Below, piece after piece: positions 1 through 64,000 of a stretch of 64,000 nucleotides of DNA. The notes under the pieces are model-generated. The model was given only the letters and a program-made list of their open reading frames with translations, did not search any database and was not told where the DNA came from. The translations under genes were made by a program, and so were the position numbers. Position 1 is the first letter of the stretch. The number at the start of each line of letters is the position of its first letter. Source of the DNA: Antedon mediterranea (taxonomy: Eukaryota; Echinodermata; Crinoidea; Comatulida; Antedonidae); the NCBI RefSeq assembly GCF_964355755.1, contig NC_092671.1, positions 1,902,501 through 1,966,500 on the forward strand, read 5' to 3'.

Positions 1-3000
1 AAGTTGATCCATGAATGAGAAGAGTTTGCTCTCGTTAGCTTTTCGTCTTTTCATCATTCGATATTGATGTCTTTCTTTCCATTCTTCCAATTCTTCTTGA
101 GTGTGTGCTAGTGTGCAGTGGTTGTTAGCTGGGTCCACATTCGAGTAGGGGCAATTATTCTCTTTGTGTCTTACAGTAGAATAATAATAAAATAAATCAT
201 TATCATTGTTATTTGACCTCTGAAAAAAAGGTTCTGTTTTATTTTCTAACAAATATTAGTCCTTAAAATGTTATGGAAGGCAATTAATTGGTGTTTTTTC
301 TGGATCCGCGTACTAGTAGAGGGAAGTAAATTAATAGGACTATTCCATTCTTAAGGCGAATTTACACAGACGAGCGGTAAAGATAAGCGGAAAACGCAAA
401 AAATAGAATCTGAATATGACCTTTTACACAGAACGCGAGCGGACGGGCGGGTGACCGGAAATCCGCTCAGGATATAAACAGATTCGATTTTGTGAAAATA
501 GCGCGCGATAATTATGGATTCTTGCCAACCAACGACATGATTGAAATGACGTCATCTATCAACAACTTTTTTACGCGACTCCGTCGAGTCAAAGACGACA
601 ATAAATACGAGTGCCGTTGTAGGCCTAGTTTTGGAACTTGTTATTATTCAGAAATACAGGTAGTGAAAAGAAAATATGCATTTAGGACGTTATTAGGCAA
701 CAAGTCCCTCTAAAACCTAGGCCTGTGTGTGCTAGGCCTATTGACAGTCAGTCACATCCAGGCCAGCAGTAACTGTAACATGCATTAGCCTCGAGGCCTA
801 CAGGCACTTAATTTATATCACTCCGCTCGCGAATTCCGCGCGCTGTGTAAATGGGACAAGCCACGCGGATTTCCGCTTACAATTACCGCTTACCGTTACC
901 GCTTGTCTGTGTAAATTGGCCTTTACTTAATATATCTCCTATTTTCATACCTGTCACACATAACGTACTCGCCGTTGACAACATTAAGTGGCGGACTTCT
1001 GTGATTCCAGCTTCTTTCAGTGTCGGAGTTAACACAACGTTTGTGTTTCAAAGTGCTGATATGGAAGTCAAGCGTTTGCGTGGAATCAAAATCCATCTTA
1101 CAGTAAGTACAATGGTAATTTACAGTTTCATGCTCAGTGAAAACCTTTGGATCTTCTTTTGTTTTTTCGTTATTAGCTGACAAATTCTGACTTTCAAAAA
1201 TCTCATCCAAGCTTTTCACTGAAAGAAAAGTTATATTTAAGAAATATGCAATATTTTATGTTATTATTTTTGAAATAGCGAACATGGTGCATAGAATCAA
1301 CCAAAAAATGGACTAGAGCTTTGTACTTACATTTGTGTTTTTCCATAAATATCCAAATTTGGATTTCTTCTTCTGAATGACAATACATGCATTGCTTTCC
1401 TTGTCTATCTGCATAACTACATTTCGATTTGTTCTTACACATTACAGGTTTAATATTAGGTCTAAGATTTGGATGTCTGTCGTTTACTTTAATCCATTTT
1501 CTACCACCAGAAAACACAAGACATATCTTTTCTTTCCATAAATGTCCAGCTTCACACTTTGTTGTGTCTTTGCGATGTTGTCCTCGTTGCTGTCCTCCAC
1601 GGCTCCAGCATGTTCCGCATACTAATTTTAAGTTGAATGGGCATTTTGCTTCTTGCTTAGTTGCCGGTATGTCCAGTGAGCTGACTGATTTTTCAGATCG
1701 AGTGGGTGCCGCCATAGATCCACAAAACTTCACAAGAGAATCTCTATCAACAACATTCCTTTGTTCTAATTTCCAAATTTCAAGTTCTATGAAATCATGG
1801 GCAAAATTACAGATGTCGCCTCTCTCACAGCCGTATGATCTGACATAGTGTCTACACTGATTTGCCACGTTGTTAGGAAGCTTAAGTCTTATTGTAGATC
1901 GTATGATTCTTCCATTTTCTTGTACTTCGTGTGCCAATATTTTATAGGTCGACCACTGATGCTTCTGCAAGGGGTGTCCACAAAACTTTAGATTGTTTCT
2001 GTTTTGGAAAGTTATACAAGGAGGTCTCAAATAGCGGCATTGCTGACATATGTAAGTAAAACGACCTTTAACCTTTTCAAGAAGAGCACTGAACAATGCA
2101 GACTGTTGCTTTGCTGCTTTCAGCTGTTGATTTTCAGACTGAGGAAATTTGTTTTTAACTGGAAAGGGAGGTCTATGTATTGGAAGTGAACTTAAAGGAG
2201 CCTGGTAATTAAGCACATTTGAAGAATTTTCAAATGATGTGCCAACAGGACTTTCTGTTTGTTGCCAAGGAACATTACCAGGCTGTGGATGTGTAAGTGC
2301 CGATATTATATTTACGTTTCCAGAGATTAGTCGCGGATGTAAACTGGGTAAAATGGCAATTGGCCTTGGTGGGTTAAATTGCGGGACAGCAGGTACCACA
2401 GGTAGTGATTGGTGATGTTGGGGTGTCATCTTCACGTTTCTAGGCACGTTTGGACCTAGAAAACAGGATTTCAATCCAGGCGTATTTGACTTCAAGTGGA
2501 GTATAACGTTGTTGCGATCGAAGGTTCCTTGCCGTTCTGCATTCCAAACCACTTTTTCTTCGTCGGTATGTGGGAATGAACAATTCTGAACCTTACATGG
2601 CTTATCCGCTTGATAGCTGTGACATAGCTTGTATTCACCGTTAAAGTTTGTCTGAACACGTTCACGAATTTGGCACCAAACGTTGCGTTTGAACGCTTTG
2701 GTTGCCGCCGTATCTGGGCAAATTAAAATGTCCTTTAAACAGTTATGATTTCTCAACTTGCAGTTATAATAATAGCCACTTCGTCCATAATAAGCAGTTC
2801 TTGTAAAGCAGTTTCGGCAGGCTAATATAAGATTTAAAGCTTCTACCGATTCTGTTACGATCTTCTTGTTGTTGAATTTTGAATTATTTTTTGATTCGCC
2901 AAAGTGTTCTTTAATAAAAAGAAAGAAAATATTCAAATTAAAAATAAAGTACAGGTTTTGTCGGGCTTGACTGTATGACTGATTTATGTATACAACTAGA

Positions 3001-6000
3001 CCTATAACAGTTGTTCTTACCTCCAATTTGTGGTGTTCTACTAAGATCCAGGCTACCAGACTAAAGTAAAAATATAATTATTATGTTTATAAATTTACTT
3101 TTTAAGTAGTAACTTGCTTTAATCTTAATTAATTCTTCTTTTGTGATACAGTCCAACGGATAAACTGCTGTTAATTGTGCTTGCCTTAGAGGTTACTGTT
3201 TCGACTCCCGTCTGGCATTTTTTCACACAAATATATTGTATACATTGAAAGCTTCCATTGGCGTAACCCATGAAAGCATACGCTACAAGGTGTAATTAAT
3301 TCAATTAATTAATAAGACAATAAACATTTAAACTGGAATTCTGCTAGTAGTTAGGTGTGGCTGGTGGGTTGTTTTTATCTGTTTTGTCTTGGTTTCTTAA
3401 CTTTGTAACTGTTTGATACTGGTGGGCCCTTTGGGAGATCAGTCTTCGGCTGAAGGGGTAGTATTAGAACAAATAAGTAAAATAATAATCATAATTTTGC
3501 TATAGTTACCGTATTTCTTCGCCGTCTTGTTGGTGCAAACCATTCTTCAGAATTATTATTATTCAAGTAGTCTTCCTTGTCAATTCTGCAACCTTGTGAT
3601 GAACGGCCTCTGTCTACATGTTGATCTTAAAAAGTAAGACACGTTATAAATTTCGTCTATAAGAGTGATAAGTGTATGCGTACACGACAATAAACTTCTT
3701 TATGATATTGATAAAATTGAACAATTGCTCAGAGTGTTAGTCCCCTGAATGTACAAACTAATTGATCTATTCCGGGATTATTTTCCGTCTCCAGTTCATG
3801 TTTTAAACAAAAATCTGTATTTGTTTTCGAGTCGTTATCTCCTGTTTATACTATTTTTTTGATTTGGATTTTAAATAATATACCTGCAGATGGCAACGTT
3901 CTGTTGGAAGATTGTGCAAATTCTGAATCAGATATTTCATTTGCTACACTCGTATCCGAATCTGAATCACTCTGACGTTCTGTTGCGCTGTGGTGACCAT
4001 TAGTTAAGTCTAGGCCTATAATGTAAAGCAATGCAATGTTCTAAATGCACATAATTTTTTGAACAAATTCAGCTTAGATCTATCATTGATTATAGTACTT
4101 ACGTGATTTTGTTTTGTCCAAATTTGTAGACATGTTTTGCTTCTTTGACTTTTTAATAAATGGTGCAGCAGTGGGTGTCCTTTGATGGATCTATTATAGA
4201 ACACAAAATAGTGGAAATGTCACTACGAACGAGGAGGTGAGCTTTATCAATTTACGGCGCATTCAGATTGATACACTTCGAAATCCTCTAGTGGCTTCAA
4301 AGGCTGATTTGACCATTTTGAAGATGTATTGTCCCCACAAGAATGAACAATGAAGATAAATAAAATCAGACGTTGGATAGAAGACCATTTTACAGTTTCA
4401 ATAAAGTTCACTTCCGTAGAAACCAAACACGAACACAAATAATGATTTTAACCAAACCCCATTGTTTTCTAACAGAAAAAGGGTTTCCGGTTAAAATGAC
4501 TGATTCAACAAAAGATATTTTTTTCAGGTTTTTAATGTGTTTATACTCCTATCAAGAAAACTTTTGACTGTCTTGAAGAGGGGAGCGCGCGATCTTCTTA
4601 TTACCTTTAAAGAACCTAGTACATCTTTCGAGACGAGTAGGGGGTTACCCCGGTGTATTAATACATCGCAGCCACTGATCACCAACTGGGCCCTCTGGGA
4701 GACCAGTCTTTGACTGAAGAGGTTACCCAGTATAAATATATATTTCAATCAATCAAACCTTGATATTTCTTGAATTATATCATATTCTTAAAATAATGCA
4801 TTTACAAAGTCACCGCCGTCTTTTCATTTTTTATTAAATAAACTTTAATTGACTTGTACCTTATTGAATTTTGGTTTGGCTCCTTGACTGTTCCAAAATC
4901 CTGAAGGATCATCGTCAGTAAACATGAAACCAACTTCTTTCAGCTTTTCAATAAGTTCCACGATTCGTGATTTTTGTTTTCGTTGCTAATAAGTAATATA
5001 AATACATTATATTACGCATTTGTCGCAAAATAAAGCATACAAATCTACCAATAATGTATATTTTACGTGAACCTTTTATGAGAGCAATTAACGCTCAAAT
5101 CATAACAATATAGGCTACATCGTTATAGGCCTATCAATTATAAAAACTAGAAAGAAATTATTAAAAAAAATCCTGATACAAGTAGAAAGATAACATACCT
5201 GTGGCTTGAAGTAACTCAATGTTTTCAGGCATTCTTGATATTGGTATGTAGCATACAATGCCACTGCTTTGTCTACTCTCACATGGTTGTATGAAGGTTC
5301 ATGTAACAGAACTAAAGTTAATAAAATAACTTATATCAATGGATTATTGAAATGCATGTGCGCACACGTACAAACAGCCGGTCTTTCAACAAGTTTGATG
5401 ATCTTTATAAACAATTTAATTTAGAGTAAGGGTGATATCCAATTAAATTAATAAATACCTTTATCACACCTGACAAGTACTTCAACATAACGTTCCTTTA
5501 AAAAATTAAAAACATACATATTATTATGTTAAATATACAGAATTAATCAATTGTCAAAGCACTGTATATACCATCTAAATCTTCCACAAACCAATTGTAA
5601 ATTAATTTACTATAGTTGCCTTGTGTTTGGAGATGCATAAAACGCAAGAAAAAATATCTTATAAGAAACATTAAAATTATTCACTTAAGCCATATTATTA
5701 TAAGTTGTTACCAGTTTCAGAAGTATTTGTATTTGTTGAAAGAACAGTGGTTTGTCATCATTAAACCGTAGGTCCTCGCCCGAGTTCAGTAGTAGTCTGC
5801 TGAGTTTAAGTGCTTCATCAAAATGAGTGTATGAATTTACATATTGGCCATCTTTATATTCATTATCCGCCTCCTCTATGATGTCACGTCTGAGCTTCCG
5901 TACAAACTTCAAACGCTATAATTTAAGAATCACTGATCAGATTTATTACGGTACCTTTAATATACGGACTAAATATAATTATCTTTATATATTAAATAAT

Positions 6001-7320
6001 CAGGCTAAATACAAAACATTCATGTTATTTAACCTTAAATTAATTATTTTAAAGATATTGATGCCTCCTGGATAGACAGACCTACTAACCTCTTTAAAGC
6101 TTTGTGTGGGTAAATCTTGGATTCTAAAAAATAGAAAAAAATTGTCAATAAGGTAAATATTTCTATAAATAAATTCCATAAGTATCAAATCAAACCATAG
6201 ATTAGAGCCACAAGAAACATTGTTAGAAATTACGTCTACTTTTGTTAAATGTGCTTGGTTGCTTGCTACAAGTGCCAATGTTTATTTATTTGACGTTTCT
6301 TAGAGCTTAGCCCTCTTCATTTTTAAAATTTAGTATCTTTGTTTAATTATTTTTTAGACTTTTATTGTTCCATTTTGGAAGAAATGTATTGATTTGATTT
6401 GAAATATTTATAGTGTCATTATTCTGTTACAATAAGTATAATATACCCGTAGATTTTTACAACTATTCTAATATTATATCAATAGCTAGTAAAAAAATAA
6501 TTGTCCAGACATATTATGTATATCTTCATATCTTGTTAAACTTCAAACAAATTATTAAATTTCTGGAAATAATTTTTTTTCTTCATAAAATTGATTATTA
6601 TTGATTAATACGAGAATTTCCAAATTCATAGCAGTCCGCATTTTGTTATAACTTCCTAGTAATATGGGAATTTCTAAATTCATCATCAAAGGAGTACCAC
6701 CCCGTGTCAGATCACAATAATAGTAATAATAAATACGTTGTGTAAATTCTTTAACAAAAAGAGTGCAAGTCATGGAGCGCAATAGGCCTAATTGTAATTT
6801 TGTTGTAATTGTTAATTTGATTGATTGATTGATTGAATTTATTTGATGCTCAACATTAAAATTACATACAGACAAAAGACAAAATAATGAGCATCAGGAA
6901 CACCCATTTAGGCCGGAAAAAACAGCCCATTTCCAATGGGGTCCAAATTGCACATAATAAACAATAAAAAATACAAAATTTATAAAAAAAATACATATAT
7001 ATGTATATATATATACCTTAAAAGTAAAGCCCACAGAAAAAAAAAAAAACAGAAAAATATAAAGAGATAGTAAACAAGTAATGAGTAAGATTGCTGATCG
7101 TTGTCAAGACTATTATATAGTTGCAATTAATTGATAAACGGTTAGAGCTACTATGAAGACATTTATGGGGAAAAGCTCATTTTTATATGCCAGGATCGGA
7201 CTGTGAGACAACAGCATTTGTCATAAGCCTTTTAACATAAGAGAAATAATATTAAATAACTCACCTAAGCTGGTGCAACCGCTCAGAAATGGTCCGCTGA
7301 CGATCGCGTCGAGCTGTCAT
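1..7320 (-). CDS. ZC3H7: ZC3H7A/B-like zinc finger CCCH protein (3' end beyond window)
   Basis: Spliced minus-strand gene. Coding exons read by eye: 7320-7265, 6123-6090, 5915-5712, 5495-5459, 5311-5199, 4985-4860, 4190-4103, 4009-3884, 3625-3510, 3060-3021, 2908-1331, 1218-951 and 169-1. The frame is continuous across all junctions and is still open at base 1. The N-terminal exons encode a TPR-like helical region. The long exon and the last two encode Cys/His fingers: CRHYVRSYGCERGDICNFAH is C-X8-C-X5-C-X3-H, and YHCTYCKMDFDS...H is a C2H2 finger. Order and spacing match vertebrate ZC3H7A/B as I remember them, including the motif after each finger (EEIDVW-like). Family members bind RNA hairpins and are linked to microRNA processing; that role is carried over from the family. 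The middle exons are acidic, Ser-rich and poorly conserved. The exon 3/4 junction is uncertain, because conserved-looking codons (YNNMA) continue past the GT chosen as donor. The gene cannot be assigned to the A or B paralogue. Confidence 0.85.
353..926. mobile_element. MITE with long inverted ends at a TTAA target, in last visible ZC3H7-like intron
   Basis: The left end (from 353, AAGGCGAATTTACACAGAC) reappears inverted at the right end (GTCTGTGTAAATTGGCCTTT, ending about 924). The similarity continues inward through repeats of GCGGTAA/TTACCGC. TTAA lies at 351-354 and 927-930, which would fit a TTAA-targeting family such as piggyBac or Kolobok. The interior is GC-richer than its surroundings and contains a 73-codon ORF (492-713) with no recognisable domain. 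The element ends about 25 bp from the 3' border of a ZC3H7-like exon. Confidence 0.65.
3138..3232 (+). repeat. Possible tRNA-derived SINE remnant
   Basis: A B-box-like GGTTACTGTTTCGACTCCCGT lies downstream of a weak A-box-like stretch. No cloverleaf can be folded convincingly, so it is listed only as a remnant inside a ZC3H7-like intron. Confidence 0.25.
3418..3478. repeat. Fragment of dispersed SINE-like family (GGGCCCTTTGGGAGA)
   Basis: Shares the words GGGCCCT.TGGGAGA.CAGTCTT..GCTGAAG.GGTA with 4688-4735 and, more weakly, with 53170-53225. These look like 3' ends of one dispersed family. Confidence 0.4.
4585..4748. repeat. 3' part of tRNA-derived SINE family
   Basis: The segment TTTAAAGAACCTAGTACATC...GGTTACC...GTGTATTAATACATC.CAGCCACT matches 50330-50400 and part of 54510-54535. 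The repeat lies in a ZC3H7-like intron and has no coding content. Confidence 0.45.
6820..6975. repeat. Probable retroelement tail with ATTG microsatellite
   Basis: Short GATT repeats at 6820-6837 lead into a segment with TAGGCCGGAAAAAACAGCCC, then A-rich DNA. Its style resembles 3' ends of dispersed retroelements. There is no second full copy in the window to confirm this. Confidence 0.3.
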
Positions 7321-7907
7321 TGTCTGTAGACCTATAACATCATATCTATATCATCAGTCATCCCAGACTCAATTAACCAACGCACATAGTCACAATTTAT
7401 ATACAAGAACTATAAATAGAAACGGAGGTTTCTATTGTGTTTTGTATTATCTTAATCAAAATCGTAACGATTTTTCTTGTTTGGGAATTTCCAGATATCT
7501 ACCTTGTTTATTGAATATTTATGAGAAATCATATGCTTAATTCGTTTCTAAGAAATATATTAATACGGTTATTGTGCCTATAAATAACACGTATGTATTC
7601 TATTACAGTAGGCCTATCAATTATTACATAATTATTATATAAAATCATATAATCAAGTAGAGTGAATTCTCACTTTTTCGAGGTTTGAAGGAATGGCCTA
7701 AGCATTAATGACAGGTTGTGTAGGCCTACTATAATAATTTATTATTATTGTGATTTTATATATGTCGCTATGCTTTGAGTTAACAGAGGAAACAACCTGA
7801 TGCTCGAGAGGATAACACGGAAAAAACAACCTTGATAACGGTTGTATTTCTTTCACATCTTTTAACAATTTAGGATATCATTTAAAAAAAAAACATTTAA
7901 TTTGACA
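7321..7907. promoter_or_regulatory. Upstream region of the ZC3H7-like gene; no motif identified
   Basis: 587 bases between the ZC3H7-like ATG and the next plus-strand ORF. The sequence is AT-rich, and I see no TATA box or repeat I can defend. By position it should hold the ZC3H7-like promoter and 5' UTR. Confidence 0.3.
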
Positions 7908-8135
7908 ATGGACGATCAACTCAGCTTACTCAATATTGCCCTTGCCTTTAGTAATAGTACCGATAGTCTCGATAATTTAAAACAAGGCCAACAGCAATTA
8001 AGTCGCGTGCTACAATGCATAGTGATACCGGACCGACAGACAGACCGACAGACCGACAGACAGACCGACAGAAAGACCGACAGACAGACAGACCGACCGA
8101 CCGACATAGTGAACTATACTGACCGAAATTACTGA
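7908..8135 (+). other. Orphan ORF: 36 ordinary codons running into a GACA repeat
   Basis: From the ATG at 7908 the first 36 or so codons (MDDQLSLLNIALAFSNSTDS...) have ordinary composition and look like an amphipathic helical N-terminus. The frame then enters a (GACA/GACC)n tract and ends in a DRQT repeat. It could be the first exon of an unseen gene or a remnant truncated by the repeat. I do not recognise the peptide, and no downstream exon was found before UBA5. Confidence 0.2.
8017..8125 (+). repeat. GACA/GACC microsatellite bounded by CATAGTGATACCGG and CATAGTGAACTATA
   Basis: A tract of GACAGACCGACA type, bounded by ATGCATAGTGATACCGGACC on the left and GACATAGTGAACTATA on the right. The same two borders enclose the tract at 8689-8760, so the array is part of a dispersed element and not a simple slippage product. 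Confidence 0.6.
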
Positions 8136-8189
8136 ACATGTTTAAAAATGTTGAAATGTTTGAAAACATATATTTGTTAAATTTACACG

Positions 8190-8785
8190 TGCTTAGCCTG
8201 TCACTTTTGACGTGCTCGTATAACGTAATTTCGAGTTGAAAAGTAAGTCAAGAAAACAGAAATCGGGCAAAAAGGGTGCGCAATAACATTTAACGCGCAG
8301 TGCGCGCGCAAAAATATGCGCACTCATGGCAATTTTGTAAACGCTTAAAATTGCCTGAAACGTACTCTTATTTCATTGAAAATAAATTTTAAAAATTTTA
8401 AGCGCGCGTACGCATGCGTTACATGCGCTACGCACGTAATTGTATTGCCATATGATGATTTATGCCCTGAAATTTATGAGTACCAAATTTTATTTAATTG
8501 TGATTCATGGTTGTGAAGATATGATTACAAACGTGATTTCGTTAAATCGTGCGTAGACCGCGTAATTTTTTATTGCGCACCGTGAAAACATAACCACATT
8601 GATTCCTGGCCATAAGGAATATACTGTGAAAAATTGACCTAGCTAGATTAAACTGATATCAAGATAAGGTCAGAAAGCGATAAAACGCATAGTGATACCG
8701 GACCGACAGACAGACAGACAGACAGACAGACCGACCAACCGACAACATAGTGAACTATAGAGTCGCTTCCACGCGACTAAAAATT
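8190..8785 (+). mobile_element. Probable dispersed element ending in a GACA array and AGTCGC
   Basis: A segment rich in GCGC words (8270-8580) runs into CGCATAGTGATACCGGACC, a GACA array (8700-8750) and CATAGTGAACTATAGAGTCG, ending CGCGACTAAAAATT. The GACA array and its borders duplicate 8017-8125. No coding capacity or clear termini were found, so the class is unknown. Confidence 0.4.
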
Positions 8786-8965
8786 GAAATCTTTTAAATG
8801 CTCCCTTCTCCTTCCCTGACAAATGTAGGCCTAAATGACATAATTACTAATCAGAGAGAGATTTTTATAATGATCATTGTGCTTCTTGTATTTTGTATGT
8901 ATTATTCAACGTATTTATGAATATTTGTATACCACACCAAATAAATTTCCCAGTTGGATAATAAA

Positions 8966-9656
8966 GTTTACTAATTTGTTTAAACGAATTAGTAATCCGT
9001 TCAAACCAATTGCAACATATACAACAAGTGCCATTTAAAGAATATGTTGTAATTCGTTTGAACGGATTACTAATCTGTTCAAACGAATTACTAATTTGTT
9101 TAAACAGATTAATAATCTGTTAAAACGAATTAGGCATCCGTTCAAACGGATTAGTAATTTGTTTAAACGGATTACTAATTTGTTCAAACGAATTACTAAT
9201 TCGTTCTAACGAATTAGTAATCCGTTTGAACAAATTATTAATTTGTTTAAACAAATTAATAATTTGTTTAAACGGATTACTAATTCGTTCAAACGAATTA
9301 CTAATTTGTTCAAACAGATTAATAATCCGTTTAAACAAATTATTAATTCGTTTAAACGGATTACTAATTCGTTTGAATGAATTAGTAATTCGTTTGAACG
9401 GATTACTAATCCGTTTAAACAAATTAGTAATTCGTTTGAACGAATTAGTAATCCGTTTAAACAAATTAGTAATTCGTTTGAACGAATTAGTAATCCGTTT
9501 AAACAAATTAGTAATTCGTTTGAACGGATTAGTAATCCGTTTGAACAAATTAGTAATCCGTTTAAACAAATTAGTAATTAACAGATTATTAATCCGTTCA
9601 AACGAATTATTAATCCGTTCAAACGAATTACTAATTCGTTATAACGGATTACGTTC
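8966..9656. repeat. 21-bp minisatellite of self-complementary units, both orientations
   Basis: Units of the form AATTAGTAATCCGTTTAAAC, about 21 bp, repeat with a gap at 9015-9045. In the left part most units read as the complement (ATTACTAATTTGTTC...). Near 9370 the orientation changes. Because 21 is divisible by 3 and the unit lacks stops, both strands stay open for about 150 codons (9120-9569 minus, 9226-9684 plus) with 7-residue repeats. These ORFs are products of the repeat, not genes. The array lies about 225 bp upstream of the UBA5 start codon. Confidence 0.85.
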
Positions 9657-9880
9657 GAAAAACATATACTTAAAATGGCATTAATGGGCTTTCGTATGAT
9701 TCTATTTTTAGAACATAAAATCATAATGGTTGAAACCATTAGAGGGCGCGCTTGCTGTGACGTGCATGTGCGATGTGTGTGTGTTGTTGAAAACGAATTA
9801 AAGGGTCGGATCTTCAGCAGCTGTTTTGGTGTTTTTATGATATTTTAACTGCTAAACTGTTTGTTGATTTTTTGAAAAAA

Positions 9881-13668
<3,788 letters not shown>

Positions 13669-13934
13669 GGAACATCATTATAAAGCCACATGAAGACAAA
13701 ACTGAGGATTCAGAATAACATCATTTTGTCAACACATGAAAACAGTAACTTGTAAAGTCAAAACTGCAGAAATATCCCATTTTGTTCCATTTTTTTCATT
13801 CGATGATGTTCTTGGAGAAGACAGCTTTTATGGTTTTTATCAAAATAGCTTTCTTAAAACATCCATGAAATATTCTAAGCGAATATTTCTAATATTTTTA
13901 TGAGAAGATATTTATTATGAAAGGTCACATATTG
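13669..13934 (+). other. UBA5 3' UTR, interrupted by a mobile element
   Basis: Sequence between the UBA5 stop and the insertion at 13935. I see no AATAAA here. The nearest is at 16086-16091, about 20 bases beyond the far end of the inserted element, so the ancestral poly(A) signal may have been displaced by the insertion. Confidence 0.45.
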
Positions 13935-14676
13935 CAGGGCATCATTTATAAGGAGCGCCTGCGCGACCGCGCTCCTCAACAGGCTTCGAGGAGAGCAATT
14001 TATCGCGCTCCTTAATTTTCAAAATAGAGCCTAGCTTTTGACAGTGTTGATTTTTCTGTCAAGAGGCCTAAAAACACGTGGATTTTTAAAAGTTAAAACC
14101 AATCTAGGCCTAGGCTAATAATATATAAGCTAAGTTATAAAGCTACAAGCCTAATGGCAGTCCCTCGTTTTTAAGGATCGCGAGCGCGATCGCAATCAAC
14201 AACCTTCGAAAAGGAGAGCAATTCATCGCGCTCCATCTCACCTAGTGCGACGAGGTACAAACAAAGGGGATTCCCCTGCCTGCGCGCATTCAAGGGCGAG
14301 TTTACTTCATCGCCTCATAGTGCAACCAGTACGGTGTCATAGAAACACCTCCTTTACAGGAAGATCATGTCCCAACCAATAATTTTTCCCTTTATGTTTT
14401 TATGGAACGAGTTAATAAAATATATTTAATTTTAAAAGGAAACATTAATATAGGAGGCCTAAATATAATGTTTATTATTTAAAAAAGCTTAGCTGCTGGT
14501 TGCTTTAATTATGTCATTTTGAAGATGGATTATTTCTTCGAAAGTTCTAACCAATTTTGGTCACTCAAATCCTCCTCAAAACACGTGCTGACGTGTGACG
14601 TCAGCACGTCAGCATCTTCTAGAAGCTCTCTCAGCCCTCCCCTATTGTGCGTGCGCCCATGTGTGACACATGTAAA

Positions 14677-14823
14677 TGTTATGCGCGATTTGAACGATTT
14701 GCGCAATTTGAAATTGCGCAAAAAAAATCCTTGCGCAATTTGAATTGAAACATGTGTTTCAAATTGCGCAAGCAACGTATTAAATTGCGCAAGTAATCTG
14801 CAAATTGCGCAAGGTTTTTCGAC
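14677..14823 (+). repeat. TTGCGCAA palindrome array, left arm of foldback-like structure
   Basis: Begins GTTATGCGCGATTTGAACGA, then repeats of TTGCGCAATTTGAAATTGCGC with spacers. Each unit is palindromic. The array matches 15226-15480 in reverse orientation, including the unique outer border ATGCGCGATTTGAA. Confidence 0.75.
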
Positions 14824-15225
14824 AGATTGTGAAATCATGCACACCCATATTTTTATAGTATTTAATTTCTAAGAATGATTCAAAATTAAAGATAAATATC
14901 ACATTTCCTTATTTTAGTAGTGCAAATATTGTTATAAGTTAGCATACCGTCGAAGAACCGACGAAGGAAAACGAAGCGGTGGTGTTCCACCAGGCGGGCG
15001 CGGCGCGGGCGGCCGGCTATACTAGGCCTACTCTAGCCTAGCTAGGGTCTGGACTACTGATACTGACTAGGTTACATGGCCTAGCTTAAACTAATATTAA
15101 AAACTTAAAAAGTGAGTATTAAACATTATCTTCATTGAAATGGTCTTATTTATATAATAAAATACTAAATTTTAAACTCCTCGGCCTAGCCTAGCCATGT
15201 ATGGGAAAATTTACAGTTCGTTTTC

Positions 15226-15480
15226 AAATTGCGCAAAGGTGTCATATTGCGCAAGAACTATCTTGCGCAATTTACAAATTGTGCAGCGCAATTTAAAATT
15301 GCGCAAAGATTTTCTTGCGCAATTTGAAATTGCGCAAGTTGATTGCGCAATTTGAAATTGCGCAAAAAAATCCTTGCGCAATTTTAAATTGCGCAAGAAT
15401 TCTTTGCGCAATTTCAAATTGCGCAAGGATTTTTTTGCGCAATTTCAAATTGCGCAAATCATTCAAATCGCGCATAACAT
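15226..15480 (-). repeat. TTGCGCAA palindrome array, right arm of foldback-like structure
   Basis: About nine units of TTGCGCAATTTCAAATTGCG with short A/T spacers, ending CAAATCGCGCATAAC. This ending is the complement of the left arm border at 14677. The spacer between arms (14824-15225) contains a GC-rich stretch near 14990-15015 and no ORF of interest. Confidence 0.75.
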
Positions 15481-16070
15481 AAACACGATCAAATATCTTT
15501 CTTAATTATTTTAAAATGACACTTTGTAACTTATTATCAATATTTTAATGGCTGTTGCATGTTAGAATTGTATAATTTATGAATTGCAGGTAAATACTTT
15601 TCAGGTTTTCTGTCTGATTTCTAGGCCAACAAGCTAGGCTAGAAAAGCTAGGCTAAAGGCATAATAGTTGGCCAGGACAGGATTCTCCAGGCTCCTGAAA
15701 CCCAATCTACCCAGGCAGGCCATAAAAAAAAATTGGCTGGAGTTTTTTTACTGTAGAATAATACGATCCCCACGGAAAATATTGTGTGTAAAGGTGGGTG
15801 TGGGGGATTTTAGGGGAGAGGTACAGTATACATTTGTTGTGCCCGGGGGAGGGGGGGGGGGTTTATCCCCTGTCGGGCAAAAAAATGTGTACAAAAAATT
15901 AATAAGGGCCAGCCATTTTTAATAAGGGCGACCATCCTTCAACTTCAACATAAATATTTGAGGAGAGCGATTTAAAATTTTTGCAAGGAGAGCGAATTGC
16001 TCTCCTCGGTGATTTGAGGAGAGCGATTTGTTGCTCTCCTGGGTTTTGCATACGTGATGCCCTGATATTG

Positions 16071-18173
16071 CATTTACTTATTTTAAATAAATGTTTGCTA
16101 TCAATTGTGCAATTTAATCATTATTTTTTTGACCAAACTATAATGTAAATTTATTACAAAACGGATTGTTCAATACTAATATGATAAACCTGGATTTATG
16201 AGTTTATCATATGAGTATGATAAGTTTAGCTGTTCAATTATTACATTCAAACATTCAAATGGTTGAATTTTAAAATGTGCATGCGTGAGATATATATTAA
16301 ATAAATAGTAGTACACCAAATAGTTGTTGTGTAAATGCATGTATGATTAGCATCCAAAAATACAGTTTCTCTACAGGGGTTCTGAATGAGGTAGTAAAAT
16401 CTATGCAGATTTGGCCAAGCATAAAAATATGATTAAACCTGTAAAAACCAATTTTACAAACTCATTGTAATGAAAACAGGAAATTCATGGTTGAAATCAA
16501 ATCCTGAAGAATCCTTGGAAATTTAGCTATTTCTAGCTTGTTTGTATTTTTGTAATTATTTCTTTAGTATTTAACTTGTTGGTTCATCCATGTGTGTATT
16601 TCCTTAATGGTTTACTGGAATTACCATAAACATTTCTGTAAGGACCTTATTTGAATATGCACTCCAATCAATTAGGTACCACCAGTCGCAAAAACCAAAT
16701 AATAATAAATAATAATGATAATAATAATAATAATAATAATGATGTTCGGCAACCTTTTTTTATCATTTTGGAAATTGTATTTTATGTTTGAATTTCCGCT
16801 GATTCACCGAAAAAAATTCAGCACATCGTGGGGGTTTCCCCTTTAACGTACACAACACAATTGTCACGTCGCCACAGTTCATGCAGGATGTTGCATTACA
16901 TTTTATTGTGATTATTGATCAAAACAAGTCGACATTCAGCAACATTAAAAGGCGCTTACTATGCTAAATTATTATTATAATCGTTTTTTTTGTTCAATGT
17001 CTTAAGCCACCCTGCTGCCCTTAAAAATGTTTCGCGTCCCAAATTTGGGTTACGGCCTGCTGCCCTTATTTAGGAGAACGTCGTTTAAAAAAAATGAAAA
17101 TTTGAAGCTATATTGTGTTGTCTTTGGAAATGCCAGACGGGCATCACTGGTTATAAGTATAAGCACTTACTGAAAACATAATTTAGTAAGCAAGCAAAGA
17201 ATTTAAATTGGTATGTTATTGAGCAAGTATCTTTTTAATATAGCATATTGATAATCTTAGTTTAACTTTTCTTGTTCTCCTTTTTTCCATATGGTAGTGT
17301 TTGGCATGTTTTATTGATATCTCAATGTTGTCTCTTGATACAAATTATGTATTGAATTAGCAGCTGTCAATGACAAATAAAACATAACAATGCATATATT
17401 ATGAAAATATAATTTATTCATATTTAAATATTAATTAAAATATGCTATGTCTATAAAATATACCCAAGGTGGCATAAATACCCTACCATAGTAAAGCACA
17501 TATAAAATATCTTAATAAATAAAAGGTTACAAGGAATTATGTTTATAGGAAAGTCATTTGGCAAATATTTTATACAAATGTTACAAAAATATTACACTTT
17601 TTAAAAAAAATAAATGTTTAGGCCAGTGAAATCCTTGCCATAAAAGGAGTTGATTTAATTTAAGTTGTTTTTTATTTTGATTAGGTGTAGCAATCTAGAA
17701 TAGACTGATTAAATACCAAGTTCTTTCATGATTCACTTCCTGTAATTTTTGGTTTATTTGCATATTTAAGCAGGTGTGATTTGACTATTGTTGAACATGC
17801 CTTTGTATTTGTGCTGTCATTACAGCCCGAGAGGTGTGACAACAATGATGTATTCACAGTGTAGGCTCAAGAAATGCAGCCTGAGCCATGTCAGACCTAC
17901 AGTACAATACTGCTAGGCCTGAGTCATGGAACAAGATGCTAGTACTACAGTAGCAGTAGGCTGCACTTTTATGGTAAGATTTCAATTATTACATTTAAAC
18001 CATGATTTAGTTGCATTTAAAGTTGTTACTTTGATGTCCAAATCCAAACCTCAAAATTACTTGATTTTGTATTTCATCCTTAGGATAATAGTCTTTAACT
18101 CTAGTAAATCTGTTTAGAATGTAGTAGAGTTGCATGTACATGTTTGAAGCCCACCCTTTCCATACACCCATTA
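16071..18173. other. Convergent intergenic region between UBA5 and NPHP3
   Basis: AT-rich DNA holding the probable UBA5 poly(A) signal (AATAAA at 16086-16091), an AAT/GAT microsatellite at 16698-16742 and the NPHP3 3' UTR side. GC-richer fragments at 16990-17075 (two CTGCTGCCCTTA words) look like repeat debris. No ORF with protein-like composition was found. Confidence 0.5.
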
Positions 18174-21100
18174 TCACCTGGGGTCTGGAAAATACGCACC
18201 CTGGCCAGCCACTGAATTCCTAGCTACTGAGGATCCACTTATAGATTTGCTAGTAAACGACATAGCATCCAGATCCTTGATTTCTGTAGCACGCTTGTAC
18301 AATTGCGCTGCGTTCTGATATTCTCCTTGCTCGTAGCGCAACACGGCCAAATTGCGTAGTGTTTCCGCTACTTGTGGGTGATGCTGCCCAAATGCGTCTT
18401 CATAAATTTTCAAGGCGCGTTCATATAGTGGTAACGCTTCATGATGTGTACCCTGAAAATAATAATATTGGTACTAATGAATCTGTTTATTTCATTATGG
18501 AGGGAGTGCAGAATCTGTTTGGGCTTTAGACTAGTCTCACTCTAGGTTATTGTTCATTGTAAAGGAATATTACTGTATTATTACTAAAGGTTTTAATTCA
18601 TTTAGTTGAGAAAACTAATAATGTTTTTTTAGGTTAGATTAGAATTACTGTATAATTTAATTTGATATTGATATATTACCTGTTGACAGTGTAGCACTCC
18701 CAGGTTGACTAGTGCTGTAGCAACACTTGGATGTTTCTCACCAAAAGTGTTCTCACGAATATCAACATATTGTTCATACAGTGGCTTAGCTAGCTCAAAT
18801 TTACCCTAAGAAGAACAAATGTTAGTAATGTGAATAGGGAAGAAACTGAATTAACCTTCATGAATTGTGTTTAAAATATGCATTTACAATATTAGTTGCA
18901 AATACTGCCATCGATGTTTTTTCGATGCAGCGAAATTATAAATAAATTATTTTAAAAAAAATTGTATAGTTTCTGGTACTTTGAGCATTACAAAACTAGG
19001 TTTAATTTTACAGTAAGTAGGCCTGTACACTGTATACCTGTTTTCTATATAAGGTTGCTAGGTTCTTGATAGTGGCTGCAATTGATGGATGTTCTTTTGG
19101 CAACGTCTTCTGTCTAATTTTTAGCGCCCTCTCAAACAATGGTTCAGCTACGTTAAGTTCTTTTCGATCGTTGTACAACGATGCTAAGTTATTAAGAGAT
19201 TGCGCAACATCCTGATGTTCTGATCCAAGCGTTGCTTCACGCATCGCTAAGGAGCGTTTGAAATAGGTTTCAGAAGTACTGAAATATATAATTATGATAG
19301 ATCATTGATTTGTTAACTATTGACTTGATTTTCTCTTAATTGTTATTGTACAAAGTTGGAAAGATTTAGTAGTCAATGATGGTGTAAGCTGTTCTATAGT
19401 TTTTAATACCAGGATATTGATCATGGTAAGCACTAAAGCAAGCTCATACAGGGGATAAATCGATTTTCCAGTAAACTGAAGACTACATTTACATTGCTAC
19501 GATAGAAATGGCAGTAACAATACTTTTGTATTTTTCAGCAATCTCAGTACTTTAGTCTACATAATGCTTTATACCTTTGTTTATTTTGTAGATAGTACAA
19601 TACCCCTAATTCATTCAATGTTTTTGCTAATTCTGGTGTGTCTGGTCCAGTAGCTAGTTCCTCTAGCTGCAAGGCACGTTTCTGTAATATACTACCATTA
19701 CCATGTGTTGTCAGTTGAGGTGGTTGAATCTTCCGCTTCAATGCTGCAACATGCTTTTGTAGTGGTTCTGCCTGATCATGTCTAAAACAAAAGGAAATAC
19801 ATAAATATTATGTACATCCTTTAATGTGTTACTGTGTGTATCATATTCTGAAGGAATGCCAAAAATACTTACTTGTTTTGTTTACGATACAAAAACGCCA
19901 AAGACTCAAGAACCTTCACCACCGACTCATGTTCGTTACCAAAAGCATTTCCATTGATGTCCAGAGCTTGTTTAAAGTAGGCCTCAGCCGTAGCAAACTT
20001 ACCCCACTGTCCGTGTAGGCCTCCAAGGAGATAAAAACACTGTGCTACACTGGGGTGATCAGGATCGATTGATTCCCTCACTTCAAGAGCTCGATTAAGG
20101 GGAACCACAGCCTAGGAAATAAAAAACCACAATACTGTTTATTGTATTTACTGCACTTTTTATGTATAAATCAATTTGTAGTCTATATTCATTTCCTATA
20201 CTTAGTATTTAATTGATTTATTTGGGCATTAATAGCTGTTTTTGAGTTTAGCTTCCTCATTTTAAAACCTAGTATCTGTGTTTAATACACATTAAATCCT
20301 CAGGTTCATTTGTAATAATTTTACCATTATGCAACAATAATAATACACGTATCTACATTCTCACCTGATTTAGAAGGCCCAAGTCCTTTAAAAATATTCC
20401 CAGCATTTCATACATATCTGCAATGCGAGGCAATGTGTACACTCCACCTAGTTCTAAAGAAAAATAATACAACTTGCATTCAAAAAGAAAGACTTTGATA
20501 AATACATTGGTAATGCAATCCAAGTATAATCCCACCCCCTATTTTTTAGCCCCTAGGACTATGCCTGTCATATACAGTATGGTAATAATAATTTAACAGA
20601 TTTCTAAAAAAATATTTTTTTTAATGACTCACTCTCTTCAGCTTTCTTAATTGCATTGAAATACTCTGTTGCCATGGCAGTTTTATCATATCCTGCGCTC
20701 TGCCAGTACCCAATAAGTTCACCACACCGCCCTCTGGAGTACAACAGTTGAAACACAAACAGATCACTAATGCATGTTTTAAGTTTTGCCATGTCGTCTG
20801 TTTGTAGGATCAGCCACGGCAACTCGTCTACAACACGACCAGTAACATATCCCGGCCTAGCATACACAGTTAAAAGTAGTATATATAATTGAAAACTGTC
20901 ACACTGCATAATCTTCTCTAAAGCTTTGTCGTATTACTACCATATTTGAGCATATCACTACCATATTTGAGCATATCACTACCATATTTGGGAACACTTT
21001 TTTTTCAAACTAGTTTGATAGTGTAGACAGAGCTTTAGGCAATGTAAGAATCATAAGGCAGCTCAGTTAGAATCTTAAAACCTGCACTAGATATATATAT

Positions 21101-24100
21101 AGATATATATAGATATATATATATTTCAATCAAAGAGATTAAGTCACTCTAACCCAGCCCAATACGCCTAAATTTGTAAACTAATTACCTCAAAGAATTT
21201 GAAAAATAATCAAGCAGCAGTTGATTGGCGGAAGAAAGTTCTTTCTCGTGGACACCCATACAGTAGCGGATCTGAACGGCTTCCATAACCTTACATTAAT
21301 ATAAAGATTAATTACATAAAATTAAAATATAACTCTTTTTTGTATGTAAATTGTATTATACAATTTTTTATTGTATAAATTATTGCGTAAACTTTGACCA
21401 AGTATATCTTAGAAACATCTGACTTCTATAGACAGTGGTGGAAAGGAATACGAGCATGTAAAGTACATTTGCATATATAATAGATAATACACCTGTGTTA
21501 ATATAAACTTTGTTTTTGTTTTGGTTGTATGTATTTTTCTTTAGCTGTTATTGGACGCAATTCAGTTTTTAACTGCCATGTCTTTAGCATAAAATGTCAA
21601 CATCAAATATAGCGTCCAACCTGTTCATGTGCAAATGATATCAGTCCAGCACGGTAGTTTAAAACATGTCTATTGATGAGGTCATACAACAGAGGTGACC
21701 AGAATATCCATGTCAACTCTGGAATTAGATGGAATAGCTCGGATTCTGCAATGCCATTACGGGAACAACACATTATTTGCATTATCTAGAAAAATAGAAA
21801 TTAAAATGCATCAGTGCTTTTATTTAAAGATGCAGTTTCATAGCGAAAGATAGAAATGTTTGAAAGTTATTATTAGTTGGGTTATAATTGTAATGTTTGT
21901 CTCCCAGATATTTGTTGGAAACAAGTTGAGTTTTCCCCCCAAACTTTTACAGCTTATTTTGGCATAGATATCTGGAGTTTTTTGGTGTTTTTATAATCTT
22001 TTGCTAAATAAAAGAAAGATATTTGTAATAATATAAACTGTAGCTAGTAGATAGTATTAACTATATATTGTGACTATAGGCTTGCTTTTGCTCTCAAATT
22101 TAGGTATCAATACTTAATTTACCAAAGACTATGAAGTAATTACAGTACTTGAATGTACATTAGAAACAATATGTTACTACACAGATTCTATGTTGATATA
22201 AAGTTTCAGTATACCACGTAAAGTTAGTTTTGAAAAGAACTGTTGAGTTTTTCGAAATTTCGATCGGTGTACTTTGATCGTCTTCATATCAACATATTGA
22301 TTTTGCCATTCAAACAATATACATAGATTCTGTTTACACACCCTTTTCAGTAGGCCTCTATTAGACACGCCCTCATGCTCAATCTCTAACGTCTCAAGTA
22401 CGTGTCTATACAGTTCAATTGTGTCGGCATACTTCAGACACGCTTCAAGTTTCTGGTCCAAGTCCATCATTGTCTGATTAAAATGGATCAACTCATCAAT
22501 CAGCACCATGATGTAGAGAGGTAACCGCGTACTAGGCATTCGGCAGTGAGATAAAAGACGAGACTGCTGCTCGCTGGATAGACTAAAGTTTTTGATATTG
22601 CACTCGGCACGGACAAGTTCTTTGACATGCTTTGGGGTTAAAGGTTCAAGGTGAAGGGTTGGCCATGATCTGAAGAAAGAAAAATTAGACAGTTAGAAGA
22701 ATTGTTTAATCCTTTGTTAGTTTGAAGTGAACTTCTACCATCAAAATTGGTATCGATTGAAAAACGTTTTTGAAGAGTAAACAAAGGTACAGTATAAGCA
22801 GTTTTACCTCCATGCTTGAGGACGGGCATCAGCACTAACCGATACAATAACACGAACATCAACCGGAAGAGGATCTAATAACCACTGCATATTAGACTCT
22901 GCATTCTGAAAATATGATAAATATAAATAAAAATATTTATTTATAAGTCTTCATTACTACATTAGTTTTTATTTTTCAATTTTTCAATATATTAAAATAA
23001 TTTATATTTTGATTGCTCACTTGTAATTGTTCCATGGAATCAATAACCAAGATAATTCCTCCAGGAAATTTGGTTGAAACACGCTCAAGCCACCTTGGAA
23101 ACTCTTCAAGGAGTCTAGCTGGGTCAGAGGTTAAAGTTGGAGGCGAAGACACGTATTGTAGAAGCTGCAAGAAATTATTATTTACTAAACCTTAAATTTT
23201 AAATTAATTCTATAGTTCATTAAATATACATTAGAACATTATTGAATAGCTTTTCTTCTTTTTTTCTTCTTTTTCTTCTTTTTTTTTATTCAGAAGTTTG
23301 TAAGAGAAATATACATATTATGTATTATGTAACAAACTAAATAATTAAATATATTTATTAATATTTCAAACCTGTGTTGTCATTCTCCTAATCATGTTGA
23401 CAGAATCAGCACTGCATGTTTTTGACGATCCTACAAAATGGTAAAGAATGAGACTAGACCTTGCATGCTTCTGTTGCAAAGATATCCACTTGGCTAGAAG
23501 CAGTGACTTGCCCGAACCAGATGGCCCACAGATCAGATATGGTGGCAATGGCCCTGCTGCAATCACATGATCATTCAATCTTTCATAATGCTTAAAAAAT
23601 CAAAGAAATTTACGGATCATTTGAGATTTGCTCACTTATTTGACAAAATTATTTCATCACTATCATAATTGTCATTATCATACATACTTTTTCAAAACCT
23701 AGCTCACAAGTTGAAACCAATGCCAACTCAAATATTTCCAACTGTTCTGCATTACTGTAAGCATCCCACGTTACGTTTGTATCATTTGACCCTATACTTT
23801 GCAATTCATGATCCACCATTTTACCATTCTTCTCTTCCATTGGCAAGCCAAGTTCCTGAAAACACGCATATAGGATTCGTCAAAAACACAGCTAGCCAAC
23901 TTTGTTTATAGACAATTTTATAAGTAATCTAATAACTAATTAGATGTGGACTTTAATAGAGCAATGTCTATTTCAGGAAACTAAACATTCTTATGCTCTG
24001 TCTACACTATCAAAAAAATAACTACCCTATTTGGGAACATCAATACCATTTTTTTTGTCAAACTAGTTTGATAGTGTAGACAGAGCTTTATGCAGATAGC

Positions 24101-27100
24101 TGTGTTCTGATAACATCCTTGTACTGTGTCGCATAGACTTTTTGTTGGTTGGTGGAATATATTTGTACACAAACTCACTAATCTTAAAAGTCTTGTCAGC
24201 TCTCTGTATGCTTCTTTAGCCCCTTGAGTTGGATCGTCATATTTATCAATAATCTTACAGCGCCCTCTTTCATGCACAAGCCGCTTCATTTCGCAAGCTT
24301 CCTTGTTATTACCTTTACAACTATTGGGAGAAAAAAGGTTATTTTTACTGAAATGCGGTACAAACAGAAAAAGGTCTATTTATCAGACTGTGTCTTGCCG
24401 AATATTTTGGCACATATGGCATTTCATACACATAATACTTGTGTTCAAAAACAGAAAAAAATCGAAATGCCAACTGGTGGACTAACATAAATAACTAGAA
24501 GAACAGAATAATGATTATGTTTTAGACAACGCCATGATTCAATGTCTGTGTTCTATTCAACTGATTTACCAGGTGCTATATCTGATCTTACATATATACA
24601 AAAATATAGTTATGGCCCATGATCAGACCTCCCAACTTAGACAATTAAATATCAGAAAAAACACAGAAATATTGGGAGAGTTGGAAGGTCTGCATGAAAT
24701 TAAATTATTGACACAGATTATATTTATTACTTTTTGTAGGCTGGATTTCTGAAGCAGAAAATAGCTGGTCTTGCTCCAGGATTCATGTGATGTGCTATGT
24801 TATATTCCTCTGCAGTAAATCTGAAGAACAAAAAGTAATACACAATTACAATAAAGCCATTAGTGTCAATACTTTATAGTACAAGTTTTGGTGCTTAAAT
24901 ATTGTCAATAAATAAAATTAAAAAAATAATATTTATTGGTCCATCATAAAATTTGTTGGAAATTAATAGTAAATATATACTATTAAGCTCCTTCTACACT
25001 ATCAAACTAGATTGACCAAATATGGTAGTGATACGCCCAAATATGGTAGTGATATGCCCAAGTATGGTAGTGATAAGACATCATCGTGTCCATATATTTG
25101 ATAGTGTAGAACATAGCTATCATAATGGTTTTTAAGCAGATTTCCACTGTAGCCCTACCATAGCATGACCGTATCATCAGTCAGCAATCAGGGTGATACT
25201 GGCTGTCATTAACACAGAAATAAAATGTTTACCTGTCAGTATGGCCACCTAAGAATGCCAAAAACATTGTAGCCTGTTGCAGTTGTCTTTGGCGCACCTC
25301 ATGTTGTACTACAAGTTCATCGTCTGTCATTTCTTTACAATTGTCCGTTCTTAAATGAACAAGAAGAAAAAAGCGTCCTTCCATTTCACAAAGTTGTTTC
25401 AGCTTTGCTTCGTATTCCTAAATATTAAAAATTATAATTTAATAAAATTTGTATTGGGTATATGTACTTAAATAATAAGTATTCATTTAAGTCAATTTTT
25501 AAGGAATTCCCTTAGGTAGTAGTATATCCTTTCAATACTAAGTAAATCATTTCCCATTAGCCTTAGTGTGATTGTTGAGCACAGGCTCTCAAATATATCT
25601 GCAGTAAGTATTATCATTGATGGATTACAGTTTATATAAATGCTATTTTCAATTTTTTGATTTTTAGGAGTTGTAATTATTGTCATGGTTTATATATTGT
25701 CCTTTGAGTGATGTTTCCTTGTTATTGTAAATTGATTTTAAAAGTAATTAACCATTTTAAATATATCAACTTCGGCTTGCATGTTGCTAGGAGCACTCAA
25801 GTAAACAGTAATGACACGAGATGTAACTTCTTGATAAAATGGTGTCAACATACTTGGAGAAATTCCACCTATCAGAAATAAATAAAAATTCTCAATAGCA
25901 CCACTTTTTTACTCATTTTTTTTTAGGAATTAGGATTAATATTATTTTAATACTTAATTGGAGAGCTTTTTAATAGATTATAAATTTGACAAATAAACAC
26001 ACCATTGTAACTATTTACAAATAAACTTTCATTATCGACCGGATTGTATGGATTGTCTGGCCCTCTTGCGTGTAAAGATTGTAACTGAGTTGTACTGCCG
26101 AGCGAGGGCTCACTTTCTACAGTTGTCCACCAATCACCTGCAACAAAAACGGCAGAAAAAAAAATTAATTTAACCTGTTTTTTTGTTTTTTTTAAAGGGT
26201 TTGTTTATTATAATTTAGCCCAAGTAACCTAACCCAAAAAATTGTTTCTTTCCCCAATGTTCCATACCAAGTGAAACAACATACCATTTGTATCCACATT
26301 TGCTGGACTTGGGGATTTTAAACTAATGTGAGGTAAATTTGAATTTTGTAAGGTCACTTCTAGGTCACGACGAGATTTAAGCAAATCTCTTATCTCACTC
26401 TCTTTGGTTTCTCTGAATATCTATAAAACAAAAACAAAAAACATTTATAAGATGGAAACTTGAGGGAAAAAATGGGTGGCATAGATATAAGGATAACTTT
26501 TGCCATCATAAGAAAAAAAACTATATCTACCTTGAAATTATGCTGGACCTTGTTGCGATCTTGTTCAAATATATTAGCTCTGACCATGGCCTGATATTCC
26601 GAGTCGCACGCCAAGTCTCTTTCAACTCTCAATTTATTACAGGTTTTTTGAAGAGCCTATAAAATAAAATAATGTACAAAGAATTATTACAGAGCAATGT
26701 AATATGTAAAAAACGTTTATTTAATAAAACATTTTAATTAATGCTGTCTTATAAGCTCTGTATACACTATATCAAACTAGTTTGACAAAAAAAGTGTGAT
26801 GTGCCCAAATATGGAGGTGATATGACATCATCATGTCCATATGGGCACATCACATTTTTTTGTCAAATTTTAATAGTGTAGATGAGGCTTTACTTGTAAT
26901 TCTGCTCTTAAACGTCTATTCTCGCTTTCAAGTTTCTTCTCCTTTTTAGCAAGATCTGCAACCTCTGTTTGTTTACTGTACTTGTAAGTTTCAAAATCCC
27001 TTCGTATACGATCAAGCTCGGTATTCTCCAATTCCACGGATAAGGCTGACCTCATACTAGCTCCTTTGCCCTTGCGTCCAAGCGTTAATGAGCCAACTGA

Positions 27101-27202
27101 CGGTAGAAGGGTTCTACGAGGTTTGACCTCTATTGGTATCCTTGTTACCACCCCTGTGTCACCGGCCTCGCCCCTTACACTAAAGGAGCTTCCTGTTCCC
27201 AT
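18174..27202 (-). CDS. NPHP3: NPHP3, nephrocystin-3
   Basis: Twenty-two coding exons: 27202-26894, 26656-26531, 26420-26285, 26137-26003, 25868-25753, 25417-25233, 24820-24731, 24320-24179, 23855-23688, 23590-23372, 23164-23021, 22905-22808, 22669-22342, 21785-21621, 21291-21189, 20856-20633, 20453-20365, 20111-19873, 19781-19575, 19278-19038, 18805-18680 and 18452-18174. Product about 1288 aa (human 1330). It acts at the ciliary inversin compartment. MGTGSS is an N-myristoylation signal, the known ciliary-targeting mark of this family. A coiled coil follows (about 55-170), then a P-loop NTPase with Walker A GPSGSGKS at 491-498 and Walker B IILVID ending D584, then TPRs from about 925 (e.g. 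[20 protein letters not shown]). Exon 15 is out of frame with itself by two nucleotides (see findings); all other exons are intact. The 5' UTR continues to a splice acceptor at 27262-27263, so an upstream non-coding exon is expected. Confidence 0.95.
20921..21034. mobile_element. AGCTCTGTCTACACT MITE, copy 2, NPHP3 intron
   Basis: Three tandem ATTACTACCATATTTGAGCAT-like words followed by the right terminus AGTTTGATAGTGTAGACAGAG. The left end is degenerate (AAGCTTTGTC). Confidence 0.75.
21084..21124. repeat. TATAGA/TA microsatellite
   Basis: Alternating TATATA and TAGATA in an NPHP3 intron. Confidence 0.7.
23994..24087. mobile_element. AGCTCTGTCTACACT MITE, copy 3, NPHP3 intron
   Basis: Both termini are present: TGCTCTGTCTACACTATCAA at the left and TTGATAGTGTAGACAGAGCT at the right. 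The core is shortened. Confidence 0.85.
24625..24695. repeat. Short inverted repeat CAGACCTCCCAACT / AGTTGGAAGGTCTG
   Basis: Fourteen-base arms with one mismatch enclose about 40 bases in an NPHP3 intron. This may be a tiny MITE relic. Confidence 0.45.
24986..25118. mobile_element. AGCTCTGTCTACACT MITE, copy 4, NPHP3 intron
   Basis: Left AGCTCCTTCTACACTATCAA, three copies of AATATGGTAGTGATA in the core, right TTTGATAGTGTAGAACATAG. More diverged than other copies. Confidence 0.8.
26754..26889. mobile_element. AGCTCTGTCTACACT MITE, copy 5, NPHP3 intron 1, abutting the 5' splice site
   Basis: Left AGCTCTGTATACACTATATC, core CATCATCATGTCCATATGGG, right AATAGTGTAGATGAGGCT. On the minus strand the exon 1 donor reads gtaaagcctcatctacact, so the intron begins in the MITE flank and terminus. 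Confidence 0.85.
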
Positions 27203-27261
27203 GTTTTGGTTTTTTTATGCCTTTTTAAAAAACGTTTTCTCTTTTTTGTCCATCTACAGTT
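27203..27261 (-). other. NPHP3 5' UTR, exon 1 part
   Basis: Upstream of the ATG there is a minus-strand acceptor (ccacag) at 27262-27267, so this stretch is probably the coding exon's 5' UTR, joined to an unmapped non-coding exon further right. Confidence 0.45.
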
Positions 27262-27499
27262 CTGTGGAATAAAAAGGTATTACTGTAGTAATATTAGGAA
27301 CATACTCCCAGATCGGTAAAATTATTCCATTGACTACCAAAATTTAAGTTTCAATATTAACCACCATTTAAGCTGTTTTTTAGTCTCATTCCAAAATTGT
27401 TTATATCTCTACCAAGCTACCTTCTTTGTTTTCTACTCTTATTCAGACTCCACCCTGTCTCCCTTTGTTATATTTTTTTTATTCCTGTCCACCCAGGCA

Positions 27500-27650
27500 G
27501 CACTTATTATTATTATTTATTGCCAAAAACCAGATACAAACAAACAAAAACACAGAAACTAAGGGAGTAGGCAGGAACCTAAAAGTGAACCTAATCACTA
27601 TAACAAGAGTTCAGGTTCCGTACTCCCAAAGTAACAACAATGATATATAA
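27500..27650. repeat. Probable retroelement fragment (AGGTTCCGTACTCCC)
   Basis: Internally inverted words GGGAGTAGGCAGGAACCT and AGGTTCCGTACTCCC lie near an ATT microsatellite. It resembles a dispersed repeat tail, but there is no second copy in the window. Confidence 0.3.
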
Positions 27651-28449
27651 TAAACTATATAAAAATATTTAAATAACAAATAGACGAATCAACAGCGTCA
27701 ATATAAAATAAACGGATAAAATACATTATAGTCGATTCAACAAAGTCAATATAAAACATGTGATTTAAGTGAATTTAAAAATGTTGGAAAACTGTCTAAA
27801 ATTAAAGAATTTTCCAGCTTTATACTATATGACGTTATCCAAATTCCTTCACTTGCACTGATGAAGGGCTAGTGTTGCCCGAAAGCTTTGCTAACTTTTC
27901 TGGCTATTTTACTTCTTGTTTTGATTTAGCTTTTCACTTTTATTTTTTATCTCTATTGAGATCCAGCCACTGATACCCACAGCATTGTAATTTTTTCAGT
28001 AATTTGCCTTTGGATTTATATATATATATAACATACACTGTAAACAAGTTTACTATTGAAATTGGAACTAAATAAGTCTTTTCAAAATATTTGTTGTAGT
28101 ACATATTATGGTAATGGTACCTGAACAATTGTCATCCAATAAATAAACAGTTATTAGGCCTAGGTTCTATTGCATTATTTTCAATCATACCAATCGATTA
28201 CCAATTAATTTATACTAGTTAGGCCTAGGCCCTAGTTCCCGAACCAAGCCAGTCCCCGTCTGTCAGGATGTATTAGTAGTATACTAGGCTAGGCTTTGTT
28301 TGCGGAAGGCCTAGCTAGCCTAGGGTAGGCTACTACTAGCCTAGAGTAGTAGTAGGAGGCCTAGCCTAGTAGCAAGAGCCTAAATTAAACTAGCCTAACA
28401 CTGCAGGGCTATTTACAGGTAACAGTGTAATAAAAATACTATTAAATAT

Positions 28450-28889
28450 TAGCACTTACACTTATCAGTTTATATTTTTACATTTTATATAGAATAAAAG
28501 GAAAACATGTTTACAATCAACCGCAACAAAACACCACCATAACACAGAAAGTTTTTTATCACCAAAACATTTTTGAGCATAAACAAAATTGTAAAATGAT
28601 GCGTTTAATTAGTTAATACAATCGTGCCAATCCGTAACTTTATGAAATTTATTTGTAACAACGTCTACTGGTTCCCGAGCTCATTGATCTCTAAAGTTGC
28701 AAGGGCGACCCCATCGTTAGACAACATTTCGCGCGCGGTCATTCACACATAAATTTTACAATTGTTATTCGCGAAGAAAGATAGAGAGTAGAGTTTCGGA
28801 CGATCAACAGTCTGTTTATTGAGCGGCAGGATCAAGAGAGTTTATAGATATCGGGAGAAATTTATGTAGGAATGGGAGTATTGAGCTAG
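28450..28889 (+). promoter_or_regulatory. Divergent promoter region and predicted 5' non-coding exon of the SNARE-like gene
   Basis: A strong donor CTAG|GTAAGT at 28886-28895 ends a candidate leader exon that would splice to the acceptor TTCTACAG before 33408. The region is locally richer in CG dinucleotides (for example 28730-28740, CGCGCGCGG-like). It also lies upstream of NPHP3 on the other strand, so the two genes probably diverge from here. The start site cannot be placed from sequence alone. Confidence 0.4.
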
Positions 28890-31800
28890 GTAAGTTAGTT
28901 GGTTAGTATTCATTGGTTTACTATTTTCTAGGGCCTGGCCCTAACTAATGTTTTTGGATCAACCAGGGAAACCGAGCCGACGACAAATCCCACCACCCCC
29001 GCACTGTTTGCATGCAGTGCTTCTAAACTTTTTTACCACCACATTCACCGGCCGGCTAAACAATGTTTGGCCTACCTTAGAAATGATCTTTTTCTTAGCT
29101 CTAGGATCTAGCTAGGCACGCCTGCTTCCTGGGGGCGGATCCAGGATTTTTATCAAGGGATTTATATAATAATGATAAATCATGATGTCAAAATGTAATT
29201 CATTTTTTTAGGTGTCAAAAGGGCCGGGCCGGGGGAAGCATGGATGAATCCTCCCGGGATCTTAACCTACCTGGATCCTCCCATTCGTCCCTAGATTCGT
29301 CCCTGGATCCTTCACATCCCATTATCTCTCCCCCCCCCCATTATCTTTCCCCCCCCCCCCCCCTTCACCTCCCTGGATATTCTGGTTTGTATGTTCATGA
29401 TCTGAATGATTTGTGCTATTTAAAATTGTGCAAGGATTTTTAAAGATTTTCTTGTGCAATTTGAAATCATTTATAAAATACCAGGGAAGTCCTGTTTTTG
29501 TGTGCCACCACCCTTCCTTAGCCTGGCCCTATCTAGGGTCAAGTTCATGTGCACATCGCTTTGTTAATGTTTGCACATGCACTACAAAAGCACATGCCAG
29601 TGGCAAACAAATGTAATGAAAACAAAAAACTTTGGAATTTGTGTGCATTTATGGAAGCTATATGCTTTTTAAGTTATTCGTGGTAGAGTGAATCTGGTAT
29701 TTTCCCACCCAGCTCAATACAATTATACACTGAGCCTTTGTGATGCACTAATTATACCAATATAAGCACTAATAACGTAAATTGAGATATAATTGTCAGA
29801 AGAGGTGATGCACTAAATGCAAAAGCTGCACAAATCTGCAATTTAGAATTTCATATTTAAACCATATGAAATTAAAAGTTGAACGAATAGCTGAGTGAAC
29901 CAGAGCCATTAATAAAGCACTAAGTAGTATTAAAAGGTTGGACACGATAGATGCATTGCAGCATTATATATCTCCCTGGATTTTGATGAATAAATTGTCT
30001 GGTCTCGTAGGAATACATTCAATAACAATCAACTATCTAACCAGACATGACTCTTGTATAACAGCTATTCTGCTATCCAGTATAATCCATTACATGAATT
30101 ATATTGCAATTGACCGGCTATTGTGCATGTTCAATTTGACTTTCTACATAGCACTTTACATATGATTCTGTCTACCAAGAAGAACTAAGATCTTTTTGCA
30201 GATGTATATTTTTTAAGGAAAGGTTTTTATGCGGATCCAAGTGGTTGACATCTGGTGAAAAAATAGAACTGTCAATGTCATTAGGTTATTAAAATTCAAG
30301 ACTTATTTCACAATTAACAAATCCTACAGTATTTCAAAATCCTGGGCCCACCACTGGTTTTGATGTATTTATATATATTTATTATAAATAATTACTCTAA
30401 AGTACTGTAATATTCATTCTGCAAATCACATGCATACTTAAGTTTCTACCATTGTTGAAAAAACGATAAAATGACAGCCATTAAAATTCATGTTTGATTG
30501 TTAATACTGTAAAATTTATATTTTTTACGATATTACAATATTTACATATAGTATACAACAGCATATTGTACTTGCTTGCTCCTATTTGAATGTCACTTTT
30601 AGTCTATAAAAAATCACTTAGCATTTATTCTAATTAAAATATGCTTTCACTTCTCAATTCCTAATTTATTTTGTGCCACAGATAATACAGTATTTAATAA
30701 TAAGGAACACGCTGTAATTTGATGAATTTCCTTTTTAAGTATAATTCACAAGTCTTAACCATTCATGCGTGTAATGATTATAAATATTATTCTAACTCAC
30801 TTAAAAAAAAAAATCTATTAAAACACATTGTACAGTTAATAACAATTTATTGATATTTTACTTACTATACACAAAACATACCTGTATTTTGTTATGAATC
30901 ATAATTAAACTTTGTACACTCAACATGGATGTATTGTATAGTATCTATGTATATATCCACATACTGTAGTACTGTTGGGTGGTAAAAAAAAAATTCACAC
31001 AGGTACCCATTTCTTGGGTTGGAGCTGGGAGGTTGAAATTTGTATTGGTGTCCCACCCATCCATCTTTGGAACTATTGCATCCATGCTACATAATGCTAC
31101 CATAAGGTCAAGTTTAGTACATTTTCATTCTCTAATCACCTATTGATTTTTTAACCCCTGTAGCAAAAACATGATTAAATGTATTGTATTTAAGATAGAA
31201 CTACTGTACTGTATATGGTCAAAATTCAAAATGTTGTACAGTAGGTTGTTTTATTTTTTAAACATAATTTGATGAGTCCCTGTCCTATTCACATCACTTG
31301 GCTGTCGTCTAGTTGTCACTCTAGCTTTTATAATATGTCTATTATAGACAAAGTAATCAACACAGGTCTTTTTCAAATAAGAATTTGTATATTATTTATG
31401 TATACAGTAACAATAGAAATTCATAAGATAATGAAGACATTGTTAGTATTCATCAGGGAAATCAAAGACTTGATATTGATGGTGTGTAGTTACAATTTAT
31501 TTATTGTATTAACTTATGTTACAAGGATTTACCTGTACTTTGGGAATACCCAATTAATTTGCGTTAATAAGGAAGCGTTCTATGAGAAGACCTAAACACG
31601 TTGTATTGTTGTTCAATGTCTGGGTCTAGATTTCACCAAAACTGTATTTAAGAATGCCTCGAGGATGCATGTCGTATTGTCTTCAGAAGTGCACAGTAAA
31701 TCTTCTGTGTCTGCTTTTATAATTTAACTTTTTTTTAGGGTAACATTAATTAACAAATATTATAATTTTTCCAGGGAACAACCAAACTAAATGGTATAGC

Positions 31801-33407
31801 CAAAAAAACAATACAAAACTACTGTATGTTTCCTATTAAAAGAATACGACCAAACCAAATGGTATAGCCAAAAAAACAATATAAACACTATTGTATGTTT
31901 CCTATTAAAAGAATGCAACCAAACCAAATGGTACAGCCAAAAAAACAATACAAACACTATTGTATGTTTCTTAATCCAAATAAATTCAGATTTATCAGAC
32001 AGTTATATTTTATATCAGTTTTTTATAATGAAAATGTTTCCTGTTTGTCTGTCAATTTAAATGATTATAATTGTGCAATTTTTGTATCTCGTAATTTATC
32101 TTTTTTTTTAATCTCTCAAATCAACTTGTTTTTCCTAATACTACTGATATGTAGCAGGTGGCATAATGAAATGTACCGGACAAGTAAACTAACTACTTAC
32201 TGAAGACTTTAGCGATAAAACGAAATATAGATAAGTACCTGTACGTCCATAAAATGAAATAAGTTGTCTGATTTTAAAAGCCTTGCGCCGTGGGCATGGC
32301 ACAAGTGGGTCCTTTCTTTATATTTGTTTCACTTGAGTAGACGACATAATTGCAATATAAATATATCAATATCAAGTCAAGTGCAAGAAGCCTAAAAAGG
32401 AATGTTTGTTTTATAGACTGTAATTTTCTCATATTTCTACCGTTTACTTAAAATTGGCACATAGTGTATCTTGTGAAGGGTAATGAGACCATTTTAGAAC
32501 CGGGGCTCTTATTGACAAACCCACCCACTGCCAACTCCTAAAGCCCAATGTCAATGCCGTAATAACACACATAATATATTTGATATGCAACACTTTAGTT
32601 TTTCAAGGCATACTGTAGGATCTTGTGAGAGATAATCGTTGACCACTCCCACTCCTCTTCTTCCCTTCTAAGGTTTAGCCCAGGCTTAGGCCCAATGTCA
32701 ATAAGCTGCAACGCATACGCAATACATTTTATATGCAACACTTTCAAGTGTACTGTACGTATTTAATATGCAGACACCTGGTTAGTATCCTAATGATTAT
32801 ATTAATTAATAGGTGTACAATTGTTACCATTAAAACGGAAAAGAGTATTAAATTCAAATCTTGGCTTCTGGCAAGTGAATTATTTGGTTACCTGTATGAG
32901 ATAGATTTCTGACATACTCAATTTAAATAAAGATTTATTAAGAATTAATGTATATGATTCAGCCCCAAAGGTACAACATCTAGGTCTATGATACTCAATA
33001 CTTTGACAGGGTTTAAACAAACAAAATTAGTACTACCGTATGTGGAGTCATTAAATTATTTGTGAATTTTCATGCTAGATTCACATGCCTGTAGATTTAT
33101 AAAATTTGTGTCAAATTCTGACTGTATATTTATAAACTTGTATTTACAGGAAGTCGTGTAATAGTTCAAAAAGAAATAAATTTATATTGACGGCACTGTT
33201 TAGTAGAATGTTTTGTACAGCTTCAGATTTCCCTTCATTGTGTAAGCCAAACAATGGTACAAAAGGCATTTAAAGTCACATGCTCTGATGCTCTGCTTTC
33301 GTGTATAAATATTGTTATATTCATGCTGTGAACAGTATTGTACATCTTTGAATTATCTATATTTGTCATTTAAAACAAGTTGTTTGTCTCTTTTTCTATT
33401 TCTACAG
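28890..33407 (+). other. Putative first intron of the SNARE-like gene
   Basis: No convincing coding exon was found. It contains poly-C tracts (29330-29362), a degenerate copy of the TTGCGCAA repeat (about 29405-29470) and a three-copy tandem repeat at 31776-31970. The rest is AT-rich and featureless to me. Confidence 0.4.
31776..31972 (+). repeat. Tandem repeat, three units of about 68 bp
   Basis: ACCAAACCAAATGGTATAGC recurs at about 31784, 31851 and 31919. Each is followed by CAAAAAAACAATA and TGTATGTTTCCTATTAAAAG. Confidence 0.85.
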
Positions 33408-33454
33408 TATACTGAAGCCATCTGCCGTGCAGGTAACCTTTGACCTTATTCATT

Positions 33455-36400
33455 ATGGGTATTATGTGTTGTTGCTACGTAAAAAAGAATGATGATTATG
33501 AGTCGTTGGACCCAAAGTCGGCAGAGTCTCCAGCTGAGCACCACAAGTATGGTACGTTAGAATCCGGTGGGTCGGCCAGACCACCTGAAACCAAACGCTA
33601 TCAATACCCTAAATCACCACTTAGACAAAAGTTTAGTTCGGATTCAGAACAGAGGTCAGTTAGACATGTCAGAGTTCATGTGTCGTCGTCTGATTCTGAT
33701 GAAAGTGACGATGATTCACCACCACCAATACGTGCTTATTCAAGTGCCCCAGCAAAAACCGATAAGCAGAAGAATGCGGCACCAATTACCAAAGAACACG
33801 CCCCAGTTGTTGCAAGCCCGTCTATCACGATTGAAGGTGAAGAAGAAGGATCCCCGAAGACTGTAGCTAGTGGCTTAGCCAGCATCTTCAAGCCTGAAGA
33901 TTCAGCAGTGTCGGAAGGAACTAAAACAGCTGAAGGAACTCGTGTAGATGCCGAAGGTGCCTCAGCTGCTGAGTCTACTGATCCTGAAGATTCTACCGGA
34001 GGACATTCCAATGTCTCTGGTAACCAGAATGGCAGCCTGGACAGCTTAAATGGCAGTGAGAAGAAGACTAAGAAGTCCAAGTCAATGGTTAGGAAGGTTG
34101 GATCGTCAATGAAGCGGGCTAGTAGAAAAGCAAGCAAATCAATGCAGAAAGGAATGGCTAAGATGTTGCACCCTAACAAGAGTAGAGACAGCACTGAAAC
34201 TGACGGTAAGAATTAAGATACTTAAATCAATACTTAATTAAAGAGGTATTGTCCTTCAAAAACATGAAAAATGAAGATTAATAAAATCAGATTTTAAATA
34301 GGCCATTTTGCAGTTTTAATAACAATTTAAGTATTTTTTGCTTTAAATTACATTTTCAGGCAATTATTTTAAATCCAGTTTTTGGTCAAAGTGAATAACT
34401 ATTAATGTGACATTAAAATGGCATATTAAAACAATTTTTTTTAGTTTAGGGGGACAATATATCTTTACGTCAATTCACCAAAAATCTTCTAGAGTCGACC
34501 TGTTTCGTAATTGAGCATTGAGCAGAAAATGTGTTTTGTTAAATAATTATTAAATAATTATGTCACTACTCGCACATGAGCCTGATAGTTAAATCTAAAA
34601 CAAGAAACACAACGATGAAAAAAGTATCACTTTCTACTGAAATATTGCATTATTTTAAAAAACAGATTGTCTGATCTCTCATAATATTTTAACCATAAAT
34701 TTATTATTATATTTCATTCCAATTTATATTTTTTATTCAATGCTGAAGTTATTTAGTCCAATACGTGATATTAAAATTCTTTCCGTCTTAGAGGTTGTGT
34801 AATAAAAGTTAGCAAAGACAGTAATGCCTAGTAGAGATTAAAAAGCACTTTACCCCGTAATCCTCAAAATGAGGTGTCACGTTTAAATTCTAATTACATC
34901 ACACACTTAGATCAAATATAAATTTTCGAACTTGAAAACAATATAATATTAATGAGTCTATAAATCTACAATCACAACACAATAAGAAGATTTGACTGAC
35001 CATGGGTGACTTGACTGACCGTGGGTGACTTGACAGAGGGCCAAGATTTGACTGACCATGGGTGACTTTGACTGACCATGGGTAATTTTCCAATGACTAT
35101 GGACTGACCAAGATTTGACTGTGGACCTTGTGTGACTTGACTGACCATGGGTAACTTGACTGACCAAGACTTGACTGATTATGTGTGACTTGACTGACCA
35201 AGACTTTACTGACCAAGACTTTACTGACCAACAATGAATTCATTTATTCTACAGTATTAATGTGTTATAGTGGCAAGTAACTTTAAATACCTAAATACTG
35301 CGTTCAAATCCAACTTTTTTACGAGGCAATGAAGCGTGGGAACTAAACTTCCAGAAATATTTATATAACCTTATAATAAATTTAAACTACAGTATCACTT
35401 TCTGTTTAGATTTCAATTTGAAAAATTTGCAATATAATAAGTTTTAACTAACAATATTTAATATATTTAGCAGTTTCTCATCTTTACTCGTCGGGATAGG
35501 CTCCATCTTATCAAAGAATCATTGATGACCTCTCTTGGACCTGATTGTGACCTCTGATCAATAAATAACTACATTTCCTGCAACAGAAGTGTCCTACTGT
35601 ACTTAGCCCAAAATTGCTAAATAAAAGAGAATGTGGTTTATGAGGAGATGCTTTAGAGTAACACATTTTGGGCTTATATTAGTGATATTTATATATTTAC
35701 AGTGAATAACAATGTGCATTAATACGTATTTAAAGATTTCTGATGATAATGATATTATTACTTAGTTATTCATTCTACAATTATTCAAACACATAATTCA
35801 CACATATCTGATTGTCTGTCGTTTGACATGGTGACAAACCTCGTTTGACATAACCTCAAAAGACTAGTATAATACTATTACTATACAATAGAGTTATTAC
35901 TATAATATGTTGATTACACTATTCTTTAATAATAAGCATTAAAAAGCTATTGTTTTTGAGACAATTAGATTTCCACATTTTAAACATTAAAAATGAAAAA
36001 AACCATGCAAGATACTAATTAACCATATGGTAAAATACAGTTTAAAGTGTGTATGTGTGTGTGTTTCATTTCACATAATGGTTTATAGGGAGTGGTCATA
36101 AACAGATGGTTTAAAAATATAAAAACTGTCATCTCATTAAAAAATATAATAATCTTGGCTTGGCCTGGGAGTGTGCTGTAGTCAAGTACCTTGTGGTAAA
36201 TTGTATATGATATTATTATTAGGCACTTTTTACAATACTGTATGTGAGTGGTGATTGTGAATAGCAGTTCTTGTTCTGATAAAGTCATCACCCAAAATGC
36301 TTTACTGTACATGACATATCCTTTTTTTCATTGATTAATCCTGCCACCAAAATTGTCAACATTTTGTTGTATAATTGGTAAAATGTTCCTAAATACACAG

Positions 36401-39400
36401 TTGCAAGTAAACAGTGCATGTGTCCGTATGTGTGTTCTTTAAGGGTCTATAGCGGCAAATCATCCGTTTATTTCAAAATAGACTTAAATACAGTATGTTT
36501 ATAATCAACTGCATTTCTGCAAAATTTAAATGGTTAATTTATTCACATTGTTATTTTTTTACAACAGAAAAAGGACCTAAAACAAAGTATTATCCACAAA
36601 TTGAAACTGAAATACTTTGAAACAATTTCATTAGGATCCAAATTGATGAATGTTTGCAATGTTTCTACAGATTACTGATTGGATCAGCAGAAAGTAACAT
36701 TTTACTCTTAAACTAAAACACTGTACTGTATCTTAATGAAACCAATCATAGTTTGGAAGATAAATGAAAAAGAATAATTCATGATTAATTTTAGTACACA
36801 GAAGCAGTCTTTTGTTATTAAATTATTTATGACAATGACTGTAGGATAAACTAGATCTTAATTAATTGTACAGAAATTCTGTACATTATTAAATATTAAT
36901 AGCCATAGAACGTACAGATCACCGTACTTCCAAATGTTTGTGGTCCCAACGCACGTACAATTGGTCGTAGTCCATCGCAGGTCCAAATTGCCGTCCACTA
37001 CAAGTCCAAATGGTCGGGCTCCACTGCATGTTTAAAGTATTAATTTGACCATTGGGTTACTGTAACTGATTACTAGGGAATTGTTATTAACTCTGTTATT
37101 ATCATCTACAGTTGAATCTGTGCGGACAACCATTGTAAGCTGATACTCCCCATTAAATGGATACGCATTTAAAAGCCTGTTCACACTTGTCTCCCTATCT
37201 ACCTACCGTAAAGCAGACACTTTCTCTAGACCTGTCTGTGTTAATAGCGTTTATCATAGATGGTATAGCAACTTTTTTTTGTATCTACTGTACTATAAGC
37301 CCCACCTCTTGAGAGCACGGGCTATTGTTAGTTTATCCAGGTAAGCTAGGCACAAATAGACTTATGACATTTTTGTACTCGGTATGATCTTTAAACTGAC
37401 TTTTTAATCTGTATGATATTATACTCTAGCTATAGTAATATAATAGTTCTATGTCTCATTTATAAAATATGTATTAGATCTAGATTGATTTGAATTTTAC
37501 GCACATTCAAAAAAAAAAATTTCATAGAAAAATGGGATTGGTAGTTATTCACGTCCTGTTATTTATAATCAACTTGAAGTTTTTATATAATAAATAATTG
37601 TAATACACAAAATACAGTAAGCAAGGTCAATTGTATGTATAAAAGGTCAACACTCCTTATTTTCATAAGTGATATAAAGTAAGCATTCAAGTATAGATAA
37701 TAAATATAATGAATCAGTGAATTCAAACAAGCAAATGAAAATAGACACCTGTAAATAGACACCTGTAAATATCTGTAAACATAACAAGTTCTAGTATTTG
37801 TTGTTATGTTTAGAAAAGGATATTTTAAAAGTACTTTCAACTCAAAATAGATCACAATTATTTCTCTCAAACCTCCTCTGACAAAGTAAAATGCACTTGT
37901 AAATGCTTATTGATAATTAAATTGTTTAAATACTAACTTTTTGTTTTTATTTTTTATTTAGATTTTCATTTTCATATAAAATTCCCAAGAGTGCTATGAA
38001 TATGAATCAAGATATTTAATTATTTTTTACAATTATTAAAATAGCATCTATTTCTCTATTCGTTATTTGTGTTATGTGTAAATGATTATTATATAAATTA
38101 TGGTGGATTAAAATATGACGATTGCAGAAATCAATTTGATTTCAACTCGCATAGATAAATCTGTATTAATTGAACGATAGAATGGATTACAAATGATAGT
38201 ACTGTAATAATTTAAGTATGCAATTTGGCATGGACTGCTAGTGCCGAGTATATACTTAAGGAAATCTGTCTAAGGGGGATCTGATCTAAAGGCAAGGTTT
38301 ATAAGAATGTTTTACATAACACATTCACTATTGATAATAATCAAATCTTTAATAATGGAGGCTCAAACAGTATGTGTTCTTTACGAGGTCGTATAGAATT
38401 TTAATGCAAAATTAAAGATTATGATAAAAGTAATGATGAACATTAGAATAGAAGAAGCTGGTTAAAGATTTATTTTCCCCAAAAATAATGTTTTCACTTA
38501 TAATATAAGAAAACAAAGAAATCCAATGTCTGAAAAACAATTTGACTATTTTAAGATTGCCTTTTGCAATTTGATATCTTTTGTTTTTGTTGTTTTATTA
38601 TCTTAATTATGCCAAGCAAAACAAATTTCCATTTTAAAGTGGACCAATGTCTTGAATCAATCGATGCAATGTTTTTTCAAATTCAATAACTATACTGTAT
38701 GTGACATTGAAATATTAAAATATATATCTTTAAAGAAGTTACTATGAAATAGCAACAGCTTTTAATACTACTATACAACAAAAAGGTTTGAATAATTTAG
38801 GTAGAAATGAGATCATCATCGGTCTAATCAGAACTAAATAATTTCTAGAAACCAAACCTTTATGAGGTTAATTAAAATTAATGTTGAAAGATAGCGTTTT
38901 CTGGCAACAAAAAAAAGTTGGTTTGTTCACAACAATATCACTGCTGATGCTCATAAGAACAGCAATCTTCTTCCACGTTACTATTTCCTACCAAATAATA
39001 ATAATAATAATATAGAAATAATAACATTTATATAATATACCCTTTAAAAAAATGTTATAATGCAAATTTCAACCTTTTACATAGGTTAGGCTTATGACGC
39101 CCTAAAGCTCTGTCTACACTATCAAACTTTATGTGACAAAAAATAGTCCATATGGAAATGATGATGTCATATCACTACAATATTTGAGCACATCACCTTT
39201 TTTTGTCAAACTAGTTTGATAGTGTAGACAGAGCTTAAGATACAATACGTGTAATGTAGCAATATTAGCAACATTTATATAATTTACTCTTCTAAAAATG
39301 TTATAATGCAAATTTCAACCTTCTTATTTTTTGACATAAATTTAGTCTTATGACTTAAGAAGATAATTAAGAGAAAATACGTGCAATATAGCAATAGTAT

Positions 39401-42400
39401 CACTTTCTATATGATTGTATAATTTTATTATACATTTCAAGGATTGTATTTGTTTCAATTTTTTATATTACTATAATAATATGATGAAATATGAGTCTAG
39501 TAATAATATTAATCCTTACAGTGGCTAATGAGGCTTTACGTACAAGAGACACATGGCAATTGAAAACTATTCCTTTACATCGTCTTGTTTTGTGTCAAAG
39601 TTTGGCGATACAAATATACAATAATGTGGTTTTTTTTTAAGCTTGGGTACAGGCATTAATTTTCATTTCATTGACATTTTTATTCCTAAACAATAAAAAA
39701 ACCAAATAATATATATAGCAATAAAATAGGAAAATGGAATGGGATACAAAATAAGCACAGTATGCTTTAAATGTGTAACCCTAAACAATTACTGTAAGAA
39801 TACAGTGTGTATACCACGTATAAACAGTTCTGAAAGGAACTGTTGATTTTGCTTGATGTTTTGATCAATATGCTTCAGGAGTGAGCATACCATATGTGAT
39901 GTACCACAAACTTTATATCAACATATTTGATTTCGCCATGCAAACCTTCAAACAATATAGAAATCCTGATGAAGAAGTATGAATTTATCTTAAAATTGTC
40001 AGGTTAAATACAGAATTTTTGAAAATTTTACCATATCTGGGGACACTTGTACACAAGAATGGGGTTGTACACTAGAATGGGGTTGTACACTACAGTGTGA
40101 ACTCCCCTACTGGTAAGAAAGCGTTTATTTTCAAGAAAACTGCAACAAAAATGTTCCAAAATTATGACAAATGGGGGAAATAAATTTGTTGCTTAAATCT
40201 ACTGTACTTTGAAAGAAAGATATTACTTTTTCTGAAATCAACTGTTACAATTATTGCAGTGCAATTATAACATATTAAAGTGCGGCAAGATTTATTTAAA
40301 TTGCTGTCTGTTCTTGTAAAGTGCAGAGAACTGATCTTGAATGCATCTCAAGTCCATTATGTCAGTCATTAGGTTTGACCTTTGACCCAAAAAAGATTTC
40401 AGTTCTTGCATCTTTAAATTGAGTAAAACGTTACTTGTTAATTTTCTTTATAAGATGTGACAATTTTTATTTTAAAGGCAAGTGTAACAAAAATGTCAAT
40501 GATGAATTTTTTAAACCAAATATAAATAATATGATAAATGATTTATGATGGCTATACAAATGTATTCATACCTTTAAATATGATATAGAAATAAATATTC
40601 CAAGTATAAATATAGGGGCAGTCCAATAGTTTTTAGATAGGGTACTAACCTTACCACAACATCAGTACCAAAAGTTCATGAATGTAATTTTACCCACTTT
40701 CAAACACTTACTATAGCCAAAACCTTGTATTAAACTTTTCCACCCAGTCAAATTTGAACACAGTAGCCACCCAAGAAATCTCTGAGTACCTTACATCTAA
40801 TTTAATTGACATGTCGTTCTTAGGTCGTAGGTCGTGTGTGTGTCTTAAAGTGAAAGCTACCTACTGTTTTTTCTCTCCCGCCCCTTCTCTCTGAAGGACA
40901 CTCAAGACTTGTGGATCCATGTACATTATATAATTAACTCAGTATGATTCATTACTTACTGTATAGGTCTTAATATAATCATTTCATTTCTTTATTTTCA
41001 CAATACTGGCATTTTAAAACAAAAATTAAGATTCTTTCTTTATTTCCATTTATCATACACAATCATAAACATACATAAATAATCATAGTACAAAGAGAAA
41101 AAAAAAAAATGGATTGATTTATTTTTTTAACTGTGTTAAACTAGAAGGCATATTATCATATTATAGTATTATCAATTGTACAGCGCTTTTAAAAGCGCTA
41201 TATAAATCCAAATTAAATTAAATAAAAAAATATTGTAAGAAATTTAATAAAATCTTTTCTCTATAAGTATAATAAGATCTTTATACTTTCATTACAAGAG
41301 TCTAAACATTGGAATTGACATTCATTTTGAATATGTTATTGAGCATTTTAATTACGCAAATGGTAAATTATCAAGTAGTATGTATACATAACTATGATAC
41401 ACAACACAATACTTCTATTTTTAGTATGCAGATTAGATGTGCTGTAGTACACAATCTGTGACTGAAGGATTTTGGCCGCATTATCATCATATTCTGACTT
41501 TGTTATTTTATTGTATATTTCTTCCGCTTTTTTATTAATTGCAGACAAAAGCAATGCACAACACAAAGGCCAACAAGACAGTGATGATGATGAAACGGAG
41601 TGGAGTCGAGGTAATTAAACAAACCTATTTATGTTTACAGTACGTGACCACGGACATGTGTTCATAAACAAAGTGTTGATTAATACTACTGTATATGTAT
41701 TGTTTGTAGGTGTTCATCAACACTCAACATTCCTGTCAGGGCTCGCAGAATCCTAAAATATTTGGTTGCCCTTCGGGCAAGTAGGTTTTGGATTTTGGTT
41801 GCCCTCATCATTTTTTTACTTGCCCACTATTTTAGCTTAATTTTAACGTTTTATACCGCGACTGCACCGCGAAAAAACGTCGGTAAAAAACGACTATGCT
41901 TAATACACTGTGGTGTTTTTTTCGATGGATTTTAAAGTAGTGAAAACAATTTTTCAAATTTTTTCAATTACACAGTGATGTAGGCCGATCTTTTAAGAAC
42001 ATTTTACAGTAATTTATTTTCTCATACGATCCTCCGTACAAGAGTTGCGATTGTTTAATTAACATGGTGTCAGGCCAAAATTAAAAAATATTTTAATAAC
42101 TAGGCCAAAATTTAAAAATAGCTTGTTTCCGGTTGAGCGCCCGGGTGGAATTTTTTTCAAAAAAAAAAAATTCTACCCGCAAACATTTTTGGGGGAATTT
42201 CCCCTATTCATCAGATTGCGTAGTAGTAGTAGTAGGAGAGGACTGTCTACATCTTTTTGTATTTCATTATATATAAATATTACGTGTATTTACGATCCAT
42301 ATAAATAATAATTATTAAGGTACGATGTTTAGCGTTCACAGTTGTTTCGTTTAGTTTCAAACAATGCGATCAAAAAAAGGCATGTGAAGCCAGGCCCAAC

Positions 42401-45400
42401 GGGTAAAGACCCTAATACAACAGCAAGCACTTAGCAGCACTAAGGCGCGGACGGAGAACACAGGTTACAAAAACAATTTGTTTGTAGGCCTTAACTACAA
42501 CCATGGATTAAAGAATAGAAGGATATGCATCGACGTGAGATCAAGGGTTCCTTGACTCTCGCCGACAGACCGCGGACCGCCCACAATGTTACAGTTTAAT
42601 TAACCGCATGGTAACAACGAAACGGTCGCGTGCCTAATATATTGTTTACTGCACATGTGCAACGACATTTAACCTTGTTGGCTACTACGCTTCTTTCGCG
42701 CGTTCTTTGGTGGCATGATGTTTGTAGATGGTCAACTATTGACTATGTTGGTTTCTGCCGCGATTGATCTACGCTAATGATTTTTTTATGATGATTAAAG
42801 TAGCATTTTATGACCTGTAGTAGCCCTACATCTGAGACAATAACTATTAGTTGTCTCATTTGTTGTAAAATTACAAAATCAGCAAGAATGCTAGCCTAGC
42901 TAGGCCCAGGCCTTGTACTAACTAGGCTAAACTGGGCTAGTAAACCCTATGATTTGCCGACATTGATACTGCCTAGGTAGGCCTAGGCTAATCTTAAATA
43001 CTCACCGTTGTCTTACTTCTTGTGTGAATAATAATAATAGGTAGGCCTACTTCGTTTGTTCGTGATCAAGTTTGCCCTGCGTGTACTTTTCAAAACGACC
43101 GCTAGGTAACGAATCGCAACTATACATAGCCAGCCAATCCCGGATCAGGGATCGCTGTTTTCATTCAATTAGGCCCGGTGATTGGATGTGATGTGGATGA
43201 CATAACCACTAGCCAATCACCAGGCACTACAGTTTAAATATAATCACATCGATAATTAAGGAGATTTATGAAGAAACCACTGCTTAGCCATATATTAAAA
43301 AACACGATTGTTGTATGTCTGAACACCGGCCACGCTAACAACATACATGGTCAAATGCATAATTTAATATTCTATAGATTAACGCAATTTTTAATGACAG
43401 AAGATGGCAGGCAAATAATGATAATTCAAATATAAAAATGGCATATTTTATTAATATTACCAACTACCTAAAATTACCAGTCGTAAGAAAGTGAACTTTT
43501 CGTAGTCCGATTGTGATGAAACTAAAACAGAATTATTCAGCAATATATGTTTGTTATCAATTAATCATCGACGCAGACATGTCAATAGAACATTCAGACT
43601 GCGCATACGATTTCTACATGGTTACGTTTTGGTCTCAAAAAATGTAACAGTTGATTCGCAGCGTTTTACAGAGGGCCGCGGTTAGAGACACGGAGTTCAA
43701 TGAACGTGTTTGTTTGATTGGCAGCAGTGCTTTAGTATAGGCAAGCGCGTTGTAAAATCGTTTGATGTCACCGTCGATGCATATCCTTCTATTCTTTAAT
43801 CCATGCTACAACTATTCATACACAGAGTGTTAACCACGGTAAAAAATCAAGCCAATGACATTATGTTGTAGAATATAAATTATTGTTATTTTCCGAGTTT
43901 CGATTTCTGAAGCTTTTTTGTTAGTATAATCCATATTCATAAGAATTCAAAACACGGACGGACGCCGACCCCTCTCTCTCTCTCTGTTTAGCCTTCTGCA
44001 CGTGTATTGTGGACTATACCATTTCCTTGAGTTCGGTAAAAACGCGTTTGTTAATTTAGTGTACGACGTCGTTAAACAAGATTTTTCGATGATCTGTCGG
44101 CTGGATTATTGAGGTGGGTGCGATAAAATATAAATATAATATACTTCCAACGATCTTCGGGTTGAGGTACCGGTTTAACTTTAGTACTAAAAGTTGACAC
44201 CCCTAATTTTACACGTATAATGGAATGGACTACACCATGCAGGAACGCACATGGTATTTTCATATCAGAGGGTGCGTGTACGTCAAAAGGAATTGTTTTT
44301 CCAACGACCGATCCTTCGTACTCACACGTACGACGACGTCGTGTGAAATTTCTTATCAGAGGGTGCGTGTGCGTCAAATGGAATTGTTTTCCCAATGTGT
44401 ATTGAATCGCGTGTGTTTGTTGATCGGATCGGCGCGGCGGGAGGATAGGCTGGCTAGGACAAGGAGTGCGTGTAATTTTTTTTTCAACGAAGGCGGCTAG
44501 CTCGATTATTGAGGCGGGGGTGGTGCGACTTTAATACTTTCAGTGACCTCCGATCGAGGAACGTTTTTAGCTTTATTATTAAAAGTGTACACCCCTGTAT
44601 TTTAATGTACTATCTATACCATTATTTACCACGCACGGCGGCCGGGACGATATTGTTTTGGTTATATAAATATGTTCGATGTTTTCTCTAAATGCGTTTA
44701 GGGAAATCCCCTTGCAACGAAGACAGGCGATAGTTTTGCGTCTCGTCCGATATTCTTGACATTATTTTCTATCTACTTCAGTGGTTTTTATTGTGGTAAA
44801 ACTCGGGAAGGGCACTCACGGCCAACACAAAAAAAAGGGCAGGCCAGTAGTGGCCGTGGGTGCTATTAATTTTCGAGGGCATTGAGGCCAACTGGGAGGG
44901 CACCGACGGCACTGGCCGCGGTAAAATTCGAGGGCTGTGGTGTCCTGAAATCCCTTGAAAACGCTATGTTATTTCTGTTGGTTACGCTTCGTTGCACGGC
45001 ATTGTTTGTCATCGATCGAAGATGTGTTCCGTTTCGTGAATGAATTCACGTGGGTTTACTTTGGGAGCAAAAACGTTTTGCTTCTATTGTGCAATGAAAT
45101 TCCGAAATCAAGCTATTTTGCGATATTTAAAATGTAGTGGCCTAGACATGGCACTAATTATCTTACAATTATTTAATAGATATATCTAAAATATTGCCTA
45201 TAGAAATGTAGGCCTCCTAGGCCTAAAAAGTTTAAACAAAGTACTTATGAAGGTGATGAGCTTGTAACGCGTTGAAATCATAGGGAAGAAAAAAAAAACA
45301 AACATCAACTGACGTCCGTCTACGTGACGTGAAACAATACGCATGCGTATAGCAAAAAACCTCACAGCAGCTGCCGTACGTAGTAGGAGCACATGGGTAT

Positions 45401-48400
45401 GGTGTGTGGAGAGTGCGGGCTTGTGGAAGTTTACTTGTTGTTTCAGTAGAAGCTCGCACAGGTTGGATAAAAACAACCATCTGCTCGCACAAGTTGGTGA
45501 TTGAAAACAACACAAGGGAACTGTGCCGAATTGTGGTGAAAACCACGTGCTCCGCCAAGTTGGAGTTTTTGAAAGTTGAACTCTCGGCGATACCCGAAGA
45601 AGTGTATTATTTTCAATGTTGATAATAAAAAATATACTGTAACTATTTAAGTATTCAATGTATTTATTAAATAAATTATTAGGCCTATTAAATTTATATT
45701 CTGTAATATTTATTAAAAAAATGGTAGGCCTACTTGCCTGTGTTAAAAACATCGGCCGCCGCCTATTTGGCACAGACAAAAAAAAAAAAAAAATTACGTA
45801 TCTATTATAATTTAATAATATACTGTATTTTCAATACAACTGTACATTTGAACAATAATTACAGTAATTCAGCAAATTATTTATTACACACAAAATACAT
45901 AACATGAATGTAATTAAACATAGGCCTAATCTACTATCAGGCTGTAGGCCACATAATTAATACTAAGTAGTAGATTCAGATTTTATTACCACCATAAAAT
46001 GATGTCGATAATTGAGAAAAACAAAAACATACTAGCCCCTATTTTATTTGGTTTATAGTATAACTAGGGAGTTGTTAATTAGAAACTCCCTGGTATAATA
46101 ACTTCAAATAAGTTAAAAGCCGAGAGTTCAACGCTTCCTATTTCGCGATCAATGGATGCCGCAAGAGACCGCGTGCTATATGACAGACCTGGAAACTCTA
46201 TACGCAACGACTTGATACGCCCGACTGCATAGAAACACATGTTTTGGCTCCTGGAGATAACGTTCCATACCACCGAATTCCGATCCATACATTTACTTAA
46301 CAAACACTACACTGGTCTCGACGTCAAGAGAATTCGTTCGTGCGCGACTATTATTTTCATTGTTACAGTTTTTCACAACCCCTGTAAAACATCGTGGACA
46401 TTTTCGGTGATTTTAAGAGGTTGCCCGTCGGGACATGACATGTTAAATTTTAGTTGCCCGACGTATTTATTTGGTTGCCGCGGGACGTCGGGCAAGCGAT
46501 TCTGCGAGCCCTGCCTGTGTATTTATAAACACTACCTGTGTATTACTATCACTTCATTAACACTACTCTGTGTTTAACACTACTATGTGTTTAACACTAC
46601 TACGTGTTCAACACTACTACGTGTTCAACACTACTATGTGTTCATTAACACTACTATGTGTTCAACACTACTATGTGTTCATTAACACTACTCTGTGTTC
46701 AACACTACTATAGTATGTGTTCATTAACACTACACTATGTGAGCATCAACACTACTATGTGATCATCAACACTACTATGTGATCATCAACACTACTATGT
46801 GTTCATCAACACTACTATAGTATGTGTTCATTAACACTACTATGTGATCATCAACACTACTATGTGATCATCAACACTACTATGTGTTCATCAACACTAC
46901 TATGTGTTCATCAACACTACTATGTGTTCATCAACACTACTATGTGTTCATCAACACTACTACGTGTTCATCAACACTACTACGTGTTCATCAACACTAC
47001 TACGTGTTCATCAACACTACTACGTGTTCATCAACACTACTACGTGTTCATCAACACTACTACGTGTTCATCAACACTACTACGTGTTCATCAACACTAC
47101 TACGTGTTCATCAACACTACTACGTGTTCATCAACACTACTACGTGTTCATCAACACTACTACGTGTTCATCAACACTACTACGTGTTCATCAACACTAC
47201 TACGTGTTCATCAACACTACTATGTGTTAGACCAAGATTTATGTGTGTAAATAAAGGAGATTGATTACCAAACATTTTAGTGGACCTGTAGCTTAAACCA
47301 ATGCCAGGGTCCAGGGTTCAATCCTGACCTAATGCAAGTGTTGTCTCATCATTCGTCATCACTCCCTAAGCCTCAAATGGAACTTGATTTATATGATAAA
47401 TATAAAATACTTTATCCATCCTGTAATTGGCGAGTTGCTAGCTGTTGGATGCGTATGAAAATATTTAACAATAAGTGAGTTTTCCTTAATAAGCGACGAT
47501 ACATCAATTATTGTTTAAATGTCTCTTATACTACGTTCCTTCCAGTTTAATATTAAATTTTAAAATCTTTAATCTCATGAGTCATAACCTTGTTAAAGGC
47601 CTTGTAAAGCCACAGTATTTATACACAAGTAAAACTCATCCACATTGCATAAGGGTTAGTGTACCCTGGGTTTTGATAAGGGACGATGCTAAAGATTGAC
47701 TGAGTCACAGCGGTCATTGTCCAGTACCATGATTCAATGAATTGACTACAGTAGGATAAAATGAAAAGGAGTTTGTATTGAAATTAGGTCTTCACTTGAC
47801 CCTTGATTTTTTGTTCCCATTATTATTCACATATTATATAATATTATTCAAGTCATGTTAAATAATATCTAACCACTTAACTCTTGAGCTGTCAATTTTA
47901 ATTTAATTAAACTGGAGTCTGTAATCTTTGTACTAATGATGCTTATTCTAGTTAATATTTCCCACGAGATGGTATCACTGCTATAACATGCTATGTACTT
48001 GTGGACTATATGCAATAAAACAATAAAATTAATTCAATATTGTAATTCATACTTAATAACGATCATGTATTAAATTACAAATTATAATGTTTACAAACTT
48101 TACAAGCGCATAAACAAAAAACATGCCATGAAATTAATTAATTTTAAAATAAATTTTAATCCAATAATATTCTCATCATTAGAAATATAAAAAAAAGTAT
48201 CTAAAATACTACCACAATACAATAGACCAGTCTTCTTAATTGGGCAACCCGGTTTACATGAATAAATAAATATATTTTTTAAAATTAATAATAAATAATA
48301 TTAATAAATAATAAATGTTAATATAATAACAGTATACTACTGTAGTACTATTTGTAATACATATTTTATTTTTGAAAAAAAACGGAAATGGTTAAGTAGA

Positions 48401-51400
48401 AATCGAAGGCATTTGACCAACATTTTGATTGAGTATCTTGTGGCCTCTATATGCATCCTAGCGGAACGCTTGTTAATGACGACATAAACACAAAATTTAT
48501 CTGCACATGTGCAGAATAATTTAAATGTGCTAATTACAGGTTATGCAGCAGGAACGCTATCTGAATCATATGTAAAAAAAAAATCTGCATTATTTAAGCT
48601 GATATGTCTCAATTCACTGTGACGATGTATTGATTTCAAGCACGCTAATAATTTAGCCCGTGAACCAACCATTTTGAGCCTGGCTAAGATTCTGAAGCTG
48701 CAGGGAAGGAGATGGTAGCGGTTTGATAGCTTCATATTGTAATAGTAGTTAGCAGTCACAATTGGAAACTGTATTTTTGGCGTTTTATGCGTTGGATATG
48801 GGAGGATTAATATCAGATCAAACGGATCAGACAGAGATTACAAGTAAATTTAGTTATCTGTATTTTGACAAATTATAATCAATAGTAGGCCTATGCATTC
48901 ATGGTATTACTTAAAGAGTGTTTGTAATGTTAATATCCCTATGTTTACCAATGATGTATAATATTTGTAAATATCAGTAAACTGAATTACAGTAGTTTAA
49001 TAAATTGTATTTTGTGTCAGTATACAGCTGTGCCAATATTCATCAACTATTCTTCATATAACCACACATTAAATAATAACATAAATAAATATATCAGGTG
49101 GTCTAATGGTAAGATAATAAACAGAATCTCTTTTAAGATGACTTTTTTCTTTTCTCTACCGCTAGTTCGAATATTTTCAAATTTTTATTTTTCAGATTTA
49201 CTACTAACAATGTAAACATTGAAAGTAGAGATTTGCCCTTTAAAAATGTCATCATTTTTGTGACATTAAGAAAATTGGAAAAATTGTCTTTAAAATTGAT
49301 ATTAACTCATTGTGATTCTACCTGTATTCTTATGTGTTTTTGTGTCAACATCAATGACATGAATGATAAATGACATTAATATTCAATCCTTGTAGATAAC
49401 ATGATCCTATCTTTTATTAATGTGTTAATTATATGTCTATGAATCATGTATTTTCTACTCCCACAACAAAAACTGAAATTACTGCTACAAAATTTTAAAT
49501 TACATTTGCCATTTTTCCATCATTCTCTAGGGCTTTGATGCTTGCTTTAAAATTGTAACTGTAAATTTTCACATTGTAAAAAGAAATTAATCAAAAACAA
49601 TTTATGATACATTACATGTTATGACTACATATACATTGCCATGTCATTTTGTTTGGGTATTCTTCTCAGAAACAATTATGTAGTGCTCATTGTCTTTAAA
49701 AACTCATTAATTGTCTGACATACAGTGCAATATGAATCAAGCCTTCTCGCTGTGTTGAATAAATTGAAACGAAAATGTCATAAATGTAAATGATTCTCTT
49801 CAATCGAAGAACTCTACTTTCTATTGTTAAATTCGGTATTCATAAAGGCATACTCTGATGACGCAGTGAAATTTATTACGATTTCGGTAATAAATGTTTT
49901 CAACCTTTAAATCTTGTGCATCACATGGCATGATTATGTAGAGTACAGTCATAGGTAGATCGGGGATGATAACCGGCCTAGCAACACACCTCCTTTCCCA
50001 CCGCCCCAAAATTTGGAAATGTACAATGCAAAAGATTGGACATTACAGTAGGTTCAGTTCAGCACTTGTTTTTACCGTTTTTAGGCCATGCCCCTCTCTT
50101 TTCCTCTTTCCCCTTATTTATAAATCCTATCTCCGCCACTGAATCAGATATTATATATGGATTAAAATATATAAAACTACAGTTGCATATATGTATTATT
50201 GACATTGGATGAGCGGGTGGAACTGTTTATGTAGCCATAATATTGGCAAAGGTTCGAGCCTCACTCGCTCCATGGTTCTTATCGGATAAGGACTATAAAC
50301 TGTAGGTCCAGTGTATACAAAATGCTCATGTGCACTTTAAAGAACATAGTTTCATCTTTGAAGAGGTTACCGCAGTGTACTAGTTCACACAGCCACTACT
50401 TGAAAAGTAGGCCTTCTTTTAGTCCTCCTAGTTGATTGTGGAAATTACAATGATGAAGATATAGATTAAAACGGTATCAATGTATTATTGCTTGTGTCCA
50501 TATGATTATGACATTCAAGATTATGGCCATGCAGGATGAATACAAACATACAGTACATGCTTTAAAGTAATAGCATGTTTCCGTTATTTTATTGGTCAGG
50601 CATTCTACTGTAACTAATTATGTTGGTGAGATTATATTGTTTCACATTTATACTTTGAACTTTGTCTTTTCCTTGTTTACAATTTATAATTTATGTATAA
50701 CAAATATTGATGTATTGTTATTGTAATAACAATGTCTACAGTTAGCTCTCCCAATACCAAACTTTTCTTTAAAGGTTCCAAATTCTTCTTTACCATTAAA
50801 AACGCATTTAGAATACCAGACTTTACAGAAAACATATATTGTTGTCCCACAATATAGGCTAGCCCAAAGGTGTATTGGGAGAGTTGACTGTATATAAAGA
50901 TCATATATTATACTAACATTAACTTCATTTCATGTATAGATGATTCATCACTGGTTACACCTACTAGCCCAATGTCACCTGCCAACTTATTGCCCGAACC
51001 ACCTAGCCCGAGATCCCCACGGTCCATTTCACCAGCTCATAGCCCAATATCACCCGGTCGTCACAGAACAATGTCATACGGACGCAGAAGTCCTTCATCA
51101 CCATCTGCGCATCAACCGCTAACGAGAATGAGCTCCGATAAAATGCAGTCAAAATATGCAAGAGGTAGTGTACATTTTATGCCATTCCAATATGTGGTAC
51201 CACAGTATATGAATGAACCAATCAGCATAACTTCTATGACTAACCTATTTTCAGAGTAAGGCTCTGTCTACACTATCCAACGTTATATCCATATATGGAC
51301 ATGATGATGTCATATCACTACATATTTAAGCATCACATTTTGTTGTCATACAATGTTTGATAGTGTAGACAGAGCTTTAGAAATCACAATGTCGAATGGT

Positions 51401-54400
51401 AAATACACTTTGGTAGCACATTCTCAATGCTAAGTCATTACTAATCTTTATTCTTTGGTATATCATAAGAAATTACACTTAAATTACTCCTTGTGTTTAA
51501 AAAAGCAACATGCCTTACAAGTTTCCTACATGTGTTTTCTTTTAATAAAATCATAAGGTGTAGATGACCTATGTGCAAATGTACACGTTGTCGATTTTCC
51601 ACTAGATGATTTAGTCAGCTTATACACATGCCCATTCATTCTTCCAAACACCTCTCTACGCATGCATGCAAGCTGACGCTTTCAATTCGCACAAACAAAT
51701 TTTTCAAGTGGAATATTGTCTTAAGAGCGCCCCCTTAATGCTTGTATTTTAGAATTGCACATCAAGATATAAAGTTTTCTAGTTTGTCCCTATAACATTT
51801 TAAGTGATAAATTATGTATTTTGCATTAAAATAACACTTCATATACATTTTAAACATACATAGATGTAACATAATTCTGTGTAATATAAACTGCAATGCA
51901 ATGTCACTATTTACACTATCATCATCGCTGTCGTTGTTGTCATCATAGTACTATTTTATTAAGTGTTGTCTTTATTTATTTCAAGTTATCCATGTCAAGT
52001 CAAAGGGCCCCAGAGGGCCAATAAAACCCCAAAAAACAAAGTTAAAATATAAAGACAATACAAAACCCATAATGGCAACCTAGCAACCACACCTAACTAT
52101 TCCAGGCACCTCAAAATGTTTCAAATTTGATTCCAGTTTTAAAGCAAAATATTTTATATAACAATGACTTTTTACTGAAAGGAATAAATAAATAAAATAT
52201 ATCAATATACTATAAATCTTCATTAATTCACAACAATTTTCCTGTGATAGATGTCATGGTAAATTAAAAAAACGAAAAGAAAAAAAAATTGAATGACTTC
52301 ATAAATATTAAATTATAGTTGAATTTTATAAAGCAAATTTGTCTTGCCATTGTTGATATCAAATGTCCTCTCATGGGTTTATTTAAGTCTCATTACAACA
52401 TCATAACAAATGCAATACATCATATATGTTTATGGAAATTTATTCAAATAATATAATCAGTTTTCAATTTAAACACTCCCTAGTTGTAGATTAAAAATAT
52501 TAGTATTTTAAATTTAAATTGAAAAAGAAGTTATTTATGGTTATTGTTGCGCATACATAATTTTGAAAACTGGTTACGGCATGTTATGGCATAAAAGGCA
52601 TTGGTTCAAGACGTGTGCCATGTTACCATAAGATACTTTACTCTCATTTTACCATGTTGCCATAGTATCTAAAGCAAGGTACTTTACTTTCACAATTAAA
52701 AAAGAGTAGGGGCCTGGGGCCGGATTTATCAAACTTGCTTAGCAAAAAAATCGTCTTAACTTTGCCCTAAATCCTTGATTTTGCTTAAGTCAGATTTATC
52801 AATATATCTAAGCAAAAAAATTTGCTTAATTTTGTCTTAAATCTAAGACGAACAACACCCTGCCTTAAGATGAAAAATTTCTTTCTCTATTTCAAATAAT
52901 AAAAATATGGAGATAAAATGTTATAGCGCCACCATCGCTAAGAGAAAAAAGCTAATGCGCACACGTAAGCAAGGATTTTTCGTCTTAAGACATAATTTGC
53001 TGCCCTCTAGAGTTTAATTTTGTGCATGTGCAAAGTAAAATTTACCTAAAACAATTTTTCTGCTAAGACATTGCTAAGACGGTTTGATAAATAAGATTAA
53101 GTTATTTGCTTAAGCACTTCTTAAATATTTCAGCTTAAGCAAAAATATAAGCAAATATTGATAAATGCCAACCCTATACTCTGAGAGACGGTCTTGTACT
53201 AAAGAGGTCGTCACCCAGTATTAATGTTTTTAATGATTTTGAATATAAACACAATATTATTTTGTTAATTTCAATGAGTGGAATTACCACTGCAATTTCT
53301 AAACACAATTTTTTTGGTGAAATCTTATTTTTTAGAAAGAATGTTGGAGCGAGAGAAACAATGGAGTAAAATAGAAGCTGAGGCAGAAAGTAAAGAAGAT
53401 GTACAGAAGACAAGTGCTATTGGCCAGGCATTAAATGTAAGTCACCAGATAGATGACTGTTCTTAGCGGAATTTGACAACATAATTTACGTAAAAGGAAA
53501 TAAAGTATGATTAAGAATATCTCATTTTTCGTTGTTATGCAACCCTCCTAATTATTACTAAAAGTAGCATAACAACGAAACATTCATTTGTACTTACTTT
53601 TAATTAAATTTGTTTCTTTTTTTTCTCTTGCTTTTTCAAAACACTCCTCTTGTGTGAGCGCCCTCTATTATCTGGTTTTATTTTATTGTAACTTGTCAAT
53701 GTTCAGGTGCTCATAAGTGCTAATTCTGTTTAATAATAAAATAGTAAAAAGATAATAGGATTAAATCATGTACTTGTGATGTATGAATAATGTATATCAG
53801 GATATAGGATTCAGTAGATTAGCATACTAATGTTAAATTCATTAGATAGATAGTACGCTGTATGTATTAAAGCAACCTGTTAGGCATGAGTTTGCAATCG
53901 TTAAATTTTCTTTTTTCTTTTGCCGCCAAAATATTAGTAATCTTCTAATATTATTGATTGATTAAGTGTTGTTTTTACCAAACATGATTTCTTTTCACTT
54001 AGTGATGCTGTTTACTAACCCTGTGGGATGTTTTTTAATACTCTTGCATTAAATTTGTTCAAATACCAAGGTTATAACTTTAAAAAACAAGTGGACCCAT
54101 CACTCAAGTAATTGTATTAACTATCACTGTAGATATTCCATATTTCCATGTGTGGTGTAACACTAACAGGGTATATACATGATAAATAGATGATGATTGA
54201 TGTTCCAATAAATTATTTTTTTCAAAGACAATATTATTTTTTTTTAAACTTCTTAGGTTCTTACAACACTTATGAATGTATTAAATATTTGACAGATAAA
54301 ACATCTTGTTTACATAAAATGGACATGTTGAAACATCTGCTCTGCTCATTATACAGAATAATAAATATAATGCAAAAGATATGTCTAGAAGAGAGAGTTC

Positions 54401-56736
54401 TTAAGACAGTGGAACCGTAGTTAGCCATAACATTGCCAAGTGTTTTGAGGCTCACTCGCTCCATGGTTCTGGTGGTAGAACGAGTCTTCTCGGATAAGGA
54501 CCAGTGTAGACACTTTTAAAGAACCTAGTACAAGTAAAAAGTCCATTCTGGACCATTCTACCCTTCGTTGTGCCAGCTTGATTGGAGTAGTTGAGCTGTA
54601 GCTTAGTGGTTAGCATGCTTGCCTTCCAATTCCAAGGTTCAATCCTGACATAGTGCCAGGGTTGTATCTCACATACCCTAAGCCTCAAATGAGACTTGGC
54701 TTATAAGCATGAACAAATTAAAAATAGTTTATCCATCCTTTAATTGGCGAGTTAGTTGTCTGGCTGCTTCAAAGTCTGAAATTATTCAAAATAAATAATA
54801 ATTATAAATAATGTTACAAATTCAGAAATAAAGCTAGGTGTTGCATACATGTACATCGTATTAGATATTAATTTCCGTTTTTAATTTTCTTTGGACTTTA
54901 ATCTTATGTGGAGGCGTAGATTACATTCATTTCCAGTTATAGCAGTTCTCTTGTGTCGCCTATTAACAATTTCGCACATTACAGAGAGACAGTTTGAACA
55001 CTCTGTAAATATAGACCTATCCTCTGCAACAATAATCTTTCAAGCATTACGTATGTTAAGAATGTTGTATCAAATGTTATTTTTCTCTTATGTTGTGAAG
55101 AAGGCAAATGGTTCTTCTCCAGGACAACACTTTTATTTTATAATATCAGGTGAAAACTGACCGCCTGTCTCCCTAACAGTCTGCTCCCTAAAGCCTGTTT
55201 TCCTGTCGACGTTATTCGACGCTATCGTTAACAATAATCGGCGATTACCTGCTGACGTTATCATTTCAACTTGATCGTTTGGAAACGATCGTCGTTGAAC
55301 TGTTAACAATCAACGATGATAGCGTCGAATAACGTCGACAGGAAACAGGCTTTAGACTGCCACCAAGGCTTTCACCTTTGACCTTTCTGGGATGCTACTG
55401 TACACCCCATCCCCTCAGATGTTGAATAGTGAATTGTGAGCAACTCCTAATTTATCCCGCAACTGAACCTGCACAGCAAAATATTAATTCTGTTCAATTT
55501 TTTACCTGGTAAACATTCATCTGGTAGGACCATCTTTTTTTAGGGGTGGTTGTTCGAAAAAGATATAACATTTTCTTGATGATTTTTAAGTTTCTATAAT
55601 TTAATATTTTTATAATTAATAATAAACATAAACATTTATTTTTAAAATGTTACTATAGTATATAATAATCAAATATTTTTTTACTGTGTATGCAAATTAA
55701 AAATATGTAAATTAATTAACCTATATAATGTTGAATTTGAAAGCACGTTTCAGTATGTGAATTAATTAGCTGTGCTTGACAGCACGGCCGTAGAGGATTG
55801 AAAGAACGTTTCAACTATTATAAGATAATTCTCTTAACAATCTTCTTTTTTATGTACTAAATCAACAATATCAAATAAGTTATAGTATTATTTAAACACA
55901 GAACTCAATTATTTATAGGTGATTAATTTAAAATTGTTGGAATTTGTATCTGTATGACATTGGTAATATAAATGATAAAGATTAATATTGAAGAATTTTT
56001 CTGTGAGAATTTATTACAGCCGATTATCAGTACTGTTGTAAATGTACCCAGTATCATAAGCAATGCGTTTCACATGTGCTCCCTGTATCATACAGTAGAT
56101 CTGAAACTAACCATTACGCTCTGTCTACATAACTAGTTTAACAACAACAATGTGATGTGCTCAAATACGGTAGTGATATGACCAAATATGGTAGTGATAT
56201 AACATCATCATGTCCATATAATTTGGGCACATCACATTTTTTTGTCACATAAAGTTTGATAGTGTAGACAGAGCTTTAACCTTCCATGATACAGTATACT
56301 GTACTGAGAATCACATGTATATTAACGGTTATCATCTTCTGTTAATGACGTACTCAATTTTATGAACGAATAATATTGTATTTTGTGTTTTATAATATAT
56401 AGTTATTTTTCTATACTGTTTGTAATTGTGCCTCTTTTACTTTTAATTATATATGTATATTGATTGTAAACAAACGTTATCAGCCAATGGCTGCTGTTTT
56501 GTACGTGTTTTTAAACCGAAATAAATAAATTTTAAAAAAAATTTGTATTAGTAGTACATCATGTATATTTATTAACAGAATTGATATTGCTGTTTTTTTT
56601 TTAGGCGGCTTATGAAAGAGGACAGAGACTAAAAGAAGTAGAAGAGACAAGTGATGCAATGCGAGAATCTGCGTTTAGTTTTGCTGAATCAGCTAAACAG
56701 TTAAAAGAAAAGAAACGAAAAAGCGCCAAGTATTAA
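33455..56736 (+). CDS. Acylated-type R-SNARE-like coiled-coil protein, unrecognised
   Basis: Five coding exons: 33455-34205, 41545-41610, 50940-51164, 53336-53436 and 56605-56736. All have GT-AG borders and keep phase (1,1,1,0), giving 424 aa. The start MGIMCCCYVKK combines Gly2 with a Cys triplet, the pattern of N-myristoylated and palmitoylated proteins. Residues 12-200 are Ser/Pro/Glu-rich and probably disordered. Residues 203-245 are strongly basic (KKTKKSKSMVRKV). 273-347 carry repeated SP motifs (PTSPMSP, PPSPRSPRS). From 348 a coiled coil begins; the last 43 residues contain YERGQRLKEVEETSDAMRES, which aligns with the second half of an R-SNARE motif of the VAMP and tomosyn type, with R386 at the zero layer. 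There is no C-terminal membrane segment and no CAAX box. It could be a soluble or lipid-anchored SNARE regulator, by analogy with tomosyn and amisyn. Function is inferred only; no named orthologue is recalled. Confidence 0.8.
34985..35236. repeat. TTGACTGACCATGGGTGAC minisatellite
   Basis: Irregular units of 14-19 bp built from TTGACTGACC and ATGGGTGAC or AAGA, in intron 1 of the SNARE-like coding region. Minus-strand ORFs here (HGQSSHPWSVK type) are by-products of the repeat. Confidence 0.8.
36045..36066. repeat. GT microsatellite
   Basis: Short run of GTGTGTGTGT interrupted by ATGT. Confidence 0.6.
39106..39235. mobile_element. AGCTCTGTCTACACT MITE, copy 6, intact with TAA duplication
   Basis: Best-preserved copy. 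AGCTCTGTCTACACTATCAA at 39106 and TTGATAGTGTAGACAGAGCT ending 39235, flanked by TAA at 39103-39105 and 39236-39238. A 3-bp TAA duplication fits PIF/Harbinger-type MITEs. No coding capacity. Confidence 0.9.
41701..41736. repeat. Left remnant of the 20-bp minisatellite
   Basis: GGTGTTCATCAACACTCAAC matches the unit of the array at 46530-47232. It directly precedes the inserted CAGGG element, so the array was split by the insertion. Confidence 0.7.
42502..43805. mobile_element. 1.3-kb element with perfect 34-bp inverted ends, nested in the 4.8-kb element
   Basis: The arms at 42502-42535 and 43772-43805 (starting CATGGATTAAAGAATAGAAG, ending ATCGACG) are perfect complements. CTACAAC flanks both sides (42495-42501, 43806-43812), a 7-bp duplication. 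Termini starting CATG with an arm of this length recall P-type elements, but that class is a guess. No ORF above about 60 codons is seen inside. Confidence 0.8.
43974..43987. repeat. CT microsatellite
   Basis: CTCTCTCTCTCTCT inside the 4.8-kb element. Confidence 0.7.
46530..47232 (+). repeat. 20-bp minisatellite ACACTACTACGTGTTCATCA, about 33 units
   Basis: Units at 46530-46800 are irregular (17-26 bp, ATGTGTTCATTA variants). From about 46840 the period is exactly 20 bp. Units from 46960 to 47220 are identical (ACGTG form) and the last reverts to ATGTG. Because 20 is not divisible by 3 and the unit has no stops, three forward frames stay open with 20-residue repeats; these are by-products. 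Confidence 0.95.
47278..47470 (+). mobile_element. tRNA-derived SINE, family A, copy 1
   Basis: A-box-like CTGTAGCTTAAACCA, B-box GGTTCAATCCTGACC at about 47316, and a body with CCCTAAGCCTCAAATGGAAC and TTTATCCATCCTGTAATTGG. The body is shared with 54590-54790. Confidence 0.75.
49096..49182 (+). repeat. tRNA-like SINE head or tRNA pseudogene
   Basis: A-box-like GGTGGTCTAATGGTAAG and B-box-like CTAGTTCGAATAT, about 55 bases apart. The intervening bases do not fold into a good anticodon arm, so it is not called as a functional tRNA. Confidence 0.4.
50208..50410 (+). mobile_element. tRNA-derived SINE, family B, copy 1
   Basis: GAGCGGGTGGAACTG with B-box GGTTCGAGCCTCACTCGCTC, then CTTATCGGATAAGGAC and a tail with TTTAAAGAACATAGT. 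54412-54540 and 4585-4748 share parts. Confidence 0.7.
51260..51376. mobile_element. AGCTCTGTCTACACT MITE, copy 7, SNARE-like gene intron
   Basis: GGCTCTGTCTACACTATCCA at the left and TTTGATAGTGTAGACAGAGC at the right, with the core TATGGACATGATGATGTCAT. It begins 95 bases after an exon. Confidence 0.9.
51985..52110. repeat. Probable retroelement 3' fragment
   Basis: GGGCCCCAGAGGGCCAATAA followed by A-rich words and CACCTAACTATTCCAGGCAC. The style resembles 6880-6960, but homology is not demonstrable by eye. Confidence 0.25.
52716..53174. mobile_element. MITE built from TTGCTTAAG/CTTAAGACG repeats, 0.46 kb
   Basis: Ends GGCCGGATTTATCAA and TTGATAAATGCCAACC are imperfect complements. The interior is mirrored: TTGCTTAGC, CGTCTTAA and TTTGCTTAAG on the left against TTAAGCAAA and CTAAGACG on the right. 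It lies in the intron before the exon at 53336. Confidence 0.65.
54412..54560 (+). mobile_element. tRNA-derived SINE, family B, copy 2
   Basis: TGGAACCGTAGTTAGCCATA, GAGGCTCACTCGCTCCATGG and CTCGGATAAGGACCAGTGTA correspond to the copy at 50208. The next SINE follows directly. Confidence 0.65.
54585..54795 (+). mobile_element. tRNA-derived SINE, family A, copy 2 (best preserved)
   Basis: A-box GAGCTGTAGCTTAGTGGTTA, B-box GGTTCAATCCTGACA at about 54637, body CCCTAAGCCTCAAATGAGAC and TTATCCATCCTTTAATTGGC. The head is a recognisable tRNA 5' half. Confidence 0.8.
55189..55354. mobile_element. Palindromic MITE, TAAAGCCTGTTTTCCTGTCG termini
   Basis: The left AAGCCTGTTTTCCTGTCGAC and right GTCGACAGGAAACAGGCTT continue inward as GTTATTCGACGCTATCGTT and its complement. 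Nearly the whole 166-bp unit folds on itself. A shorter relative lies at 61085-61166. Confidence 0.85.
56117..56275. mobile_element. AGCTCTGTCTACACT MITE, copy 8 (longest)
   Basis: CGCTCTGTCTACATAACTAG left end, AATATGGTAGTGATAT core, CACATAAAGTTTGATAGTGT and AGACAGAGCT right end. Confidence 0.85.
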
Positions 56737-56874
56737 ACCTGGCAAGTGAACATTCAACTGGAGGATGGAGGAGGTGCCTTAAATGGATGGTTGGCATCCA
56801 GCATACCTTATTGGTAGATAGATATAATGGAGCCACTCATAAATATTGTAATGTACATGCCTTAATGGTAGATT

Positions 56875-57312
56875 TTGTAAAAGACATATTGGTAGTTTGT
56901 GAAGGTTATGCCCCATGAAGGTTCCACTTCAATGGTAGATGATGGGACACGCTCTTACTGGTGGATCCGATTTAGAAGTCCCACGTCATTGGTAGATGTT
57001 AAGACACACTCTTACTGGTGGATCCGATTGTGAAGGTCCCACCGCATTGGGTACTTTTAGGTCATGTTTCTGGCAGATCCAATTGTGAATGTTCCACCTC
57101 ATTGGTATAGTTAAGACACGCTCTTACTGGCGGATCCGATTGTGAAGGTCCCACCTCATTGATAGTTGTTAGGACATACTCTCTCTAGTGGATCCGATAA
57201 TGAAGGTCCCACCTTTTTGGAAGATGTTATGATACCTTTCTGGCGGATCCGGTTGAGAAGGTCCCACCTCATTGGTATAGTTGTTAGAACACGCTCTTAC
57301 TGGTGGATTAGT
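56875..57312 (+). repeat. Tandem repeat of about 60 bp in the SNARE-like 3' UTR
   Basis: GGTGGATCCGATTGTGAAGG and TCCCACCTCATTGGTAGATG recur about seven times with CACGCTCTTACTGG between them. Units vary by substitutions and small gaps. Confidence 0.85.
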
Positions 57313-57605
57313 AGTTGTTGCTGGTATGTGTAATTGTCATGCCTTGTAATGGTAACACTTGATAAATGTTATGTTTGTCTGACAGTTGTATGCCTTGTGT
57401 TTAATGCCTTCAGTGGTGAAGATTGATGTGGATTGTTATTGGTTTCACTCTGATCTTGGGAGACATGCCTTACTGGTTGGTGCCGAGTGCTAGGTGCTAC
57501 TTGTCAACATTGTTCCAGCATTATGTTATACCTGATTCACACTTACTGAGTTACACACGCAAATTTGTCACTGGGTAATAATAAATGTTTAAATACTGTG
57601 TATTG

Positions 57606-57699
57606 GAGCTGTCTACACTATTACACTTTATGAACAAGATGATGTCATATTATACCATATTTGGGCACATCATACTTATTTGATAGTGTAGACAGAGCT
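57606..57699. mobile_element. AGCTCTGTCTACACT MITE, copy 9
   Basis: GAGCTGTCTACACTATTACA left end and TTGATAGTGTAGACAGAGCT right end, short core. Confidence 0.8.
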
Positions 57700-57756
57700 T
57701 TACTCATTGGAAAAATATGCTTACACACAAGTGTACCAAGGCAACAATTTGTTACA

Positions 57757-57815
57757 CGATCACACTTTATGGACGGGATGATGTCATATTATAGTTTGGT
57801 AGTGTAGACAGAGCT
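57757..57815. mobile_element. AGCTCTGTCTACACT MITE, copy 10 (truncated)
   Basis: GATGATGTCATATTATAG core and TTTGGTAGTGTAGACAGAGC right end. The left end is lost. It shares flanks with copy 9, suggesting a local duplication. Confidence 0.65.
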
Positions 57816-58624
57816 TTACTCATTGGAAAGATATGCTTACATGTAAAAGCCTGTACAGATTACCTTCTCGTTTTAGGATTTTAAATTCATTAATCACAGA
57901 AAAATAGCTTTCACACGGGTGTACCGAGGCAACAATTTGTTACACGATTTCTGTACGTGTGAATCCGGTATAACTGTTATGGACAAGATAGGACACTCTT
58001 TGTGTGCATATAATATTTAAAAGGCCTTAAACACAGGAGGAGATATGTAGTGCCTAAAGTACTGTATAGTGTACTGCTTTTCTGTGTTCTTCCATGCACA
58101 TATTGTGTATCTAGATAGGCGTGTTTCTTAATTTTCATTGGATTGTGTAAGGACATATATTTTTACACCATATTGTATTGTAGATAGGCAAATTACCATG
58201 GTATATATGTATATTATTACAGCACAACAGTGGCAACATTTTCCTTAATTTCTCTTAATGTTTTTGTGTTTAAAAAAAAAAATATATAAAAAGAGGAGCA
58301 GTTATATCTGAAATAAACTTCCTGGAGATAAAACAGCACAAATTTAGAGGAAAATGTGATGGTTTGCAGCAGTTTGGTGCTTACCATTGCTTCTTGTACA
58401 CTCTCCCTAGATCAAATTGTCATTCAGCAGGTTTTCATTGGTGCAATATTTAGCAGTGCCTTTTGAAAATTTATTTAAAAGATGTTTTGTTTAAACTACT
58501 ATGTTGATTGATAGATTGCATCCAATCAAATTTCTTTATGTAATTATGTCCATATTTGGGTACTCAGTGGCCATATCAGTGACTATTTGGATAGTATACA
58601 TTACCTTAGTCTTTCACTAATTGG

Positions 58625-58712
58625 TTGATAGCTGTGATTGGTCCATAGCTGTGATTAGTTCATAGCTGTGATTGGTTGATAGTTGTGATTGGTTGATAGC
58701 TGTGATTGGTTG
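58625..58712 (+). repeat. 17-bp minisatellite TTGATAGCTGTGATTGG, five units
   Basis: Five near-identical units with single-base variants such as TCCATAGCTGTGATTAG. Confidence 0.85.
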
Positions 58713-60050
58713 GAAGTGGTGCTAGAAAAGTTATCCAGTGGCAATGTATATATTATTAGTTTATCTTGTTCTGTTTGTCACATTTTCTATAATGTCACCT
58801 GTTTATTTAAGTCTTATCTGTTATATTTTAATTCTAAATGCAATGTTGTCTATATATATATACCACCTTAAATAAGAAATGCAATTATTTAAAGTAATTG
58901 AATAATATTACTGTAAATTAGTTTTCAAATATTATATTTGTAAAATTCTGTTACAAAATGTCAAGAAACTGTCCTTAATATTGTAAAATCCTTTTTTTTT
59001 AATCATTGTGCAATTTTTATTTTTATTTCTTTTAAAATATTTAAATAAAACAATCTATTAATAACACTAACCCGAAACATTGTACTCTATATCCTTCTAA
59101 ACCACACTGATGATATTCGGTTGGACCCTTTAGCCATTCAGCAGAACAGTAAACACACATGAAAATTCGGTAGTTAGACCCATTACTTTGCGATGGCTGA
59201 ATGCCGCACGTGTTTATTTATTTATGGCTATGAATTCACTAACTAGGTGGTTGCTTTATTTATTTATTTTCTTTCACATCCAACAGTGATAAATCCGCCA
59301 CTTACAGAATAGTAATGCAAGCAGTGTTGGTAATATAATGTTGTGTATATTCGTGTGATATGAAAATACAAACAGGGTCTAAAGTACTGAGCTCAATTTA
59401 ATGCTTTACATAGTGCACTAACAGAGTTGAGGTAACCAAGTAGTTACAACTATAACACAGAAAGATTCTTGATAAGAACAACTCCAAATCCACTCAGCTG
59501 TAATTGAGTACATGGTTGATATATACTAGGGTGGATAAGGTGATCTAGAAAGGTACTGGCTACTACATAATGCTAAGGCTTAGTAAAAGTAACTCCTTAA
59601 CAGCAAAATAAACATAGGACTACTCGCCTTTAGTGCAGAATATGTGACTTCAGTGTTTGTATAAATGTATATATATATTGTAATCTGAAGATAATAATTA
59701 ACTGTATTCAATATTATTATACAAAAGAAAATCAAACTTGCATTTTAAGCGAGTGTGACATTTTAAGCCAATTGATTTCTAAGTTGGTCCACTTAAGTTA
59801 CCTTAAAGAGTACCTCCGAGTTTAACATTTTTGATGTTTATTTTGAATTTTAAACCTTTGCAACACATATCTCACTTATTTTTTAGTCAGTGGTGAAGCA
59901 GAACAAGCATTGTGTTGCAAGATAAGTGCTATATCATCAATGTTGTACACTGAAATGGTTTTTATTTTAAAATAAACAATAGAAATGTTAAACCTGGACC
60001 TACCCTTTAAGAGAGACAGATTTGTCATAAGGGAATTTATATTTACAGTA

Positions 60051-60134
60051 ACTTTAATTCGCACTTTCAAATATGTACTAATTACTTATCTCCTAACAAA
60101 TAATTAGTACATATTTGAAAGTGCGAATTAAAGT
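60051..60134. repeat. Perfect hairpin: 34-bp arms, 16-base loop
   Basis: 60051-60084 (starting ACTTTAATTCGCACTTTCAA) and 60101-60134 are exact complements with no mismatch. No target duplication could be identified with confidence. Confidence 0.95.
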
Positions 60135-60371
60135 TTTAACAGTGGGTAATGTATTCGCAGTATCTTTACTTTAAAGGACCAGTTTCTGTTAAAGGTGTAT
60201 TGTTTGAATGTTAATATAGCAATGTTAATTTATATATTTAGAATATATACAAATATAGTATATATTTTGTATTTGAAGTTGTAGATACATATTTTTTGTC
60301 AAAGTGTATGTGTAAATTGATCGTATATTAATTTGAGATGCATTTTGTATCTGTGTAATAGAATTACAATA

Positions 60372-60690
60372 TACCCTCTATTTGGGCTTTCTCAATTTGA
60401 GTCATACATCTCCGTTTGAGTTCTACTCCATTTGAGTGGTCTTTCCCCATTCGAGTCATACATCTCCGTTTGAGTTCTTCTCCATTTGAGTGGTCTTTCT
60501 CCATTTGAGTCATACATCTCCGTTTGAGTTCTACTCCATTTGAGTGTTCTTTCCCCATTCGAGTCATACATCTCCGTTTGAGTTCTTCTCCATTTGAGTG
60601 GTCTTTCTCCATTTGAGTCATACATCTCTGTTTGAGTTCTACTCCATTTGAGTGGTCTTTTTCCATTTGAGTCATACATCTCCATTCGAG
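60372..60690. repeat. 54-bp tandem repeat with a 108-bp alternating order
   Basis: Six units of 54 bp containing CATACATCTCCGTTTGAGTT and CCATTTGAGTGGTCTTT. Alternate units carry GTTCTACTCC or GTTCTTCTCC, giving a 108-bp higher-order unit. The minus strand is open in two frames for about 103 codons because 54 is divisible by 3. No start context or splice evidence supports a gene. Confidence 0.9.
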
Positions 60691-61084
60691 GGGTCAATGT
60701 CATCAACTAACTATGTGGCCTTGTCGTCCAATTACGTGGTTCCCTCAATTTATTGAGTGGTTTCCCTTTAATGGTTTCTCGCCATTCTTTCCTCAAACGT
60801 GATGCTGAAATGTTTTGTGTTGTGAAATAATCTTATTCCCACTTAGACGGTTCCAACTTGGGCGAAACGTAGGCGGGACGCAACTCAGTTGACCGCAAGT
60901 TATTTGTCAAATTACGTGGTTTGGCTGCGTTGCGTCAAAGTGGGAAACAAGTTTGATTAGTCCCACGTATAAGAAGCTAGCTTGTTGTATGTTAATTTTG
61001 TCCTCTCTCTATTATTATTATTAGATCGTCTTGTCGGCTTCTCAAACAGCAACTAACAAACACAAGTTTGTACTGTAATTGTAC

Positions 61085-61166
61085 AAGCTGTTTTCCTGTC
61101 GATGTAACGTTATGATTTGAAATTGGCAATTTGCCGTAACATTACATCGACAGGAAAACAGACTTT
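61085..61166. mobile_element. Palindromic MITE, shorter relative of 55189-55354
   Basis: CTGTTTTCCTGTCGATGTAA and its complement TTACATCGACAGGAAAACAG enclose a short core. The CTGTTTTCCTGTCGA terminus is shared with the larger element. Confidence 0.8.
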
Positions 61167-61369
61167 AACGGTGTATAACCCAAGAGTATGTAAATCATAG
61201 TATATAATGTATTTATTATAAAAATTTATGTTTATTATTTTTAATGAAATATAAAATTGATATAACGAAATTGTTCAATAAAAACACAATATAAAAATAT
61301 AGGTCAGCTAAAACACTGTATTTGAGAAAAGAAATCCATTGTTCATGTTTTTTATTTGGTTTTTCAGGA

Positions 61370-61915
61370 ATTTAAATTACAGTACAGAAATCACCCAGAA
61401 TGTGACCTTTTTTAAATGCACACATGTGTATGTATATTGCCATAGAATAACCATATGGTGCCATAGGACCACTTCGTGTCAAAAAATACAAATGTCAAAA
61501 TTTGGTCATTTTTCGAGAAAATCCCTGTGCTATAGGGATTTTTTACAAAATCACCCAAAATATGACCTTTTTTAAATTCACTTAATATACACTAATATTG
61601 CTATATGTGCATGTATATTGCCATAGAATAACCAGATGGTGCCATAGGACCACTTTGTTTAAAAAATAAAAATGTCAACATTTTGTCATTTTTCCAGAAA
61701 ATCTATGTGCTATAGTATAGGGATTTTTTTACAAAAATCACCCAAAATATGATCTTTTTAAAATTCACTTAATATGCACTAATATTGCTATATGTGCATG
61801 TATATTGCCATAGAATAACCATATGTTGCCATAGGACCACTTTGTTTAAAAAATAAAAATGTCAAATGTTGTCATTTTTTCGAGAAAATCTATGTGCTAT
61901 AGTACAGGGATTTTA
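61370..61915 (+). repeat. Satellite A, about 185-bp units, three copies
   Basis: Words repeated in order: TATGACCTTTTTTAAATTCA, CATGTATATTGCCATAGAAT, GCCATAGGACCACTTTGTTT, TTTTTCGAGAAAATC and GTGCTATAG..GGGATTTTTT. A partial copy recurs at 63200-63330, after satellite B. Confidence 0.85.
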
Positions 61916-62244
61916 TTTCTGGAATATTTAGAATTAAATACCCTGGAGAGATTATGTAAACACCGTAATGATATTATTATTGAATATTCTCCCTCTTAAA
62001 TTAATACTTAAAACTAAATAAAAATACAAGAAACAATGAAATGAAACAATATTTTAAACTTATTTTTAGTTACAAATCTATGTACACACTAAATATATAC
62101 AGAAATGTGGGAAATGTGATTGCTAGCAATGTATATACGGTAGTGTCTGTAGGCCTACAAAAACAATTTAAAAAATGCATTAATTATAATATATCATGTC
62201 TTAAAAGGTGTCTTTATTCTGTATAACATATATTTATATTTTTG

Positions 62245-63200
62245 TGTCAAAAGTGGTTACTGCAGAATCCATTATTCGACTCTGCGCATGTTTATTATAC
62301 TATAGTAACCATTTATGTCAAAAAATAAAAGGGTCGAAAATCGGCCATTTTTCGAACATTTCCATGTACAGGGATTTTTTCAAAAAAATTTCCAATTTTC
62401 CACTTGTTTATTTTTCGATAAAACTGGTTACTATGGCACAATTGACATGCGCAGAACCCATTATTAGCATCTGCGCATATTTATTATACTATACTGTAGT
62501 AACCATTTATGTCAAAAGTGGTTAATATAGCACAATTGACATGCGCAGAACCCATTATTCGACTCTGCGCATGTTTATTATACTATAGTAACCATTTATG
62601 TAAAAAAATAAAAGGGTCGAAAATCGGCCATTTTTTCAAAAATTTTTCATGTACTTGTACAGGGATTTTTTCAAAAAAAATGGCAAATTTTCGACCTTTT
62701 TATTTTTCGATAAAACTGGTTACTATAGCACAATTGACATGCGCAGAACCCATTATTCGCATCTGCGCATGTTTATTATGCTATAGTAACCATTTATGTC
62801 AGAAGTGGTTACTATAGCACAATAGACATGCGCAGAACCCATTATTCGACTCTGCACATGTTTATTATACTATAGTAACCATTTATGTCAAAAAATAAAA
62901 GGGTCGAAAATCGGTCATTTTTCGAAAATTTCCAGGTACTATAGTACAGGGATTTTTTGGCAAAAAAATGGCCAAATTCGACCTTTTTATTTTTCGATAA
63001 AATTGGTTACTATAGCACAATTTAAATGCGCAGAACCCATTATTCGCATCTGCGCATGTTTATTATACTATAGTAACCATTTATGTCAAAAGTGGTTACT
63101 ATAGCACAATTGACATGCGCAGAACCCATTATTCGACTCTGCGCATGTTTATTATACTATAGTAACCATTTATGTAAAAAAAATAAAAGGGTCGAAAAAA
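62245..63200 (+). repeat. Satellite B, about 285-bp units made of two palindromes, four copies
   Basis: Each unit has GGTTACTATAGCACAATTGA, CATGCGCAGAACCCATTATT, CTCTGCGCATGTTTATTATA and CTATAGTAACCATTTATGTC, which fold together as one palindrome. AAAAGGGTCGAAAATCGGCC and TTTTCGACCTTTTTATTTTT form a second. Units start at about 62250, 62517, 62805 and 63092; the fourth is shortened and joins satellite A sequence. Confidence 0.85.
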
Positions 63201-63330
63201 ATGCCATAGGACCACTTTGTTTAAAAAATAAAAATAACAAAATGTTGTCATTTTCCAGAAAATTCCTGTGCTATAGTACATGGATTTTTTTTTACAAAAT
63301 CCCCTAAAATATGACCTTTTTTAAATTCAC

Positions 63331-64000
63331 CAGTTTTTATTTAATATAGTATTTATTATTATATATTATATAAACTTTATTTATTCACAGTAAAACTCAT
63401 TCAATCAACATTGTTTTTACACAAGTTCGTGATATTTCGTAATAAATGCCTATTAGAGTAGAAATAGGTTCGTAATTAACAACAATCTACGACTTCGATT
63501 TCGCAACAATCTACGACTTATATGACGTCATATGGTATGGAGTTAGACCTACCATTTTCATTTGTAAGTTGACAAAATATAAGTCCAGGTGACAACATGT
63601 GGTTTAAAAAAATCGAAATGGACGATGACTTGTATCAATGACGTAATGCTTAACCTACATAGGAGGCTAAGTCACAGGTCGTCGTCAATCGAAAGCTCAT
63701 TATGGCTTATGTCTCTTATTAATTTAAAAATAATATTTGACCTTTCTTTTCATATTCAGTAAACAGATCGAATTGACTCGTGCTCTAAGACTCCCTTTCG
63801 AATCATTTCCCTTTATTAATCCTTGCTATCATGTCCCACGTGGTTTATTTAAGCACATCAAACATGGTACTGGTAGCCAGTAGTGCGGAACTAGTAATCA
63901 AACTTCCTTGCTTCCACTATATCTCTCTCTCTAGCCTGTGATGCGCTTACTTCCTGATACGCGTACTTCCTGATACGCGTAGTCCGGCTTCCGTGTCTTG
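63331..64000. other. Right-hand end of window, no gene seen
   Basis: Mixed sequence containing a CT run at 63923-63933, an inexact repeat of CAATCTACGACTT (63482-63525) and a local duplication TACTTCCTGATACGCGTA (63947-63980). No ORF with protein-like composition was recognised. Confidence 0.4.

Follow-up and report, generated by a model that had tools for sequence, protein, structure and literature searches.

SNAP-25 and SNAP-23 are SNAREs held by a cluster of palmitoylated cysteines, which lies in the linker between two Q-type motifs, and they carry no N-terminal glycine signal. Ykt6 is a lipid-anchored R-SNARE without a transmembrane segment; it has a longin domain and a fusogenic role, and its lipid is described as a C-terminal prenyl group beside the SNARE motif. 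Tomosyn (STXBP5, R.Reg) ends in an R-SNARE motif with no transmembrane segment, and a polybasic region at its C-terminus contributes to inhibition (PMC10965968). Amisyn (STXBP6) is a small protein in which an N-terminal, membrane-binding PH domain is combined with a C-terminal R-SNARE coil that lacks a transmembrane segment (PMC10670990). Tomosyn and amisyn are both described as entering or obstructing Q-SNARE complexes while being unable to fuse membranes (PMC6143360; PMC9715400). Fungal Vam7, which is not an R-SNARE, attaches to membranes through a PX domain at its N-terminus rather than through acyl groups and has no C-terminal transmembrane segment (PMC2639358).

Here, we describe a gene (gene A, 33455-56736, plus strand) in a 64,000-nucleotide window of the genome of the crinoid Antedon mediterranea (NC_092671.1, positions 1,902,501 to 1,966,500). 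We consider it fairly probable that its product is a soluble, non-fusogenic regulatory R-SNARE that is held to the membrane by its N-terminus and belongs to a small family, comprising genes A and B and a third SNARE exon, exon C, that is probably related to tomosyn. Gene A resembles tomosyn in having a C-terminal R-SNARE motif without a transmembrane segment, an intron four codons before the zero-layer arginine (as in the tomosyn copy on C7 of the same genome) and a basic C-terminal tail; it differs from tomosyn in the lack of a WD40 match, in its acyl-type N-terminal anchor and in the degenerate N-terminal part of its motif. With amisyn it shares small size, a predicted membrane-binding N-terminal part and a C-terminal R-SNARE coil without a transmembrane segment, but the N-terminal part of amisyn is a PH domain, whereas that of gene A is MG followed by CCC. 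The combination of a C-terminal SNARE motif, no transmembrane segment and N-terminal membrane attachment is also that of Vam7, lipid anchoring of an R-SNARE is found in Ykt6, and a cysteine cluster is found in SNAP-25 and SNAP-23. The first-pass annotation knew of no described family with this order of parts; amisyn and Vam7 are precedents for an N-terminal anchor joined to a C-terminal SNARE, and it is the acyl (MGxxCCC) anchor that is new. No SNARE with an MG-plus-cysteine N-terminus was found among the best-matching titles and abstract openings of the literature searched, and 'MGCCC' did not occur there together with 'SNARE'; subscription papers lay mostly outside both searches.

Gene structure and the adjacent paralogue

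The five exons of gene A, whose earlier coordinates proved exact, give an open frame of 424 amino acids when spliced (Table 1). All four introns have GT...AG ends, and their phases are 1, 1, 1 and 0. Position 33455 is the first in-frame start, because an in-frame TAA lies upstream and no AG, and hence no hidden acceptor, occurs between it and the ATG. Coding potential was scored by codon usage, with 1534 codons of neighbouring frames as the training set (NPHP3-type exons plus a 624-codon frame whose identity is less certain) and stop-free stretches from the non-coding DNA of the window as the null. None of 1500 null stretches scored as high as exon 1 (90 codons each, against the 250 of the exon). 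The share scoring higher was 1.1% of 8000 for exon 2 and 3.3% of 3000 for exon 3, and for exons 4 and 5 it was 0 of 8000 in each case. The least certain element is the 66-nt exon 2, one of two candidates left in its intron after a simple splice filter; without it the frame remains open and encodes 402 amino acids. An additional exon of exactly 63 nt was searched for and none was found.

Table 1. Positions of the features discussed. Numbers without a prefix are window positions; those with the prefix C2 are contig positions.
Feature	Position	Strand	Description
In-frame TAA	33434..33436	+	21 nt 5' of the gene A ATG, read from the sequence
Gene A exon 1	33455..34205	+	carries the ATG, MGIMCCC, an acidic, Ser-rich region and the polybasic stretch; phase-1 end at GTAAGA
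MGIMCCC	33455..33475	+	matches N-myristoylation pattern; three adjacent Cys are possible palmitoylation sites; acylation predicted
Polybasic stretch of gene A	34058..34174	+	codons 202-240, weakly amphipathic
Gene A exon 2	41545..41610	+	66 nt, phase 1-1; encodes an acidic segment and may be alternative
Gene A exon 3	50940..51164	+	phase 1-1, Ser/Pro-rich linker
Gene A exon 4	53336..53436	+	phase 1-0; encodes a charged helical segment with layers -7 to -2 (A,E,D,K,I,A)
Gene A exon 5	56605..56736	+	R-SNARE layers -1 to +8, basic tail, stop codon
Codon of zero-layer Arg	56617..56619	+	R386 (R364 without exon 2), from the spliced translation of gene A
Possible MITE copies	39107-39235, 51258-51381, 56117-56279, 57607-57704		found by eye
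Gene B	C2:1968207-1966576	minus	four exons, phases 1,1,0, 212 aa
Exon C	C2:3934922-3935068	minus	third SNARE exon, same type as A/B; first exon not found

A paralogue, gene B, was found with the C-terminus of amisyn as a probe, which matched four places in the genome: exon C at C2:3934955 (E 0.0013), an exon of gene B (0.12), the C7 tomosyn (0.34) and gene A (0.62). Gene B lies tail-to-tail with gene A (last base C2:1959236), and its own last base is 76 bp beyond the end of the window (C2:1966500). Its protein starts MGCCCSNDSES..., continues with a polybasic stretch and ends in a C-terminal R-SNARE. An in-frame stop is located 18 nt 5' of its ATG, and an AG intervenes. The coding scores of its four exons were beaten by 0, 3.0%, 0.1% and 0 of 3000 null stretches, those for the first exon (113 codons) being 80 codons long.

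Gene B bears directly on whether the five exons of gene A would be joined in vivo. It might be supposed that two different genes supply the MGIMCCC exon and, 19 kb further on, the SNARE exons: the frame of exon 1 stops 11 nt past its donor, the introns are long, and exon 3 has a weak donor, fitting 5 of 9 consensus places. However, in gene B the two ends share a strand and lie within 1.6 kb, and its phases (1,1,0) match the 1,1,1,0 of gene A, which makes a faulty gene model very improbable, and a two-gene error was rejected on this ground. Because the paralogue repeats the whole order of acyl motif, polybasic stretch and R-SNARE, it gives strong independent support for that order being one gene, as the first-pass annotation had proposed.

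Several other elements were observed around these genes. A Nephrocystin-3 (NPHP3) gene, with NPHP3 Pfam domains in several exons, occupies window positions 18174-27214 on the minus strand, divergent to gene A; its apparent first exon starts MGTGSS, also a myristoylation-type start. Further away, a 624-aa open frame (1203-3077, minus) has a weak CCCH zinc-finger match below the cut-off (E 0.009). A 20-bp tandem repeat of 34 copies (46553-47228) lies within the second intron of gene A, and a 57-bp minisatellite of approx. 7 copies (56916-57308) begins 180 bp past its stop, perhaps in the 3' UTR. A short repeat with inverted ends (CTCTGTCTACACTATCAAAC type), possibly a MITE, was noticed in the introns and flank of gene A. 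Upstream of gene B, two exons on the minus strand (C2:1974550-1975703) encode a nuclear-receptor DNA-binding domain (PF00105), which we take to be thyroid-receptor-like.

The N-terminus and the linker

The protein A order is MGIMCCC, polybasic stretch, Ser/Pro linker, charged helix, SNARE-like helix and basic tail. The N-myristoylation pattern PROSITE PS00008 comprises a glycine at position 2 with a small residue at position 6. Protein A has both, with cysteines nearby, so that, with gene B starting in a comparable way, the acylation-type N-terminus proposed earlier holds as a prediction. Residues 209-246 carry a net charge of +11, and serine and proline make up 44% of residues 276-345. No transmembrane segment is present: the highest Kyte-Doolittle mean over 19 residues is 0.56, in agreement with the first reading of the gene, and the C-terminus consists of ten residues beyond layer +8 followed directly by the stop, with no C-terminal anchor. 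WD40 propellers were not detected; PF00957 was the sole Pfam family matched by the 402-aa form at E<=10. The Sec3-type PH domain (PF15277) gave no match in protein A or protein B at the same threshold, and the N-terminal 312 residues of protein A yielded a single match, at E 1.

The R-SNARE motif

The last 90 residues of protein A match the Pfam Synaptobrevin family (PF00957) with 27.2 bits (E 3.5e-6; cut-off 26.4). Among PDB matches of protein A at E<=10, 13 of 14 are R-SNAREs, the top ones being VAMP4 (0.0055) and tomosyn (0.0079). For gene B, the whole protein scores 30.5 bits, above the cut-off and close to the end of the tomosyn of the same genome (30.8), and all 20 PDB matches at E<=10 are R-SNAREs, with Snc1 best (2.5e-5) and tomosyn not among them. 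A profile built from A and B retrieved R-SNAREs in 18 of 19 PDB matches at E<=1 (VAMP4 2.2e-6, Snc1 2.5e-6, tomosyn 0.001). The gene A exons are absent from the nine genome-wide PF00957 matches at E<=0.001. The whole protein in its 402-aa form reaches 23.4 bits (E 5.3e-5), less than the 26.4-bit cut-off, as might be expected of an ordinary coiled coil that resembles R-SNAREs by chance. Such a likeness is nevertheless scarcely credible: the next Pfam family on the last 90 residues has an E of only 0.17, the PDB matches are nearly all R-SNAREs for A and entirely so for B, gene B passes the Pfam cut-off, and an intron place is shared with tomosyn. The comparison is thus SNARE-specific rather than one of generic coiled coils.

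In the 424-aa form with exon 2, R386 is the zero-layer arginine, as first assigned; it aligns with the arginine of VAMP4, tomosyn and VAMP2, and the zero-layer arginine is also present in gene B and exon C. The R-SNARE register claimed for the motif is supported. Layers -3 to +8 of protein A (I,A,A,R,L,V,S,M,A,F,A,L) are in register with VAMP2 and tomosyn, and the profile and PDB matches agree, but layers -7 to -4 read A,E,D,K, with charged residues at -6 (E), -5 (D) and -4 (K), so apolar residues do not extend across -7 to +8 and the motif is incomplete. The tomosyn of the same genome, taken as a control for layers -7 to -1, has M,V,S,V,I,T,L. Judged by these residues, the C-terminal two thirds of the motif is a good R-SNARE and its N-terminal part is degenerate. 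Protein B has V,A,V,R,L,L,T,L,A,F,A,V at layers -3 to +8 and T, A, K and N at -4, -5, -6 and -7, respectively.

The VAMP2 C-terminal 'Vc' peptide offers a model for a protein in which only this well-fitting part is at work. The helix of protein A might engage Q-SNAREs, or complexes that are already partly zippered, along their C-terminal half alone; it would pre-order them and would then promote or clamp a late step instead of competing for the acceptor site. The charged layers -4 to -6 of protein A beside its fitting layers -3 to +8, and the K and N at -6 and -7 of protein B, are in line with such a role. On the other hand, protein B is small or apolar from -5 to -1, and its best PDB match begins 30 residues before the zero-layer arginine; we regard this role as unlikely.

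Relationship to tomosyn and other R-SNAREs

A phase-0 intron lies exactly four codons before the zero-layer arginine in gene A, gene B and the tomosyn gene of the same genome, and exon C begins after an AG at the same place. Four VAMP-type exons (C3, C4, C6, C7), those among the nine genome-wide PF00957 matches that span the place and a set without Ykt6 and Sec22, show no intron there (0/4); as a tomosyn trait, the intron was observed in this one genome only. The last-but-one exon is of phase 1-0 in A and B and, by reading of its acceptor, in tomosyn. The C7 gene reads as the tomosyn of this genome by its last exon, which matches tomosyn in the PDB at 7.5e-6 and then VAMP4 at 0.065; no propeller part could be confirmed for it, since five upstream frames gave no Pfam family and one upstream frame matched only Lgl2 relatives, weakly (E 0.74). 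Since the tomosyn end on C7 comes with its own two last exons, gene A was rejected as a displaced end of that gene. A reading of gene A as a VAMP was likewise rejected because of its missing transmembrane segment and different intron place.

Amisyn has reportedly been called vertebrate-specific, in the title of a 2020 paper by Kondratiuk. Gene A was not accepted as an amisyn, there being no PH match, and an amisyn of vertebrate type was not found in the genome, where a single Sec3-type PH locus was detected, presumably EXOC1.

Comparison of the last exons gave pairwise scores of 83 for A-B (z 10.3), 86 for B-C (z 11.8) and 64 for A-C (z 7.0). The scores with tomosyn and synaptobrevin were 74 (z 8.6) and 70 (z 11.2) for A, and 58 (z 6.1) and 59 (z 7.1) for B. 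By residue similarity alone, A and B appear no closer to tomosyn than to VAMPs, because VAMP4 and Snc1 come out ahead of tomosyn with the A+B profile and none of the 20 PDB matches of B at E<=10 is tomosyn; a profile whose alignment contained the tomosyn PDB sequence was circular and was excluded from the evidence. Mainly because of the shared intron place, we think it likeliest that A and B either descend from a gene of tomosyn type or captured the last exons of one.

For exon C, no convincing upstream exons were found, and the 19.8 kb upstream, including the exon itself, contains no MGxC start. A degenerate-looking second copy of exon C was noted approx. 6 kb upstream of it. Exon-by-exon searches with A, B and C as queries, which can miss weak members, returned no further convincing relatives. 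This lone SNARE exon would suit a different account of the family, in which protein A is an acylated membrane scaffold whose coiled coil pairs with some other partner, and a shuffled tomosyn-type last exon has left the SNARE register behind as a relic; so would the degeneracy of the motif towards its N-terminal side in A and the concentration of most of the signal in the last exon. Preservation of the zero-layer arginine and of fitting layers +1 to +8 in both A and B, despite only 32% identity between their SNARE regions, makes a relic rather improbable, less so than a faulty gene model but more so than action on the C-terminal half of Q-SNAREs.

Proposed mode of action and its significance

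We propose that A and B are probably decoy-type R-SNAREs related to tomosyn, in which an acyl anchor takes the place of the propellers, or of the PH domain of amisyn. In protein A, the glycine at position 2 is probably myristoylated and C5-C7 are predicted to be palmitoylated, while the polybasic stretch may add binding to acidic lipids. The long Ser/Pro linker, probably disordered and phosphorylatable, would reach out, and the C-terminal helix could then occupy the position of the R-SNARE, or pair next to it, in a Q-SNARE complex of the plasma membrane, the membrane to which protein A itself would be attached. As no membrane anchor adjoins its SNARE helix, protein A could not itself drive fusion; it may instead hold back or tune VAMP-driven fusion, like tomosyn and amisyn. 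The earlier suggestion that it could hold or block Q-SNAREs is a plausible hypothesis. The C-terminal tails of both proteins A and B are basic.

Tentatively, and with slightly less than even confidence, A and B may be viewed as belonging to a family of invertebrate decoy R-SNAREs, not described before, that carry two kinds of acyl group at the N-terminus and have at least two adjacent members; the family would have drawn its SNARE exons from tomosyn and would perform in these animals the membrane-tethered task that falls to amisyn in vertebrates. A second, membrane-tethered kind of decoy would represent another way of building a fusion brake, in which a long linker separates the anchor from the SNARE helix instead of the two being adjacent. 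It would thereby become directly testable whether the target membrane is where decoy SNAREs act from, and the natural partial motif of protein A would allow one to ask which SNARE layers inhibition requires.
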